Assembly: GCA_029263415.1 (NCBI GenBank)
Contig: JAJCXN010000044.1
Coordinates: 124,001-188,000, forward strand
DNA length: 64,000 nt
Reading direction: 5' to 3'
DNA from: Acidobacteriota bacterium
GTDB lineage: Bacteria > Acidobacteriota > Thermoanaerobaculia > Multivoradales > Multivoraceae
In this document: positions 1 to 64,000 of the stretch, piece by piece
Layout: each line of letters starts with the position of its first letter
Numbering within the stretch: position 1 is the first letter of the stretch
Notes under the pieces: generated by a model
What the model saw: only the letters and a program-made list of their open reading frames with translations
The model's database searches: none
Told to the model about the DNA's origin: nothing
Position numbers and translations under genes: made by a program

Positions 1-31
1 CCTCAATGGTGACGTACTCAGCGGACTCCTA

Positions 32-1429
<1,398 letters not shown>

Positions 1430-1549
1430 AGCTTGTCCGCTCCAAGAAAAGTGCGTCCCCCCGCCTCAGGCCGTGGCGACCCAGAGGGGTTCTAGGTTTG
1501 GCTGTCGCAGGCGATTGGCGCTCTAGGCCAACGTGTCCCAACTAGCACC

Positions 1550-1563
1550 GGCTCAATTGAGCC
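1550..1563. promoter_or_regulatory. Perfect 14-base palindrome upstream of the symporter gene
   Basis: GGCTCAATTGAGCC is a perfect inverted repeat in the 200-base gap between the metalloregulator gene and the sodium symporter gene, about 120 bases upstream of the symporter start. It could be a dimeric repressor operator for the symporter or a small hairpin at the end of the upstream transcript. No T-run follows, so a terminator is less likely. It does not resemble the long DtxR operator consensus. The role is inferred. Confidence 0.25.
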
Positions 1564-1631
1564 TTCGATGCCACCGACTGGGGTCCTGCAAGAATGTCTG
1601 CAAACGACTGTAACACGCAGCGTTTTGGCTG

Positions 1632-2438
1632 CTACCCGCCCGGCCCCACCACCACCTTCTGTGCGCACTGTGCGTCCAGTCGGACCGTTCTTGGTTCACC
1701 CGGTGCAGCGGTCTCTTCCCTGGCGGGCGTGACTTGGGCGCTGAGCGACCCATCGTCGCGTTCGACCACCCGAATCATCGAGCCCGGCACCACCCCATCG
1801 GCTTCGAGGGCACGCAAGAAATCGGCGGTTTGGTCCAGTACACGAACCACCTTGAGCTCTTCATCGACCGCGCACTCCATCAAGCTCGGCAGCGGCACTT
1901 CCACGATCGGTCCGTCCGACGTCGGAATCGGATCTCCATGCGGATCAGCCCGAGGGAAGCCCAGCATCTCGTCCATTCGTTCGATCAATCGGTCGGAGAC
2001 CGCATGCTCCAGCAGCTCGGCTTCCGCATGGACCTCGCCCCAATCGAGCTGCATGACCTTGACTAAGAACAACTCAATCAGTCGATGGCGGCGCAGCACA
2101 TGGGTCGCCAGTCGCTGCCCTGACTCGGTCAATCGCACGCCTGCATAGGGCGCGTAGTGCACCAGCCCCGACTCACCCAAGGCTTTCATCATCGCAGTCA
2201 CTGTGCCGGGAGCGACGCCCAGCGCCGTGCTCAGTGTACCCATCCCGACTCGGTTCTCTTCATCCGACAGCTCGAGCGTGTTGGTGGCTTCAGCAGCACT
2301 GATCTGGTGCACCAAGATGCACTTGAGATAGTCCTCGACAGTGCTGGTCGCCCCTCGGCGGCTGGGCTGGATGTTGCCCGCACGGCTGCGAACCTTGTGC
2401 GCTCCTGAAGCTGACTCGATACTCACTGGCGGCCCCAT
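1632..2438 (-). CDS. DtxR/MntR-family metal-dependent transcriptional regulator with C-terminal FeoA-like domain
   Basis: A 268-residue regulator with a winged-helix DNA-binding domain (about 32-110), a helical metal-binding and dimerisation domain (about 115-175) and a C-terminal FeoA/SH3-like domain (about 185-268). The reading frame extends further upstream, but conservation begins near this ATG, which lies 25 bases after the squalene synthase gene. The metal-site stretch HAEAELLEHAVSD has Glu where DtxR has its Cys ligand, the arrangement found in MntR (E..EH). By family knowledge that favours manganese sensing, but this is an inference from one residue. It ends the isoprenoid operon, an unusual place for a metalloregulator. 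Its targets are unknown. Confidence 0.87.
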   Translation of the reverse strand: MGPPVSIESASGAHKVRSRAGNIQPSRRGATSTVEDYLKCILVHQISAAEATNTLELSDEENRVGMGTLSTALGVAPGTVTAMMKALGESGLVHYAPYAGVRLTESGQRLATHVLRRHRLIELFLVKVMQLDWGEVHAEAELLEHAVSDRLIERMDEMLGFPRADPHGDPIPTSDGPIVEVPLPSLMECAVDEELKVVRVLDQTADFLRALEADGVVPGSMIRVVERDDGSLSAQVTPAREETAAPGEPRTVRLDAQCAQKVVVGPGG

Positions 2439-2463
2439 TCTCGTCTGATTGCCATCACTTGGC

Positions 2464-3480
2464 TCACGCCCGATCCGTCGCGGCTGGCGCCTCGAACAAA
2501 GGCTCACCTCTCTTGACCGCTGATCGGACCGCGCGCAGATGGCGTGCCACGGCAAGCCTCGACACCTTTGCCCCGGCGCCTCGTTTCTCCACTTGACCGA
2601 GGGTGGCCCATGCCAGCCTGACCGGCAACGCGGTGAAGGCAAGATGCCCACTCGGCGTTCCGTCGCGACGCATCAGCTCCACGTATTCCTGAGCGATCTC
2701 GAGATCAGCGCGGGCCAACGCGAACACATCTGAAAGAGCCACACCGGTCGGCAGAAACTGTCGACCTTCCTCAGCGTCGCCTGCAGCATCTTTCACAATA
2801 TTCACCAGTTGCAGTCCTTCGCCGAACGTCGCTGCTCTGGCTTGAAGCTCAGCTTCGACCTCACTCAGACCTGGGGCTGCCAACACGAATAGCTCAGTTA
2901 GCAACTCGCCGACAATGCCAGCGACCAAATAGCAGTAGTGCTTGAGATCATCCAACGATCCCAGTTCAAGCGCCCCGGCGGAAGTCGAGCGAGTTACGGT
3001 ATCGATCATGCCCTCGATCGAGCGACCGACGTGGTGCGCAACGACCCTCCAAGGGTCATCCCCGCAGGCACGACTCGCAGCGACGACCGCGTTGGTCTTG
3101 GTCAGCAGCTCAAGGTAGCCCTCATTCTCTTGAGGCCGGCGTGCCACCCACTCGTCGACCTCGGCATCGCTGATCGGCTCAGCGCCCGGCTTGAGTGCGC
3201 CGGCGAACCGCTGCAATGCAACGACCCGGGCGACGACTGGCCAGCTCGCCGCATCCTCGAAATTATCTGCAATCCGCAACAAGAGGTAGGCAAGACCGAC
3301 TCGGCGCTTGGTGGGTTCATCTAAGAGCGGGATCGACACCGCGAAGGTGCGGCTGGTCTTATCGAGCAAATCGCTCAGCTCCGAGTCGGACAGCTCTGCA
3401 CGGCTGGCGGCGAGAAGCGCAGCCTCGGTGGGGTTTGTGCCGATCGGGTGGGCGCCGGTTGGGTGGGTATGAGTGGGCAT
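2464..3480 (-). CDS. Squalene/phytoene synthase family protein, probable squalene synthase
   Basis: Condenses two prenyl diphosphates head to head, most likely two farnesyl diphosphates to squalene, to feed the squalene-hopene cyclase encoded 9 kb upstream on the same strand. The 338 residues contain SRTFAVSI (about 43-50), the first Asp-rich motif DNFED (72-76), the conserved YCYLVAGIVG segment (about 182-191) and the second Asp-rich motif NIVKDAAGD (227-235) followed by GRQFLP. A long Thr/Pro/His-rich N-terminus (about 20 residues) precedes the fold. It follows the decarboxylase gene after 44 bases. Because no HpnE-type desaturase is next to it, a one-step squalene synthase is more likely than one half of the HpnCDE route, though HpnC/HpnD homology cannot be excluded. 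Confidence 0.85.
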   Translation of the reverse strand: MPTHTHPTGAHPIGTNPTEAALLAASRAELSDSELSDLLDKTSRTFAVSIPLLDEPTKRRVGLAYLLLRIADNFEDAASWPVVARVVALQRFAGALKPGAEPISDAEVDEWVARRPQENEGYLELLTKTNAVVAASRACGDDPWRVVAHHVGRSIEGMIDTVTRSTSAGALELGSLDDLKHYCYLVAGIVGELLTELFVLAAPGLSEVEAELQARAATFGEGLQLVNIVKDAAGDAEEGRQFLPTGVALSDVFALARADLEIAQEYVELMRRDGTPSGHLAFTALPVRLAWATLGQVEKRGAGAKVSRLAVARHLRAVRSAVKRGEPLFEAPAATDRA

Positions 3481-3524
3481 GGCGTTCGGGGTGTTGCGTT
3501 GGTAGTTCGCGCTCTATCGAGCTT

Positions 3525-4541
3525 CTAGAGCTCGGCGCCAGGGCGCCAAACCGGACCTTCGCCTACACGATCGACCAACACGCGCTCCACCGACTGCAAG
3601 CTGTGCAGGCGCGCCTCAACCACCGCCGCGTTGTCCGGTTCGCAAATGACATGCACATTGGCGCCGGCGTCCATGGTGGAGAACGCTGCAACTCCGTCTT
3701 CGCGCAAATCGCGCACCGCCGCGAGGACCTCCATCGTGCCCGGGCCCCAATAGAACACCGGCGGTTGGGACGACATGGCCACAAGGTGCAGGTCGATCGC
3801 CTCTTCTTCGATCACTGGACCTAGCTGTGCGAAGTCACGCCGCTCGATCGCCTCAGTAGCCGCCGCCAACCGCTCGGGCAGTAGCTCGAGTCGATGCTGA
3901 AAGTAGGGACTCGATGTGGCGCGTCGGTGTCCCTCGAGTGATGACACCTTCTTCGCTTGGGTCTCAACAATAGCGACGAGATCGCACAGCGGCCAATGGT
4001 CTTCATCCGCGACCTGCTCAGCCGCATCGGTGTCGCTCCCCGGCCAGCGTACGTAGCCGCCATAAGCAGACCGCGACGCCGAACCCGATCCGCTGCTTTG
4101 CGCAAGCGCCGAGAGCTCGTCGGCAGACGGATCAAGCCCTAGAGCACGACCTGCTGCGAGCGAAAGAGCTGTAAACCCAGAAGCTGAAGAAGCGATACCT
4201 GCCGCAGCAGGAAACGTGTTGCGGGTGGCAATACGGAAGCGGCCCTCTTTGCCCACTCCGGCTCTCAGCCGATCTAGATGAGCAAGGATGCGCTCACTGA
4301 ACTGAGGAGGAGCCGGCGCTCCGCCCTCGTCTGAGACCAGCAAGACTTCGTCACTGCCGGTCTCTCCTTCGAAGAAGGTAGCGCTGCAGACCGAACGACA
4401 GCTCGTCAGAGTCATTGAGAGCGACGGGTTGTGAGGAATCACGCGCTCGAAGTCCAACGCGCCCCAATACTTGATAAAGGCGATGTTGGACGGTGCTTCG
4501 GAAGTGATGGATCGTTCGCTCAAGATGTAGGGTAGTTCCAT
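3525..4541 (-). CDS. mvaD: Diphosphomevalonate decarboxylase-like GHMP enzyme
   Basis: Expected to convert mevalonate 5-diphosphate to isopentenyl diphosphate with ATP. The 338 residues show the family's N-terminal APSNIAFIKYWG motif (16-27), the ATP-binding loop NTFPAAAGIASSASGF (108-123), GSGSASRS (151-158) and MDAGANV (290-296), whose Asp corresponds to the catalytic Asp of the family. One deviation is visible: the Lys that normally follows IKYWG is Ala here (residue 28). No phosphomevalonate kinase lies in the cluster, so a phosphomevalonate decarboxylase activity, known from some archaea and Chloroflexi, is a possible alternative. It sits 51 bases after the mevalonate kinase gene. Confidence 0.85.
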   Translation of the reverse strand: MELPYILSERSITSEAPSNIAFIKYWGALDFERVIPHNPSLSMTLTSCRSVCSATFFEGETGSDEVLLVSDEGGAPAPPQFSERILAHLDRLRAGVGKEGRFRIATRNTFPAAAGIASSASGFTALSLAAGRALGLDPSADELSALAQSSGSGSASRSAYGGYVRWPGSDTDAAEQVADEDHWPLCDLVAIVETQAKKVSSLEGHRRATSSPYFQHRLELLPERLAAATEAIERRDFAQLGPVIEEEAIDLHLVAMSSQPPVFYWGPGTMEVLAAVRDLREDGVAAFSTMDAGANVHVICEPDNAAVVEARLHSLQSVERVLVDRVGEGPVWRPGAEL

Positions 4542-4592
4542 AGCAAAGCAGCCAACGGCTCTTCACTCGTCTAGCGTGAGAGATGAAGTGAC

Positions 4593-5849
4593 TCAGCGTC
4601 GGGATGAGCGCAGCCCACTTGCCCCTAACGCAGCGTTCAAAGGGAGAGGCAGGTCCTGCCCACTTCTGAGCTCGTCCCAATCCAATTCCTGGCCAGGATC
4701 ATAAACCAGCAAGACGCCCGCACCCGGGCCAGCGAGCGATCCAGCACCAGAGACTTTGGCCGACCCGCCCTGAGCCTCGATCCGGCGCACCAAATCGATC
4801 ACCGACTGTGGCACCACCCCAATCGCTTCGAGGTGCCGTTGACCGTGCCTAATCAGGCTCCCGACCTCACTCGTTGCGCCACTCTCTTGGCCGCTTACCA
4901 AGCAAGCAGCGAGCTGATCCGTGAGAGCACCGATCTGTTCAAAATGCCGATCAAGACCGGCCGGATAGGCCTGACGGGCTCGGCGTACGGCATCAACTAC
5001 CGCACCCGTGGACTCCGCCGACTGCCCGGTGAATGCGACGCTGAAACCAACGATCGCCTGAGGTGCCACCACCACAGTCTCGAGTTCAGCGCCCTGCCGG
5101 ACTCGGAGGATGCCGCCGCGCAGAACCGCTGCGGTATCGACACCCGAGGGACGGCCATGCTGGTAGCGCTCAACCTGCAGCGCCAAGCGCTCGATGCGGT
5201 CCAAGTCCGAAGCGCTGTCCAACGCGACACCCAACTGCTCGCGCAGCGCCTGGTCGAACGCCGCAATGACGGAGGCAGCCACCGCCGCTGAGCTGCCACA
5301 GCCGGCACCGAGCGGCGCTTGCGAGGTCACGCGCACTGTCTTCACCTGCCGCCGTGCTTGATCGAGTGCCGCATCGCGGAAGGCCTGCGATTGGCGCCAT
5401 TCGGCGCAAACCTCTCCCAAAGCAGCAGCGACGAAGAGGGCAACGGTTGGCACCTGGTCGTTCGGCATCAGCGTACCGAGCGCCATAAAGTCCGCGTCGC
5501 CATTGAGGTGCAGCTGTGACTGACGATAGGCCGCGTCGCGGAGTGGATCGATCTCGCTCCATTCAACCGCCACCGTGGTACCCAGGTCGGGCAGCTCAAG
5601 GGTGACCGCAGAGGACGACTCGGCGGGCGACTCAGCGGGCGACTCAGCGGGCGACTCAGGCGATCTCAGCGTTGAGCCTGCGGCCGGCTCGAAGGCAACC
5701 TCTGCTTCGGTACGCAGGTCGAGCGCTGCAACCAACGCAGGCTGACCGTAAACCGCGGCGTGCTCGCCCATCAAGATCACCTTGCCCGGTGCCGAGGCCA
5801 CAGCGCTACTGAGCGCTGATCCGCTGCTCCTCTCAGCACCGAAGTTCAT
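4593..5849 (-). CDS. Mevalonate kinase-like GHMP kinase with in-frame PAES repeats
   Basis: Phosphorylates mevalonate (or, less likely, phosphomevalonate) in the isoprenoid pathway. The 418 residues contain the N-terminal GHMP motif SAPGKVILMGEHAAVYG (about 19-35), the phosphate loop PLGAGCGSSAAVAAS and the C-terminal glycine-rich motif KVSGAGSLAGPGAG. Between the first two there is an insert in which the tetrapeptide PAES is repeated three times (DNA at 5617-5658). The insert makes the protein longer than most mevalonate kinases. It is followed by the decarboxylase and preceded, after 15 bases, by HMG-CoA reductase, consistent with one operon. The SGAGxGG element is partly altered to SGAGSLAGPGAG. 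Phosphomevalonate kinase is the main alternative identity. Confidence 0.85.
   Translation of the reverse strand: MNFGAERSSGSALSSAVASAPGKVILMGEHAAVYGQPALVAALDLRTEAEVAFEPAAGSTLRSPESPAESPAESPAESSSAVTLELPDLGTTVAVEWSEIDPLRDAAYRQSQLHLNGDADFMALGTLMPNDQVPTVALFVAAALGEVCAEWRQSQAFRDAALDQARRQVKTVRVTSQAPLGAGCGSSAAVAASVIAAFDQALREQLGVALDSASDLDRIERLALQVERYQHGRPSGVDTAAVLRGGILRVRQGAELETVVVAPQAIVGFSVAFTGQSAESTGAVVDAVRRARQAYPAGLDRHFEQIGALTDQLAACLVSGQESGATSEVGSLIRHGQRHLEAIGVVPQSVIDLVRRIEAQGGSAKVSGAGSLAGPGAGVLLVYDPGQELDWDELRSGQDLPLPLNAALGASGLRSSRR
5617..5658. repeat. 12-base tandem repeat inside the mevalonate kinase gene
   Basis: Three and a half copies of the 12-base unit GACTCAGCGGGC (first copy with one change). 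On the coding (minus) strand they encode repeated PAES. The unit is a multiple of three, so copy-number change would alter the protein length without breaking the frame. Confidence 0.9.
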
Positions 5850-5864
5850 CGAACACCCTTAAGC

Positions 5865-7133
5865 TCAACCAGCCGTCGGTTTCTGTGCTCGACCGAGCCG
5901 CTCGTGTGCGCGCGCGAGATCAGACGACGTAAAAGCCGACATCAACGACAGTTCTCCGGCAAGAACAGTTGCGCCCGCGATCTCCGCCATGCGCCGCGCC
6001 GCAATCCCCGGACGATCAGGATCGACCACCACGCCGAGTAACTCGAGGGCTTCACGCTGGGTGGCCAATCCGGTACCACCACCAACAGCCGCCACCGGCA
6101 GGTCGGGCATATAGACCGAGGCGTACACGGCACCGTCGGGCCGCTCTTCGAAGTGGGTCAGTCCCATCGCCCCTTCGACCACATGCGCGAGATCTTGGCC
6201 GGTCGAGAGGAAGAGCGCGGCAAGAGCGTTGGCGAACTGTGCGTTGAACCCCATCGATCCAGCGGCGATCGAGCCGTGCAAGTTCTTGCGCAACTGCACT
6301 TCGACCAACTTGTCGGCCCGTGTCTTGAGTGTGTTCGAGAGCACCTCTTGGGGCAGCACCACTTCTGCGATCACTCGCTTACCCCTGCCCAGTTGCCAGT
6401 TGACCGATGACGCCTTCTTGTCGGTGCAGAAGTTGCCTGAAAGGGCGATGCACTGCACGCCTGTTTCGGGCTGGATGAGGTTGTTGACCACACGATCGCA
6501 CGCGATCGTGGCCATGTTCATGCCCATGGCATCGCCACTGGTGAAGCGGAAGCGCAACAGCACAGTCGTACCCAAGGTACGTGGGATGATCTCTTCCAAT
6601 CGCAAGAAGCGACTGGTGCCTTCGGCTTCCTTACGCACGCGATCTTGATTCGCATCGAGCCACGCCAACAGCTCCTTGGTTTGCTCAATGCCCGACGTCT
6701 TGAACGCTGGCGCACGCGTCATGCCGACATCTTCCACCATCACCAATGCGCCGCCTGACTTGGTGATCGCACGCGCGCCACGATTGACCGACGCGAGCAA
6801 CGCGCCCTCAGTGGTCGCCAAGGGCACAAACAGCAATTCGTCACCAACCGCTTCGCCGCGAACCCTCAAGGGCCCCACGTAGCCCTGAGGAACCTGGGCG
6901 ACGCCGGCGAAATTCTCGCAATGCTGAGTGGCAGCCTTCTCGGCGTCGAACGAGTAGTGACCGGTGGCATCCAACACGAGGTCTGTCCCGCGCGCTTGGC
7001 TGAACTTTTCCATGGCCCGCCGTCTGACGGCCGCAGCATCAGCAGCTGAGAACTCACTCAGTTGGTAAAGAGCACGTTGCCCTTCGGCTATCTCTTGGGC
7101 CAGCTCTTCTCGTAGTTGCTCTGTTAGTTCCAT
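5865..7133 (-). CDS. hmgA: Hydroxymethylglutaryl-CoA reductase, class I
   Basis: Reduces HMG-CoA to mevalonate, the committed step of the mevalonate pathway, in the cytosol. The 422 residues contain ATTEGALLASVNRG (catalytic Glu), SGDAMGMNM (nucleotide-binding motif of class I enzymes), SGNFCTDKK (catalytic Lys), the GQD motif (catalytic Asp) and a C-terminal DLARAH whose His matches the catalytic His of the family. These motifs are of the archaeal/eukaryotic class I type rather than the class II type used in mevalonate degradation, which supports a biosynthetic role. There is no membrane anchor. The gene lies between the type 2 isomerase and mevalonate kinase genes with short gaps. Confidence 0.95.
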   Translation of the reverse strand: MELTEQLREELAQEIAEGQRALYQLSEFSAADAAAVRRRAMEKFSQARGTDLVLDATGHYSFDAEKAATQHCENFAGVAQVPQGYVGPLRVRGEAVGDELLFVPLATTEGALLASVNRGARAITKSGGALVMVEDVGMTRAPAFKTSGIEQTKELLAWLDANQDRVRKEAEGTSRFLRLEEIIPRTLGTTVLLRFRFTSGDAMGMNMATIACDRVVNNLIQPETGVQCIALSGNFCTDKKASSVNWQLGRGKRVIAEVVLPQEVLSNTLKTRADKLVEVQLRKNLHGSIAAGSMGFNAQFANALAALFLSTGQDLAHVVEGAMGLTHFEERPDGAVYASVYMPDLPVAAVGGGTGLATQREALELLGVVVDPDRPGIAARRMAEIAGATVLAGELSLMSAFTSSDLARAHERLGRAQKPTAG

Positions 7134-7206
7134 CGTTGGCTCGTTGACCTCATCGTCTCTTTAGCTCGGTAGTTCTCATTTGCAGGTGACGGATCGTCGG
7201 TTGGCT

Positions 7207-8208
7207 CTAGAGCACGCGTTGCAATGCAGTGGTTCCGAGCGCGCCGAGATCACCGGCGCCAACGCACAGCATCGCAATCTTCAGTTCTTCAATCAAACGA
7301 TCAATGCGCTCGCAAACGGCATCTGCCGAGACCAGCGCCGGAGCCAAGAACGGCTGAGCGAGGCCAGCGAGTTGCGCTCCCATGGCAATAGCCTTAGCGA
7401 TATCCACGCCGTGGCGCACGCCCCCGCTGCCGATGACCGTGGCACCAGGAATGTGGCTCAGAGCAACGATGCTCTCGGGTGTCGAAATGCCCCAGCCTTT
7501 GAACAGGGCGTCAAAGCCAGCATCCTCGCGGCGTGCGGCTTCAATACTTGCCCAACTGGTCCCGCCGACGCCGGCAGTATCGAGAATCCTCACGCCGGCG
7601 CGCACCAACTTGATGCCCACACTTTCAGACAGCCCACTGCCCACCTCCTTGGCAACCACCGGCACTCCGAGTTCGGCCGCAACCTGAGCGATCTTGGGTA
7701 ATAGGCCCGCGAAGTTGCGATCGCCCTCCGGTTGCAGCACCTCCTGCAGCGGATTCAGGTGCAAAACCAGCGCATCCGCATCGATCATCTCCACAGCTTC
7801 CCGACACTCGGCCACTCCATAGCCGTAGTTGAGCTGCACAGCACCCAAGTTGCCCAAGATCGGCACCGACGGCGCACGCTCCCGCACAGCAAAAGTCGAT
7901 CGGGTTGCAGGATCCTCGAGCGCCTTACGCTGCGAGCCCACTCCAACCGCCACCCGACAGCGCTCTGCTGCTTCCGCCAGATTGCGATTGATTTCGGCCG
8001 CAGCTCCCGTGCCTCCGGTCATGCAGGAGATCAGAATGGGCGCCGCCAGCTCCTTGCCCAAGAACGTGCACGAAGTATCGATCGCGGCGAAGTCGAGCTC
8101 TGGGAGCGCGTTGTGCTCGAAGCTGTAGTCATCGAACGCACTAGTGTCTGCGCGCATCCGGCGATCAGATGCCAGCTCGATGTGTTCTGCCTTGCGATCG
8201 CGTTCCAT
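7207..8208 (-). CDS. fni: Isopentenyl-diphosphate delta-isomerase, type 2 (FMN-dependent)
   Basis: Interconverts isopentenyl and dimethylallyl diphosphate, giving the allylic primer for farnesyl diphosphate. From the chosen ATG the protein has 333 residues and begins with [11 protein letters not shown], the conserved N-terminus of the type 2 family; the frame continues 55 codons upstream but that part shows no conservation. Further motifs are [28 protein letters not shown] and [12 protein letters not shown], typical of the FMN/substrate barrel. It is the first of the tightly spaced mevalonate genes; the 313-base gap upstream probably holds the operon promoter. Confidence 0.93.
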
Positions 8209-8521
8209 GGAAGGTCTTTGCGGTATTGAGAGTGCTCCGATGCAACACACCGGTACGGGTCCGTAGTCTGTCGGCTTACCTATGCCCCGGTCTAGGCCCA
8301 AAGAGGCGGTTGAGGGGTCGACTGAGCGTCCGGCACGCTGCATCACTACCAGTTTCTCCAGCCAAGTCAGCATGGCTACTTACAACCCGCCTGGCAGCCA
8401 ACACCACGGCCCGAGCGGGGCCCGCCCAGCTACTCCTACGCCTCGCACAAAGACGAGACACCTCGCAGTGATAGCGAGTCTTGGGAAACAAGTGAGTGAG
8501 ACCGAGGTATCGAACGACTAG
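8209..8521. other. Intergenic region between the TonB-domain gene and fni
   Basis: No convincing gene is visible on either strand. Two small inverted repeats are present: GGCCC/GGGCC at 8408-8422 and CTCGC/GCGAG at 8462-8478, which may end the upstream minus-strand transcript. The part nearer to 8209 is the expected place for a promoter of the mevalonate genes, but no clear -35/-10 pair can be assigned. Confidence 0.4.
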
Positions 8522-9478
8522 CTAGTTGACTGGTTGTGAGCGCAACTTGGCAGTGCTCTGCCATTCCACCAGGCGACCGCTGACCATTGCGATCTCCGTC
8601 TCCACGCTGCCCGATGGGCAACACACAGCGTCTCCAGCCATCCAGGCTGACCCAGAAAGACGGATCGAGTCGCCCTTGAGCTCCAGCGCATCAAACATTC
8701 TGAACCCTGCACTCCCCACCACGAGCCGCTCTGGGGTCACCGCCAGATTCCAATCGAGGCTCTCGAAATACAACAGGTACTGCAAATGTGAACGACTCCG
8801 ATTCTCGCCCACACCGTAGGTGTAGAGCACAGAGACTTGGCGGCGATTCTGATGAGACGACCGGACAAGCTGATGCACAACAACGATTGGCTTACCCGAT
8901 CCTTCCGGAGCGGTCTCGCGCACCATGCGCGTCGCGTAGGTCACTTCTGGCTGATTGAGCCCGGGCAGAACCAGCGAGTCCTCCGGGGCTTCGGACGACA
9001 CCGCGCAGTGATAGCAATGTTCTTTGGCAAACAGAAGCGGCGCGACAACGTGGACCCGATCTGGGGCCTCGAACCACGCTGGCATCTCTACAAAGCCCCG
9101 TGTTTGCAGCGGGTGCTGAAGATGGAATTCGACTGTGATCGCGACCTTTTTGGGCGCTCCAACTTCAACTAGGCCTGACGCCTGGGGGGTGTTCTTCTCT
9201 ACCTGGAATCGCCAGTTCAGTAGCGCCTCGGTTGCTGACTCCGCCAGCCCCAACGGCAGCCCCTTCATCACGTCGACACTCTCCACGACGCCGTCGGTAC
9301 CAATCAAAAGTTCCAACCGCACCTCGCCTTGGATCCGCGCTTTTGCAGCGATCACCGGGTAACTAGGAAAGAACAGGCGTTCGACAGCCGGCACTTCGCC
9401 TGTCGCAGAGTGCACGGCGCTCGCTGCGGCCACGACTATAAATAGGCAGAGGACACATTGCCGGATGCTGTATTCCAT
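8522..9478 (-). CDS. Exported protein with TonB C-terminal-type domain
   Basis: From the chosen ATG (318 residues) the protein starts with a charged residue and a hydrophobic stretch CVLCLFIVVAAASAVHSA, a likely Sec signal peptide or anchor. The next section, FPSYPVIAAKARIQGEVRLELLIGTDGVVESVDVMKG followed by a WRF segment, matches the TonB/TolA C-terminal domain pattern that binds periplasmic partners. (This quoted stretch is shown only as short motifs: YPVIAAKARIQGEV and GVVESVDVMKG.) The remaining 200 residues are not recognised. It lies between the hopanoid genes and the mevalonate genes on the same strand, so a role in envelope assembly or hopanoid localisation is possible but unsupported. 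Two Met codons 9 and 17 residues upstream are alternative starts. Confidence 0.72.
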   Translation of the reverse strand: MEYSIRQCVLCLFIVVAAASAVHSATGEVPAVERLFFPSYPVIAAKARIQGEVRLELLIGTDGVVESVDVMKGLPLGLAESATEALLNWRFQVEKNTPQASGLVEVGAPKKVAITVEFHLQHPLQTRGFVEMPAWFEAPDRVHVVAPLLFAKEHCYHCAVSSEAPEDSLVLPGLNQPEVTYATRMVRETAPEGSGKPIVVVHQLVRSSHQNRRQVSVLYTYGVGENRSRSHLQYLLYFESLDWNLAVTPERLVVGSAGFRMFDALELKGDSIRLSGSAWMAGDAVCCPSGSVETEIAMVSGRLVEWQSTAKLRSQPVN

Positions 9479-9645
9479 GCCCAGGTTTCGGGGTCGTTCA
9501 AACATTGCAGCATCGTACACAAAACTCATTTGACTCCTTCGGCGCAGCTCTTTGCTCTGAGTCGCCTGAGCCTGAACACTTCCCCCTCCTGCCAGCGGAT
9601 CGCTTCCCACCTAACCTCGGATCAGAGGGACCGGCCGGTTCTTCC

Positions 9646-10392
9646 TTAGGACTCCCTGCAGCAGATGTTCTCAACCCAGGTTGCGAGTGACTCCGCCGCG
9701 TCGTTCAGGCCACGGCGCAGCCGCAGCAGTTCCTTGATCACCAAGGGATGTCGCGCGAGTCCTGCAGCGAGGCGAGGCCAATGCACACCATCGGAGCCAC
9801 TCAGGAATGCTGGCAACGACTCCGCTGCACCGTCGCTGACCACCCGGGCACAGCGAATCGATGCAGCGCTGCCTTTCAGCGCGTCACACAGATGGAACGT
9901 CTCCATGTCGACGATCGCCCCAACCAGCGAACCAGTTCGCTCCCAGAGTTCCCGCTTCTGCTGCGGATCGACCAACAGATCCTTCGACGTCACGACCACC
10001 CCCTCGGGCGCGTGCTCGAGCACGTCCTCGGGCGCAGCCTCCAGGTGTTTCGAATCACCGCTCTCAGCGTCGATCATGCTTTGGGCAACCACCAGGCTCC
10101 CAACTCCTAGCTGAGGATCGAGACCACCGGCGAGGCCGATGATTAGTGCCAGATCAAAGCTCCTGCTGGCAATCCCGCTTGCAGCCCATGCCTTTGAGAA
10201 CCGTTGGACCGCCTTCCTACCGACACCACAGTGAACGACATGGACGACCACGCGCGGCCGGCCCAGAAAGTGCCCGACCCAAGAGTCGACCGATCGATCC
10301 ATATCTCTTCGCAAACCAACCAGGCGACGGCGCAAGGCCTTGGTTTCTCCGCGCATCGCGGCCACCACCAGCACGTTCACCGTCGGAGTCAT
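9646..10392 (-). CDS. hpnG: HpnG-like nucleosidase (adenosylhopane nucleosidase)
   Basis: A 248-residue phosphorylase/nucleosidase-fold protein. The N-terminus VNVLVVAAMRGETKAL and the motif LIIGLAGGLDPQLGVGSLVV match the purine nucleosidase family, and VDMETF corresponds to the MES/MET ribose-binding signature. In hopanoid producers HpnG removes adenine from adenosylhopane to give ribosylhopane. Its start overlaps the end of hpnA by four bases (ATGA), so the two are probably translationally coupled, and hpnH and the cyclase lie just upstream. Family plus context make the call good; the exact substrate rests on context. Confidence 0.88.
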   Translation of the reverse strand: MTPTVNVLVVAAMRGETKALRRRLVGLRRDMDRSVDSWVGHFLGRPRVVVHVVHCGVGRKAVQRFSKAWAASGIASRSFDLALIIGLAGGLDPQLGVGSLVVAQSMIDAESGDSKHLEAAPEDVLEHAPEGVVVTSKDLLVDPQQKRELWERTGSLVGAIVDMETFHLCDALKGSAASIRCARVVSDGAAESLPAFLSGSDGVHWPRLAAGLARHPLVIKELLRLRRGLNDAAESLATWVENICCRES

Positions 10393-11387
10393 TTCCCACT
10401 CGCCTGAGGTGCCAGGCCGCGCTGCTTGAAATACGACACCGCTCGCTCTACAGCATCGACTACCGGCCCTGGCGAGTACCCCAACTCGGTTCGAGCGCGC
10501 GAGCAGTCAAAGAACATCTTCTTGCGAGCCATACGAACCGCCTCAAACGCTACGCGCGGCTCGCGACCCAGTAGGCGAGCGAAACCGGTATCGATTGCGC
10601 CAACCACCAGTGGCAGTGCGTGCGGGATGCGGCGAGTGACCGGTGCAAGCCCACTCACCCCAGCGACCACCCCTAAGAACTGCTCCAGGGTGAGGTTCTC
10701 GTTGCCCAAGATGTACCGTCGGCCGAGGCGCCCCTGCTCCTGCACCAAGAGGTGTCCCGCCGCCACATCGCGAACGTCGACGAAATTCAGGCCAGTGTCC
10801 ACGGTGACCGGGATCCTCCCGCGCAGGAAGTCGACGATGATCTGCCCGGTTGGTGTCGGCCGCACGTCGAATTCGCCGATCGGCGTCGAAGGGTGCACCA
10901 AGAAGACACGTTGCCCATCTGCAACCGCGCGCTGGACCTCGAGCTCGGCCAGAAACTTCGAGCGCTTGTAGTGACCGATCATGTCGTCGACCGAGACCGG
11001 CGTCTGCTCATCAGCTGGCTCTTCGCCGCGGCTTGCTGCGAGCGCGCCGACCGAACTGGTCACCACCACATCACCGACGTGAGCGACCCTGCACGCTTCA
11101 AGCAGCAGACGAGTGCCATCGACGTTGGTCGCATAGATCTCTTTAGGATCACGCGCATAGAGCCGGTAGTCAGCAGCGCAGTGAAATACCGCCGCGCATC
11201 CATCAACGGCGCGCATCAGCGATGCGGGATCGCGCAGGTCACCGAGGGCCTCTTCCACATCGAGGCCGGCCAGATTCTCCGCACCACTGGTCCGCACCAA
11301 ACAGCGCACGGCATCACCGCGCTCGATCAGTGCGCGCACCACATGAGCGCCCAGGAAACCGCTGCCGCCAGTGACTAGCGTCGTCAA
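10389..11387 (-). CDS. hpnA: Hopanoid-associated sugar epimerase HpnA (SDR family)
   Basis: An extended short-chain dehydrogenase/epimerase of 332 residues. The Rossmann motif GGSGFLGAH lies at about 7-15, VVTSSVGAL provides the catalytic Ser region and HYKRSK the YxxxK pair. Internal segments HCAADYRLYARDP and ATNVDGTRLLLEA are characteristic of HpnA, a gene that accompanies hopanoid clusters and whose biochemical substrate is not established. It follows hpnH after 44 bases and overlaps hpnG by four. Confidence 0.92.
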   Translation of the reverse strand: MTTLVTGGSGFLGAHVVRALIERGDAVRCLVRTSGAENLAGLDVEEALGDLRDPASLMRAVDGCAAVFHCAADYRLYARDPKEIYATNVDGTRLLLEACRVAHVGDVVVTSSVGALAASRGEEPADEQTPVSVDDMIGHYKRSKFLAELEVQRAVADGQRVFLVHPSTPIGEFDVRPTPTGQIIVDFLRGRIPVTVDTGLNFVDVRDVAAGHLLVQEQGRLGRRYILGNENLTLEQFLGVVAGVSGLAPVTRRIPHALPLVVGAIDTGFARLLGREPRVAFEAVRMARKKMFFDCSRARTELGYSPGPVVDAVERAVSYFKQRGLAPQASGK

Positions 11388-11431
11388 CTGAAACCGCCTT
11401 GGCCGTTCAATGCTCGAACTTCAGCCTTCGA

Positions 11432-12427
11432 TCAGCCGAGCAGGTTCCAAGCGGCCATGCGCATCACGTCCTTCGGGCTCTTGCCGAGACCCCGGACCAC
11501 CGAAGCTTCGAAGCCTGAGTGCATCGCGCAGTTGGTACAGCCCTCGTCCTGCCGCGACTCCCAGTATTCCCAGTCGGTCTCGTTCCACAGCTCATCAAAG
11601 GTCTCGTAGAACTGCTTGCCAATCAGGTAGCAGGGCCCCTTCCAGCCATTGGGCGTTCGCGTCACCGTGCTCCACGGTGAGCACTTGTAGTCGCGCATGC
11701 CGGCGGCGAACTCCAAGAACATCGGGGTGGAGGTCAGTCTGTACTTTTTGCTGATCTCGATGATGCGCTTGAACTTCTCTTCGGTGTCGCTGCGGGTCAA
11801 GAAGATGTCGTGGTCTACCGACTGGTACTGGTAGCCGGGGGTGATCAAGATGCCATCGACCCCGAGGTCAGTGACGAACTTGCAGACTTCTTCGACCTCT
11901 TCAATTTCGGTCTCGCGAAACACGGTCAGGTTGATCGCTGTGTGGTAGCCGCGGGCCACCGCCTGTTTCAACATCTGCACAGCCTTGTCGAACACGCCCT
12001 CACGGTTGGTCACATAGTCGTGGGTCTTGCGCATGCCATCGAGATGCACGTTGACCGTCAACCGTTTGTGCGGCGGAACGACATCAAACAGCTTGGTATC
12101 CAACAACAGAGCATTGGTGCACAAGTAGATGTGCCGCTTGCGAGCGATGATGCCGTCGATGAGTTCTTTGAGTTCGGGGTACACGGTCGGTTCGCCGCCG
12201 CAGATCGACACCGTGGGTGCGCCCGAATCGTCCACCGCCGCCAGACACTCAGCGACGCTCATTCGATCCTTGAGTTTTCCGGTGTGACGCTCGACCGAGC
12301 AGCCTAGGCAGGCGAGGTTGCAGGTATAGAGCGGTTCAAGCATCAAAACGTACGGGAATCGCTTCTTGCCACGGTGCCGGATCTGGTTCTTGACCTGGTC
12401 AACGGTCAAATGTAGTGGGAGCCGCAT
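11432..12427 (-). CDS. hpnH: Radical SAM adenosylhopane synthase HpnH
   Basis: Joins the 5'-deoxyadenosyl group to diploptene, the first step in building the hopanoid side chain. The 331-residue protein contains the radical SAM cysteine motif in TCNLACLGC and the SAM-binding SICGGEPTVYPE, and a C-terminal cysteine pair region (YKCSPW, CTNCAMHSG). The start MRLPLHLTVDQVKNQIRHR is the conserved HpnH N-terminus. It begins seven bases after the cyclase gene. Confidence 0.95.
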   Translation of the reverse strand: MRLPLHLTVDQVKNQIRHRGKKRFPYVLMLEPLYTCNLACLGCSVERHTGKLKDRMSVAECLAAVDDSGAPTVSICGGEPTVYPELKELIDGIIARKRHIYLCTNALLLDTKLFDVVPPHKRLTVNVHLDGMRKTHDYVTNREGVFDKAVQMLKQAVARGYHTAINLTVFRETEIEEVEEVCKFVTDLGVDGILITPGYQYQSVDHDIFLTRSDTEEKFKRIIEISKKYRLTSTPMFLEFAAGMRDYKCSPWSTVTRTPNGWKGPCYLIGKQFYETFDELWNETDWEYWESRQDEGCTNCAMHSGFEASVVRGLGKSPKDVMRMAAWNLLG

Positions 12428-12434
12428 TGTTGGA

Positions 12435-14543
12435 TTAGTCCTCGTCGGGCGACGGCGCGCCCCTTAGATGTCGGGAAGATTCGTTGGCTTCAGTGAACTG
12501 TCGATACTGAGCAAGTGCTTGCAGGGGGAAGTACCTGTCGTAGTAGTGGTAGCGAAGGTAGAAGACCTGCGGAAACCCGGTGCCGGTCCAATGCTCGTCA
12601 CACCAACCACCATCGTTGCGCTGCTGCTCTTGAAGGAACGCCACACCGCGCTCGACCGCGCCAAGCATTGAAGCGCACTCAGGGCCAGACCCTGAGCCAT
12701 GACGCAACCGGGCCAGCAGCCCGAGCATCGCCCACGCGGTTTGAGCCACCGTCGCGGGCCCTTGCCCTTTCATTGAGGGATCAGCGTAGGTCTCGAGCGA
12801 CTCTCCCCAACCGCCGGATTCAAGCTGCACCGACAGCAGCCACTCGGCACCGCGCCGCGCATGAGCGTCATCGCCGCGGCCAATGCTGCTCAGCGCACTG
12901 ACTGCGAGCCAAGTGCCATAGAGGTAGTTGCAACCCCAGCGTCCATACCAAGAGCCATCCTCTTCTTGCATTGACTCGAGGTAGCTGGCGCCACGCTGGA
13001 CCGCATCATGGCTTGCACCAAAGCGTGCTGCGATCGCTTCGACTGCTCGAGCGCTGACATCAGCGGTACTGGGATCAATCATCGCGTTGTGATCAGCAAA
13101 AGGAACGAACGTCAGCAGCTCGCGATCACACCCGCGGTCGAACGCGCCCCAACCGCCATCGCGGTTCTGCATCGCTACGAGCCACTTCGATCCGCGCTCA
13201 ACGGCTGCAGCGACCTCAGGTTGTAACTCGTCATCTTGCAGGCATCTCTGCAGCACCGACAGAACCTCCGCGGTGTCATCACAATCCGGGTAGAACTCAT
13301 TGGCGTATTCGAAGTACCACCCCGAGGGCGCGGTCCTTGCCACCTTCGCCGTCCAGTCGCCAGACTGCTTCACTTCGTGATCCAACAGCCAACGGCAAGC
13401 GCTTTCAATCTGCGCGTTCTCAGGTGTCGCGCCAGCGTCGAGGCTGGCAGCAATCGACAGCGCTGTATCCCACACCGGAGAGCAGCAAGGTTGCAAGCGC
13501 AACTGAGCACCATGTTCGCCTTCGCTCACCAGTTCGAGCTTGCGCAGCTCCTCCAGTTGATCGGCAAGCGGTCCTTCTTCGAGCGAGTGTCCGCGTTCGC
13601 GCAGGGCGACCGCTGCATTTGCGATCGCCGGCACGATTGCCGCCAAGCCCGCACTCTGGGGCAACCGCTGTAGCGTCCAACGCTCACACTCAGCCAACGC
13701 CTTTGCCCTGACCGGGGCAAAGGCATGCAGCGACTCTCCGAGTTTGATCGCGCGATCAACACCGCGAAAGAAAGCGAACCAAAACCGCTCGCGGAGCGAA
13801 TCGCCCTTGCGATCAGCGCGCGCTCCGGTCACCAGCTCGTCAATGTGAACCGGCACACTACAGCACGGCTTGAGGGCCCAGATCATTGCCAGCGGCACCA
13901 CGATCGCGCGGGACCAAGCCGACATCTCCGAGATATTGAGCAGGAACCAGCGCGGCGTGAGTATCAACTCAGGCGGCACCGCAGGCACCTCGTTCCAAGG
14001 TAACTGTTGGAACATGGCGAGATAGATCTTGGTGAAGCTGTTGGCGTTCGCCACCCCGCCGACACTGCGGATAGCAGTGCACGCGCGCTGCATGTGCGGT
14101 GCCACCGGATCATCGCCGAACAGCTTCAGAACGAAGTACGCTTTCACCGACGCACTCGGGTCAGGCGGCCCACCCGGGTAGATCGCCCAACCGCCGGTAT
14201 CCAACTGCGACGCGCGCAAGGTGCGGCACGCCATCTCGATGCGAGGGTCTTCGTTGAGGCCTAAGAACCAAAGCAACATCACGTAGTCCGACTGAAGGAT
14301 GGAGTCGCCTTCGAGTTCGGCGCACCAGTGACCGTCGGCAGTTTGTAGAGACGCGAGGTGCTCGAGCGCCCCAGCGATCGCCGTGTCGAGCGCAACCGCG
14401 CTCGACGGCGACTCAACTGAATCTGCAGCGTCCAAGGCGCGGACATCTCGCACTCGCATCACCGGCGTTGCGATCGCGGTGGCGTCGCCGCCACCATCGA
14501 ACATCGCAGCCAGAGGCGTCGATCTCAGCGAAGAATGGTCCAT
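12435..14543 (-). CDS. shc: Squalene-hopene cyclase
   Basis: Cyclises squalene to hopene/hopanol at the inner membrane. The 702-residue protein carries the catalytic Asp-rich motif DCDDTAE in its second half and repeated QW motifs (for example QNRDGGWGAFDRG, QLESGGWGES and QQRNDGGWCDEHWTG), plus the C-terminal GFPQVFYLRYHYYDRYFP typical of bacterial cyclases. An extra 45-50 residue N-terminal tail precedes the first repeat. Its ATG overlaps the moaA stop codon by one base (TAATG), which indicates translational coupling, and hpnH follows seven bases later. Confidence 0.96.
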   Translation of the reverse strand: MDHSSLRSTPLAAMFDGGGDATAIATPVMRVRDVRALDAADSVESPSSAVALDTAIAGALEHLASLQTADGHWCAELEGDSILQSDYVMLLWFLGLNEDPRIEMACRTLRASQLDTGGWAIYPGGPPDPSASVKAYFVLKLFGDDPVAPHMQRACTAIRSVGGVANANSFTKIYLAMFQQLPWNEVPAVPPELILTPRWFLLNISEMSAWSRAIVVPLAMIWALKPCCSVPVHIDELVTGARADRKGDSLRERFWFAFFRGVDRAIKLGESLHAFAPVRAKALAECERWTLQRLPQSAGLAAIVPAIANAAVALRERGHSLEEGPLADQLEELRKLELVSEGEHGAQLRLQPCCSPVWDTALSIAASLDAGATPENAQIESACRWLLDHEVKQSGDWTAKVARTAPSGWYFEYANEFYPDCDDTAEVLSVLQRCLQDDELQPEVAAAVERGSKWLVAMQNRDGGWGAFDRGCDRELLTFVPFADHNAMIDPSTADVSARAVEAIAARFGASHDAVQRGASYLESMQEEDGSWYGRWGCNYLYGTWLAVSALSSIGRGDDAHARRGAEWLLSVQLESGGWGESLETYADPSMKGQGPATVAQTAWAMLGLLARLRHGSGSGPECASMLGAVERGVAFLQEQQRNDGGWCDEHWTGTGFPQVFYLRYHYYDRYFPLQALAQYRQFTEANESSRHLRGAPSPDED

Positions 14544-15583
14544 TACCCGCCGATTCGGAACATTTCGATTTTCGGCTCACTGTCGATCACGCCGAGAGCG
14601 AAGCGTTGGCTCCGCTCTTCGGAGTACCGATCACTACGCTGACTCCAAACCGAACGAATCGCGGTCTCAATCTCACGATCTGACTGGCCCGACCGCAGCA
14701 GACTTCGCAGGTCGGTTCCGGTGGTGGCAAACAAGCACGAATAGAGCCCGCCTTCTGACGAGAGTCGCGCCCGCGAACAGGCGCCACAAAACGGTCGAGT
14801 GATCGAGGCGATCGCCCCCACTTCGACGCCATCATCCAGATAGCGATAGCGCAGGGCAACGTCGCTCGAGCGATGACGCTCGAGAGGTTCCATCGGCATC
14901 GCAGCCCCGATCCGATTCAAGATCTCTTCGGCAGATAGCACGTCGTCAGGCGCCCATGCGTTGAGCGTACCCACATCCATGAACTCGATGAAGCGCACCA
15001 CGTGACCGCGCTGTTTGAAATAGGCCGCTATGTCGACCACCTCATCATCGTTGGTGCCGCGCATCACTACGGTGTTGATCTTGATCGGACCGAGCCCAGC
15101 GTTGGCCGCAGCATCGATCCCTTCAAGAACGGTGTCGATCGAATGGCCAAGTCCGTTGATCTTGCCAAAGGTCGCGGCATCCAGCGATTCGACGCTCACC
15201 GTAACGCGATCTAGCCCAGCATCGCTGAGGGCTTTGGCTTTATCGTTGAGCAGAAACCCGTTGGTGGTCAGCGCCAGATCCTTGACCCCATCGATACGAG
15301 CGAGCTTTTCGACCAAGTGTTCGATATCGCGACGCAGCAACGGTTCGCCACCCGTCAATCGGAGTTTGTGAACCCCCAGCTCCACGAAGATACGGGCTAA
15401 ACGCTCGATTTCCTCAAACGTGAGCAATTCCGCTTTCGGCAGGAAGGTGTACTTCTGATCGGCCGGCATGCAGAACGTGCAGCGAAAGTTGCAACGGTCG
15501 ATGACCGAGATGCGCAAGTCATCGACGCCGCGACCGAGCCGGTCCACCGGAGCTGAAACAGAACTAGGAGTGGAGGTGGTCAT
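14543..15583 (-). CDS. moaA: GTP 3',8-cyclase MoaA
   Basis: Catalyses the radical SAM rearrangement of GTP, the first step of molybdenum cofactor synthesis. The 346 residues contain the N-terminal cluster CNFRCTFC (31-38), TGGEPLLRRDIEHLV, and the second cluster-binding segment CGACSRARLSS with YSC, which separates MoaA from other radical SAM proteins. The C-terminus ends in Gly-Gly as in functional MoaA. No other molybdopterin gene is in the window; instead it overlaps the squalene-hopene cyclase start by one base and heads the hopanoid gene string. The function is firm, the reason for the pairing is not known. Confidence 0.93.
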   Translation of the reverse strand: MTTSTPSSVSAPVDRLGRGVDDLRISVIDRCNFRCTFCMPADQKYTFLPKAELLTFEEIERLARIFVELGVHKLRLTGGEPLLRRDIEHLVEKLARIDGVKDLALTTNGFLLNDKAKALSDAGLDRVTVSVESLDAATFGKINGLGHSIDTVLEGIDAAANAGLGPIKINTVVMRGTNDDEVVDIAAYFKQRGHVVRFIEFMDVGTLNAWAPDDVLSAEEILNRIGAAMPMEPLERHRSSDVALRYRYLDDGVEVGAIASITRPFCGACSRARLSSEGGLYSCLFATTGTDLRSLLRSGQSDREIETAIRSVWSQRSDRYSEERSQRFALGVIDSEPKIEMFRIGG

Positions 15584-15836
15584 TCAGTGTGAGGAGTTGG
15601 CGAGGAAGGGGTAAGAGATGTTGCTCGCGGGAACGAACCAAAGTCAATCGGGTTTGACACTAGCAGCCACTCGCGCGCCTCTGGAGGGTGCGCGCAACGG
15701 TAAACTGGCAAAACTGTTGCTTCTGATCAACCAGTGCTCGGAGGCCCAGGCAATCCACCGACCGTCTCGGTTTCGTATCACTGTGCGAGCCGTTTCAGCA
15801 GTGATCCACAGCGAGACTGACAAAGACATGCATTCC

Positions 15837-16400
15837 ATGAAGAAATCAAGCATCACCCGACCTCTGCTAATCGTTGTCGCCCTGCTCGTTGGCCTGCTGA
15901 TGACAGCCCTCGCGGTTACAGCGGACGACGCAGCACTACCCAAACACCTGCTCCAGCCCACTCAAGTCGAAACCATCACCGCCGAGCAGTTCAGCTCCGT
16001 GCTCAGCACTCACAAGGGCAAGGTCGTCTTGGTCAATCTTTGGGCGACCTGGTGCGTTCCTTGTGTTCAAGAGCTACCCGAGATCGACCTGCTCCAGAAG
16101 CGCTACAAGGACCAGGGGTTAGAAGTGCTCGCCGTCTCCTTCGACAAAGCGTCCATCCTCGAGAGCCGGGTTCGACCCTTCTTCGCCAAGACGGCGCCGA
16201 ACTTGGTCTCATATCTTCAAGCGGAAGATGATCAGTTCGACTTCGTCTCGATCTTCGACCCGGAGTGGCTTGGCGGTCTTCCCACCACGTTCTTCATCGA
16301 CCGCGACGGCGAACTGGCCGATTCCTTCGTCGGCAAACTCAAGTACCAAGATATGGAGAGTCGGGTGTTGAAGCTCTTGGAGCAGCCAGCGGCCGACTGA
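15837..16400 (+). CDS. TlpA/ResA-like thioredoxin-fold protein, exported or membrane-anchored
   Basis: From this ATG the protein has 187 residues: a Lys-rich start MKKSSITR, a hydrophobic segment PLLIVVALLVGLLMTALAV (signal peptide or anchor) and a thioredoxin domain with NLWATWCVPC, whose CVPC pair is the redox centre, and GLPTTFFIDRDG with the cis-Pro. Proteins of this type reduce disulfides in the periplasm, often for cytochrome c maturation. An ATG three codons earlier (15828) is an equally possible start; the frame is open further upstream without conservation. It converges with the AAA protein gene. Confidence 0.88.
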   Translation: MKKSSITRPLLIVVALLVGLLMTALAVTADDAALPKHLLQPTQVETITAEQFSSVLSTHKGKVVLVNLWATWCVPCVQELPEIDLLQKRYKDQGLEVLAVSFDKASILESRVRPFFAKTAPNLVSYLQAEDDQFDFVSIFDPEWLGGLPTTFFIDRDGELADSFVGKLKYQDMESRVLKLLEQPAAD

Positions 16401-16403
16401 GGC

Positions 16404-16422
16404 GAGCACCCTGCCGGTGCTC
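16404..16422. terminator. Hairpin between convergent genes
   Basis: GAGCACC-CTGCC-GGTGCTC, a perfect 7-pair stem with a 5-base loop, lies in the 25-base gap between the stop codons of the thioredoxin-like gene and the AAA gene. Position and symmetry suit a bidirectional terminator, but there is no T-run on either side. Confidence 0.45.
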
Positions 16423-16425
16423 AGG

Positions 16426-17919
16426 CTAAGCCTGAACCGCGTGGTCCTTGCCCCAAGCGCGAAGCGAGGCAATGTCGCGCGGGCGTAGTTGCGCGAGCGT
16501 CCGCGTGGACTCGATCTCAGACACCAGCGCCCCGGTAGTCAGTTCCTGGCGCTCGCTGAAGGCTTGATAGAGCCCAGCAACGATCACACCCTCGAGTTCA
16601 GCGCCCGAGAACCCCTCGGTCATTTCAGCCAGTGAATCGAGGTCGAATCGTGCAGGATCGCGCTGGCGACGGTCGAGATGAATCGCGAGAATGTGCTTAC
16701 GATCCTCCAACTCCGGTAGATCGACGAAGAAGATCTCGTCGAAGCGGCCGCGACGTAGCAGTTCCACCGGAAGCCGCCCGACATCGTTGGACGTCGCCAT
16801 CAAGAACACCGGCTCGGGCCGGTCCTGCATCCAGGTCAGGAGTGTTCCCAGAATGCGTTGTGAAAGCCCCATGTCGCCAGCACCATCGCTGGAGCCCAAG
16901 GCCTTCTCGATCTCATCGAGCCACAACACCGCCGGCGCCATCGCTTCAGCAGCCGACAGCGCTCGTCGCAAATTGCTCTCCGTCTGACCGACGAACTTGT
17001 CGTAGAGCTTGCCCGGATCGAGACGGAGCAAGGGTAGCTCCCACTCGCCAGCAAGGGCGCGGCAAGCGAGACTCTTGCCTGTGCCGGGCACACCAACCAG
17101 CAAGAGCCCCTTGGGTGCGTCTAAACCAAAGAGCTTCGCAGCTTCGGAGAACGCTTCGCGCCTACGCCCCGCCCACTTCTTGAGGTTCGGGCTGCCGCCG
17201 AGCGAATCAAGACCCGGCATTGGTTCGATCCACTCGAGAAAACTCCCCTGCTCCAAGCGTCGCTGTTTGCTCTGACGTAGTAGCGGCAGGTCATCCGGTG
17301 CCAGCCGTCCGTCATCGAGCGCTGCTTGATAGAGAACCCGGCGCGCCTCATGAACGTGCAGGCCACGGAGAGCTTGCGCGAAGGTCTCGAAATCTTCTTT
17401 CTCGAGCTCGATCTTGCTGCGCCGCTGAATCTCGAGTTCGCGCGCAGTGACCCGCACAATCCGCCGCAGTTCTTTTTCGTCCGGAAGGCTAATCACCAAG
17501 CGCGCGGCCAGGGGTTCGAGCTCCGCCGGCAATTCAACACGTACTCCTGAGAGAACCAACGAGTTGTTGCGCCCTGCAAGACGCGTCTCCGTCTCCCGCA
17601 GTCGACGCACGATCTCCGGGCGTTCGAGGTAGGGCTGCAGGTCCTGGATCAACGCCAACACATCGGCGTCCATGTCGAGCAGGCGGTCTAGGGCATCTTC
17701 CGGTGCCTTGCTGTCTGGCAAGGTGCCGACGCCGCTGCGTCTAAGTCCCTCGGTCGAACTCCACTCGAGAAAAGTGAGCGACAGATCGATCGAGACCTGC
17801 TGCACCAGGTCTCGGATCTTACTCTCGTCGACGCCTTCGATCACGATCAGTGGATACCGAGATCGCACCAACAGGCCTAGCTCGCTACGTAAGTCTGGAG
17901 AAATGGAAGCTGTTAGCAC
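16426..17919 (-). CDS. AAA ATPase, Ycf46-like
   Basis: A 497-residue cytosolic ATPase. The N-terminal 230 residues resemble the degenerate first AAA-like domain of the Ycf46 family (RYPLIVIEGVDE, then SLVLSGVRVELPAELEP). The second domain has Walker A GVPGTGKS (276-283), Walker B VLWLDEIEKALG, sensor 1 ATSNDVGRLP and the arginine-finger segment RRGRFDEIFFVDLP, as in FtsH/Pex-type AAA proteins. The family's role is poorly defined; in cyanobacteria Ycf46 homologues are linked to carbon uptake, which need not apply here. It is preceded upstream by an exported protein gene on the same strand, 61 bases away. Confidence 0.88.
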   Translation of the reverse strand: MLTASISPDLRSELGLLVRSRYPLIVIEGVDESKIRDLVQQVSIDLSLTFLEWSSTEGLRRSGVGTLPDSKAPEDALDRLLDMDADVLALIQDLQPYLERPEIVRRLRETETRLAGRNNSLVLSGVRVELPAELEPLAARLVISLPDEKELRRIVRVTARELEIQRRSKIELEKEDFETFAQALRGLHVHEARRVLYQAALDDGRLAPDDLPLLRQSKQRRLEQGSFLEWIEPMPGLDSLGGSPNLKKWAGRRREAFSEAAKLFGLDAPKGLLLVGVPGTGKSLACRALAGEWELPLLRLDPGKLYDKFVGQTESNLRRALSAAEAMAPAVLWLDEIEKALGSSDGAGDMGLSQRILGTLLTWMQDRPEPVFLMATSNDVGRLPVELLRRGRFDEIFFVDLPELEDRKHILAIHLDRRQRDPARFDLDSLAEMTEGFSGAELEGVIVAGLYQAFSERQELTTGALVSEIESTRTLAQLRPRDIASLRAWGKDHAVQA

Positions 17920-17980
17920 GCGATGACCTAATGGACTGTAGCGGTCAAATCAAAGGCTGGGCGAATCATCGGCTTCGAGG

Positions 17981-19099
17981 TCAAAACGCGCCTACAGACG
18001 CCGTCGACAGACCCGCCTCTCCCGTGGCCGGCTTGAACCAGCGGCTACGCCAAGCGCGCAGTTCTGGGTAGCGCTTGAGGAGTGCGGCTGAACCGAGCAT
18101 GCGACCGTGCGCCTTACGCAGCTTCAGCATGCGTGCAATTGCACGCTTGCCGTCTTTCTCAACGATCGCCTCGGCCGCAGCGAAAAAGACACCCTGGTAC
18201 CAGAGCCAAGCCCGCACCTGCGACTCATCGCCTTGTAGGAGGCTTTGCGAGAAGTGCTCGGCATCAAAACGATGCTGACCACCCATGCGGTCTCGGAGCC
18301 GGGTGAACAGATCGTTGAGTTCAGCGGCGCGCAGTGGTTCGGTCTGTCGGAAAGCGATCAAAGCCGCCACGTGAGCCACCACTTCTTGAATCCAATCATC
18401 ATTACCTTGAAGCTTGGCACCGACGGCAAAGCCGCGAGCCGCTTCGACTTGCATCAAGACGTCCGCGAGGGCGAGACTCGCAGCCTCCTCAGGAGTCCCT
18501 GTGACCGGCACGCCCGGCACCATCGGCAACGTAGAAACGCCTAGGGCTGAACGCCACATGCGCACCACCTCGGAGTCGCCGGTGGCCGGTACAAAGACTG
18601 CGGACGGAGAGGTTCTTAGCGGTAGCCCATAGAGACCGGGCAGTCCGATCTCCTTCCACCGAGCACGGTCGACGGCGTAAGCGATCATCGGCACGGCCAG
18701 TTTTGGCTGCCAACGCTTGAAGTAGGTCGCCAAGTTGTCCAGTCGTGCGAGAACATGGTGGGCGCGATCCAGAGATCCAGGCAAGAACCCGACCGCAGCA
18801 CCGCCTTGGGTGATGCTTTGGAACTGCTGGGTCTGGAACGTCTCGAACCTCTTCTCAGGTTCTAAAACGTGGACCTGCGCACTCACCGGCGCCACGATTG
18901 TCGCGAGCACGCCCAGCAGACTGAGCATCGGTATTAGCCGGATCAGCGAGTGGGCACCTCGAGAGAGGGCGGCCGAACCTCCTGCACCGTGCAACGTGTG
19001 GTCTCCGAGGGTTCTCGAGTGGTCTTGCAATGTTGGGCCTGTGAGCGCGCCTTGCTCCATGATGGTGCTCGGACCTGCTGACAATCCACGGTCAGGCAA
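17981..19099 (-). CDS. Exported protein of unknown function, possibly peptidase-MA-like without HEXXH
   Basis: A 372-residue frame with a strongly hydrophobic segment MLSLLGVLATIVAPVSAQV (about 58-76), probably a signal peptide; a start at 18928 or another nearby codon would place it at the N-terminus. The mature part contains VPMIAYAVDRARWKEIG, a segment GLYGLPLRTSPSAVFVP, and DDWIQEVVAHVAALIAF. This order resembles gluzincin (peptidase MA) proteins, where the last segment would follow HEXXH, but no HEXXH is present. If related it is not an active zinc peptidase. This is a weak similarity judged by eye and I do not assign a function. Confidence 0.6.
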   Translation of the reverse strand: MPDRGLSAGPSTIMEQGALTGPTLQDHSRTLGDHTLHGAGGSAALSRGAHSLIRLIPMLSLLGVLATIVAPVSAQVHVLEPEKRFETFQTQQFQSITQGGAAVGFLPGSLDRAHHVLARLDNLATYFKRWQPKLAVPMIAYAVDRARWKEIGLPGLYGLPLRTSPSAVFVPATGDSEVVRMWRSALGVSTLPMVPGVPVTGTPEEAASLALADVLMQVEAARGFAVGAKLQGNDDWIQEVVAHVAALIAFRQTEPLRAAELNDLFTRLRDRMGGQHRFDAEHFSQSLLQGDESQVRAWLWYQGVFFAAAEAIVEKDGKRAIARMLKLRKAHGRMLGSAALLKRYPELRAWRSRWFKPATGEAGLSTASVGAF

Positions 19100-19138
19100 A
19101 GGTGCAGGCGATTGCTCTTTGAGCGGTGCGCGAGACGA

Positions 19139-20506
19139 TCATATCGGTTGGGCTGCCGATTTTACTGGCCTCAACACTGCCGCGACCCGCTGGACCAGCT
19201 CTGGGATCGCCTGACGCGACATCGAACAAAAGGCCAATCGAATGTACCGCGGTCGAATCGCGACCACTCCGGTACTGAACTCGTTAAGCAGCCGTTGCCG
19301 CACGGCCTCGGGGTCGGTGGAGCCTAAGAGTTCCAGCAACATGAACGCGCCCGAATTACACGGCATGACGCGGAAGGTCTCGCCGTGGCCCTCTGCTGAC
19401 GCCAGCGCCTGTTGCATGACCTCGAACCGGCCACGCAAGCGCGCTCGAATCGCACTGATCTCGATCGCTGTTTGCCCTGAGTTCAGTCCCTCGAGTAGGA
19501 GCATCTGCGACACCGATACCGGCGAACCGACACTCGAGCGGATCAGCGAGAACAGCTTGTCTTCGAGCACACGGTACTCCACCGAATCAGCCGCAAACGG
19601 CAGAGTGACGAATCCGACACGACCGCCGAACAAGAGGAACTCTTTGGTACTGCCAGCTCCGCGCAGAGGAATCAACGCAGGATGCCGACCGAGCAGCTCC
19701 CAGAACATCGACTGAGAGGGAAACGCATCGTCGAACACCAACCCCGTATAAGCGTCGTCACACAAGACCACTACCGTGCGGCGCTGAGCGGCCGCAACCA
19801 AAATGTCCGCAAGCTCGACGCGCTCAGCGACCGACGGGCTGTAGCCACCTGGATTGGACGGAAGATTGAGCACCACCACAATCGGCGTGTCACCCTCGAT
19901 CGAGTCAAAGGTCCGCTGGAGTCCGTGCCAACTCCAAACACCGTCTTGATAGCTCGGTGCCCGGTGAACGATTGAGCCACCCCGGAGCCCAAAGATCTGG
20001 GAGTAGTTGCCCCAACAGGGATCAGGAACGACCACATGCCGCCCCGGTCCCCCAAACAGATCGGCAATCAGGCTGATGGCGTGAGTCAGCCCGACTGTCA
20101 CCAGCGGTAGTCCGCACGGCGGGCCCTCTTCGGTGCGCAGCTCGGCGGGTGTTTGGTACTCGTGCCACGCCGCGCGCACATCTGGGTGACCGCCGATCGG
20201 CGAATACAAAAGAGCGCGATTCTTGATGGTTGGCGCCAGATGAATTGCATCTGCGATCGACGAAACCGAGAGAATCGACCCTGCACCGTCGGTGATCTGG
20301 CCGATGGTCGCGTTGAATTCAGCAGACCGGGCTTCAGCAGCCTGGAACGGAATGTCCTTGGGGTAGAAAACGGCACGACCAATAGGTGAGAGCGCGCCTG
20401 CAACGTAGGAGTTCGCGGCGGCGAGCTCCGCATTGAGCTCTAGAGCTCGAGGAGCGAGACCAGAGGGTTCTAAAGCTTGCAAAGAGGATGTGGTGGTAGG
20501 CGGCAT
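19139..20506 (-). CDS. Aminotransferase class I/II, PLP-dependent
   Basis: A fold-type I aminotransferase, about 455 residues from the chosen ATG. Visible features are GLTHAISLIADLFG near the cofactor phosphate site, LNLPSNPGG (conserved Asn), CDDAYTGLVF (Asp-x-Tyr), GSTKEFLLFGGRVGFV (Schiff-base Lys) and a C-terminal RYIRLAFCS (carboxylate-binding Arg). The frame runs to 20596, but that part would consist of a CTPLCTPLCTP repeat made by a 12-base tandem repeat and has no recognisable ribosome binding site. The substrate is not predictable. It is divergent to the glutamate/leucine dehydrogenase gene, so a link in amino acid metabolism is plausible. Confidence 0.85.
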   Translation of the reverse strand: MPPTTTSSLQALEPSGLAPRALELNAELAAANSYVAGALSPIGRAVFYPKDIPFQAAEARSAEFNATIGQITDGAGSILSVSSIADAIHLAPTIKNRALLYSPIGGHPDVRAAWHEYQTPAELRTEEGPPCGLPLVTVGLTHAISLIADLFGGPGRHVVVPDPCWGNYSQIFGLRGGSIVHRAPSYQDGVWSWHGLQRTFDSIEGDTPIVVVLNLPSNPGGYSPSVAERVELADILVAAAQRRTVVVLCDDAYTGLVFDDAFPSQSMFWELLGRHPALIPLRGAGSTKEFLLFGGRVGFVTLPFAADSVEYRVLEDKLFSLIRSSVGSPVSVSQMLLLEGLNSGQTAIEISAIRARLRGRFEVMQQALASAEGHGETFRVMPCNSGAFMLLELLGSTDPEAVRQRLLNEFSTGVVAIRPRYIRLAFCSMSRQAIPELVQRVAAVLRPVKSAAQPI

Positions 20507-20528
20507 GGCGGTACTCACGGCTGTTGTA

Positions 20529-20561
20529 GGAGTGCACAAAGGAGTGCACAAAGGAGTGCAG
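20529..20561. repeat. 12-base tandem repeat upstream of the aminotransferase gene
   Basis: Two full copies and nine bases of a third of the unit GGAGTGCACAAA. The core GTGCAC is itself a palindrome, so the array offers evenly spaced dyads one helical turn (12 bases) apart, which would suit a repressor operator. It lies 23-55 bases upstream of the chosen start codon. Confidence 0.8.
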
Positions 20562-20990
20562 CTAACCGTCTCGGCGAGAGCCTTCTGGAAGCCCATTGAG
20601 TCGGTTAGAATTGAAGCCCGAGGGGCCTTTCAGCCCCGTGCTCAGCAGCGACCTGTCTCTAGGCGCCTGAAGCGCTCTCTTGATGCATTGATCTAGTCCA
20701 GTTTGCCCCTCAGGTTCGTGGCACACACGTACCGTTTCAGTTGAGGACCAGCTCAGATTCCTGAAGTCTAGTGGAGCACCAGCGAAGCTAGAAGCGTTGC
20801 CGGACCTGAATATTTGGGTCCCAGCGATGGCAGCAACCGGTGCCGCTTCAACAACGAGCAATTCCCAGTCGGGTTCTAAGGTCGCGCGTCCCCAGACGTC
20901 GCCCTAATCACAGCCGTGGAGTCCTACTTCGACTCCACTTAACGACACGCTGCGCATCAGCGCAGCGGTGTCCATAACGGAGAGCATCTC
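20562..20990. other. Divergent intergenic region with two strong hairpins before the dehydrogenase gene
   Basis: About 430 bases between the divergent aminotransferase and dehydrogenase genes; no gene is visible. It holds GGGGC/GCCCC at about 20621-20636 and two adjacent stem-loops next to the dehydrogenase start: GTGGAGTC-7-GACTCCAC (20916-20938) and GACACGCTGCGC-ATCA-GCGCAGCGGTGTC (20944-20972). The second ends only six bases before the presumed ribosome binding site. They may form a regulatory leader. Confidence 0.5.
20944..20972 (+). promoter_or_regulatory. Strong stem-loop immediately upstream of the dehydrogenase ribosome binding site
   Basis: Seven pairs GCTGCGC/GCGCAGC around an ATCA tetraloop, extended by GACAC/GTGTC with one bulged G. 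No T-run follows, so it is more likely a leader structure than a terminator. It directly precedes CGGAGAG (20978-20984) and the TTG start at 20991. Another perfect 8-pair stem-loop precedes it at 20916-20938. Confidence 0.45.
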
Positions 20991-22091
20991 TTGCAGATCT
21001 TTCACGATTTCACCGATGAGTACGGGCCCGAAAAGGTCGTCTACATCTACGAACCACGCAGCGGCCTCAAGGGCATCGTGGTGATCGACAACGTTTCAGC
21101 GGGTCCTGCAATCGGCGGCATTCGCATGGCCCCCGACGTCACCACAGAGGAGGTCTTCCGACTCGCTCGCGCGATGACCTGGAAGAACGCGCTCGCTGGA
21201 CTGCGGCACGGCGGTGGCAAAGCAGGCATCTTGGCGGATCCTAAAGCGCCCAACAAAGAAACCTTGATCCGCCAATTCGCACGTGCCATTGAGGCTCTGC
21301 ATGGCTACATCCCAGGCCCCGACATGGGCACAGACGAAACCGCAATGGGCTGGGTGCGCGACGAGATCGGTCGTTCCATCGGGCTTTCCAAAGTGTTGGG
21401 CGGAATCCCGCTAGATCAGGTCGGCGCCACCGGCTACGGCATCGCCATTTGCGGTGAAGCCGCCCAAGGGTTCTGCGATGTGGACCTCGATGGAGCACGG
21501 GTGAGCGTTCAAGGATTCGGCAATGTCGGCCAGCACGCTGCACGCTTTCTCCAAGAACGCGGGTCCATCTTGACCATCGCGTCTGACCTCGACGGCACCG
21601 TCTACGACCCGAATGGGATCGATATTGAACGCTTGGTTGAGATCAAGCGCGAGACCGGCAAGATCACTCCCTATGAAAAGGGCCAGAAGCTCAATCGCGA
21701 CGCCTTCGTTGATCTCGATTGCGACATCTTCGTTCCGGCCGCTCGCCCCGACGTCATCGACGAAACCAACGCTCCGCGATTGTCATGCAAAATGATCCTG
21801 CAAGGCGCCAACATCCCGGTGACCGCGAAGGCCGAGCGAATCCTGCATGATCGCGGGATCTTGTCGGTACCAGACTTCGTTGCCAATGCCGGCGGCGTGA
21901 TCTGCGGGTCTGTCGAGTACTCAGGTGGTACCCAGAAGCAGGCCTTCGAGGCCATCGAAGAAAAGGTCCGCGAGAACACAACCGCGGTTTTAAAGGAAGC
22001 TAAGGCCCACTCGCAAATGCCGGCCGAAGCGGCCCTAGCGCTGGCAAAACAACGCGTTTCAGAGGCAATGGCTTACCGCCGGTCGTCCTAG
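20991..22091 (+). CDS. Glu/Leu/Phe/Val dehydrogenase
   Basis: NAD(P)-dependent oxidative deaminase of 366 residues. The N-terminal domain contains GLRHGGGKAGI (substrate Lys region) and GPDMGTDETAM, where the catalytic Asp lies; the Rossmann domain has VSVQGFGNVGQHAARFL. The C-terminal part shows ILQGANIPVTAKA and PDFVANAGGVI, common to glutamate dehydrogenases. The length is closer to leucine dehydrogenase, so the substrate is uncertain. The start is a TTG with CGGAGAG six bases upstream. Two hairpins in the leader suggest regulated expression. A nudC gene follows after 83 bases. Confidence 0.92.
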   Translation: MQIFHDFTDEYGPEKVVYIYEPRSGLKGIVVIDNVSAGPAIGGIRMAPDVTTEEVFRLARAMTWKNALAGLRHGGGKAGILADPKAPNKETLIRQFARAIEALHGYIPGPDMGTDETAMGWVRDEIGRSIGLSKVLGGIPLDQVGATGYGIAICGEAAQGFCDVDLDGARVSVQGFGNVGQHAARFLQERGSILTIASDLDGTVYDPNGIDIERLVEIKRETGKITPYEKGQKLNRDAFVDLDCDIFVPAARPDVIDETNAPRLSCKMILQGANIPVTAKAERILHDRGILSVPDFVANAGGVICGSVEYSGGTQKQAFEAIEEKVRENTTAVLKEAKAHSQMPAEAALALAKQRVSEAMAYRRSS

Positions 22092-22174
22092 GAGTTTGTT
22101 GAAGGAGTCCCGTAACGTTCACGAGGAAGGCTGAGCCCAGAGCAAATCTGTTGCTGAGGTAAGGTGCCTGAACG

Positions 22175-23116
22175 ATGAATGTCACGAACACCCTAGCTCT
22201 CGGACTTCCCGTCTCTTTGGATCGGTCTGCTCATTGGCGGAAAGATCCAGAGAGACTGAAGGCCGCACTCAGCGACCAACGGGCTGGTGTGGTACTGGTG
22301 TGGCGATCGCAGAACCTAGTGGTGATCGACGACCGCACCTCATTGCTCCGGTTGCCCGTGACTGCGATCGCGCAGTTTGGCCGGCAACCAGAGGACCTCT
22401 GGTGCCTCGGACTCGGCGAAGACTCAAGCCCAGTGTTTGCTTTGGATATCTCGGAGGTCGACCAGCCGGCACCCGACCGGATCGCCGGAGCCGAGGCTGG
22501 GACGTTCTCCGAACTCCGCCAGATCGCCACCCTCCTGGGGGCTGAAGACGCCAACATTGCTGCCTACTCGCGCGCCCTCGCGACCTGGCACTACAACCAT
22601 CAACACTGCGGCCGGTGTGGCGCCGCCACAGTCGTTGAAAGCGCTGGCCACGTCAGGCGCTGTGCCCCTTGCGAGCGAGAGTGGTTCCCCAGGACAGATC
22701 CGGCTGTGATCATGCTGGTCCACGACGGCGGCGATCGATGCCTACTCGGCCGTCAAGCATCGTGGCCTCCAGGGGTTTACTCGACCCTGGCAGGCTTTGT
22801 TGAACCCGGCGAAAGCCTGGAGATGGCGGTCGCTCGGGAAGTCTTCGAAGAATCAGGCGTCGTGGTTACCGCTGCCCACTATCACTCCTCGCAGCCTTGG
22901 CCCTTTCCAACCTCGGTCATGCTCGGGTTCATGGCGCAAGCGGAGCATGCCGACGGCGCCATCGCCATGGACGACGAACTCGAAGACGCCCGCTGGTTCG
23001 GTGCCGAGGAACTGCGCATTGCAACGCGCACCAAGGAGGTCCGACTGCCTCACCCAATGTCGATCTCGAGACGCCTAGTGGACGACTGGATGGCCAGTCG
23101 ATTCTCAGTCAGCTAG
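22175..23116 (+). CDS. nudC: NAD(+) diphosphatase NudC (RNA NAD-decapping Nudix hydrolase)
   Basis: Cleaves NAD(H) and removes NAD caps from RNA. The 313 residues contain a zinc ribbon HCGRCG and CAPC (about 146-172), the Nudix box GFVEPGESLEMAVAREVFEE with ESGV, and the family-specific SQPWPFPTSVM, which defines the NudC subgroup. The N-terminal 120 residues form the usual variable domain. It follows the dehydrogenase gene on the same strand, fitting a link to NAD turnover, and converges with the alcohol dehydrogenase gene. Confidence 0.95.
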   Translation: MNVTNTLALGLPVSLDRSAHWRKDPERLKAALSDQRAGVVLVWRSQNLVVIDDRTSLLRLPVTAIAQFGRQPEDLWCLGLGEDSSPVFALDISEVDQPAPDRIAGAEAGTFSELRQIATLLGAEDANIAAYSRALATWHYNHQHCGRCGAATVVESAGHVRRCAPCEREWFPRTDPAVIMLVHDGGDRCLLGRQASWPPGVYSTLAGFVEPGESLEMAVAREVFEESGVVVTAAHYHSSQPWPFPTSVMLGFMAQAEHADGAIAMDDELEDARWFGAEELRIATRTKEVRLPHPMSISRRLVDDWMASRFSVS

Positions 23117-23245
23117 GAGCAAGCTGAAGCCCCGCGGTGCTTGTTTCGTCTGTCCTTGGATACCATTGGGTGCGCTCTCGCGAGGGAGACAATGCGGCCC
23201 CACCGTTGATCGAGCGCCGCGCGAAAGGGCACCAAAGGTCGTCGC

Positions 23246-23261
23246 CCCCCGGACGCGGGGG
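23246..23261. terminator. GC-rich hairpin between nudC and the convergent alcohol dehydrogenase gene
   Basis: CCCCC-GGACGC-GGGGG in the 160-base convergent gap, with no T-run. It is placed where transcripts from both sides should end. Smaller inverted repeats lie at about 23127-23150. Confidence 0.35.
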
Positions 23262-23276
23262 TTCTGCAGCAGGCTT

Positions 23277-24311
23277 CTAGACCTCCAGGACCACCTTGGC
23301 GCAACCGTCTTGTCGGTTCGCGACCATCTCATAAGCATCCGCCCCATCCGCTAGCGTCATGCGGTGGGTGACAATCGCTTCGAGGTCGTAGCGACCGCTG
23401 GTGGCGACTGGAATCAGCCGCTCCATCAACGTTCGCGCCGAGCAGCGGCCCATGCGCAGGGTGAGGTTCTTATCGTAGGCCTCGACCGGCGTGAAGCCGA
23501 ACTCCGGTCGGGTGTGAACACCGACACTCGACAGCACCCCTCCCGGGCGGAGAAGATCAAAGGCCATGCGCGTGGAGCGCTCGCTACCAACGGCTTCGAC
23601 CACCCCGTCGGCGCCACCCTTGAACAGGTCGCAAAGGGCTTCTTGCGAAAGCGGCTCGCTCACTTCGGCGCCGAAGCTCGCAGCAAGCCGCAGACGGTCT
23701 TCGACCAGATCGAAGGCCACTACCCGCTCGGCCCCTTGTTCGATCGCACCGATCACCGCCATCAGGCCGACCGGCCCGCAACCCACAACCGCGATCGTGC
23801 GCTCTGGGCCCGACTCCGCCATCAACGCGCCGTGATAGCCGGTGGAGAACACATCACCGAGCAGCAACGCGGTGATATCGCTGAGACCGTCCGCGATAGC
23901 GACCAGCGTGCCGTCGGCAAGCGGAACGCGGATGTACTCGGCTTGCCCGCCATTCAGACCTTCGCCATTCTGCCGCCAGCCCAGCAGTTGCCCGTGCACG
24001 CAGCGGGCAGTGAGTCCTGATCGACAAGCGCGACACGTGCCACAAGAGGTCGAGAAGGGAGCGTGTACGCGATCCCCAACCAAGAGGCTGTCAACGTCAC
24101 TTCCCACCGCCACAACTTCCCCAACAAACTCGTGCCCGGGCACCATCCCTTGGTCGTAGCCACTTTCTTTGCCATTGTATGGATGCAGATCCGATCCGCA
24201 CACGGCGCATAGCGCGATCTTCACCACCGCATCGGTGCTTCGCTCGATCGTTGGATCAGGAACCGCCTCAAAGCGGATGTCCTGATCGCCGTTGAGCGTC
24301 AGTGCACGCAT
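23277..24311 (-). CDS. Zinc-dependent alcohol dehydrogenase (MDR family)
   Basis: A 344-residue medium-chain dehydrogenase. It has the catalytic zinc site CAVCGSDLHPYNG and GHEFVGEVV, the four-Cys structural zinc lobe CGTCRACRSGLTARC, and the cofactor motif VVGCGPVGLMAVIGA. Internal features (GDVFSTGYHGA, FDLVEDRL) are as in the formaldehyde/threonine dehydrogenase-like branch. Substrate unknown. The gene is the last of three tightly packed minus-strand genes, 16 bases after the shikimate-kinase-like gene. Confidence 0.92.
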   Translation of the reverse strand: MRALTLNGDQDIRFEAVPDPTIERSTDAVVKIALCAVCGSDLHPYNGKESGYDQGMVPGHEFVGEVVAVGSDVDSLLVGDRVHAPFSTSCGTCRACRSGLTARCVHGQLLGWRQNGEGLNGGQAEYIRVPLADGTLVAIADGLSDITALLLGDVFSTGYHGALMAESGPERTIAVVGCGPVGLMAVIGAIEQGAERVVAFDLVEDRLRLAASFGAEVSEPLSQEALCDLFKGGADGVVEAVGSERSTRMAFDLLRPGGVLSSVGVHTRPEFGFTPVEAYDKNLTLRMGRCSARTLMERLIPVATSGRYDLEAIVTHRMTLADGADAYEMVANRQDGCAKVVLEV

Positions 24312-24327
24312 GGCTACTGAGGACCCT

Positions 24328-24960
24328 TCATCGCGCTTCTAGGATCTCGAGCGTCTGCTCGGCAAGGCGCTCCACACTTTGACCACGAGCCGAGAGCAGC
24401 CGATGGGCTGCATCGAGACCGACCCGACGCTGTTGGTAGTAGGGCCGCAGGTCATCGAGATCATCCACCGAACCAAACAGCGGATGCCACGGTTTGGTCT
24501 TCACCTCAACCGGTGCGCGACGGGCCGCAGCTTCACGGCTCGATTGCAATAGCAACCGTCGCTCGTAGTCTCTGACCCGCCACAGGCAGTTCGGCAAGTC
24601 GAGATCGAAGCCGAACAGCGTCGTTCTCTGGGTCACCAACTCGCGAGAGACGGGATCGATCAAGCAACCGTCACCGAGGCTAATCACCCCCGGCGGTGAA
24701 TCAGCCAAGGCTTCGCGAAGAATGTCGCGCTCCCATTGGCGAAGGCCACTCTCCCCTTCGTGCTGCACCAGGGTTGAGATCTCGGAACCTGAGCGATGCT
24801 CGATTAACCGATCGAGATCGACAAAGCGTAGACCCGAGAGTGCGGCGACGCGATAAGCAATGGCGCGCGTCTCGCTGGTCAGGAACGAGATCAAGGTGAC
24901 ATGCCGATCGACCTGCACCAAAGGTGCATAGTCGTAGTATCCAGCGCGATGGGTTGCCAT
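24328..24960 (-). CDS. Shikimate-kinase-like protein lacking the P-loop
   Basis: A 210-residue protein whose order of motifs follows shikimate kinase: a beta-strand at VTLISFL, FVDLDRLIEHRSG (the substrate-binding Asp region), GESGLRQWERDIL (the conserved Arg/Glu helix), ISLGDGCLIDP (glycine loop), and a C-terminal LRPYYQQRRVGLDAA. The Walker A position, expected as GxxGxGKS, reads FLTSETR, with neither the glycines nor the Lys. The substrate side is thus kept and the ATP side lost. It may be a regulatory or binding protein rather than a kinase. It is packed 9 bases from the GH113-like gene and 16 from the alcohol dehydrogenase gene. The start context is ordinary; no upstream extension restores a P-loop. 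Confidence 0.75.
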   Translation of the reverse strand: MATHRAGYYDYAPLVQVDRHVTLISFLTSETRAIAYRVAALSGLRFVDLDRLIEHRSGSEISTLVQHEGESGLRQWERDILREALADSPPGVISLGDGCLIDPVSRELVTQRTTLFGFDLDLPNCLWRVRDYERRLLLQSSREAAARRAPVEVKTKPWHPLFGSVDDLDDLRPYYQQRRVGLDAAHRLLSARGQSVERLAEQTLEILEAR

Positions 24961-24969
24961 AGTGAGGCC

Positions 24970-26412
24970 CTAGTCTTTCAGGCCTGCAGCGACCGGTAGT
25001 GCAGCTAGTTCTCTTAAGAGAGGATCTGGCTGCGATTCACCAAGGATCAACACAAACGGCTCGATGTCACGGTGACCTGCAACTGTCGACAACTTCCAAT
25101 ACAACAGACCGTGCAGCAAACCAGGCCGCTCACTCGCAGCAACAGCGAGAGCTCGCACAGCGACGGCACGCTCAAGTGGCTCAGGCGGCTGTTGACGCCA
25201 AACCACCACGTCGGGAGTGCCGGTCTCAGGCTCTGAGGCGTTAGGCCGATCCAGCACAGCAAAGCCATCGCCTGCCCAGGGCTGGATCGTGCTGCCTCGC
25301 CAACTCGTGTAGCCCAGTTCGGTAAACACCACCGGCGCCTTCGGGTTCCGCTCGTCGCGCACTGCCTCGATCCTGCCCAACGCATCGCGCCACGACGCTT
25401 CAAAGGTTGCCTCAAGCTCGGACACAGAGGCGCCGGAGAGTCCGTTTCTCAAAGGAAAGTACGCGTTCACGCCAATGACGTCGAGCGCGTCCCAGAACCC
25501 AACCTCGTGGAACTGATCAAAGTTCGCGGCGTAAGAGAGTGCGCCTGAGTAGGCCGAACGTGCATCCTGGATGATGCGGCGCCAGTTGGCGTCTAGTCTC
25601 TGCCGACGCTGGCCGATCTGTTCAATATCTCCGCCGAACGTCACCTGTTGCGCCCAGGCGGCCTGAGCCACGGACTGTTCGTCGAGAAAGTTCGGCATCT
25701 CCTCATACGTCTCGCCCCAAGCGCCTCGCATGGCCTCAGGCGCTACGTTTGCACCCGCAGCCAAGGTGCGCTCGCGTTGCTCCGTTTGCTTGTCTTGGTC
25801 AAGGTAGTAAGCCTCCAGGTTGGGGATCTGCTCAGTCGACGCCGTTGACGTCAGAGAACTCAGCTCGCTACCGATCCCCAAGACGTCGACACCTTCTGCC
25901 TCCGCAACCTCAGCCCAACCGCGTACGAACTCCCCATAGCGAAAGAACCAGGCATCGAGATCGGCGTTCGACTTGGGTTGGATCTGGCCGTGCCAGAGGA
26001 ATTTGTTGTCAGCAAGCGCATGCTCGAGCCCGACGCGAAGTATCAGAACCACATTGAGGCCCGCCCGCTTGGCAGCGCGAATCTCGCGCACCATGGCACC
26101 ACCGAGCTGATCTGGATCGAACTCGATGTCCGCACTGTCCCAGCGACCCTGCCGCGCGTAGACGGTCAAGGACAGGGTGTTGAAGGACGCCTCAAGTAAG
26201 GCATCGTGCCAGTGTCCCATGTCCGGTTCGTTGACCTGAATGCCGCCCAGGAGAAAGCCGTTCGGTAGATGAGGCGTCTGCCCAGTGCACCCTAGGGCCA
26301 CGGCAAACACGCAGCAGCTGCTGAGAAGTAGGCCAAGCGTTACAGGCCTAGCCTCAACAGCCCGTGGGGTATCTCGCGCCGGTCGGAGCGCGGGTCGATG
26401 CGAAGAGCTCAA
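24970..26412 (-). CDS. GH113-like glycoside hydrolase, lipoprotein
   Basis: A 480-residue exported protein. Near the N-terminus a hydrophobic stretch ends in VALGC, a lipobox, so it is predicted to be lipid-anchored in the envelope. The mature part has a TIM-barrel pattern of the GH113 group (beta-mannanase-like): LGGIQVNEPDMGHW, LTVYARQGRW, NVVLILRVGLEHA, then LGIGSEL (likely acid/base Glu), VIGVNAYFPL and VVFTELGYTSW (likely nucleophile Glu), and a late LLYWKLS. An insert rich in Gln/Arg lies in the middle. Substrate specificity is not determinable. It heads a tight set with the shikimate-kinase-like and alcohol dehydrogenase genes. Confidence 0.82.
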   Translation of the reverse strand: MSSSHRPALRPARDTPRAVEARPVTLGLLLSSCCVFAVALGCTGQTPHLPNGFLLGGIQVNEPDMGHWHDALLEASFNTLSLTVYARQGRWDSADIEFDPDQLGGAMVREIRAAKRAGLNVVLILRVGLEHALADNKFLWHGQIQPKSNADLDAWFFRYGEFVRGWAEVAEAEGVDVLGIGSELSSLTSTASTEQIPNLEAYYLDQDKQTEQRERTLAAGANVAPEAMRGAWGETYEEMPNFLDEQSVAQAAWAQQVTFGGDIEQIGQRRQRLDANWRRIIQDARSAYSGALSYAANFDQFHEVGFWDALDVIGVNAYFPLRNGLSGASVSELEATFEASWRDALGRIEAVRDERNPKAPVVFTELGYTSWRGSTIQPWAGDGFAVLDRPNASEPETGTPDVVVWRQQPPEPLERAVAVRALAVAASERPGLLHGLLYWKLSTVAGHRDIEPFVLILGESQPDPLLRELAALPVAAGLKD

Positions 26413-26544
26413 AAGGAGTGGATCCCTAGAAGAGATGCGCTGCTGTCAAGCAACGCTGGACCTGTTAGTACGCAGAAACGGGCGCACCGGTTGCCCGCTG
26501 GCCAAACACCCGTTGCCCTTATCGTCAGCGGATCCGAGACTGGC

Positions 26545-28842
26545 CTACTGAGCCGATGCAGTTGCCTCTGTGCCAAGCGGCGGCGTCGACGACTTTGACC
26601 GCAGCTCACCCGGGTGGTAGTCCGACACTGCGTTTGCTTCCACGTCTGTCTTCGAGAACCAGGCGGGCTTGAACTGACCATCGGCGAATAGCCGAGCCTG
26701 ATCGAAGTAGTGCGGCGACGCTTCATCGGCATTCTGGCCGAACACCAGGATCGAGCGAGCTTTGGCCTCACCTTCGTCGAACTCAACCACCGAAGCGTAG
26801 GAATGCCCGGCGACTCCGTACCGGCGCTGCTGACCTTCGACCGGTCGAGTGTAGAAGTTGAAGACGATGCCCAGAGGACCGGGACCGCCGGCGACTGCCA
26901 GGCTCTCGCGCTCATCGGAGAATTCGCCGACGCCACTGGTATGGATGCGTTGCACTCGGTTGATCTCGCCCCACGCCACTGCCCAAGTACCCCAGTTGGA
27001 CTCGAGCGTGTCCATGGCCATCTCGAAGGAATCGAGCAGATCCTCCACCCGGCCCTGAATCATCACTTCACGCCACTTGAAAAACAGGGTCATCTCGGTG
27101 GACTCTTTGGTGCTCACATTGTCCCAACCTTCCAAGAGCTCGAGGCCCGGAGCGAGCTTGCGAGCCCGGCTACTGTTCGCAGAGAGCGAACCCAACGCTT
27201 CCGCCAACCTGGGAATCCAGACTTCGCCTTCGATCACACGTGTGTCGAACGCCAGCTCGGCCCACTGGTCGAATCCGAAGCGGTGATCCCCTTCGAGAAT
27301 CCGGCGCGAGATGCGAGAGCGCGGATTGTCATCCTCCGGTGCCATATAGCTCGGGAAGTCGTCCTTCTTGGGATTGTCGCCATCGCCCGAGGCGAGGAAA
27401 GGCGTTGCGTTGCAGTTTTGCACGTAGCCCGAACCTGGATTGAGGACCTGCGGCAACTCCTCCAACGGGTGGTATCCCTGCCATTCGGTCTCCGGATCCG
27501 AACCGTCGACCGGAACACTCCAGTCGTAGCCTTCATTGCGGCGTGGCACAGCCCCGTAGTAGGCATACCAGATGTTGCCTTCAGCATCGGCCGCAACGGT
27601 GTTGAACATTGGAGTCGCGAGCGTCGACATGGCTTCTTTGAGTTGATGCACGTTGGTGGCCTTGGCCATGCGGTAGCGCATCTCGGATTGGCCGCCCTCT
27701 TCGAACTTCGCCATCTTGAGCGCTAGACCCTTACCATCGCGATAGCCAACGATAGGCCCGTGGTGGGTCTTCTTGAACTCATAATCGGTAGCAACCAAGG
27801 TCCCGTCCTCGCCTCTGACCGAGACCGTGTCCGTGAAGCTCGTTGCTTGCCGATACTCGTCGCCATACCGATAGGCGAGGGGGTTCTCTGAATCGTCAAA
27901 GGTCTCAAGGTAGACATCCAGGATGTCTGGGTTGTTGACCGTGTGGCTCCAACCCATGGTTTCGTTGTGGCCGATGGTCGGCAGAAACGTGCCAAAGAAG
28001 CCGGCCCCAGAAAAATGCAGACCTTCTTCTGAGTCAACATGCCCTTCGTACCATTGTCCCGGACCGAAGTACGGCTGGTGCGGGTTGATGAACAGCAACG
28101 CGTTGTCGGTCTGGGTCCGATCAGGGGTGACTGCCCACATGTTGGATCCTGCGATCGCCTCTCCGTCCGCAGCTTGCACTCTGGGATTGACGGCGACCTC
28201 AAACGCGGCCGCTGGCCAACCGCTCGAACTCGGCTCAAGCGACGCGGCCTTGTCCATGATGCCGTCTACAGGCGTCGCCAACAGCGCCATCTCCTCGCCC
28301 TTGATGCGCGCTTTGCCCATCATGAACAGCTGGTATACCGAAAAGCGTGAGAGAGCAGCCAGGTGCCATGGCTCAAAGCGCTCGATCAACCGAGGTTCAA
28401 CTTCTGGATGCGACGCGAGGTAGTGGTTGAGCCCTTCGGTACCAGCCCTGACGAGGCCCTTCATCTCGGGGCTCATCCGGTCGGTTTCTTCTTGCGACAA
28501 CCGCACGATCTCAAGCGCACGATTCAAGAGGTCAGCCCCAACTGTCGCTTCACCGTAGACTTCAGCGCTGCGGCCGACGGCTTGGATGATGCTGTCTTCA
28601 ATCTGCCAGAAGTTGTCTTCGGCCTGCGCGTACATGTAACCGAACACCACCGACTCATCCGTTGGCCCGTAGACGTGAGGCACCCCCCACTCATCACGGA
28701 AGATGGTCGTCGCTGCGGCGAACTCTTCGGCGGTTTCGGGACGTGACGCTGGTCCGCTGCTGCAACCGGTGAGGGTCACCAGCACAGCCAAGACGGCGAC
28801 TCCGGCGAGCAGGCTCTTTAGTGCCGAGTTCTCATGGGACAT
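26545..28842 (-). CDS. Penicillin acylase family protein (S45), lipoprotein
   Basis: A 765-residue Ntn-hydrolase precursor. A signal sequence ending in LTGCSS marks a lipoprotein. The alpha-chain part has IFRDEWGVPHVYG and the AEDNFWQIE segment; the beta-chain is expected to start at the Ser of AGSNMWAV, after which INPHQPY and HNETMGWSHTVN follow, all characteristic of the family. Autocatalytic cleavage would give alpha and beta chains in the periplasm. Members act on beta-lactam or acyl-homoserine lactone amides; which applies here is not known. AGGAG lies nine bases before the ATG. Confidence 0.93.
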   Translation of the reverse strand: MSHENSALKSLLAGVAVLAVLVTLTGCSSGPASRPETAEEFAAATTIFRDEWGVPHVYGPTDESVVFGYMYAQAEDNFWQIEDSIIQAVGRSAEVYGEATVGADLLNRALEIVRLSQEETDRMSPEMKGLVRAGTEGLNHYLASHPEVEPRLIERFEPWHLAALSRFSVYQLFMMGKARIKGEEMALLATPVDGIMDKAASLEPSSSGWPAAAFEVAVNPRVQAADGEAIAGSNMWAVTPDRTQTDNALLFINPHQPYFGPGQWYEGHVDSEEGLHFSGAGFFGTFLPTIGHNETMGWSHTVNNPDILDVYLETFDDSENPLAYRYGDEYRQATSFTDTVSVRGEDGTLVATDYEFKKTHHGPIVGYRDGKGLALKMAKFEEGGQSEMRYRMAKATNVHQLKEAMSTLATPMFNTVAADAEGNIWYAYYGAVPRRNEGYDWSVPVDGSDPETEWQGYHPLEELPQVLNPGSGYVQNCNATPFLASGDGDNPKKDDFPSYMAPEDDNPRSRISRRILEGDHRFGFDQWAELAFDTRVIEGEVWIPRLAEALGSLSANSSRARKLAPGLELLEGWDNVSTKESTEMTLFFKWREVMIQGRVEDLLDSFEMAMDTLESNWGTWAVAWGEINRVQRIHTSGVGEFSDERESLAVAGGPGPLGIVFNFYTRPVEGQQRRYGVAGHSYASVVEFDEGEAKARSILVFGQNADEASPHYFDQARLFADGQFKPAWFSKTDVEANAVSDYHPGELRSKSSTPPLGTEATASAQ

Positions 28843-28944
28843 GTTGGTGATCTCCTGTCGGTCGGGTAGCGACCCTAGATTGACTTCTTGGTTGGAGGGG
28901 CCATCCTATGGGACGACGTCTCACTTGCTGGAACCGCTTGCTGA

Positions 28945-30837
28945 CTAGACCTCGAGTCCGACCTCGCGCATCAGCTCGAGCGCATTACTCTTGGTCACCA
29001 CGCCTTGGCGCAGGTGGTAGTCAAAGTGGATGCGCCCATCCTCGATGGTGTCGATGAAGTGCACATTGTCCAAACGACGCTGTGCGGGCTCCGCCGCCTC
29101 AGGCCCAGACACGTCAGCTCCAGACACGCCAGAACCGGTATCGAAGTCGTCCTCCTCGGTGAGACGCGCCAGCACCAAGTCGTGGGTGGTCACCATCACT
29201 ACTGCTTCTTCTTGAAGCAGCGCCTTTACCACCGCCGCTGCACCGATACGGCGATCGTGCGAGTTGGTGCCATGCAGAATCTCGTCCAGCAAGCACAGCG
29301 CCGGCAGCTCGGCTCGTGCAAGATCGAGCACGCTGCGCAGGCGCTTGATCTCGGCGTAGAACTTGGAACTGCCCTCTTGCAGCGAATCCTGGATGCGGAT
29401 CGAGGCCCCTACGCTCAGTGGGGTGGTGTTCATCGAACGAGCAACTACCGGCGCGCCCGCCCAGGCAAGCACCATGTTCAAGCCACAAGCACGCAAGAAG
29501 GTGCTCTTGCCCGACATGTTCGAGCCGCTGATGACTAGAGCCTGTGGGCGGTCCCTGTCGCCCACGGCCAACGCGATGTCATTGCGGATGCAATCGACGG
29601 GCGCGATCAAGGGATGGCCCAGCGCGGTTGCTTCAAACCTGGTGTTGGCCAAGTCAAGAATGACGGGGAACACCACGCCTTGATCCTCTCCTATGTTCAG
29701 ACCTCGCTCGTAAGCGAACGTACCGAGACAGGCCGCCGCTTCCAGCTCACCGACCACCGCTAACCACCGCGCAACGCGAGTGCCCCAGCGTGCTCTCCAA
29801 TCCTCGACCACAAATGCAATCTGCGATGTCCACAGAAGTAAGGCCCCGAACGGGGCAAAGAACGCGTTCCGCCGAGATTCGAGGCGCTCCACCCACTTCT
29901 GTAGTTTGTGGATCTCTTCCCCTGGACGTGCGCCATCCAGAGTCAGCTCCTCGCTGCGCGCGATCAACCACGGAGCATCGAAGGTTTCTCGCTCGAGCCG
30001 ATCCATCAACTCAGCGATCACCTGCAAGTCACGACCAGTCTGCTCGACGCCTTGAACCACTTTCGCGATCCGTTGACGCAGGATCAAGAACAGCGCGAAC
30101 GACACCACCAGCGACAGCCCCAGCGGCCTACCAGTGGTCAAGCCCGCAAGCCAAAGGCTGGAGCAGGTCAGGTTGCTCAGCGCCGCCAACGCCAGAGCCC
30201 AACGCAGTCTCGCAACACCGCGCAAGATCGGCTCACCCGTGGCCCATGCCGCCAGCCGATCGGGGTCAAGTTCAGAGCGGACCTCGGAGCCCAGGGTCGC
30301 CATTTCCTCGCGCAACTCCCCGCGATCCATGAGTTCTGCCACTGCAGGTTGGCGTGCTTTAACCTCATCTACGTGGGCCGGCGTCAGCAACCACTGCGCC
30401 AAGGTTTCCTCCCCGGCGCGAGTGCGAGTCTGATTGAGCAGGTGATAGAGCGAACCTGAGCCCAGCACGTCGAGGTCTGCAGCATAGAGATGGTCGGCCG
30501 AAACGAATCGACTTCCGTCATCGCTTGGAGCCTCGCGCCAGCGCTCTTCGATGCGATCAATGCCGCTTTGGAAGAACTGACAGGCTTGCTCCGCTCGACG
30601 CTTCTTGCGTAGCACGCGCTCGTGCACGGTAATCAGAGCGAGAAATGTGATCACCGGTACCGCCACCCAGATCAGCGAGAAGCTCTGGCGCTGCACCGCC
30701 ATCCAGGCGAAGGCGAAAATCAGAATCATCACCGCCAAACGCAGGATCGAAATCCTGAACTCAGTGGTGCTCCAACGCTTCTGAGTGGCGGTGCGATCGG
30801 CTAAGTTCTGACGATAACGATCAAGCGGGCTAGTCAA
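28945..30837 (-). CDS. Membrane-anchored MutS-family ATPase
   Basis: A 630-residue protein with the MutS ATPase core at its C-terminus: Walker A ISGSNMSGKSTFLR, the N-2 motif-like YAEIKRLRSV, Walker B LCLLDEILHGTNS and VMVTTHDL. The MutS core (lever/clamp-like, about 130-430) is recognisable through LNQTRTRAGEETLAQWLLTP. No mismatch-recognition domain is present. Two hydrophobic pairs lie near residues 30-70 and 210-255, so the protein is probably fixed in the membrane, unlike MutS and MutS2. Such proteins occur in many bacteria without known function. A variable Ser/Gly-rich insert (DVSG repeats) lies after Walker B. It is separated by 102 bases from the acylase gene. Confidence 0.85.
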   Translation of the reverse strand: MTSPLDRYRQNLADRTATQKRWSTTEFRISILRLAVMILIFAFAWMAVQRQSFSLIWVAVPVITFLALITVHERVLRKKRRAEQACQFFQSGIDRIEERWREAPSDDGSRFVSADHLYAADLDVLGSGSLYHLLNQTRTRAGEETLAQWLLTPAHVDEVKARQPAVAELMDRGELREEMATLGSEVRSELDPDRLAAWATGEPILRGVARLRWALALAALSNLTCSSLWLAGLTTGRPLGLSLVVSFALFLILRQRIAKVVQGVEQTGRDLQVIAELMDRLERETFDAPWLIARSEELTLDGARPGEEIHKLQKWVERLESRRNAFFAPFGALLLWTSQIAFVVEDWRARWGTRVARWLAVVGELEAAACLGTFAYERGLNIGEDQGVVFPVILDLANTRFEATALGHPLIAPVDCIRNDIALAVGDRDRPQALVISGSNMSGKSTFLRACGLNMVLAWAGAPVVARSMNTTPLSVGASIRIQDSLQEGSSKFYAEIKRLRSVLDLARAELPALCLLDEILHGTNSHDRRIGAAAVVKALLQEEAVVMVTTHDLVLARLTEEDDFDTGSGVSGADVSGPEAAEPAQRRLDNVHFIDTIEDGRIHFDYHLRQGVVTKSNALELMREVGLEV

Positions 30838-30959
30838 GATTCGACCTTTCTTGGGCTTGCGAACTCAAACGCCGCGACGCCGAGGATGATTCTAGTTGGA
30901 TCGAATCGCGCTGGTCTCCGATTCGTGGCATCTTCCCCAAACGCAATCTGCTCCACAAA

Positions 30960-32162
30960 ATGGCCCCGCCAGCCCTCAATCCAACCAGCCTCGCTGGCAA
31001 CCTGTGGAAGCTCAACGCGGTCCGAGCTCTGTTCTGGACGCACTTCATCAGCTCTGTCCTGATTCCGTTCTACCGTGACTGGGGTGGCCTGTCGCTGCAG
31101 TTGATCCTGGCGGTCAATGCCTGGTTCATGGTCTGGAACTTCCTTCTCGAAATCCCCACAGGAACTGTCGCCGACATCTGGGGACGCAAGGCGTCGCTGG
31201 TCTTAGGTTGCGCACTCGGCATTATCGCGGCACTGGTCTACATCAGCGCCCCTTCGCTACCGCGATTCCTGTTCGCAGAAGTGCTTTTCGCCGCATCGTT
31301 CACCCTGATGTCGGGCGCTGATGAAGCTCTGCTGTTTGACACCCTCTTGGCCCTCGACCGCACCTCGGAAGCCAACACTCGCTATGCCAAGCTAGCAACC
31401 TTCCAGCAAGTTGGCATCGTCAGCGGAGCGTTGTTGGGCAGCGTCATCCTGTTTTACCTAGGCCCCCGCGCACCGCTCGGCCTGCAGACCATCCCCATGG
31501 CCGCCGCAGCCCTCATCGCCATGAGCCTGGTCGAACCGAGGCACATTCAAGAGCAGGCCGAACGCCCAACGTTCCGCTCGGTCCTCACCGTAGGTGTCCG
31601 CAGCTTCCTCTCATCGCCACCACTCATCCGCCTTTCGGCGCACGTCACCGTGTTCGCCAGCATCGGCTGGATGATCATCTGGCTCTATCAACCGATCATC
31701 GAACGTTCCGGCATGCCCGTGCTGTACTTCGGCTTCGTTCATGCCGGCATGAGCCTCGCCCAGATCCTGTTCCTAGCCAACGCGCACCGACTCGAACGGC
31801 GGCTCGGCTCCCGGCGACGTTTGCTGTTCGTTGGTCCAGCTATCACAGGTCTTTGTTTCATCGCACTCACCCAAACCCGCAGCCTAGCCGTGGTCGTCAC
31901 CTTGGTCATCCTGATCGCAGCTTTCGGTCTAACCCGACCTCCTCTTTTCAGTGGCCACCTCAACCACCACATCACCAGCTCCAGCCACCGCGCAACAATC
32001 CTGTCCACTGTCGCCATGTTCCGAACCGCCACCATCGCTATTGCGAACCTCTTCATCGGCGCCCTCACCACCATCTCCATCGACACCACTCTCGTCGCCT
32101 TAGCAGCGGCAACGCTCCTCCTCTTCGTCCTCCCCCTCTACGACACGGACCTGTCCACCTGA
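30960..32162 (+). CDS. MFS transporter
   Basis: A 400-residue inner-membrane permease with about 12 hydrophobic segments. The loop after TM2 reads EIPTGTVADIWGRKASL, the MFS signature motif A region (G-x-x-aD-x-x-GRK). The first residues are polar and Asn/Leu-rich. Substrate not recognisable; drug or metabolite export is typical of the subgroup. It is divergent to the MutS-like gene with 122 bases between the starts, and is followed by the PadR gene in the same direction after 117 bases. Confidence 0.9.
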   Translation: MAPPALNPTSLAGNLWKLNAVRALFWTHFISSVLIPFYRDWGGLSLQLILAVNAWFMVWNFLLEIPTGTVADIWGRKASLVLGCALGIIAALVYISAPSLPRFLFAEVLFAASFTLMSGADEALLFDTLLALDRTSEANTRYAKLATFQQVGIVSGALLGSVILFYLGPRAPLGLQTIPMAAAALIAMSLVEPRHIQEQAERPTFRSVLTVGVRSFLSSPPLIRLSAHVTVFASIGWMIIWLYQPIIERSGMPVLYFGFVHAGMSLAQILFLANAHRLERRLGSRRRLLFVGPAITGLCFIALTQTRSLAVVVTLVILIAAFGLTRPPLFSGHLNHHITSSSHRATILSTVAMFRTATIAIANLFIGALTTISIDTTLVALAAATLLLFVLPLYDTDLST

Positions 32163-32214
32163 ACTCGTTGCAAACCAAAGGCACTTCCACTCCGATCCCG
32201 CCACCACTGCGATG

Positions 32215-32242
32215 TTGGCGAGTCATGTCAATTTCATATCAT
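32215..32242 (+). promoter_or_regulatory. Candidate sigma-70-type promoter for the PadR-ADOP pair
   Basis: TTGGCG (32215-32220), 16 bases, TATCAT (32237-32242), in the only clearly AT-rich patch of the gap, 38 bases upstream of the PadR start. The spacer contains ATGTCAATTTCATATCAT, a possible operator for autoregulation, as PadR proteins often repress their own gene. Match to the consensus is moderate. Confidence 0.4.
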
Positions 32243-32279
32243 TGCGCAACTAAATAGCTCTCCAGTCGTATCGGACATC

Positions 32280-32618
32280 ATGAACAAAGATACGTTGGCG
32301 CAACTTGAACACTTGGTCTTGCTGTCGGTCCTCCGCCTCGGGAAGGCCGCCTATGGGGTCTTGATCTTGAAGGAGCTTGCTGACACAGCCCATCGGCCGA
32401 CCAATCGTGCGGCCGTCTACGTTGCTCTTCGGCGCCTGGATGAACGGGGCCTACTGCGAAGCAAGCTCGCCGAACCGACGGCTCGGCGCGGTGGCCGGGC
32501 AAAACGCTTCTACTCCGTCACCGCTGATGGAATCGAGGCGCTGCGATCTCAACAGGCCATGCTCCAACGCATGTGGGCGGGGCTCGAAAGCCCACTAGGC
32601 TCGGGAGGCATGCCGTGA
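32280..32618 (+). CDS. PadR-family transcriptional regulator
   Basis: A 112-residue single-domain regulator. The winged helix includes LVLLSVLRLGKAAYGVLILKEL, AAVYVALRRLDERGLL and the wing segment GGRAKRFYSVTADGIEAL, all typical of PadR. It lies 34 bases before the large permease gene. Pairing of a PadR regulator with an ADOP permease is a known arrangement in Acidobacteriota and Gemmatimonadota, so it probably controls that gene. Confidence 0.93.
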   Translation: MNKDTLAQLEHLVLLSVLRLGKAAYGVLILKELADTAHRPTNRAAVYVALRRLDERGLLRSKLAEPTARRGGRAKRFYSVTADGIEALRSQQAMLQRMWAGLESPLGSGGMP

Positions 32619-32652
32619 GCTGGATCAACAGCGGCCCTCGCAGGCTGGCGTC

Positions 32653-35415
32653 ATGAGCCGCCCGAGCAAGGAAGCCGATCGGAGCCTGCTGCTGCGCATC
32701 GCCGCCGCGATTCTCGGTCCCGAGATGGCGGACGAGGTGCTCGGCGATCTCTACCAAGAGGCACCTCCAGCCAGTTCGCGCCGGTCGCGGTTGGCACTCT
32801 CGCTGCGAGCGGTCCATCTGGCGATCGCGATTCGCGCCCAGCGATCTCCAGCTCCCGTCGAGGCCGCACAAACCGTAGGTGGCGATCAACATTCACAGCG
32901 GGCCCCTAAGGGCTCGCAAACTTGGGCGGTCATCGGCCAAGAACTCATACACGCTTGGCTACGACTGGTTCGTGCTCCAGCTTATTCAGCTCTATCTCTG
33001 CTCACTGTCGCCATCGGAATCTGTGGAGCGGTGGCAATCCTGTCGGTGGTCAACGGTGTGTTGCTGCGGCCGTTAAATTTCGACGCACCCGAAGAGTTGA
33101 TGGCGGTTTTCACCACCGAGCGCGATGGCAACGAGCTGCGCAACCCTTCATCGCCAGCAGACTTTCTCGATTGGAAGCGCGCGAGCGGCGACATCGCCAC
33201 GCTGGCCGCAGCCACCTACTGGGCGCCGGGCATCGGCCCCATCGACAATCCTGATTCGAGCGTGGAGAAGATCGTAGGCCTGCGTGTGACCGTCGGCCTG
33301 CTCAGCATGCTCGGCGTTGAGCCCATTCTCGGGCGGCTGTTCTCGCCGCTTTCACAAGAATTCTCCTCCACCGCAGAGCCCGCCCTTCACGACCGTACTG
33401 ACACACGGTCTGCGGTGGTGTCGTGGCACACATGGCAAAACCGCCTGGGTGGGCGTAGCGATGTCATCGGCAAGGAGATCATGCTCGACGGCACACGTCA
33501 TGTGGTGATTGGGGTCATGCCCAAGTCATTTGCGTTTCCCCCATTTTGGGCGACTGACGCTGAGCTCTGGGCGCCGCTCGAACTGGGGGTCGACCCGACC
33601 CGTGGCGGTCGTTTTCTGCGAGTGTTCGCGCGCCTCGCGTCAGGGGCTTCCATGAGCGCACTTGGTGAACGCCTCGCTACAGTCCATCAGGACATCAGTG
33701 TTGAGCATCCAGAGACCCATACTGGTACCGGAGTCGCGGTGGAGCGGCTCAAAGAGCCGATGGTCTCGGGCTCTCGGGCCCCATTGCTCATGCTTGCGAC
33801 GGGCTCGCTCATCTTGTTGGCCCTAATGGCAACTAACCTAGCCGGTCTGCTGTTCACCAAAGGTATCGAGCGACGCGGGATGCTCGCGACCCAGCTCGCC
33901 TTAGGCGCCAGTCGGAGAAGGCTAACGCTAGGGATCATGTTCGAGAGCCTAATACTCATGATTGGTGGAGCCATCGCGGGTACCGCTCTGGCCCTAGTGG
34001 CGCTAAAGGCATTTCAGTCGTTGGCCGCCGACTCCGTTCCTCGGCTAGCGGGAGTCGTCATCGAGCCTTCCACATGGCTCATTTCGATCGCCACGATGGC
34101 CCTACTTGGGCTTGCCATCGGCTTCTTTCCCGGCCTCCGACTTGTCTTCGAGAGCGAGAATCGACTGGCGCAGGGCGCGGCTCGGTTCCCGAGAGCGGAA
34201 CGATCACGGCGACTGATCGTCGCGGCCGAGATCGCCCTCACCACCGGCCTGCTCCTACTGGCAGGTTTCGTAGGTCAGAGCTTTCAACGACTTGCAGGCC
34301 AGGATCTGGGTTTCGAGATCAACCACGTCACCACACTAGGCCTCGACGTGCCTGACGACCGTTTGGATGCAGCCGGGTCGATGGTTGAAGGAGATCAGAA
34401 CATCGCGCCGCAACTGGACCACCTCATCGACGAACTTGCTGCACTTCCGGCTGTCTCCAGCGTGGGCGCGATCAATCACCTGCCGTTGGCTGGAGACCTA
34501 TGGCGCGGCAAGATGTTTGCGGTCGGCTTCTCTGCTCCTGATGACGATGTGCGCACCACTCTGCGTGTCGCGACCCCAGGGTACGCCGACGTGATGGCGT
34601 TGCGGCTCCTTGCAGGCCGCTTCTTCGAGCCTTCAGACCGGTCCGACTCAGAACGCGTGGTAGTGATCAACCGAGCACTCGCTGAAGCTCTATGGCCAAA
34701 GCGAAGTCGAGAGGGAACGGTCGTGGGCTCGATGATCGCGCAAGACAATCTGGATGACGATTCGCCGAGAGCCAAGGTGATTGGAATCATCGACAACGTC
34801 AAGCAGTCCTTGCTTGAAGAACCAGCTGCGCCCGAGATCTACTTCCCGTTCTCCCAGAACCCATACTCATTCGCTCGAAGCGCAACCGTAGTCCTTCGTG
34901 GCAATCAAGGTGGAGTCGTTGATGCAACCGTTCTCATGGAGTTCGTTACCAAGGCCATACCCGGCGTCGCACTCGGGAAACCTCAGTCCCTGCAACACAT
35001 CGTGGCGGGCGACCTGAGTGACGAGCGTGCCAGAACATTGGTCTTGCTGTTGTTCGCCGCTGTCGCCTCTCTCTTGGCCACGACTGGATTGTTCGGCGTC
35101 CTGGCATTTTCGGCAGCACAGCGTCGCCGAGAGTTTGGACTGAGACTCGCCCTAGGAAGCCCAAGACCGGAAGTGGCGTGGCTGATTCTCAGAGAGGGTG
35201 TCGCAGTTGCGGCCGGAGGATTGATCGTCGGGGCCGCAGCCGCCCTTGCTCTGGGCTCGTGGCTTCAAACCGTCTTGTATGAAACGAGTTTAAGCGAGCC
35301 AGCGGTCTGGGGAGGTGTGCTCCTGACCGTTACGGCCCTAGCCATAGCAGGCAGTCTGATTCCGGCCTATCGAGCAAGTCGGACCGATCCTACGAGTGCC
35401 CTCAATCGATACTGA
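32653..35415 (+). CDS. ADOP-type ABC permease (FtsX/MacB-like, no ATPase domain)
   Basis: A 920-residue membrane protein. The N-terminal 90 residues form the ADOP prefix (AAILGPEMADEVLGDLYQE), followed by a first TM helix at about 105-140 and a MacB-type periplasmic domain (about 145-370), three TM helices including LLMLATGSLILLALMATNLAGL, a second periplasmic domain, and three C-terminal TM helices ending in RASRTDPTSALNRY. This is the duplicated MacB/FtsX architecture of acidobacterial duplicated orphan permeases, which lack a neighbouring ATPase gene, as here. Function is not known in detail; export or envelope signalling is inferred. The PadR regulator precedes it. Confidence 0.92.
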   Translation: MSRPSKEADRSLLLRIAAAILGPEMADEVLGDLYQEAPPASSRRSRLALSLRAVHLAIAIRAQRSPAPVEAAQTVGGDQHSQRAPKGSQTWAVIGQELIHAWLRLVRAPAYSALSLLTVAIGICGAVAILSVVNGVLLRPLNFDAPEELMAVFTTERDGNELRNPSSPADFLDWKRASGDIATLAAATYWAPGIGPIDNPDSSVEKIVGLRVTVGLLSMLGVEPILGRLFSPLSQEFSSTAEPALHDRTDTRSAVVSWHTWQNRLGGRSDVIGKEIMLDGTRHVVIGVMPKSFAFPPFWATDAELWAPLELGVDPTRGGRFLRVFARLASGASMSALGERLATVHQDISVEHPETHTGTGVAVERLKEPMVSGSRAPLLMLATGSLILLALMATNLAGLLFTKGIERRGMLATQLALGASRRRLTLGIMFESLILMIGGAIAGTALALVALKAFQSLAADSVPRLAGVVIEPSTWLISIATMALLGLAIGFFPGLRLVFESENRLAQGAARFPRAERSRRLIVAAEIALTTGLLLLAGFVGQSFQRLAGQDLGFEINHVTTLGLDVPDDRLDAAGSMVEGDQNIAPQLDHLIDELAALPAVSSVGAINHLPLAGDLWRGKMFAVGFSAPDDDVRTTLRVATPGYADVMALRLLAGRFFEPSDRSDSERVVVINRALAEALWPKRSREGTVVGSMIAQDNLDDDSPRAKVIGIIDNVKQSLLEEPAAPEIYFPFSQNPYSFARSATVVLRGNQGGVVDATVLMEFVTKAIPGVALGKPQSLQHIVAGDLSDERARTLVLLLFAAVASLLATTGLFGVLAFSAAQRRREFGLRLALGSPRPEVAWLILREGVAVAAGGLIVGAAAALALGSWLQTVLYETSLSEPAVWGGVLLTVTALAIAGSLIPAYRASRTDPTSALNRY

Positions 35416-35802
35416 CGGTGGCATGCGTCACAGCAAGATCGGCGGAGGCTTCGGAAGCCGTTCGGCCCGCCCAACCCTCTTAGCGGCCACGCGAGAGAGC
35501 AAAGCTCTCAAGCCAAACCATCGGCGATGAGGAGAGCAAAACGAACCTCATCGCCTCTCCCCCCAACCAAGGAGTTGGCCAACGCGCCCCAACTTCAACA
35601 CCCCGCTCAACCACGCCCGATCGACCAACGCCGCCACGACCGCACCACTAGCCGTGCCAAGCAGATCGAAGCCAGCGGCGCAACCGCCTCCCGCAAGCAC
35701 GATCTACCCCCCAAGTTCACCCCAACCAGTCCAACCAGTCCAACCAGTCCAACCATGGAACCTTCGCTCAACCACCCCGCCCACGCCACCAACACCACCC
35801 AA
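35416..35802. other. Convergent intergenic region with hairpins and a 9-base tandem repeat
   Basis: No gene is supported between the permease stop and the stop of the sigma-54-activator-like gene. It contains GGCTTC-G-GAAGCC (35447-35459), GAGAGC-AAA-GCTCTC (35495-35509), either of which may terminate the permease transcript, and the tandem repeat at 35722-35754. Base composition is C-rich on the plus strand. Long open frames across it continue antisense into the next gene and show no family resemblance. Confidence 0.5.
35722..35754. repeat. 9-base tandem repeat, 3.7 copies
   Basis: Three exact copies of CCAACCAGT and six bases of a fourth in a non-coding convergent gap. Confidence 0.9.
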
Positions 35803-36726
35803 CTACGGAATCCCGTACCGCCTGCGCTTATCCCACAACGTCTTCCGCGACACCCCCAACAACTCCGCCGCCCTCCCTTGGTGCCCTCCCGTGAACCGCA
35901 ACGCCCCCACGATCGCCTCAGCCTCCAACTCCGCAATCGACCGCGGACGCTCTTGTTCTAAGACTCTCGGCTTCTGCGTGACCAGCTCCCCGTTCTCGTG
36001 CATCACCACCGCGCGCTCCAAGGTGTTGCCCAACTCTCGCAGGTTGCCGGGCCAGCTGTGCGCCAGCATCCACTCCCTCGATCCTTGGCTCAGCACCAGG
36101 TTCGTCTTGGCGTAGCGAACGCACGCATCGCGGAGCATCGCGTCGATCAACGGTCCGATGTCACCGCGACGCACACGTAAGCTCGGCAGAGCGAACGACA
36201 GCACTTCTAGTCGATAGTAGAGATCTTCTCTGAACGATCCGTTTCGCAAACGCTCAGCAAGCTCATTGGAAGCGATCGAAAGAAACCGTACTTGCGCATC
36301 GCGCTCCTTGCCTCCGAGCGGAGCAAAACGGTTCTCGGCCAACAACCGCAGGAGTTTCGGCTGCAGCTGCGCCGGTATCTCCTCGATTCGGTCGAGCAGC
36401 AGGGTTCCGCCATGCGCTCGTGCCACTAGCCCCTGGCGCGACGACTCAGCACCGGTGAACGCTCCTCGCGAATAGCCAAACAGCTCGCCTTCAAACAGCG
36501 AAGCCGGGATCAGACCAACGTCCGCCTCAACCAGAGAGGTCTGTGCACTCGCGTGACTGAGCGCTCGGGCCAAGGTGGTCCGTCCGGTGCCCGCTTCACC
36601 GCGCAGAAGAATCGGGGCCGAACTGCGAGCCGCCCGTACCAGTTGGGCGCGCATGGGCCGCAACGATGGCTGCGTCTCGAGAAAGACGTCAAGAGCGCTT
36701 AGATCTTGATCGGCTGCCTCCGTCAT
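35803..36726 (-). CDS. Sigma-54-activator-like AAA protein with Fis-type helix-turn-helix and altered Walker motifs
   Basis: A 307-residue protein with the AAA domain of bacterial enhancer-binding proteins and a C-terminal Fis-like DNA-binding helix (GGHQGRAAELLGVSRKTLWDKRRRYG). The sigma-54-contacting loop GAFTGA (88-93) is intact inside LFGYSRGAFTGAESS, and the arginine-finger region REDLYYRLEVL is kept. Two catalytic positions differ: Walker A is GEAGTGRT with Arg 49 in place of Lys, and Walker B is LLLDRIEE with Arg 113 where Glu is expected. There is no N-terminal receiver or sensory domain. It begins 34 bases after the NadD-RsfS gene. ATPase activity is doubtful. Confidence 0.88.
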   Translation of the reverse strand: MTEAADQDLSALDVFLETQPSLRPMRAQLVRAARSSAPILLRGEAGTGRTTLARALSHASAQTSLVEADVGLIPASLFEGELFGYSRGAFTGAESSRQGLVARAHGGTLLLDRIEEIPAQLQPKLLRLLAENRFAPLGGKERDAQVRFLSIASNELAERLRNGSFREDLYYRLEVLSFALPSLRVRRGDIGPLIDAMLRDACVRYAKTNLVLSQGSREWMLAHSWPGNLRELGNTLERAVVMHENGELVTQKPRVLEQERPRSIAELEAEAIVGALRFTGGHQGRAAELLGVSRKTLWDKRRRYGIP

Positions 36727-36759
36727 CCGCAGCCCTCCCTGCTGAGTCCGAATCGTTGC

Positions 36760-38049
36760 CTATTGAGCCTGAGGCGCGGCGCCGGACTCGGCTCCGTTGT
36801 CTAGGCTTGCTTCATCCAGGTTTGCTGCGTCCGGGTTGGCTGCGTCCGGGTTGGCTGCGCCACCAGTAGGAGCGTCAGGCCTCGGCGGCTCCTCAGCGTA
36901 CAGCGATCTCGGCACTCGCGGGGCATCGTCCCACAGCCGCTCTAGACGATAGAAGTCTCGTGTTTGAGGATCGAAGACGTGCACAATCAAGTGCCCATAG
37001 TCCACCAGAATCCAGTTCCCACGACGCTCGCCTTCTACATGAAGCGCGCGTTCCCCAACGTCACGAAGGGCCCGTTGAATCCCCTTGGAGATCGCATCGA
37101 CTTGACGATCACTATTGCCGCTACAAACGATGAAGTAGTCAGCGAAACCACAGACTTCACCCACCTGCAGCACCCGAAGGTCGACCGCTTGTTTGTCCAG
37201 CGCGGTTCGCGCCGCTAGAGCAACTTCAGGGGGTAGAGGAGCAAGAGTGGGTTTAGCCTCTTCCTTTCGGACGCTTTCAGTATCGGTGCGGTCGGCGGCA
37301 GCTGGCGTGGTGTTCAACGTTGATTCACTCGTGGTTTGGACTGCCGCAGTTCCGCAAGAGGCAGTCTGGACTGCCGCAGGTCCGTACAGGGCATGTGTTT
37401 CGATAAAGCTTAGCACCGGCGCTGACACCCACTCGGGTGGCACCGGTTCGCCCGCGGCCAGGCGACGGCGAATCTCGGTGGACGAGATATCGCAGTTGGG
37501 CTCGGTCAGAAGAAGATGTTGGCGTTCGGGATGTTGAGTCAGCACCGCTTGAACCGCGCGTGGTAGAGCCTCCTGTTCCAGCGACCATCCGGGTCGAGCC
37601 AGCACAGCGATGTCCCAACCTGCAACGATCGCCTCCCACTCCTTCCACTTGGCAAGGTCCTGGTAGGAATCTGCCCCGATGATCAACACGAACTCAACCA
37701 GCGGCGATTCGACACTCAGCGCGCGCAAGGTATCCACCGTGAACACACGCTCATCCGTGATCTCGTCATCGAGCACCAGCAATCCCTCGATCTCGGCAAC
37801 TGCCAACTGCGCCATTTCCAAGCGCAGTGGCGCATCAGCCTGGCGCACGCCGTCCTTGTGCGGCGGAAACGCGGTCGGCAACAACACAACTTGATCGAGC
37901 CTGGCGACCTCGAGCGCGGCCATCGCGGGTTCAATGTGACCGACGTGAATCGGGTCGAACGAGCCTCCATAGACGCCAACGCGTGCGCCTGCCGGAAACT
38001 CCGGGCGCATCAGACGGACCTGCGGCTCTGATCTGTTGTCAGCTGACAC
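36760..38049 (-). CDS. NadD-RsfS fusion: nicotinate-nucleotide adenylyltransferase plus ribosomal silencing factor
   Basis: A 429-residue two-domain protein. Residues 20-225 are NadD, with GGSFDPIHVGH (28-38), LPTAFPPHKDG and the C-terminal ISSTEIRRRLAAGEPV; this enzyme forms nicotinate adenine dinucleotide. After a linker of about 45 residues containing an imperfect repeat (AAVQT...), residues about 270-385 form RsfS, with DYFIVCSGNSDRQVDAI and WILVDYGHLIVHVF, which binds L14 and blocks subunit joining. A C-terminal low-complexity tail has NPDAA repeats. nadD and rsfS are often neighbours; here they are one continuous frame with no stop or frameshift. It follows obg by three bases. Confidence 0.93.
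   Translation of the reverse strand: MSADNRSEPQVRLMRPEFPAGARVGVYGGSFDPIHVGHIEPAMAALEVARLDQVVLLPTAFPPHKDGVRQADAPLRLEMAQLAVAEIEGLLVLDDEITDERVFTVDTLRALSVESPLVEFVLIIGADSYQDLAKWKEWEAIVAGWDIAVLARPGWSLEQEALPRAVQAVLTQHPERQHLLLTEPNCDISSTEIRRRLAAGEPVPPEWVSAPVLSFIETHALYGPAAVQTASCGTAAVQTTSESTLNTTPAAADRTDTESVRKEEAKPTLAPLPPEVALAARTALDKQAVDLRVLQVGEVCGFADYFIVCSGNSDRQVDAISKGIQRALRDVGERALHVEGERRGNWILVDYGHLIVHVFDPQTRDFYRLERLWDDAPRVPRSLYAEEPPRPDAPTGGAANPDAANPDAANLDEASLDNGAESGAAPQAQ
36809..36858. repeat. 15-base tandem repeat in the 3' end of the nadD-rsfS gene
   Basis: Three copies (two identical) of GCTGCGTCCGGGTTG and a fourth partial, encoding NPDAA repeats in the C-terminal tail of the fusion protein. In frame, as the unit is a multiple of three. 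Confidence 0.9.
37337..37396. repeat. 30-base imperfect direct repeat in the NadD-RsfS linker
   Basis: Two copies beginning TGGACTGCCGCAG, period 30, encoding two versions of an AAVQT-containing decapeptide between the NadD and RsfS domains. Suggests the linker grew by duplication. Confidence 0.8.
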
Positions 38050-38052
38050 GGT

Positions 38053-39201
38053 CTACTCGTCGGGCAATTCGATGTCGTCGAGGGTGAGCCGTCGGATCGG
38101 TTTCTCTACGGTTGCGGCCTCTGGCTGTTCGGGCTCGGAGCCTGAACTCCCCGACTCCGCGGACCTCGACGAGGGTTTGTTGATCAACGGAAAAGCTGGT
38201 GTCTCTTCGAGCAGGTGCCCTAGCTTGGCAACCATCGGATCAGTGCCTTCGTGGGTTACCGAGCTGATCTCGAAGTACGGCAATCCTCGTTGTCCCGCAG
38301 CCTCTTTGAGAGCTTTGGAGCGCTCGTCGTCGCGCACGTCGATCTTGGTTCCTACAATCACCCGGGGACGCTGTAGGAGACTCTCATCGAACGTCTCGAG
38401 TTCTCGTTCGATCACATCGAGCTCGACATCCGCAGGCGCTTCGCCCATGGAGAGATCCACCAGGTGCACCAGAACGCGGCAGCGCTCAACGTGGCGTAGA
38501 AACCGATGGCCCAAACCCGCGCCTTGCGACGCGCCCGCGATCAGTCCCGGCAGATCAGCAACCACAAAAGGCTCTTCCAAAACACCGCGAGCGACCACCC
38601 CAAGCTGGGGCACAAGAGTGGTGAACGGATAGTCCGCGATCTTTGGCGTAGCCGCGGTGATCGAACTGATCATGGTTGACTTGCCCGCATTGGGCAAACC
38701 GACCACACCAACATCAGCCAACAACTTCAACTCGCACCGGATCCAGCGCTCTTCGCCCTCTTCGCCGGGTTGGGCGAACCGTGGCGCTTGGCGGGTGGGT
38801 GTTGCAAAGCGTGCGTTGCCACGGCCGCCCTGCCCACCGCGGGCAACGTACAAACGAGCATCCGCGACCGTGACCTCACCCAGCATCTCGGAGTTGTTCT
38901 CGTCGTCCGCAAAGACAACGGTACCGAGCGGCACCTTGATCACAAGATCTTCGCCACTACGACCAGTGCGCAGCGAGCCCTCGCCGTGCATTCCGCGTTC
39001 GGCACGCAATAGGGTGCGATGCCTCAGGTGATAGAGCGTGTTGGTGTTCTGGGAACCCACAAACACGACAGAGCCACCCGCGCCGCCGTCGCCGCCAGCT
39101 GGGCCGCCCCGTGGAACGAACTTCTCGCGCCGAAAAGCAACTGAACCGCTACCGCCATGCCCGGCCTCTGCTCGCACACGAACTTCGTCGATGAACTGGA
39201 T
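38053..39201 (-). CDS. obgE: GTPase Obg, with ATC at the expected start codon
   Basis: Ribosome-associated GTPase for 50S assembly. The Obg fold is clear: FRREKFVPRGGPAGGDGGAGG, then the G domain with GLPNAGKSTMIS (G1), DLPGLIAGASQGAGLG (G3) and GTKIDV (G4), then a short charged tail. The conserved family start is M-(Q)FIDEV; the codons here read ATC CAG TTC ATC GAC GAA GTT, so conservation runs to an ATC at 39201. No in-frame ATG, GTG or TTG lies between the upstream stop (39253-39255) and this point. Options are an ATC start (382 residues), a CTG five codons upstream (39216), or a GTG at 39177 that removes eight conserved residues. It follows rpmA after about 420 bases. Confidence 0.9.
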   Translation of the reverse strand: MQFIDEVRVRAEAGHGGSGSVAFRREKFVPRGGPAGGDGGAGGSVVFVGSQNTNTLYHLRHRTLLRAERGMHGEGSLRTGRSGEDLVIKVPLGTVVFADDENNSEMLGEVTVADARLYVARGGQGGRGNARFATPTRQAPRFAQPGEEGEERWIRCELKLLADVGVVGLPNAGKSTMISSITAATPKIADYPFTTLVPQLGVVARGVLEEPFVVADLPGLIAGASQGAGLGHRFLRHVERCRVLVHLVDLSMGEAPADVELDVIERELETFDESLLQRPRVIVGTKIDVRDDERSKALKEAAGQRGLPYFEISSVTHEGTDPMVAKLGHLLEETPAFPLINKPSSRSAESGSSGSEPEQPEAATVEKPIRRLTLDDIELPDE

Positions 39202-39622
39202 TGTGGAACCCCGCAGTAAACCACGGCTCGATCCCCTCGGAGGCGGCTCGCCTCAAGCGCCTGAAGCGCCTCGCGAGTCTCCTGAGGGGAAAGCTAACGT
39301 GGACCAAAAAGAAGTCGATCCGCCACCTTGGACACGCCGGTCCGACCATGGCATTGATGTCGCACCATCACGTGGTAATTCACGGGGGCAACCAATGCAT
39401 GCTAACCCGGCGCCGAGGGCTCAGACCGTGCTGAACGAGCGAAGCACACCGCCGGGGTTCGGTCGCGAGACTCAAACCGGCCAAACTGGTGCCTGCGGTC
39501 ATCCAACCAGCACGTCGCTGCCCAGTTGCCTAGTTGCCCAGTTGCCCAGTCCGATTGCCCATCCGACTATCCGGCCCTTGAACCACTCAGACCGTACTAG
39601 CCTGCGGGATCAGTCCGCGGGA
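39202..39622. other. Gap between rpmA and obg, with an 8-base tandem repeat
   Basis: Unusually long for the rpmA-obg junction; no gene is visible. It contains four copies of TTGCCCAG-like units (39518-39549) and a perfect hairpin GAGGCG-GCT-CGCCTC (39239-39253) about 40 bases upstream of the obg start on the minus strand. It may hold a separate obg promoter or a processing site. Confidence 0.5.
39518..39549. repeat. 8-base tandem repeat, four copies
   Basis: CTGCCCAG, TTGCCTAG, TTGCCCAG, TTGCCCAG in the rpmA-obg gap. Not coding. Confidence 0.85.
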
Positions 39623-39880
39623 CTAATCTGCAGGAACGACGCTAACGAACTTGCCGCGCCGACCGCGATCGCGGAACAGCACCGTGCCCGCGGCGCGCGC
39701 GTACAGGGTGTCGTCCCCGCCACGGCCAACGTTCTCACCAGGGAAGAACTTGGTGCCGCGTTGACGCACGATGATGGTGCCACCGGTGACAACCTCGCCA
39801 CCATAGGCCTTGACGCCTAGGTATTGGGGGTTGGAGTCGCGACCGTTCCGAGTAGAGCCTTGACCTTTTTTATGAGCCAT
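39623..39880 (-). CDS. rpmA: Large ribosomal subunit protein bL27
   Basis: An 85-residue ribosomal protein of the 50S subunit near the peptidyl transferase centre. It begins [16 protein letters not shown] and contains [23 protein letters not shown] and [15 protein letters not shown], all highly conserved in bL27. No N-terminal cleavable extension of the Firmicutes type is present. It lies 44 bases after rplU. Confidence 0.97.
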
Positions 39881-39924
39881 GAGATTGAGTTCCCTTGAAA
39901 GCCTATTGCTGAGGCGGACGGTGC

Positions 39925-40236
39925 CTAAGCGGAGATGGATTCGATCCTGATCCGTTGCAGATTCTGGCGATGACCTTGGGTGCGCTTGTAACCCTTGCGA
40001 CGCTTCTTCTTGAAGACCTTGATCTTCGCGGCGCGCACATTGGCAACGAGCGACCCAGAGACCGAAGCGCCTTCGAGCAGAGGAGTGCCGACCTTGAGGT
40101 CGTCGCCTTCGCCAACCAAGAGCACCTTGTCGAATGCCACGGAATCCGCGTCGGCATCAGCGAAGATCTCGACGTCGATAACGTCGCCTTGCTGCACGCG
40201 GTACTGTTTTCCACCGGTTTCGATGACAGCGAACAT
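39925..40236 (-). CDS. rplU: Large ribosomal subunit protein bL21
   Basis: A 103-residue 50S protein that binds 23S rRNA. The sequence from this [21 protein letters not shown], is the conserved bL21 start; [19 protein letters not shown] is the conserved basic C-terminal segment. AGGAG lies eight bases upstream (40245-40249 region) and confirms the start against the longer open frame. It is the first gene of rplU-rpmA-obg-nadD/rsfS. Confidence 0.97.
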
Positions 40237-40640
40237 GAGTTTGACTCCTACGCTCGACTCCCTAAGGAGGCCGAACGATCCGTATAAAAGCTGGTGTTTC
40301 TGAAGTTCGAGAGCCGACATCCAAAGGCCGCGCGTGGTCTAGAGGCGCACAGAACGCGGCACAATGGCCAAGCGTACAAACGCTTCTCGTAAGACAACTG
40401 TAAGAGGCAGAGCGCTTCAGAAGTTCGGGCTGTGCCACAGCTGTTCGGCGGCAACGCGGCACTCTGCAATGGATGCAGCGTCTCCGCAGTCGGCGAGCGC
40501 GAAATCGTAACACGGGGCTAGAGGTACCGGCAAGGCTAGGGCGTTCCGAAATTGCGGTCGTCCTGCATCGGCAAGATGGCGGGTCGGCGCCAGCCGGAAT
40601 GGCGCTAACCTATAGCTCATCATGTGTCAGGACCCAACCT
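40237..40640. other. Divergent region between rplU and the zinc-ribbon gene
   Basis: About 400 bases without a supported gene. On the minus strand a TTATAC-like -10 element (around 40290-40296) and the rplU ribosome binding site are visible, so the rplU operon promoter probably lies here. CTCC-TTA-GGGAG forms a small inverted repeat in the rplU leader at about 40257-40267. Confidence 0.4.
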
Positions 40641-40844
40641 ATGGCTAATGTCGGCCGCGTTACGTCAATTCCCGAGTTCTTGGTGTGCCTCGAGTGCGAA
40701 AGCCCCTGCTACAACTTCGAGTGGCGGCTAGGAACGATCAAAGAGATCCTCTGCCTGATCTGCGGCAACGAGGAGCCGGATGACTTCGCGCGTCAAGAGG
40801 ACATCGAAGCGATCGAGAGTCACTGGGAAAGCCACCGGAAGTAG
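40641..40844 (+). CDS. Small zinc-ribbon protein
   Basis: A 67-residue protein with two CxxC pairs, CLEC and CLIC, 23 residues apart, the geometry of a zinc ribbon, followed by an acidic helix (EEPDDFARQEDIEAIESHWESH). The open frame starts earlier (40473) but the upstream part is Arg-rich with no pattern; the chosen ATG begins MANVGRVTSIPEF directly before the ribbon. Role unknown. It converges with the histidine kinase gene. Confidence 0.65.
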   Translation: MANVGRVTSIPEFLVCLECESPCYNFEWRLGTIKEILCLICGNEEPDDFARQEDIEAIESHWESHRK

Positions 40845-40881
40845 GTGTTTCGAGCCCGCGCGGACCCGTCTAGGCTCGATC

Positions 40882-42279
40882 TCAGTCCCGGCCGAATCTG
40901 CTTTGTCCGGGCTTGGGCGCATCGTCTGTCAGGCGCGAACGATTCATCAGCTTCTGCACCCCGCTGCTCGGGACGTAGGCGGGCAGCTCGACCGTCACAG
41001 TGGTTCCAACTCCGAGTTCGCTATCGAGGTTCAGACCACCTCCGTGGCTGCGAACGACGCGCTCGACGATCGCAAGCCCAAGACCGGTCCCGCCCTTACG
41101 CCTGGAGTAGAAGATTTGGGTGGCTTGCTCGAGGTCTTCCTCGCTCATTCCCCGGCCGTTGTCGAGCACCTTGATCCGCACCGCATCTTCGTCGTGCTCA
41201 ATCACAAACTCAATCCACGCAGGCCGCTGCAGGCGCTCGGTCGCGTATGTGGCGTTCTGGGTCAGGTTCAACAGCATCTGGTGAATCTGATCGGGATCAA
41301 CAAAGACATCGGCACCCTCGCTTTGATCCTCGATCCGCACCTCCACGCCACTCGCCTCGAGGCCCCCGCCGACCACGTCGACCACGCGTTTCACTAGGTC
41401 GACCGCCTTTTGATGTTCCATCGCCATCGGGCGCGGACGCGCATAACTCAAGAACTCGGTGACCAGCCCCTCGAGCCGATCGATCTCCGCGCTGGTGATC
41501 TCGAGTAGCCTGCGACCCGAGCCCTGAGGGTTCACCCGCGCGATCTCTTCGTCGAGCATCTGCATGTTGAGGCTCAACGAGTTGAGCGGACTGCGAATCT
41601 CGTGCGCAAGACCCGCAGCGAGCGTGCCGATGTAGGCCATCCGTTCGGTGTGAGCCACCTGTTCCAATTCTTCGCGACTGGCGGCGAAGTTGCGCCACAC
41701 GATCCAGGAAGCGATTCCAAACAAGGCCAGGATGAACGCCAACATCGACGTGGCCCTGCCCACCACAGACGTGCGCACTGCTGCTACCAGACGCGGCCCC
41801 TCTCGCGGATCCAAGTGCGCAGCGAGACTGCCCAATTCGCCCACTGCCACCCGCACAACGTTCTGCTCCAGAAGATCCGAGACCTCGACCTCGTCTAGGT
41901 CGGGTTGCTGCCAACCGCTAGGCGCCGTGTAAATCTTGAAGCCATCCGCGTCGAACACTTCCACCGCTTGCACCGCTTGATGCTCCAACAACACCGTTTC
42001 AAGCACCGGCAGGACCGTGCGCGACGTGGTCAAGGTCAAGAGCAGCCCCCTCTTGGGATTCTTGGCGACCTCCTCTTCGATGTAGTTCGCGACCCTTTGC
42101 GCTTTGCGGGTGACGTCTTGATCGAGCGCGACCAAGTCGCGCTCTGCGAGTGAGCGATAGAGCAACCAACCGAACACCGCCATCACCAGCAAGACAAGGC
42201 CCGCGAAGATCACTAGGGCATAGAGCTGACGGCGCGAGCGCAGCATGCCTTCGCGTGGTAGGTGTGCGTTGACTTCCAT
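40882..42279 (-). CDS. Sensor histidine kinase, membrane-bound
   Basis: A 465-residue kinase. Residues about 19-42 form the first TM helix, followed by a periplasmic sensor domain of about 140 residues and a second TM helix (TSMLAFILALFGIASWIVW). The cytoplasmic part has the H box LAHEIRSPLNSLSLN with the phospho-accepting His, N box NLTQNATYA, G1 DNGRGMSEED and G2 GGTGLGLAIVERV. No HAMP is obvious. There is no adjacent response regulator, so it is an orphan. The ATG at 42279 precedes the first TM helix at a normal distance; the longer frame upstream is not conserved. Confidence 0.92.
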   Translation of the reverse strand: MEVNAHLPREGMLRSRRQLYALVIFAGLVLLVMAVFGWLLYRSLAERDLVALDQDVTRKAQRVANYIEEEVAKNPKRGLLLTLTTSRTVLPVLETVLLEHQAVQAVEVFDADGFKIYTAPSGWQQPDLDEVEVSDLLEQNVVRVAVGELGSLAAHLDPREGPRLVAAVRTSVVGRATSMLAFILALFGIASWIVWRNFAASREELEQVAHTERMAYIGTLAAGLAHEIRSPLNSLSLNMQMLDEEIARVNPQGSGRRLLEITSAEIDRLEGLVTEFLSYARPRPMAMEHQKAVDLVKRVVDVVGGGLEASGVEVRIEDQSEGADVFVDPDQIHQMLLNLTQNATYATERLQRPAWIEFVIEHDEDAVRIKVLDNGRGMSEEDLEQATQIFYSRRKGGTGLGLAIVERVVRSHGGGLNLDSELGVGTTVTVELPAYVPSSGVQKLMNRSRLTDDAPKPGQSRFGRD

Positions 42280-42394
42280 AGCCTGCGACGATATCCGCTG
42301 AGGACAGGCTCCAGCGTCGTAACGCGGCCGATGCCCCGAACCAGACCCCTTCGTACGGGCGCGGACCTTCCGCTCAGCGATATGCTGAGGCCAC

Positions 42395-43981
42395 ATGAAG
42401 AAGTCAATAACACCGTTCGCCTGCCTGCTCTTACTGGTCCTGGGTGCCTGTACCCGCGAAACCAATCAGACTCCGTCTCGGGACCTGCTGATCGGCACAC
42501 CCACCACCTTCGAGAACGTCAATGAGCTGATCTCGTTGGGCAGCGCTTTCAACGCCACCGTGCTCCGCCAAATGTTCTTGTGGCTGGCCGACGAGTCACT
42601 GGACCCGAACAACGAGGGCCCTACCTTCGCCCCGCGCCTGGCTCGGTCATGGGCGTTCTCAGAAGACCGCACCGAGCTCACCTTCACCTTGCGCGACGAT
42701 GTGCGCTGGAGCGACGGCGTCGCGCTAACCGCTGAAGACGTTCGCTTCACCTGGCAAGCGCAGGTCTCCCCTGAGGTCGCATACCCCTATGCGGACATCA
42801 AAGACAACATCGAAGATGTCGAAGTCTTGTCTCCAACGGAAGTCCGCTTTCACTTCAGCCGCGCCTCGGCGGCCTCGATGGTCAATGCCATCGACGGCGG
42901 CATCCTGCCCAAGCACAAATGGTCGGCATTACCCTTCGACCAATGGCGCGAGCAGCCGCAATGGTTCCAGGAGAACCTGGTGACCAGCGGCGCGTTTCAG
43001 CTCGAAGCGTGGGAACCTCGCCAGCGTCTGGTGCTGAGCGCGAACCCTGACTACTACGAAGCAGATCTCCCTAAGCTCGATCGCGTTGTCTTCGTGAACC
43101 TCGAGGAAACCACGCTGAGACTCAACCAGTTGCTCGCTGGAGAGATCGATGTCCTGTACGGCATCAGTCCCAGTGGCGCGCCCAAGATTGAGGCTGATCC
43201 CAACCTCACTCTGCACACCTATCCGAGTCGGCAGTTCAGCTTCATCTTCTGGAACACCGAACGCCCCGTTTTCGACGACGCACGCACGCGGCGCGCGCTC
43301 GCTCACGGTGTGAATCGTCAACAGATCGTCGACACGCTGTGGGGCGACCTCGCGAATCCCCACGAGAGCCTGATCAGTAGCTGGCACTGGTCTCACACCC
43401 AGCGCGACCCGCTGCCCTACGATCCCGAACGGGCCCGAGCGCTGCTCGATGAGGCCGGCTGGACACGGACTGCAGACGGCACCAGGCAGCGCAACGGACT
43501 CCCGCTACGCTTCGAACTCACCACCAACCCCGGCAACAACGAGCGCTGGGATGCGATGCGCATGATCGCTGATGACTTAGAGGCTTTAGGCGTCACGGTC
43601 GAGAACCGGCGCATCGACTTCCAGCAACTCAACGCGCTCAACGCCAACCATGACTTCGACGCCACCTTGACCGCCTTTTCGATGGATACGTCCTTAGAGC
43701 TCGGCACGTTGCTGCATACCGAATCGATCGACAACGGGTACAACTTCGGCAGCTACTCGAATGCCGAGGCAGACCGGCACATTGAGGCGATCAGAGCCCT
43801 AACGGACATCGCCGACGCCACCGTGCACGTGCAAGCTATCGAAGACATCCTGCGCACCGAGCAGCCGTTCCTGTTCCTTTGGGAACCAATGCAGCTATTG
43901 GCTTCGAGCAACGACGTTGAGGTGATTACCGACCTGGTTGCACCGTTCTCCAACCTCCACCTGTGGTCTCGCACGCAGTAG
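42395..43981 (+). CDS. Peptide ABC transporter substrate-binding lipoprotein (SBP family 5)
   Basis: A 528-residue lipoprotein: signal sequence MKKSITPFACLLLLVLGAC with lipobox LGAC. The mature protein has the family signature region (ARSWAFSEDRTELTFTLRDDVRWSDG), VNRQQIVDTLWGD and the C-terminal EDILRTEQPFLFLWEP. It captures peptides or similar solutes for the two permeases encoded directly downstream. The ATPase subunits are not in the window. Confidence 0.93.
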   Translation: MKKSITPFACLLLLVLGACTRETNQTPSRDLLIGTPTTFENVNELISLGSAFNATVLRQMFLWLADESLDPNNEGPTFAPRLARSWAFSEDRTELTFTLRDDVRWSDGVALTAEDVRFTWQAQVSPEVAYPYADIKDNIEDVEVLSPTEVRFHFSRASAASMVNAIDGGILPKHKWSALPFDQWREQPQWFQENLVTSGAFQLEAWEPRQRLVLSANPDYYEADLPKLDRVVFVNLEETTLRLNQLLAGEIDVLYGISPSGAPKIEADPNLTLHTYPSRQFSFIFWNTERPVFDDARTRRALAHGVNRQQIVDTLWGDLANPHESLISSWHWSHTQRDPLPYDPERARALLDEAGWTRTADGTRQRNGLPLRFELTTNPGNNERWDAMRMIADDLEALGVTVENRRIDFQQLNALNANHDFDATLTAFSMDTSLELGTLLHTESIDNGYNFGSYSNAEADRHIEAIRALTDIADATVHVQAIEDILRTEQPFLFLWEPMQLLASSNDVEVITDLVAPFSNLHLWSRTQ

Positions 43982-44007
43982 CCGTTCGCTACGCTTGAGA
44001 GACTGAC

Positions 44008-44994
44008 ATGAAACGGATCCTCGCGACTCGACTGCTGAGCTCGTTGCTGGTGTTGTGGTTGGTGGTGACCCTGACATTTGTGGCGCTGCACGTAGCACCC
44101 GGAGATCCCGCCAGCACGATCCTCGACCCACGAGCGTCGCAAGATCAAATCGAACTGTTACGCGAGCACTACGGCTTCAATGACGGTTTGCTCTCACAGT
44201 ACGGAACCTGGATCTCGAACTGCATCCGAGGAGACCTAGGACTGTCCTTCCTCTACCAGCGTTCGGCAGCGAACGTCATCGGTTCCCATCTGTCAGCAAC
44301 GATACTCCTCGGTGGCTTCGCAACCTTGCTCGGCACCCTTTCTGGCCTAGGTCTAGGACTCCTCGCTGCCGTCAAACGAGGCCGACGAACGGACCTTGTA
44401 ATCCGACTTGTCGGCTTGGTCCTCTACGCCACGCCGACCTTCTGGTTGGGTTTGATGCTGGCGCTCTTATTCGCCGGCGGCGTGTGGAACTGGCTACCTT
44501 CAGCGGGAATGCTGTCACCACTCACTGCGCCCGGAGCGAGTCCGTGGCATCCAGCTCAGTGGATCGATCTGCTTCGCCACCTGCTGCTGCCTGGCTCCGT
44601 GCTGGCCGCGCCCTTGGCCGTTCAGATCTCCCGCCACGTGCGCTTCGGACTCGAAGCGCAGCTCGAGCTGGACTACGTCACCGCTGGTCGATCGATGGGT
44701 TTGAGCGAGCGCCGACTACTAATCCTCGCTTTACGCAACAGCATCGGTCCCTTGGTGCAAGTGCTGGGTGTGTGGATGCCGGTGCTGGTCAGTGGCGCCG
44801 TGGTCATCGAACAGGTGTTCTCTTGGCCAGGCTTGGGTGCGGTCGCAGTGAACGCGATTTCCGGGCGCGACTACCCGCTGGTGCTGGCGCTCACCCTGCT
44901 CACTGCGACGTGCGTGGTCCTGGCCAATCTGACGGCTGACCTGGTGCATGCTTGCCTTGACCCGCGTGTGCGCGCTGCTAAGGAGGCTCAATGA
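44008..44994 (+). CDS. ABC transporter permease, DppB type
   Basis: A 328-residue inner-membrane permease with about six TM helices. It begins with LLSSLLVLWLVVTLTFVALHVAPGDP, the DppB/OppB N-terminal signature, and contains the EAA loop (DYVTAGRSMGLSERRLLILALRNS) that docks to the ATPase. It follows the binding-protein gene after 26 bases and overlaps the next permease by four bases (ATGA). Confidence 0.95.
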   Translation: MKRILATRLLSSLLVLWLVVTLTFVALHVAPGDPASTILDPRASQDQIELLREHYGFNDGLLSQYGTWISNCIRGDLGLSFLYQRSAANVIGSHLSATILLGGFATLLGTLSGLGLGLLAAVKRGRRTDLVIRLVGLVLYATPTFWLGLMLALLFAGGVWNWLPSAGMLSPLTAPGASPWHPAQWIDLLRHLLLPGSVLAAPLAVQISRHVRFGLEAQLELDYVTAGRSMGLSERRLLILALRNSIGPLVQVLGVWMPVLVSGAVVIEQVFSWPGLGAVAVNAISGRDYPLVLALTLLTATCVVLANLTADLVHACLDPRVRAAKEAQ

Positions 44995-45983
44995 CCGACG
45001 CCAGATCAGGATATGAGGGCCACCGCGCGATCGGCGCAAGCGCGTCGAGCTACGTGGCGGCGGGGATCCTCCTCGTCTGGGCCCTAGTTGCAGCTGGCGC
45101 ACCCCTGTTTCAGCCGTCGCAACAGCAACAGGCCCTCCTACGAGCCACTGACAGCAATTCCATTTCGCTGCTTGCACCTCTAGCGCACGGCCACCTGGTG
45201 CCCCTTGTGGGCCGGACCGAACGCTACACGTTTGTGCAAAGCGACCGGGCTGATGGATCACACAAACAACGAGCGGTGAGCCAGCATCGATTCTGGCTTG
45301 GCACTGACCGCATTGGCAACGACGTCGCAGTGAGCATCGCCCGAGGCGCTCGCACATCCCTCGTTGTCGGCTTGTTCGCGGCACTTCTTGCGTCGACCGT
45401 CGGTGTGGCGGTTGGAGCGATCGCGGGTCTGGCATCGCCCCTCCTCGACGCAGCTTTGATGCGCCTGGTCGATGCGATGCTCGCGTTTCCGCTCCTGCTT
45501 CTGGTGTTGATGCTGGACCTTCTGTTCGACCCAGGCCTTCTAGCGCTGGTACTGATCCTTAGCAGCGCTCAATGGATGGGTGTGGCGCGGGTGGTGCGAG
45601 CGGAGATGCTCCGACTGCGCAACGCGCCCTTTGTGGTGGCTGCGCGAGCGGTCGGTGCTCGCGGAATCCCCCTTTTCTTGCGACACTTGCTCCCCAACGC
45701 GCTGCAACCGATTCTGCTGTCGAGCCTGTTGCTGGTCGGCGACTCAATCTTGCTCGAATCCGCGGTGTCCTTTCTCGGTTTCGGCACCGCGTCCGAGCTC
45801 GAGAGCTGGGGCAGGCTGGTCGACGCCGGGCGCGGGTTCCTCACCGACGCGTGGTGGATCAGCGCCTTCCCGGGCCTCGCGATCGTGATGGTCGTCACTG
45901 CTCTCAACCTGCTCGGAGATGCCAGGATCAGCGCGCCGCTTCGGCGTCGCATGCTTTGGACAGGATCAGCGCGGCGTAGCTAG
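44991..45983 (+). CDS. ABC transporter permease, DppC type, with enlarged first periplasmic loop
   Basis: A 330-residue permease. After the first TM helix (about 20-40) comes a loop of some 70 residues before FWLGTDRIGNDV, where most DppC proteins have about 30. The core has the EAA loop FVVAARAVGARGIPLFLRHLLPN and the C-terminal SFLGFGTASELESWGRLV. It pairs with the DppB-type permease, with which it is translationally coupled. Confidence 0.94.
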   Translation: MTDARSGYEGHRAIGASASSYVAAGILLVWALVAAGAPLFQPSQQQQALLRATDSNSISLLAPLAHGHLVPLVGRTERYTFVQSDRADGSHKQRAVSQHRFWLGTDRIGNDVAVSIARGARTSLVVGLFAALLASTVGVAVGAIAGLASPLLDAALMRLVDAMLAFPLLLLVLMLDLLFDPGLLALVLILSSAQWMGVARVVRAEMLRLRNAPFVVAARAVGARGIPLFLRHLLPNALQPILLSSLLLVGDSILLESAVSFLGFGTASELESWGRLVDAGRGFLTDAWWISAFPGLAIVMVVTALNLLGDARISAPLRRRMLWTGSARRS

Positions 45984-46024
45984 TTGCCAGCGGATCCCGT
46001 CCCTACTTTCACCTCGCATACAAA

Positions 46025-47152
46025 ATGACAAACCAACTCTCCTCACCGCTGCTCACCGCAGACTTCGAGTTCGACTTGCCACCGGAACTGATTCCGTCAC
46101 GGCCGAACCGTGGTTCGAGCCGCTTGATGGTGATCAACCCTGACGGAACCCGGACGCACGATTCATTCTCAGAACTCGACCGCCTGCTAAGTGCGGGCGA
46201 CCTCTTGGTGCTCAACGACACGCGGGTGCTCCGAGCCCGCCTTCGCGGTCATCGCATGAATATCGAAATATCAACAGACGGACACGAGTCGCTCCAACTC
46301 GGGGGCGCGATCGAGGCATTGATGCTCGAACCGGTGGTCACCTCGAAACGCCAAGACGAGCGCACCACCACCTGGACCGCAATGTTGCGCCCGGGAAAGC
46401 GTCAGCGACCGGGGCAACGGCTCGAGATCGCCGGGCTCAAGGCCACAGTCGCCCACCGCGATGGCGATCTTTTTGTCCTCCGTTTCGCAGCCACCGAAGA
46501 CCAACTGCTGGCCACCATGGAGGCAGCGGGAGAGTTGCCCTTGCCTCCTTATCTAGGTCGTACTGCCGATCGCAACGACGATGTCGACTACCAGACGGTG
46601 TTCGCTTCCAAACTAGGCGCAGTGGCCGCCCCCACTGCCGGCCTTCATTTCAGCGAAGCGCAACTCGACTCCCTCGCCGAGCGAGGCATCACCAACGCCA
46701 AGCTGACTTTGCACGTCGGCCCAGGGACATTCAGACCCGTCAACGTCGACGACGCGCGCGAGCACAGCATGGGTGCCGAACGCTACGAGATCCCCCAAGA
46801 CACCGCCGAGACGATCGCCCGCACCAAACGCGATGGTGGGCGGGTGATCGCAGTCGGCACCACCGTCACCCGCACGCTCGAAGGAGCTGCGGTGATCGCC
46901 AACGAGGTGACCAATGGCTCCCTCGCGGGAAGCGGCCGCACAGACATCTTCATCGCTCCGGGGCACTCCTTCAAGGTGATTGATGGCCTGATCACCAATT
47001 TCCACCTGCCGCGCTCAACTCTGCTGATGCTGGTGGCCGCCTTGATCGGTCGAGACCGGGTGTTAGAGGCCTACGCCGAGGCAGTCCAACACCAGTACAA
47101 CTTCTACTCCTACGGCGACGCCATGCTCGTTTGGCCACCCAGCGGGGACTAG
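46025..47152 (+). CDS. queA: S-adenosylmethionine:tRNA ribosyltransferase-isomerase QueA
   Basis: Transfers and isomerises the ribosyl group of SAM onto preQ1-tRNA to give epoxyqueuosine. The 375 residues include FDLPPELIPSRPN, LVLNDTRVLRARLRG, LPLPPYLGR, the active-site-lining PTAGLHFS and LHVGPGTFRPV, and NFHLPRSTLLMLVAAL, all strongly conserved. It starts 41 bases after the permease gene and ends one base before larE. No other queuosine gene is in the window. Confidence 0.96.
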   Translation: MTNQLSSPLLTADFEFDLPPELIPSRPNRGSSRLMVINPDGTRTHDSFSELDRLLSAGDLLVLNDTRVLRARLRGHRMNIEISTDGHESLQLGGAIEALMLEPVVTSKRQDERTTTWTAMLRPGKRQRPGQRLEIAGLKATVAHRDGDLFVLRFAATEDQLLATMEAAGELPLPPYLGRTADRNDDVDYQTVFASKLGAVAAPTAGLHFSEAQLDSLAERGITNAKLTLHVGPGTFRPVNVDDAREHSMGAERYEIPQDTAETIARTKRDGGRVIAVGTTVTRTLEGAAVIANEVTNGSLAGSGRTDIFIAPGHSFKVIDGLITNFHLPRSTLLMLVAALIGRDRVLEAYAEAVQHQYNFYSYGDAMLVWPPSGD

Positions 47153-47153
47153 G

Positions 47154-48688
<1,535 letters not shown>

Positions 48689-48731
48689 GAGCTTGCTGAG
48701 ACCCCGCTCCGCTGGTCGGTCCAGATCGCAT

Positions 48732-49184
48732 TCAGTCCAGATCGCGGTTGGACGCGTCGTCCTTGGAGCGACTCCCGATCCTCGGCCGGCGAGCCGAAAC
48801 CCGAGGTTTCAACGACAGCGGCACTGCAAAAAACACGGCAACGATGCCCACGCAAAACCACGGCACCAGCGGCGCTGCCAGTTGCTCACTCATCGGCGCC
48901 ATGGCGCGGAACAGAAAGAACGGGCCGACTGGAGCCAGCAGATAAAACGCGCAGATGGACCAGCGATCGAAGCCCTCGAGCCCAACCGATCGGCGTATGT
49001 AGACATTGCCCAGCAGCCACCCCGCAGCGGCAGCGCAGCTGTACAGTGGATACAGACCAAGGCTCAATGAGCCGGCCAGATGAAGCCAAGCCCCAAGACC
49101 AATCCGATTCAGGCCAAAGACAACCACACAGGCCGTCGAGAAGGCGGCAAGGACGACTTCGATGGGCGACGGTTTCAGGCCCAT
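48732..49184 (-). CDS. Membrane protein of unknown function
   Basis: A 150-residue protein with about four hydrophobic segments (near 8-26, 30-60, 75-98, 105-122) and an Arg/Lys/Asp-rich cytoplasmic tail (RRPRIGSRSKDD). The segment LHLAGSLSLGLYPLYSCAAAAGWLLGN is regular and hydrophobic with a coding-like composition. I do not recognise a family. It lies 55 bases after gcvH on the same strand and may be the last gene of that unit. Confidence 0.72.
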   Translation of the reverse strand: MGLKPSPIEVVLAAFSTACVVVFGLNRIGLGAWLHLAGSLSLGLYPLYSCAAAAGWLLGNVYIRRSVGLEGFDRWSICAFYLLAPVGPFFLFRAMAPMSEQLAAPLVPWFCVGIVAVFFAVPLSLKPRVSARRPRIGSRSKDDASNRDLD

Positions 49185-49239
49185 CTAGGTCGCGGCGAGC
49201 TCCGCAATGAGCTGCCAACCGGAACGACCACCGACTAGA

Positions 49240-49707
49240 CTAGCCTTCCTCTTCATCCGAGGCCTCGTCGCCGAGATCGTCGTCAACGCCATCTCCGGCG
49301 TCCTCGCCCAACTCAGGATCAACGTCGACATCGCCGATAAACTCACGATAGGCGTCGACGGTCATCAGCTCTTCGTGAGCGGAGGCATCCTCAGGTCGCA
49401 TCTTGACTAGCCAGCCGTCACCATGCGGATCTTCGTTCAGCAGCTCCGGACGATCGAGCACCTCTTCGTTAACAGCGACGATCTCGCCCGCCATTGGAGC
49501 AAACAGCTCGGCTACCGCCTTCACCGATTCGATGGTACCGATCTCGCCCTCAGCGTCAAAGTGGCTGCCGACGCCTGGCAGTTCGACAAAGACAACGTCA
49601 CCGAGTTCTTCTTGAGCAAAGAAGGTAATACCCAGCACGTAGTCCCCCTCCTCCGTGGGTTCCACCCACTCGTGTTCTTGGCTGTAGTAGCGATCGTCTG
49701 AATACAT
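49240..49707 (-). CDS. gcvH: Glycine cleavage system H protein with acidic C-terminal tail
   Basis: Lipoyl carrier that shuttles the aminomethyl group from GcvP to GcvT. The 155 residues include YYSQEHEWVEP, GDYVLGITFFAQEELGDVVFVELP, IESVKAV with the lipoylated Lys, and the conserved DGWLVKM. The domain ends at about residue 125; the last 30 residues are almost all acidic (for example DPELGEDAGDGVDDDLGDE), which is not usual for H proteins. It follows gcvT after 50 bases. Confidence 0.95.
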   Translation of the reverse strand: MYSDDRYYSQEHEWVEPTEEGDYVLGITFFAQEELGDVVFVELPGVGSHFDAEGEIGTIESVKAVAELFAPMAGEIVAVNEEVLDRPELLNEDPHGDGWLVKMRPEDASAHEELMTVDAYREFIGDVDVDPELGEDAGDGVDDDLGDEASDEEEG

Positions 49708-49757
49708 GGCGGGTCAACTCCAGTTTGGATGCCTCGTGGAAGGCGAAGAGGTGGGCG

Positions 49758-50894
49758 TTACTTCACTCGTGAGTAAAAGGGCAGCTTGACCACATGACCT
49801 TCTACTCCTGCTCTGCGAACTTCTGCAGTGACCGACGAGCCCGCTGCGGGCCGATCGAACACCTGATCTGATTCTATGCGGGCGATACCGATGGACTTTT
49901 CCAAAGTCGGGCTCCACGAGCCGCTGGTAACGACTCCCTGGATACCGTTCACCTCGATCGGATAGCCAGTGCGCGCCATGGCTCGACCTTCCAGCTCAAA
50001 GCCAACCAACTGTTGCTTGACACCTTCAGTGCGTTGTTGAGCGAGGCGCTCAGAGCCCGGAAACGCTGCGCCCTTCTTGAGCTTGACGAACCAGCCGACG
50101 CCCGCTTCAATCGGCGTGATGTCAGCCCCAATGTCTTGCCCGCTGAGCATCATCCCGGCTTCTAGGCGGAGCGTGTCGCGCGCAGCAAGACCGGCCGGCA
50201 CTAAGCCGTGAGGGCCACCCACTCTTAGTAGGTCCTGCCACAGAGCCACCGCAGCTTGGTTCTCCACGTACAACTCGAAACCATCTTCACCGGTGTAGCC
50301 CGTGCGAGAGACAATCGCATCTACGCCCGCAACCGGAGCCTTGGCGAAATGGTAGTAGCCCAAATTGTCCAGATCGAGATCGCACAGCTGTCGAAGAATC
50401 TCAAGCGCCTCAGGCCCCTGCAGCGCGATCAGCGCCATCTCGTCACTACGGTCTGCCACCTCAACGTCGTGACCTGACGCTCGCTCGCTGATCCACGGTA
50501 CATCTTCACTGCGTCCGGCGGCGTTGATCACCAGCATGAACTCATCGCTTGCCATTCGATATACCAAAAGGTCATCGATGAAGCCAGCGCGCTCGTTCAA
50601 CAGAGCGCTGTACTGGGCTTGGCCAATCGCAAGTTTGCTCACGTTGTTGGGAGTCAACTGCTGGAGAAAGGACTCAGCGTCCTGGCCTCGCACAAAAACT
50701 TCGCCCATGTGAGAGACATCAAACAAACCGGCAGCGCGACGGACCGCGTGGTGTTCTTCGACCTGGCTGCCATAGCGGACCGGCATGGCGTATCCGGCAA
50801 ACGGTACCATCCGGCCACCCGCCGCAACATGGGCCGAATGAAGAGGAGTGTGAAGCAAAGGAGTGTCTGAGGAAGCCATCTGGGAAGTGCTCAT
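49758..50894 (-). CDS. gcvT: Aminomethyltransferase, glycine cleavage system T protein
   Basis: Transfers the one-carbon unit from the H protein to tetrahydrofolate, releasing ammonia. The 378 residues contain LHSAHVAAGGRMVPFAGYAMPVRYG (conserved start; shown here as AGGRMVPFAGYAMP), VSHMGE with the folate region, SRTGYTGEDGFELY, GLAARDTLRLEAGM and VTSGSWSPTLEKSIGIA. A second Met five codons later (MASSDT) is an alternative start. gcvP is not in the window. The short upstream gap shows no glycine riboswitch pattern. Confidence 0.95.
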   Translation of the reverse strand: MSTSQMASSDTPLLHTPLHSAHVAAGGRMVPFAGYAMPVRYGSQVEEHHAVRRAAGLFDVSHMGEVFVRGQDAESFLQQLTPNNVSKLAIGQAQYSALLNERAGFIDDLLVYRMASDEFMLVINAAGRSEDVPWISERASGHDVEVADRSDEMALIALQGPEALEILRQLCDLDLDNLGYYHFAKAPVAGVDAIVSRTGYTGEDGFELYVENQAAVALWQDLLRVGGPHGLVPAGLAARDTLRLEAGMMLSGQDIGADITPIEAGVGWFVKLKKGAAFPGSERLAQQRTEGVKQQLVGFELEGRAMARTGYPIEVNGIQGVVTSGSWSPTLEKSIGIARIESDQVFDRPAAGSSVTAEVRRAGVEGHVVKLPFYSRVK

Positions 50895-50988
50895 AGCTAT
50901 TCATGGTGGGAGCGATTGCTCACTCCATCCGTCGACGAAACGCTCGGTTCGGTGCCATCAGCGGGCGGTTCACCGAGTGAGCCGTAGC

Positions 50989-51363
50989 CTACTCTTCGTC
51001 CTCTTGTTCGTCGCCAGCATCCTCGGCTTCGTTGGCAAGCAACGCGTCGAGAGTCGGGCTGTCAGCAGCGTCGAGCGGTAACTCGAGCCGATCCTGCAAC
51101 AGGCTCCTCGCTCGATCAAGCTGGTCTTCGTGAACAAACAAGATGTACTGACCGAGCAACGAGAGATTGGTCGGCTCCTGCGAGAAGTTGCGTGACTCGA
51201 CCACGCACTGGACGCCCTCGCTCTGTAAGAACCCGGCTGCCAGGGTTGCTTCGATCTCCTCCGGTAGAGCGACCAAGGGTACCCACTGCAAACGCGAGTC
51301 GGGTTTCGCACCGTCCGGATCGCGTGCTTCAGCAGCGCCGGTGGCGAGGGTGTCGTCTGACAA
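50989..51363 (-). CDS. DUF2007-type small protein
   Basis: A 124-residue protein with a small ferredoxin-like domain: WVPLVALPEEIEATLAAGFLQSEGVQCVVES and FVHEDQLDRARSLLQ fit the DUF2007 pattern (a putative signal-transduction domain). (Key motifs: LPEEIEATLAAGFLQSEGV.) The C-terminus is acidic (EAEDAGDEQEDEE), as in the nearby GcvH. Function unknown. It is on the same strand as gcvT, about 94 bases upstream. Confidence 0.75.
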   Translation of the reverse strand: MSDDTLATGAAEARDPDGAKPDSRLQWVPLVALPEEIEATLAAGFLQSEGVQCVVESRNFSQEPTNLSLLGQYILFVHEDQLDRARSLLQDRLELPLDAADSPTLDALLANEAEDAGDEQEDEE

Positions 51364-51398
51364 GAGGAAGCTCCTAGGTCTTGCTGGTGCGGGTCGCG

Positions 51399-51692
51399 CT
51401 AGCGCTCGTCGCCGTCGCCGTCGCCGTCGGGACTCTCGTCATCACTCGCGGCACCATTGACGAACCCACTATAGCGGCCGATCGAGTCGTCGACCTGGCG
51501 TTTGACAACGTCCCGGGCTAGATCCATCAACCGATCGCCTTGGTAGCGCCCCACGACGTAGCCGAGCAAGCCAACAACACTCACCGAGGTGAGCGGATGG
51601 TCGCGAACCAACTGGCGCCAATCGAGCGTCTCTGGCACCACTCGATCGACCCATTGATCTTCAACCGAGCGGGTCTCTTCCGATTCGCTCAT
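51399..51692 (-). CDS. Small membrane-associated protein
   Basis: A 97-residue protein: acidic N-terminus, one hydrophobic helix LTSVSVVGLLGYVVGRYQG (about 34-52) preceded by RDHP, then an amphipathic helix and a tail of DG repeats. The order (charged arm, RDHP, glycine-rich TM) resembles the C-terminal anchor of ElaB/YqjD-type proteins. The gene next upstream has the same type of anchor. The 3' end contains a GTCGCC hexamer repeat. Function unknown. Confidence 0.68.
   Translation of the reverse strand: MSESEETRSVEDQWVDRVVPETLDWRQLVRDHPLTSVSVVGLLGYVVGRYQGDRLMDLARDVVKRQVDDSIGRYSGFVNGAASDDESPDGDGDGDER
51408..51428. repeat. Hexamer repeat (GTCGCC)3 at the 3' end of the small membrane-associated protein gene
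   Basis: Three exact copies and a partial fourth; on the minus strand it encodes the DGDGDG tail of the protein at 51399-51692. In frame. Confidence 0.8.
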
Positions 51693-51713
51693 TGGGGGCG
51701 ACTCTTCAAGAGG

Positions 51714-52070
51714 TCAACGCCGATCGCCGCGCAGCACGTAGCCGAGCAAAAACCCGCAGCCGGCCGCGATTAGCACCGAGCGGCCCGGGTTGTCGCGAAC
51801 AAAGACGCCGATATCTGAGCCCAGTTGATCAACATCCTTGCGTGCTCGGTCGTACCCAAGGACCAGGTTCTCGCGAGCATGATCCGCGCGTTGCTTGGCG
51901 TAACTACCAGCCCTACCAGCCTGCGAACCGAATTCGCCGCCGACTTGTGCCAGTTTCTCTTTGGCTACACCGACGCTGCCTGCCACGGCTGTTCGCGCCT
52001 TGGTTACTGTGTCCTTTAGCGCCTCAACAGTTTCCGATTCACCGCCGACCGATCTAATTTTTTCCTTCAT
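51714..52070 (-). CDS. ElaB/YqjD/DUF883-like membrane-anchored protein
   Basis: A 118-residue protein with a long amphipathic, Ala/Lys-rich helix (about 10-75), then VFVRDNPGRSVLIAAGCGFLLGYVLRGDRR: the RxNP motif before a glycine-rich C-terminal TM helix is the DUF883 signature (key part FVRDNPGRSVLIAAGCGFLL). Family members in Enterobacteria tether ribosomes to the membrane in stationary phase; whether this holds here is unknown. It is followed after 21 bases by a second protein of similar anchor design. Confidence 0.8.
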   Translation of the reverse strand: MKEKIRSVGGESETVEALKDTVTKARTAVAGSVGVAKEKLAQVGGEFGSQAGRAGSYAKQRADHARENLVLGYDRARKDVDQLGSDIGVFVRDNPGRSVLIAAGCGFLLGYVLRGDRR

Positions 52071-52253
52071 GTTCCTTTAGCCTCCGAGCCGTTCACCGAC
52101 TGTGTACTCAATCTGAATACTGCCGCCGGGCGACTTTGGTTTCCCTACAAGAGACTCGTCGCCCCTGGTACGCCAATCTTAGCCGAAACTCTTTTGGTAC
52201 GATCCCCTCGTTCGCTCACCCCTTCTGCATTCGTTGGGGCTTTTGGAAGTGCC

Positions 52254-52329
52254 GGGGCAGTAGCTCAGCTGGGAGAGCACCGCGTTCGCATCGCGGGGGT
52301 CGAGGGTTCGAGTCCCTTCTGCTCCACCA
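52254..52329 (+). tRNA. tRNA-Ala (anticodon CGC)
   Basis: A 76-base cloverleaf. Acceptor GGGGCAG pairs with CTGCTCC and includes the G3-U70 wobble pair that is the identity element for alanyl-tRNA synthetase. The D arm is GCTC/GAGC, the anticodon stem CCGCG/CGCGG holds the loop TTCGCAT (anticodon CGC, reads GCG), and the T arm GAGGG/CCCTT-type stem holds TTCGAGT. Discriminator A and CCA are encoded. A hairpin follows five bases after the CCA. Confidence 0.97.
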
Positions 52330-52372
52330 CCACTTCCAGAATCGTGGTGGTACCACGATTCTTTGGAAGTGC
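52330..52372 (+). terminator. Long hairpin directly after tRNA-Ala
   Basis: ACTTCCAGAATCGTGGT-GGT-ACCACGATTCTTTGGAAGT: an 11-pair perfect inner stem (AGAATCGTGGT/ACCACGATTCT) with a 3-base loop, extended by ACTTCC/GGAAGT outside a small TT-containing bulge. Position suits a processing signal or terminator, although there is no T-run. A degenerate second copy occurs about 165 bases downstream. Confidence 0.5.
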
Positions 52373-52602
52373 TATCGCTGCTGACTCCAGGCGCCTTCGG
52401 CGCGTCGTCAGGAGAAGCGCTTGCGCTTGAGGAGCGCTGGGCGGCTGGGTGGGGTTCTCAGAGAACGGAGAGCCTGAAGCGCGGCATTACGGGAAACGCT
52501 CCAGAATCCTGGTGGGACCATGATTCTCTGGAAGGCTATCGCTGTTGTCTCCGAAGGGGCTTTCGGCGCGTCGTCAGGAGAAGCGCGTTCGCTTGAGGAG
52601 AG
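52334..52602. repeat. Imperfect direct repeat (two copies of about 104 bases, period about 165) after tRNA-Ala
   Basis: Copy 1 at 52334-52436 and copy 2 at 52499-52602 share the hairpin CCAGAATC..GATTCT..TGGAAG, CTATCGCTG, TTCGGCGCGTCGTCAGGAGAAGCGC and CGCTTGAGGAG. Each copy thus contains a long hairpin and a shorter GCGC-type stem (AGCGC-TT-GCGCT in copy 1). There is no coding pattern and no integrase gene nearby. It may be a mobile or expanding non-coding element. Confidence 0.75.
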
Positions 52603-52938
52603 CAAAGGGTGGCAGCACCATTTTCAACACGACGCGCAGGTTTGACGAAGTGAGGGCCTGTGGCCTCGCGGCTTCGGCCTCACACGGCGACGGCCAACAA
52701 TGCAAGATGAGCAGTCAATACTGGCCCCTTGCATCGGGCACGGGACTCCGAATGCCTGCCATCTTGCGGCGCTAAGCGCCCGACGACACCCGTGAGCACG
52801 GCGCCACGCTCGCAGAAGACGTACCCGGGCCTGAGCACGCTTGATGCGGCTGAGGACTGGACATCGCAAGGCCCTGCGGAGCCCGCAGGTGTATGGGCTG
52901 CTTGGCCTAAACGCAGCCTGAAGGGCTGGCGTGGGGCG
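52603..52938. other. Non-coding stretch between the tRNA-linked repeats and the PIMT gene
   Basis: No gene is supported. It contains an inverted repeat GTGAGGGCC ... GGCCTCAC (52649-52681) and GCCTGCGG-like inverted segments near 52873-52890. The GC-rich repeats continue in weaker form from the element upstream. Confidence 0.4.
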
Positions 52939-53685
52939 CTAGCGACCGGGAGGACCTGAGGGGCGGTCGTCGGTGACGTCGACCATGGGGCGCATGCGGA
53001 CGACATCGACTCGGCGGCGGCGGAGAGTTCCGTTGGGCCGCTTCTCGATGAGTTGTAGCTCTTGCAGGAAGCCGCCGAGGGGGACCACCATCCTGCCGCC
53101 GACTTTGAGCTGCTTGATGAGTTCCTCAGGGATCTCTTCAGGCGCGGCGGTGAGCACGATGGCGTCGAATGGCCCTTCATCAGGGAGGCCTTCGTAGCCG
53201 TTGCCCACTCGCACCTGGATGTTGTCGTAGCCAAGGCCAGCGAGGGTGGCGCGAGCGGCTGCTGCACGTTCGGGCACGATTTCCATCGAGAAGACTTCTT
53301 TGCCGAGGTTCGCGAGCACAGCGGTGTGGTAGCCGCTGCCAGTTCCGATTTCAAGAATCCGCTCGGTACCCACGAGTTCCAGCAGCTCGGTCATGCGAGC
53401 GATCGCGTAGGGCTCGGGTACGCCATACTGGCTATCGAGAGTGAGAGCTCCCGCGCCATAGGCGCGTTCCCGCATGGGCACGGGCACGAACAGGTGACGA
53501 GGCACGGAGCGCATTGCAGAAAGGACATTTGGCGCCTCCACCCCACGCGAGCGGACGAACTGCTCGACCATCACTTCGCGTCGAAAAGAGAATCGGTCTG
53601 CGTCGATCTCCTGGGCGCCGGCTGCGCCGCCAGCGTGCAAGATCACACCCAGCACCAACGGCAGCACCACGGCACTAGGAAACAT
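52939..53685 (-). CDS. pcm: Protein-L-isoaspartate O-methyltransferase, exported
   Basis: Methylates isoaspartyl residues of damaged proteins using SAM. The domain is clear: VPRHLFVP, the DSQYGVPEPYAIARMTELL segment (in place of the usual GQTISQP), ILEIGTGSGYHTAVLA (SAM site), YDNIQVRVGNGYEGLP and FDAIVLTAAPEEIPE. From the ATG at 53685 the first 24 residues (SAVVLPLVLGVILHAGGAAGA) form a signal peptide, so the enzyme is predicted to act in the periplasm, which would require a SAM source there or a membrane-tethered cytoplasmic orientation. The frame opens 17 codons earlier. Confidence 0.9.
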   Translation of the reverse strand: MFPSAVVLPLVLGVILHAGGAAGAQEIDADRFSFRREVMVEQFVRSRGVEAPNVLSAMRSVPRHLFVPVPMRERAYGAGALTLDSQYGVPEPYAIARMTELLELVGTERILEIGTGSGYHTAVLANLGKEVFSMEIVPERAAAARATLAGLGYDNIQVRVGNGYEGLPDEGPFDAIVLTAAPEEIPEELIKQLKVGGRMVVPLGGFLQELQLIEKRPNGTLRRRRVDVVRMRPMVDVTDDRPSGPPGR

Positions 53686-54115
53686 GCTCGGTGTCGCGCC
53701 TAGGACGCTCGGTCGGGTCAGTACAAACGCAATCATCGGCTTCTTGGGTTGTGTTCTTCAGTGAGTCAGTCGTTAAGCGGAGGTTGGAACGACTCTTCGA
53801 GAAGCAGCGGGGCTGCGGCCTCGTGGCGGGCTCTATATCCTGCGAACCACAGCACCAACAGAGTCTATTCCTCAACGGACTCATCAGCGGTCGGTTAAAG
53901 TGAGCGGTGAACGGATGACGGTCGCCGCCGTAGAGATTGTTTCTTCTTCGACCGCTCGTTCCAGTTCAGTTCACCGCACTCAACGCGCTGCCCAGCAAGT
54001 CGCCGGGCCTCGGTCGCGCGATGCTTCACCCGCCGGCAGCTTTTTTGGACGGCGCGGTGCACGGCGGACGACGCAAGTGCCCGATGCACCATAGAAGCCC
54101 CGCAAAGTAACTTCC
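53686..54115. other. Divergent intergenic region between pcm and the TldD/PmbA-like gene
   Basis: About 430 bases; short open frames exist on both strands, but none has a ribosome binding site plus a recognisable pattern. The region near 53735-53790 is relatively AT-rich and is the most likely promoter area for pcm on the minus strand. Confidence 0.4.
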
Positions 54116-55543
54116 TTGATCGATTCCGCCCAGCGACAAAGTTCCCACCGGGTTCTCCGCCACCGACCAAGCCCCGCGGCGAAACCGGGCAACTCCACCC
54201 AAAAACCTGCTCCGAGCTCGGCCTCGCCAGACCAGCAAGAACTCGATGCCACTCGGCAGATCGATCGCGGCCTAGAGCGCGTCATCCGCGAGGCGGTTAC
54301 AGATGCGACAGAGATCCTGTGGCTCGACCGACGCAAGCGACGAGCAGCGGTGAATCTGCCGACGGCACAGACGGGGTCCTGGCGTGAACGCACCGTGGAA
54401 GTCCGCGTTCACCAGGCCGGCCGCCTCGGCCAGCATCGACTCGGCATGGCCTCGTGGAGTGAGGTCGCCAACGCCGTGCGTCACGCGGCTGCTAATGCCA
54501 CCACCAACTCCAACGCCTCGGCGCCATTCCTGAGCCAACCACCACGGCTGGCAAAACCACTCGGCTTCGATCGCAAGCTATCGCGACTCTCCGTGCAAGA
54601 CGGGGTCCGTTTCCTTAAGACGTTCTGTCGGGATGACGAAGCAGTCATCGCCGAGTGGTACGACGGCCAAGTGCTGCTGCGCAACTCAGCGGGGTTAAGC
54701 CTCTGTCAGCGAGTCACCAGCCTGCAAGTCGAAGTTCGTAGCGGTCTTGGCCCCGGCGCGGGCTTTGCTAGCGACGCGGCTAGACGCTTTAGCGACCTCA
54801 ATCTCGAGAGGTTGTTCTCGCGCGCTCGTGGTCGTCGCGCCACCCAAACCCCAACAGCCCTCAACCAGCAGCCGGATTCTTTGGTGCTTGCGCCGGAAGC
54901 CACCGCGGAATTGGTCGAGATGTTGAATCACAGGGCCTTTTCTTCCAGCGCGTACAGCGAAGGCACCTCGTTTCTGCGTGAGCATCTCGGGGTTCAAGTA
55001 TTCGATCAGCGGTTGCATCTGCGTGACGATGGGCTCGACCTAGCAGGGCTTGCCTTTCCGTTCGACCTTGAGGGCCGAGCGAAGCAGAAGGTCATGTTGA
55101 TCGAAGGCGGAGTGCCGCGTACACCGACTCTTGACGGTGATACTGCACGGACCTGCGGGCTCGCTCCCACCTGTCACGGCGTCAGTGCAGGCGTAGGCTA
55201 CGGCCTCAACCTCTTCATGGAGCCAGGTGAAGCCACTGAGCAAGGGCTGCTCGCTGCGGGCGAAGGAGGCTTGTGGATCAGCCGCCTTGACGCGGTCGAG
55301 TGCTTTGATCCGTCGCGAATGCTGATTAGAGGACGAGCGCGTGGAGTACGGCGGATCCAGGCCGGACAACTCCGCCAGCCACTACCTGATCTGGTTTGGG
55401 AGGACAGTCTCTTGCGCATCTTCGCGAGCCTGCACTGCTTGGGTTCCACAACTGCGCGACGGGTCTCGGCAGACGGCGTGCTCGGAGGGATCTGTGCACC
55501 AGCCGTCGCCGTCAGCGCTGCCACCGCCCTGCGCGAGGCGTAG
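54116..55543 (+). CDS. TldD/PmbA (peptidase U62) family protein, PmbA-like
   Basis: A 475-residue frame from a TTG. The PmbA pattern is recognisable in the second half: LVLAPEATAELVEMLNH, AFSSSAYSEGTSFLREHLG, FPFDLEGRAKQKVMLIEGGV with the conserved D-x-EG turn, and a final glycine-rich segment. No HExxxH is present, as expected for the PmbA/TldE partner, which lacks the zinc site. The TldD partner is not in the window. The first 45 residues are Pro/Ser/Gln-rich and may be upstream of the true start. TldD/TldE pairs process modified peptides; activity of a lone subunit is uncertain. Confidence 0.8.
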   Translation: MIDSAQRQSSHRVLRHRPSPAAKPGNSTQKPAPSSASPDQQELDATRQIDRGLERVIREAVTDATEILWLDRRKRRAAVNLPTAQTGSWRERTVEVRVHQAGRLGQHRLGMASWSEVANAVRHAAANATTNSNASAPFLSQPPRLAKPLGFDRKLSRLSVQDGVRFLKTFCRDDEAVIAEWYDGQVLLRNSAGLSLCQRVTSLQVEVRSGLGPGAGFASDAARRFSDLNLERLFSRARGRRATQTPTALNQQPDSLVLAPEATAELVEMLNHRAFSSSAYSEGTSFLREHLGVQVFDQRLHLRDDGLDLAGLAFPFDLEGRAKQKVMLIEGGVPRTPTLDGDTARTCGLAPTCHGVSAGVGYGLNLFMEPGEATEQGLLAAGEGGLWISRLDAVECFDPSRMLIRGRARGVRRIQAGQLRQPLPDLVWEDSLLRIFASLHCLGSTTARRVSADGVLGGICAPAVAVSAATALREA

Positions 55544-55577
55544 CTCACGGCAGATGGCGTCATCTCCAGCCGGAGCT

Positions 55578-57326
55578 CTACTCCTGCAGGCGACGCCTCA
55601 CCAGCACAACGGTCTGGTCGTCTTGCTGAAAGGCGCCATCGGCAAAGGCAGTGACTTCGCCATCGAGTGCTTCGAGAATGGTCTGCAACGGCTGAGTGCG
55701 ACGCTCACTCAAGAATGTGATCAAGCGCGCCATGCCGTACTCCTCTTCTTGCCGATCAGCGCACTCTGTGATGCCGTCGCTATACAAGCAAATGAGGTCG
55801 CCGGGTTCGAGTTGGAGTGTCTCAAGTCGATAAGAACTACCAGGCATGAGACCGAGCGGCAGGCCGCTCGCCTGCATCTCGTAGCTGGAACCATCGGCGC
55901 GCACTAAGAGGCCCTGGTTGTGGCCTGCATTGATGAAACTGGCGCTCGCGGTTTCCGAGTCGAGCGTCATCAAGATCATGGTAATGAACTTGTTCGATCG
56001 AGAGGAGTCGAGCACATGCGAGTTGAGGCGCTCAACCATCGCGACCCCAGGCTCGACCGAGTCCAGTAACAAGTCGAGCGCAGAGTGCAGGGTGTTGACC
56101 AACAAAGCAGCGGGCATACCCTTGCCGGTGACATCCGCGACCACCACCCCGGTCTCGCCGCTGGGCAGCTTGAGCCAGCCGTAGTAGTCGCCACCCACGT
56201 GGCGGGTCGGCCGATTCCACCCGACCATCTCGAATTCGGGCAAGTCGGGGGTAGTGGCGGGCAGAATTCCTCGTTGGATGTCGGCAGCCAGCTCCATCTC
56301 GCGTTCGAGTCGTTCGCGTTCCAACGCATGGTGGTGCAGCTTGGCGTTCTCGAGCGCGATCGCGGCCTGGTTGGCGAACAGCGACAACGCACGCTCATCA
56401 TCTGGGGCGAAGGGCCCAATCCCAGCCCGGCTTTCCTTGTCGGCGAGTGCCAGCAACCCGCGCGGCACCCCGTCTATTGCGATCGGAACGACCAAGGAAT
56501 GCTGGGCTCCAGGAAGCAGTTCATCGAACGATGCGTTGCCGCTCGATTGCATCAGGCCGATCCGCTGGTCAGACGCGTCGACCGACTTCTCAGCGTCGCC
56601 GCCGATGGTCCCTTCCAGAACGTACTGATCATCCTGCAATAAGAAGAGCGCTCCCCGGCGGGCATCAAGCAGCGACACAGCGCGCAACAGAATGCCATCG
56701 GTGAGCTCATCCAGATTGAGCGTCGAAGCGATCGCGAGGCCCACATCGTAGAGCGCCTCAAGCGTCACCAAACGATAGTTGTCTTGGAACGACTGCGCCT
56801 TGAGTCGCTGCGACAAATCGACCAATTGAGCGCCGACCGACAGAGCCACTCCGAGGTTCTTCGACAGACCGGTGTGATTCACAGCATCCGCGTCATCGCT
56901 GGAAACCACATCCTTCGCGGCTGGAGCAGCTCCGCTGGCCCCTTTCCAGAGTTTGAGGCGAACCGTCGACGACAAGCCTTCTTCGGTGTGTTCGTCGCCA
57001 GCAACCTCTGCGCGCCCAACCTCGACCACCCGATGCCACTCGCGCGTTGCGGTCCCGCCGCCTCCAGCAGGACTGCTGTGCCCGAACACCTCAAGCGCCG
57101 CACCCTCACACTGATTGGACTCACACAGCTCTCGCAAGGCGCGCCTGGCCGCCGCGCCATCGGCCCACTCATCAGGCGTCGCGTGCCGAAGGATCGACCA
57201 CAAGTTCTTGGAGATTTCGTTGAGCACAGAATAGACCCTCAGCCTACGGTCGGCTGTGGCCGACAAAAGCAATCGAGCACCTGGCGCCAGATGGCCAGCC
57301 CAGCGGCCGAGGGAGCCAGCCGACAA
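55578..57326 (-). CDS. SpoIIE/RsbU-type PP2C serine phosphatase with GAF domain
   Basis: A 582-residue phosphatase. Residues about 160-370 form a GAF sensory domain (ALYDVGLAIASTLNLDELTDGIL and SLFANQAAIALENAKLH are typical; a helix follows). The PP2C-type domain (about 385-580) has VGGDYYGW, VADVTGKGMPAALL, INAGHN, LICLYSDGITE and DDQTVVLVRR, the metal-binding Asp residues of RsbU/SpoIIE. It would dephosphorylate the STAS protein encoded 11 bases upstream. The first 150 residues are not recognised. Together with the next two genes it makes a complete partner-switching module. Confidence 0.93.
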   Translation of the reverse strand: MSAGSLGRWAGHLAPGARLLLSATADRRLRVYSVLNEISKNLWSILRHATPDEWADGAAARRALRELCESNQCEGAALEVFGHSSPAGGGGTATREWHRVVEVGRAEVAGDEHTEEGLSSTVRLKLWKGASGAAPAAKDVVSSDDADAVNHTGLSKNLGVALSVGAQLVDLSQRLKAQSFQDNYRLVTLEALYDVGLAIASTLNLDELTDGILLRAVSLLDARRGALFLLQDDQYVLEGTIGGDAEKSVDASDQRIGLMQSSGNASFDELLPGAQHSLVVPIAIDGVPRGLLALADKESRAGIGPFAPDDERALSLFANQAAIALENAKLHHHALERERLEREMELAADIQRGILPATTPDLPEFEMVGWNRPTRHVGGDYYGWLKLPSGETGVVVADVTGKGMPAALLVNTLHSALDLLLDSVEPGVAMVERLNSHVLDSSRSNKFITMILMTLDSETASASFINAGHNQGLLVRADGSSYEMQASGLPLGLMPGSSYRLETLQLEPGDLICLYSDGITECADRQEEEYGMARLITFLSERRTQPLQTILEALDGEVTAFADGAFQQDDQTVVLVRRRLQE

Positions 57327-57337
57327 CCACCGACACT

Positions 57338-57688
57338 TCAGTCGACCAGATGCTCGGCCGCCTCGTCTTCGCTCGGAAAGATGCTGGTGTACTGCGCAAG
57401 ACCCATAATGTGAAAGGTCTTGTCGATGGTCGGCGTCAGGTTGCAGAAGGCGAGCTTGCCCTTGATGTCAATCATCTTCTCGATGATCTCGATCAGGATT
57501 GAAATGCCAATTGAGTTGACGATCTTCGTGCCCGAGAGGTTGAGCAGGAGGTTGCGATAGCCCTCGTCGAGAAGTTCATAGGCGACCTTCGCGATTTCCT
57601 CGCCACCCTGATTGTTGATGTAACCGTCCGTGTAGAGCACCGCAACTCCGTCGCGTCGGTCAACACTTAGCTTCAAACTGTCGGTCAT
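57338..57688 (-). CDS. Anti-sigma factor antagonist (STAS domain)
   Basis: A 116-residue single STAS domain. The segment LLLNLSGTKIVNSIGISILIEIIEK contains the phosphorylatable Ser in NSIGIS (key part TKIVNSIGISILI). In partner switching the unphosphorylated protein binds the HATPase kinase and releases its target. It lies between the kinase gene (60 bases upstream) and the phosphatase gene (11 bases downstream). Confidence 0.94.
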   Translation of the reverse strand: MTDSLKLSVDRRDGVAVLYTDGYINNQGGEEIAKVAYELLDEGYRNLLLNLSGTKIVNSIGISILIEIIEKMIDIKGKLAFCNLTPTIDKTFHIMGLAQYTSIFPSEDEAAEHLVD

Positions 57689-57748
57689 TCCAAGTCTCTC
57701 TTACACACTCTTTGGTTCCACGGCCGTTTCGCTCTTGCGAGAGGCGGA

Positions 57749-58213
57749 TTAGCTACCGACTCTTGAGGCGGCTCTGCCACCGGCGATCGTCTTGGTCATG
57801 ATGACTGAGGTACCGGCTCCTGTCGAGGCCACCGTCACCTTATCCATCAAACCTTCGATGATCTGCAGTCCCCACCCTCTTTTACTCGAGGACTTGAGCT
57901 TCTGCTCGATGTCCGGTTTTACTAGCTTTTTCCGATCGAAGCCAACCCCACGGTCACTGACCGTGATGCGGAGTTCCTGCGGTTCTTGAGTTCCCAGGAC
58001 GGCGATGTCGACATAGAGCTTCGAATCGGCGGCTTCGCTGTGCTCAATCGCATTGATGCAAGCCTCGATCATTGCCATCTTGACTTCATCGATTCGATCC
58101 GCGCTCATCCCCATCAGCTCGGCGACGGCACACGCCTTCTCGCACGCCTCGATCTCCATATCTGGAGCTAGATCGAGGGTCAGCGCAACCTCTTTGAGAA
58201 TCGAGTCAGCCAC
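57749..58213 (-). CDS. Anti-sigma factor serine kinase, RsbW-like (HATPase)
   Basis: A 154-residue GHKL kinase. N box EACINAIEHS, G1 DRGVGFD and G2 RGWGLQIIEGL are in place. It is expected to phosphorylate the STAS protein downstream and to sequester a sigma factor or another partner. No sigma factor gene is adjacent, so the output is not identified. It is the first gene of the three-gene module. Confidence 0.93.
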   Translation of the reverse strand: MADSILKEVALTLDLAPDMEIEACEKACAVAELMGMSADRIDEVKMAMIEACINAIEHSEAADSKLYVDIAVLGTQEPQELRITVSDRGVGFDRKKLVKPDIEQKLKSSSKRGWGLQIIEGLMDKVTVASTGAGTSVIMTKTIAGGRAASRVGS

Positions 58214-58972
58214 AGCGCCTACCTGCTCACCGCACCGCGGGCCGTCGACAATGTCGCCGGGCTAGGTGCTGGCCTGAGAATTGAGGTCATCATTTGGGTG
58301 GAATCTTCACTCAAAAGTTCATGTTTGGCTACGAAGCTACACGGAATTCGGATGGTTGTGCGAAGGCTACGCGATTTCGTCGTCAGTTTCACGCGGGCGC
58401 TAGCTCCGATGCGTCATCTTGTGGCCGGTTCGGCGAGGAGGATTTCCCTGTGGGTTGGTTATCAATTGAAGCGACGACACGAGCACTTTCGAGCTCCGTG
58501 AGCGCCCCTCAGGCAGGCAACGCAGCTCGTCTCGATCAGCACTTGTGCCAAAGGGCGTTCCCCTCATACGCAAACTAGTCCCCGCAGTTTTCGACCCGAT
58601 CCACATTTTCGTGAAGCATGAACTGCAGACCATCGGCACCGGGGCGCTTCGGTACGCGGATCGAGTTCATCTGGCGGTAGCGCGCTCGCCCAACCGACGC
58701 ATGATCGCGCGATCAACCGATGCGAAGCGTGACTGGTACGGCTTTCGCGCCGGCGGTCCTGAGAGACTTCGCGAAGTTCTTCACCGATCTAGCCGTCGCG
58801 AAGCTACCGCCCCATTCAGCAACGCGATACATTCCTTAGGGCGCTCTTTATGCGCGTGTAGGAAGCGCCCCTGCCGTCGAGGTCGCTCCCGTGCTGCACG
58901 CACCCCTCCCAAGACAAGACCCGCGGGCGGCGCCCAAGGGCCCGACAACTATTCGCTTCGAGGTATACAGTC
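58214..58972. other. Long stretch (759 bases) without a supported gene
   Basis: Divergent gap between the kinase gene and the DPGTGS protein gene. Two plus-strand open frames (58298-58501 and 58545-58976) lack a good ribosome binding site and any family resemblance; the first, when read from an internal ATG at 58352, is basic with a hydrophobic centre (LRDFVVSFTRALAPMRHLV). I cannot decide between a broken gene, a regulatory RNA and plain spacer. Confidence 0.4.
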
Positions 58973-59182
58973 GTGACCCATCGACTCTTGGTTTTCCTGT
59001 CCGTCCTGTTCTTGTTTCGTGGAGTAGCGCATGCTGCTTACATCGACCCAGGTACCGGCAGTATGGTCTTGCAGGCTGCCATCGCTGGTATCGCAGCCGC
59101 GGCATTGGCGATCAGAACCTACTGGCATCGGATCCAACTCTTGTACTCCAAGAAGGATTCAAGCGATTCTGAAGACTCCTGA
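58973..59182 (+). CDS. DPGTGS small membrane protein
   Basis: A 69-residue protein from a GTG. It has a signal-like hydrophobic start (LLVFLSVLFLFRGVAHA), then YIDPGTGSMVLQAAIAGIAA, a conserved motif leading into a second TM helix, then a Lys/Ser/Asp tail. Such DPGTGS proteins are widespread and are often found beside envelope polysaccharide or NoeA-like methyltransferase genes. Function not known. It ends 34 bases before the methyltransferase start. Confidence 0.85.
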   Translation: MTHRLLVFLSVLFLFRGVAHAAYIDPGTGSMVLQAAIAGIAAAALAIRTYWHRIQLLYSKKDSSDSEDS

Positions 59183-59216
59183 CCCAACTCACAGCAGGAT
59201 CGAGGGCTCTTCCAGA

Positions 59217-60599
59217 GTGAGCGACAACCAGCAAATCGTGGTCGACACGGCATCATTCCGAGACCCATCCGGATACGTTGTCCGCGCCGAAGGCGTAGTG
59301 CTACGTGCGGTACTCAACGGCGGTATGGGCGAGTATCGGATGTTGATGGAGAGCGGCCTCTACCAACGGCTCACAGACAAGGGACTCCTGGTCCCCCACC
59401 AGGAGCTAGATGAGCATCCGCTCGTCGATGAACGCATCGCGGCGGTGCTGAAACCCGACGAAGTCCCGTTTCTGAGCTATCCCTACGAGTGGTGCTTCGA
59501 CCAACTGCGAGCGGCAGCGTTGCTGACGCTCAGGATCCAGAGGATCGCCGTTGGCCAAGGCATGTCGCTCAAGGATGCCACCGCTTTCAACGTCCAGTTC
59601 TGGGGAACCCAACCCAAGTTCATCGACACACTGTCGCTAGAAACCTATGAGGAGGGTCGCCCGTGGGTGGCTTATGGGCAGTTCTGCAGGCACTTCCTGG
59701 CCCCGTTGTTAGTCGCCAGCGCAACCAGCAGTCCACTCGAACCGCTACTCGGCAAGAGCATCGAAGGGATGGCCCTACCCCTTGCAAGCAGGCTCCTGCC
59801 GCGCCGAACCCTGCTTTCCCCTGGGATTGCCACCCACCTCCACCTCCACGCAAAGCTAGAGACCCGTCACGGCAACGACGCGCAATCGACGCGCAAACCG
59901 CCGCGCGTATCTAAGGCTGGGCTGCTCGGTTTGATTGCAAGCCTCGAGTCGTTGGTGCGGAAACTCAAGCCGCCGAAGAACGTCGATGTCTGGAACTCCT
60001 ACTACGAGACCAACACCTACGACGAGGAAGCCACCCAACAGAAACTCAAGTTGATCTCTCAAGTCACCGCGGAGCAACGACCACGCAGCGCTTGGGACCT
60101 GGGCTGCAACACCGGGATGTTCACTGACGCGATGGCGGAACTCGGCACCCAAGTGGTCGCGATGGATTCAGACGCCGGCGTCATTGGAGAGCTTCACCGC
60201 AAGGCCGTAGCCGCCCGATCAGACCGTGTGCTGCCCCTGGTGATGGATCTCTCCAACCCAAGCCCCGCGCTCGGCTGGGCTCACCAGGAGCGACGATCAC
60301 TGCTCGATCGGGGCCCCTCAGATCTTTGCCTCGGCTTGGCCCTGATTCACCACCTGTCGATCTCAAACAACGTGCCGATGGGCATGATTGCCGACTTCTT
60401 TAGCCGCTGCTCGCGCACCTGCGTCGTTGAGTGGGTGCCCGAGACAGACCCTCAAGTGGTTCGGATGCTCGCGTCCGGACGACTCTTGCCGGCGGACTAC
60501 AACCGCAACGCATTCGTCGCTGCGTTTGATCGGGTGTTCAGCACAGCAACATCGCTAACGCTACCGACGGGACGAGAACTGTTTACGTTCAGCAGGTAG
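59217..60599 (+). CDS. NoeA-like SAM-dependent methyltransferase
   Basis: A 460-residue protein from a GTG (the open frame reaches 59031 but that part overlaps the upstream gene in another frame). The N-terminal 270 residues have the NoeA-family pattern: FRDPSGYVVRAEG, SGLYQRLTDKGLLVPH, FLSYPYEWCFDQLRAAALLTL, GMSLKDATAFNVQFWGTQPKFIDTLS and WVAYGQFCRHFLAPL. (Key short motifs: SYPYEWCFDQL and SLKDATAFNVQF.) The C-terminal half is a class I methyltransferase fold with WDLGCNTGMFTDAM (SAM site). NoeA modifies Nod factors in rhizobia; the substrate of relatives elsewhere is unknown. It is paired with the DPGTGS protein gene. Confidence 0.88.
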   Translation: MSDNQQIVVDTASFRDPSGYVVRAEGVVLRAVLNGGMGEYRMLMESGLYQRLTDKGLLVPHQELDEHPLVDERIAAVLKPDEVPFLSYPYEWCFDQLRAAALLTLRIQRIAVGQGMSLKDATAFNVQFWGTQPKFIDTLSLETYEEGRPWVAYGQFCRHFLAPLLVASATSSPLEPLLGKSIEGMALPLASRLLPRRTLLSPGIATHLHLHAKLETRHGNDAQSTRKPPRVSKAGLLGLIASLESLVRKLKPPKNVDVWNSYYETNTYDEEATQQKLKLISQVTAEQRPRSAWDLGCNTGMFTDAMAELGTQVVAMDSDAGVIGELHRKAVAARSDRVLPLVMDLSNPSPALGWAHQERRSLLDRGPSDLCLGLALIHHLSISNNVPMGMIADFFSRCSRTCVVEWVPETDPQVVRMLASGRLLPADYNRNAFVAAFDRVFSTATSLTLPTGRELFTFSR

Positions 60600-60661
60600 C
60601 GAAGTTCATCGACTAGCTTCTGTTTGGGTGCATACAGCCCGGGCAAATCTCGCGACCAGAT

Positions 60662-60736
60662 CTTGGCGATGCAGAACTTGGCGATGCAGAACTTGGCGAT
60701 CCAGATCCGGGCGATGCAGATCCGGGCGATGCAGGC
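60662..60736. repeat. Minisatellite, five 15-base units
   Basis: Five units of CTTGGCGATGCAGAA with drift (later units CCGGGCGATGCAGAT). It lies after the methyltransferase stop and just beyond the stop of the 53-codon minus-strand gene, in non-coding sequence. Confidence 0.92.
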
Positions 60737-60749
60737 CTGGATACCAGAT

Positions 60750-60911
60750 CTAGGCGGCGAGGAAAACCTGCAAGCAGTACACCAACAGTGCTGGCACCTG
60801 ATCCTGAATCAACAGCCCGCCAAAGCCGATCACCGAGGTCGCCCCGAGCAAGTAGGTGGCAGGCACCCGTGGGGCGGCGGTGGCGATACGTTGCAGAGTG
60901 GCAGTAGGCAT
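60750..60911 (-). CDS. Putative small hydrophobic protein, 53 residues
   Basis: ATG at 60911 with GGAG six bases upstream (60918-60921 on the plus strand as CTCC), one of the better ribosome binding sites in the window; stop TAG at 60752-60750. The product starts MPTATLQRIATAAPRVPATY and continues as LLGATSVIGFGGLLIQDQ, VPALLVYCLQVFLAA: a short basic start followed by two hydrophobic stretches, so a small membrane protein. No family is recognised. It fills part of the gap between two larger genes and ends next to the minisatellite. Confidence 0.5.
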   Translation of the reverse strand: MPTATLQRIATAAPRVPATYLLGATSVIGFGGLLIQDQVPALLVYCLQVFLAA

Positions 60912-61168
60912 TGGATTCTCCGTGAGGCCGAGTGTTCACCTTCGATATCCAATGCTTAAGAGCAAAGTTGCTGCCAAGTCTGAATGTAGCGAGAAATCCC
61001 CCAGAAACACAGGGTTTTGCCGCGACGACGCACCATCGCGCCGCATCGGCATAGCGACAATATGTCGCCATAGGACTTCAGTGACCCTCGCCGCCCAGCA
61101 ATCCAGCCCAAGAACGCAGCAGCTAAGGGTCGAACGCGGCATTTTGCCTCACGTGCGGCGTCTTGCCG
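60912..61168. other. Intergenic stretch after the large repeat-protein gene
   Basis: About 250 bases between the stop of the large minus-strand gene and the 53-codon gene. No gene is visible; a modest AT-rich patch at 60955-61010 could hold a promoter for the small gene. Confidence 0.35.
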
Positions 61169-64000
61169 CTATCGCGCCTCGTCGAGGATATCTGGCTTCA
61201 ACAGCCGTTCACGGAGAACAGCAATGTCGAGGTACTCATCCGCAGAGAATGGCTCAATCATTTGAAGCAACCGCTCTCTTAACTCTGGGGAGGCGTCTGA
61301 AGCGGCCTGACCAAGCAGTTCAAGCAGCAGTTCACCGTTTGGCGCATCGCCAAGGAACTGCTTGAGTTCCGCAACGGCGGAGGGTAAGCGATCAATCCGC
61401 TCAAGTATCCCTACGAGAGTCGGTCGACCGGTTGTTTCAAGGAAGAGGACTGCGTCCGCGGCCGGCCAAACCCCAGCCTCGAGATCCGCCGCTACTGACG
61501 TGTGTGCACTGTGGACGATGTCTGACAGCAGCTCTTGTAGCGCCGACGTCGCTAATAGGTTCGGTTCGAGGTGCAGTAGCAGGGTCAGTAACGGCAGGCC
61601 GGCCGTCCCGGCATCGGACCAAGGAGGTCTTCGTTGCGACTGCTCGTCGATCGTGGGATTGCTGGGCGCCAGACCCACGCGAACGAATTCGCTGACTCGC
61701 AGGAGCGCGGCGCGCCCGTAGCGCACCAGGGCTCGAGCGGTTGCCTTCGAGACATAGGCATAGCCAGCACGCTCCATCAGCACGTCAAGAGCTTTCGGGT
61801 CTTGGACGTGAGACAATACTTGAGCGGCTAGGTGCTTCTGATTGCCCTGGAGCATCCGTTGCAGCGTGGGGATCGCGTCAGGCCAGGGTCCGACGGCCAC
61901 CATCGCAGGCATCAGCCAACTCTGGTCGCCACCGCCAAGATCAAGGTCTTCACCTTGGGCGAAGTGCTCCAGATCGGCGGGCGTCAGATGGCCAAAGAGC
62001 GGAGAGTCGTCGTCGAAGCCCGCCTGCTGCACGAAGCTGGTGACCAGCTGCACGCGTGGCCCGTAGCGCTCGGTGGGCGACACGCCGCTGTCCACCCTGA
62101 GTGCCTCCTCAATCGAGGAGCGAAAGATCCCTACGGCACGCTCATGCAGCGCATGACCCACGGGATAGGCCCGAACCAGAGCGTCGAGCACAGCAGCTTG
62201 CTCATAGGCATCGATCCGGTCGAACCGATCGAGCACCGCGTCGAGCTGATCCACCGGCCAGCCCTGAGGGTCGGCCTGAAGCCACTCCACCACGCCCGCA
62301 ACATGAGAATGCTCTTCGCGCGCGTCAAGACCTGCGTTGAGGGCTTCGAGCAGGAGCTGCTTACCCACATCTCCAAGTCCCTTAGCGACCGCCAGAAGAG
62401 CCGTGTGGAATACCATTGGAACCGGATCGTACCGGCCGCTGAACGGTTCGCGCGAGGTCTTGTGCTCCGCTTGCCCGCGAGTGAGCAGCGCCTTCGCCAC
62501 TTCCACCGGAACACCAATTTCGACGACGGTCGCACCGAACCGTGACTCACCACGATGAAGCGCTCTCCCGGTCGCAAGAACCGCCCACTTCCACTGATCG
62601 CTGTCGCCTGCGAGCGCTCGACGCAACAGCGACTCGATCTTCACTGAGCTGAGAACCTTTCCTTGGTTGCCGTTGGCGAAGGTCATCCATGCTCCGATGT
62701 CGCCCAGCGTTGCATTCTCCGACGTCACCCATTCGCTTGCAGCTTCCACCAAAGCAACGTGCATCGAGAGCCAGTCTCCCGGAACATACCCGGCGTCGTA
62801 CAGCTCCAGAGTCCGAAGCAGTATTTGAGCGACAGCTCCCCCTTCCGGCCCCGGTACTTGTAGGCGACGCTCGAACTCTGTGCGTTGTGACGCAAACAGC
62901 CGAAGTAGCCGATCAACAGGAGGTGGTTGTGCTCGCCCGCTCCTCGAGCCTGGCTGCAGGTCCCGGCCCAGCTGCTGGTCGAGGGCTGCTTGCCATAGCG
63001 CAGAGCTTTCGCCGTTTGGCAATGGCCACCTAGCGAGCGCCCGCTCGGCGCTCTCACGCCGCTCTGAGTTGCGCTTGGCGCGCAGCCCTTCTGCATACTC
63101 GCGCACGCCCGAGGGCGGCTCCGCAAAGCAGTCGGGCAAGACCTCGAGCCACTTCACCTTGGCCTCGACGCTCGCGGCCTCAAAGCGCGCCAGTGCAACT
63201 CTCGGAGCAACCTCAGGGTGCCGGCGACAAAACTTGGAAGCAAGTTCGACCCAAAGCAAATCATCCACCAACCGATCGACGTCGACCCAGCCCTCAACAA
63301 TCAATCGATGAGCAAGCTGAAGCTGTTGTGACGGCGTCTCGAAATCGCGGGGATGGTGTTTGGGTACGCCGTGATACTGCACAACCCAATCCTTAAGCGG
63401 CGAGTCGGCATTGAGGGCCGCGATCCTTTGCGCGCGCTCTTTGTGAATCGACTCCCACTCCGCGGGCTCTCGATCGGTATTCCGTATCAAGCGGCCACCG
63501 ACATCGTAGACATCCATCGTTTCACCGCCGACCCACAACTGGTCGCGGTCGTCAAACGCGAGCCCCCACACTTCGCCTCTATAGTCGGCCGCGTGGACGT
63601 CAGCGACTACCTTGCCTTCGCGATCAAAAAGCACGAAGCCTGCAGGCCTATCTTTAGAGCAGTCTGCGTTGATTTGCCAGCCACCCACTGCGAGCTCACC
63701 TTGATCTGACAACGCCATGAAACCGGGCTGAGCCAAAGCAAACTCACCATCTACGGTGGTCGCTTGCCCGCCGGCGGCGCGCGGGAAGGATCGTCGATAG
63801 CGTTGCTCCAGGTGGGCGGTGGAACCGCGGCTCAAGTCGAACACGGCGACATCGATCTGGCCCGCAGCAAAGTCGTCATGCAGCACCGCCAGCACCTCGC
63901 CTCGCAAGTGAAAACGCGCCTTGCCGCTGCTGGGCCCGCCCGCCCAGGGGAGCACAACGGTCCACACATGCTGCCATCCGTCTCGCGAGCGCTTCGCCTG
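61169..64000 (-). CDS. Large beta-propeller plus HEAT-repeat-like protein, cut by the right edge
   Basis: At least 943 codons; the frame is open to base 64000, so the start lies outside. The first visible 190 residues have a propeller-like pattern of short beta segments (VAVFDLSRG, MALSDQGELAVGG, GFVLFDREGKVVADV, GLAFDDRDQLWVGGETMDVYD), as in NHL/6-bladed or PQQ-like repeats. The rest is helical with HEAT/ARM-like pairs (for example AAQVLSHVQDPKALDVLMERAG, VSKATARALVRYGRAALLRVSEFV; short forms: HVQDPKALDVLMERAG and TARALVRYGRAALLRVSE). No catalytic motif is seen. A scaffold or sensor role is possible, not shown. Confidence 0.72.
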   Translation of the reverse strand, partial: QAKRSRDGWQHVWTVVLPWAGGPSSGKARFHLRGEVLAVLHDDFAAGQIDVAVFDLSRGSTAHLEQRYRRSFPRAAGGQATTVDGEFALAQPGFMALSDQGELAVGGWQINADCSKDRPAGFVLFDREGKVVADVHAADYRGEVWGLAFDDRDQLWVGGETMDVYDVGGRLIRNTDREPAEWESIHKERAQRIAALNADSPLKDWVVQYHGVPKHHPRDFETPSQQLQLAHRLIVEGWVDVDRLVDDLLWVELASKFCRRHPEVAPRVALARFEAASVEAKVKWLEVLPDCFAEPPSGVREYAEGLRAKRNSERRESAERALARWPLPNGESSALWQAALDQQLGRDLQPGSRSGRAQPPPVDRLLRLFASQRTEFERRLQVPGPEGGAVAQILLRTLELYDAGYVPGDWLSMHVALVEAASEWVTSENATLGDIGAWMTFANGNQGKVLSSVKIESLLRRALAGDSDQWKWAVLATGRALHRGESRFGATVVEIGVPVEVAKALLTRGQAEHKTSREPFSGRYDPVPMVFHTALLAVAKGLGDVGKQLLLEALNAGLDAREEHSHVAGVVEWLQADPQGWPVDQLDAVLDRFDRIDAYEQAAVLDALVRAYPVGHALHERAVGIFRSSIEEALRVDSGVSPTERYGPRVQLVTSFVQQAGFDDDSPLFGHLTPADLEHFAQGEDLDLGGGDQSWLMPAMVAVGPWPDAIPTLQRMLQGNQKHLAAQVLSHVQDPKALDVLMERAGYAYVSKATARALVRYGRAALLRVSEFVRVGLAPSNPTIDEQSQRRPPWSDAGTAGLPLLTLLLHLEPNLLATSALQELLSDIVHSAHTSVAADLEAGVWPAADAVLFLETTGRPTLVGILERIDRLPSAVAELKQFLGDAPNGELLLELLGQAASDASPELRERLLQMIEPFSADEYLDIAVLRERLLKPDILDEAR

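Follow-up and report, generated by a model that had tools for sequence, protein, structure and literature searches.

A conserved enhancer-binding-protein relative with altered ATPase residues, encoded behind rsfS in Acidobacteriota

Our analysis suggests that a small enhancer-binding-protein-like (EBP-like) regulator from an Acidobacteriota bacterium probably controls genes without splitting ATP. Our preferred explanation, to which we give a probability of roughly 60%, is that it is a DNA-bound regulator that acts independently of hydrolysis and that descends from a working sigma-54 activator. We base this on its residues and their conservation, on synteny, on signs of selection, and on a predicted fold; from these we infer the lack of hydrolysis, as well as nucleotide binding, oligomerisation, the DNA target, and the direction of regulation.

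The regulator and its gene neighbourhood

The original prediction, made from the window (the whole stretch of 64,000 nucleotides that we analysed), was of an EBP-like AAA domain in which arginine replaces both the Walker A lysine and the Walker B glutamate. This is correct. We aligned the window protein and its clade to Escherichia coli PspF, which we use as the reference for residue numbering, and the two arginines are R49 and R113, the latter within the Walker B stretch TLLLDRIEE. With the PspF residue given first, the replacements are K42 to R49, E43 to T50, N64 to D69, E108 to R113, and R131 to P136 (the last number is carried over from E108, where the two numberings differ by 5), and T148-N149 of sensor I has become A152-S153. 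The protein retains D112, R166, R172, and the sensor II arginine (R230, PspF R227). It also retains GAFTGA (88-93) and an HTH, which were both said to be intact, and Pfam identifies the latter as HTH_8. Features are listed in Table 1.

Table 1. Positions in the window of the regulator, its motifs, and the genes of its presumed operon
Feature	Position	Strand	Basis
Stand-alone EBP-like AAA+ regulator, 307 aa, catalytically degenerate, ATG start	35803..36726	-	ORF and Pfam
Walker A GEAGTGRT, residues 43-50 (R49 = PspF K42)	36577..36600	-	alignment to PspF
D69 (PspF N64, glutamate-switch asparagine)	36520..36522	-	alignment to PspF
GAFTGA loop, residues 88-93	36448..36465	-	alignment to PspF
Walker B TLLLDR, residues 108-113 (D112 kept, R113 = PspF E108)	36388..36405	-	alignment
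P136 (PspF R131; L2 / pre-sensor I loop)	36319..36321	-	column counts
Arginine fingers, span R166-R172 (PspF R162, R168)	36211..36231	-	alignment
HTH_8 (Fis-type) DNA-binding domain, residues 264-304	35815..35937	-	Pfam
NadD-RsfS fused ORF, 429 aa, 33 nt upstream of the regulator	36760..38049	-	Pfam CTP_transf_like and RsfS
obg (GTPase ObgE)	38053..39177	-	over NCBIfam cut-off
rpmA (L27)	39623..39880	-	open frame, named by eye
rplU (L21), first gene of presumed operon	39925..40236	-	open frame, named by eye

The protein scores 156 bits against Sigma54_activat (PF00158; cut-off 20.2), 54 against AAA_lid_14, and 45 against HTH_8, and Pfam finds no N-terminal regulatory domain in its 307 residues. 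It has 25 matches in NCBIfam, none of them above the curated cut-off. An AlphaFold2 model, built from 41 aligned sequences, has a mean pLDDT of 93, and the PDB structures that it matches best are sigma-54 activators, including NtrC1, ZraR, FlrC, FleQ, and LuxO. Judging by the model, the AAA+ fold of EBPs is kept. In its architecture the protein resembles PspF and other EBPs that lack an N-terminal regulatory domain: an AAA+ sigma-54 domain and a Fis-type HTH make up about 300-325 amino acids, there is no receiver or sensor domain, and GAFTGA and the arginine fingers are present. Unlike PspF, it has replacements at K42, E108, N64, N149 of sensor I, and R131 alike, and its gene belongs to a ribosome-assembly operon.

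The gene order is rplU, rpmA, obg, nadD-rsfS, and then the regulator, which is last. A position after obg and rsfS had been noted before and is right; nadD and rsfS are a single fused ORF in the host genome. None of 52 related loci has this fusion, and it is either real or due to a base error at the junction. The setting is conserved: obg and nadD lie just upstream and on the same strand at 39 of 40 loci from the clade of the host order, and the remaining locus (L110) starts at a contig end. Elsewhere in the window, at 2464-14543 on the minus strand, is a cluster of mevalonate-pathway genes (HMG-CoA reductase, mevalonate kinase, diphosphomevalonate decarboxylase, and type 2 IPP isomerase) along with squalene synthase-like, hopene cyclase, HpnH, and HpnA genes; of these, HMG-CoA reductase, mevalonate kinase, and squalene synthase fall below the curated cut-off.

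Conservation within the host order

We searched for orthologues in 98 relatives and then in 148 genomes of the class Thermoanaerobaculia, and found 45. Of these, 44 belong to the host order, which is represented by 72 genomes, and the last is from G072, a genome of the class that lies outside this order. Across the 148 genomes, orthologues score at least 332 bits, even if they are fragments, and the next matches score at most 309. This gap, together with the trees, rules out a mix-up of paralogues, and an artefact of sequencing or of the gene model is ruled out by the recurrence of the same changes in 44 other genomes.

Among the 45 orthologues, the Walker A position is arginine in 43 and lysine in 2 (L031 and L061). 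The position of the Walker B glutamate is histidine in 34, arginine in 8, proline in 2, glutamine in 1, and glutamate in none, so the canonical pair of lysine and glutamate is absent. Canonical EBPs from the host genome and its relatives have both residues in 20 of 20 cases, a count that leaves out L017, which is itself degenerate. Conservation of this kind rules out that the changes arose by chance or decay. L017 (G000:C9:142464-142949) is a second degenerate EBP of the host genome, with arginine in Walker A, RN in place of DE, and no GAFTGA.

Four of the orthologues are fragments, and we used the other 41 for column counts. Aspartate replaces N64 in all 41, N149 of sensor I is absent from all 41, and proline replaces R131 in 40; R131 is present in all 34 linked sequences of other classes that are described below. 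E81 is retained in just 8 of the 41 and E97 in 4. The GAFTGA loop is nearly invariant (F in 41, T86 in 40, G87 in 40, A in 41), both arginine-finger positions are arginine in 41/41, the sensor II arginine is present in 38/41, and K42 is always replaced by a basic residue if it is not kept (41/41 basic). By comparison with PspF, it appears that the residues that bind nucleotide and neighbouring subunits are largely kept, and that those for hydrolysis and for coupling to the L1 loop are changed.

A change from lysine to arginine in Walker A can spare nucleotide binding yet spoil hydrolysis. The original prediction was that hydrolysis is lost; this would be a natural consequence of the replaced residues, and the changes are conserved in the orthologues. 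The changes at N64, sensor I, and R131 and their sharing across the order go beyond that prediction, as does the linkage to rsfS across the phylum. According to PMC4132715, the glutamate switch of PspF consists of E108 and N64, and the E108Q variant has under 1% of wild-type ATPase activity, binds ATP about 30-fold more tightly, and still engages the closed complex. PMC2745333 reports that R131A lowers the ATPase of PspF to below 0.1 per min and breaks the switch with E81 and E97.

The gene is under purifying selection: dN/dS is 0.045-0.43 across 23 within-genus pairs, and 51 columns of the 41-sequence alignment are invariant. Within the order clade, conservation is highest in residues 283-307, where the recognition helix lies. 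The mean top-residue frequency of this segment is 0.85, as compared to 0.74 for the AAA core, while paralogues show the reverse pattern (0.54 versus 0.67). Such conservation of the DNA-binding segment above the AAA+ core speaks for a regulator that is bound to DNA.

The other 28 genomes of the order gave no orthologue, and 21 of these make up the entire genus g2. Three g2 genomes (G001, G004, and G010) as well as G024 and G036 have obg and nadD with no EBP behind them. In five other genomes without an orthologue, a match to Obg is missing too, so the absence of the regulator from those five may reflect incomplete genomes. Absence of the orthologue goes with few EBP-like matches in g2 (6-9) but not in G024 (21).

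A family linked to rsfS across the phylum

The neighbourhoods of Obg in further family groups of the class also contain a diverged stand-alone EBP behind rsfS. A profile from six of these proteins found 43 in the class, and 43 of 43 lie directly after RsfS. With a mixed profile, 396 genomes of the phylum and additional fetched stretches yielded at least 34 linked sequences that do not belong to the class (12 of 15 and 22 of 36 loci); the true number may be higher, since only candidates with a suitable score and a short open frame were taken. We also considered 80 named loci that match the family profile. RsfS is nearby in 29 of them, of which 18 match the order clade and 11 are from Blastocatellia, Acidobacteriales, Acidobacteria, Terriglobia, or Vicinamibacteria (in L166, RsfS is 2.4 kb off). 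Within the same 80 loci, we found no RsfS near the EBP in Nitrospirae, Geobacter, or any other named locus from outside the Acidobacteriota. Two loci, L238 (f15) and L241 (f12), have no EBP behind rsfS and instead have genes that by eye are rlmH-like and DksA/TraR-like; in other groups, genes with these names (also by eye) come after the EBP.

These EBPs of other Acidobacteriota share with ours the site directly after rsfS, the length, and the domains, and all of them form one clade apart from paralogues. The support for this separation is 98 (SH-aLRT, starred) in a quick IQ-TREE tree of 63 rows and 92 and 93 in FastTree trees of 144 rows; the order clade is a single group in the 63-row tree (99, starred).

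We compared 118 full-length linked sequences (41 from the order clade, 43 from the class, and 34 from the phylum) to 26 paralogues. All 26 paralogues have both K42 and E108. Among linked sequences, E108 was kept in 33 and lost in 85, and K42 was kept in 79, with every loss inside the order clade. In other words, the 77 linked sequences from outside the order clade differ from it in that all have the Walker A lysine; 33 of them have the Walker B glutamate. G87 is replaced by aspartate (a GAFTDA type) in 38 of the 118, and these belong to sister lineages of the order clade. Other residues hardly vary in the linked set: the Walker B aspartate is kept in 118, R162 in 118, R168 in 117, and R227 in 115. 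Since 33 of 118 retain the glutamate and 20 combine it with K42 and G87, the family as a whole is, judging from these residues, not ATPase-dead.

On a FastTree tree with the trait columns removed, at least 10 changes are needed between glutamate and its absence, 3 for lysine, and 8 for G87; the 63-row IQ-TREE tree requires 8 for the glutamate. Such counts carry no direction, but loss rather than gain of the lysine and glutamate is the natural reading because all of the paralogues in the set have both. The ancestor was most likely a working sigma-54 activator. The sequences are most naturally read as an activator that came to lie behind rsfS early in the history of the phylum and whose need for ATP turnover has since been lost several times.

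We found no paper on an rsfS-linked EBP family, or a name for one, in a search that covered open-licence papers. The open-licence papers also gave none that deals together with sigma-54, enhancer binding, and RpoN in Acidobacteria, and, going by title and the start of the abstract among the matches listed, none on a transcription regulator tied to the rsfS-obg-nadD operon in Acidobacteriota.

Possible mechanisms and their implications

We propose that the window protein is the host order's member of an old family of stand-alone EBP-like proteins encoded directly after rsfS, in an rplU-rpmA-obg-nadD-rsfS operon. The Walker B glutamate would have been lost independently in several lineages, and the host order would also have lost the Walker A lysine (to arginine), sensor I, and the L1-L2 loop switch. 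The protein would still fold and assemble as an AAA+ module. It may still bind nucleotide, given the P-loop glycines, the basic residue at K42, the Walker B aspartate, the arginine fingers, and sensor II, but it would not turn it over. The conserved HTH would hold a fixed set of DNA sites and regulate them independently of hydrolysis. Perhaps these include its own operon, but that is only a guess from the position of the gene. Because the sigma-54 loop erodes in other lineages, the common denominator of the family would be DNA binding plus AAA+ assembly, which favours a DNA-bound regulator. Against this explanation, the GAFTGA loop is near-perfect in the order and would be superfluous for a purely sigma-54-independent regulator, two of the orthologues keep the lysine, and the own-operon target lacks support in the sequences.

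As to that target, we examined 350 bp upstream of rplU at 33 loci and found no dyads or 8-mers above shuffles (by simple counting, with bases shuffled within blocks of 30), so we rejected a binding site there. We also rejected a sigma-54 promoter before rplU: no site matched within 350 bp upstream, and by eye there is a sigma-70-like TTGACC / TGnTAnnnT pair. Across the window, the 14 sigma-54-like sites are no excess over the 12.7 expected, and Rfam has no match in window positions 30000-48000. At many loci of the order, a short inverted repeat lies between the promoter-like pair TTGACC / TGnTAnnnT and the ribosome-binding site (also by eye). The lack of a target site near the operon or in the window weighs against a DNA-bound regulator and also against one linked to sigma-54.

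Since the host order keeps GAFTGA intact, the protein may instead act at sigma-54 or within mixed rings. The protein might join hexamers of active EBPs, or dock on RNAP-sigma-54 via GAFTGA, and so tune or block activation without any hydrolysis of its own, in the dominant-negative manner that the original prediction raised. In favour of this, both arginine fingers are kept, rpoN, whose presence the original prediction left to be checked, is encoded by the host genome (G000:C9:316958-317434, E 2.3e-65) and by 138 of the 148 class genomes, and the host encodes 16 further EBP-like proteins (at least 115 bits). Furthermore, PMC4132715 describes hydrolysis-poor subunits of PspF that still engage the closed complex and are able to form part of mixed rings. 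We nevertheless consider this scenario to be on the unlikely side. The residues that move L1 with the nucleotide state (N64, E108, and R131) have all changed, PMC2745333 reports no stable interaction of the R131A variant with sigma-54, G87 has become aspartate in the 38 relatives mentioned above, and no sigma-54 site was found near the operon.

It seems quite improbable that other residues stand in for the lysine and glutamate, so that slow hydrolysis persists and the protein is still a sigma-54 activator. The conserved basic residue at K42, the Walker B aspartate, and sensor II would fit such a cryptic ATPase, as would G057, whose orthologue (L031) combines a Walker A lysine with a Walker B arginine. 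Yet histidine or arginine occupies the catalytic position in 42 of 45 orthologues, and N64, sensor I, and R131 have changed along with K42 and E108. That the gene is merely decaying, without a function, is hardly credible, even though it is missing from 28 genomes of the order including all of g2: there is no internal stop among the matches listed, and the dN/dS ratios, the invariant columns, and the conserved synteny led us to reject decay.

Pairing between two of the changed residues is an idea that the linked set brings up. The position of N64 is an acid (aspartate) in all 60 linked sequences with histidine or arginine at E108, as compared to 13 of the 25 with other replacements, where both counts ignore kinship. 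D69 and R113 might thus pair in place of the asparagine-glutamate switch, an idea backed by this count alone. Taken further, the protein could be a nucleotide-locked platform in which an Asp-Arg/His pair replaces the Asn-Glu switch, and which still docks on sigma-54 or on other EBPs via GAFTGA, so that growth genes are controlled with no turnover of ATP; the family would then be an Acidobacteriota-wide, operon-tied regulator that repeatedly sheds its ATPase. We think that this is unlikely.

Other EBPs also act outside the classical mechanism of ATP plus sigma-54. FleQ, which binds c-di-GMP and whose AAA+ chains are among the PDB matches of our model, uses the EBP fold outside the classical route as well as within it, and it retains its Walker motifs. 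VpsR and the NtrC proteins of Rhodobacter and Caulobacter work with sigma-70 and have no intact GAFTGA, according to PMC10274813; similarly, PMC3162934 lists TyrR, DhaR, and HupR as lacking an intact GAFTGA. The window protein does not show the loss of this loop, which is the mark of sigma-70-type EBPs. The order clade is instead their mirror image: it keeps GAFTGA and loses the ATPase residues.

Known natural EBPs that depart from the classical mechanism include ones without the sigma-54 loop; a conserved family in which the loop stays and the ATPase goes would allow a test of what an AAA+ ring with GAFTGA does without hydrolysis. The protein is also a candidate transcription regulator whose gene location ties it to ribosome assembly (obg), ribosome silencing (rsfS), and NAD synthesis (nadD). 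Finally, the repeated losses within a single operon-linked lineage amount to a natural mutagenesis series.
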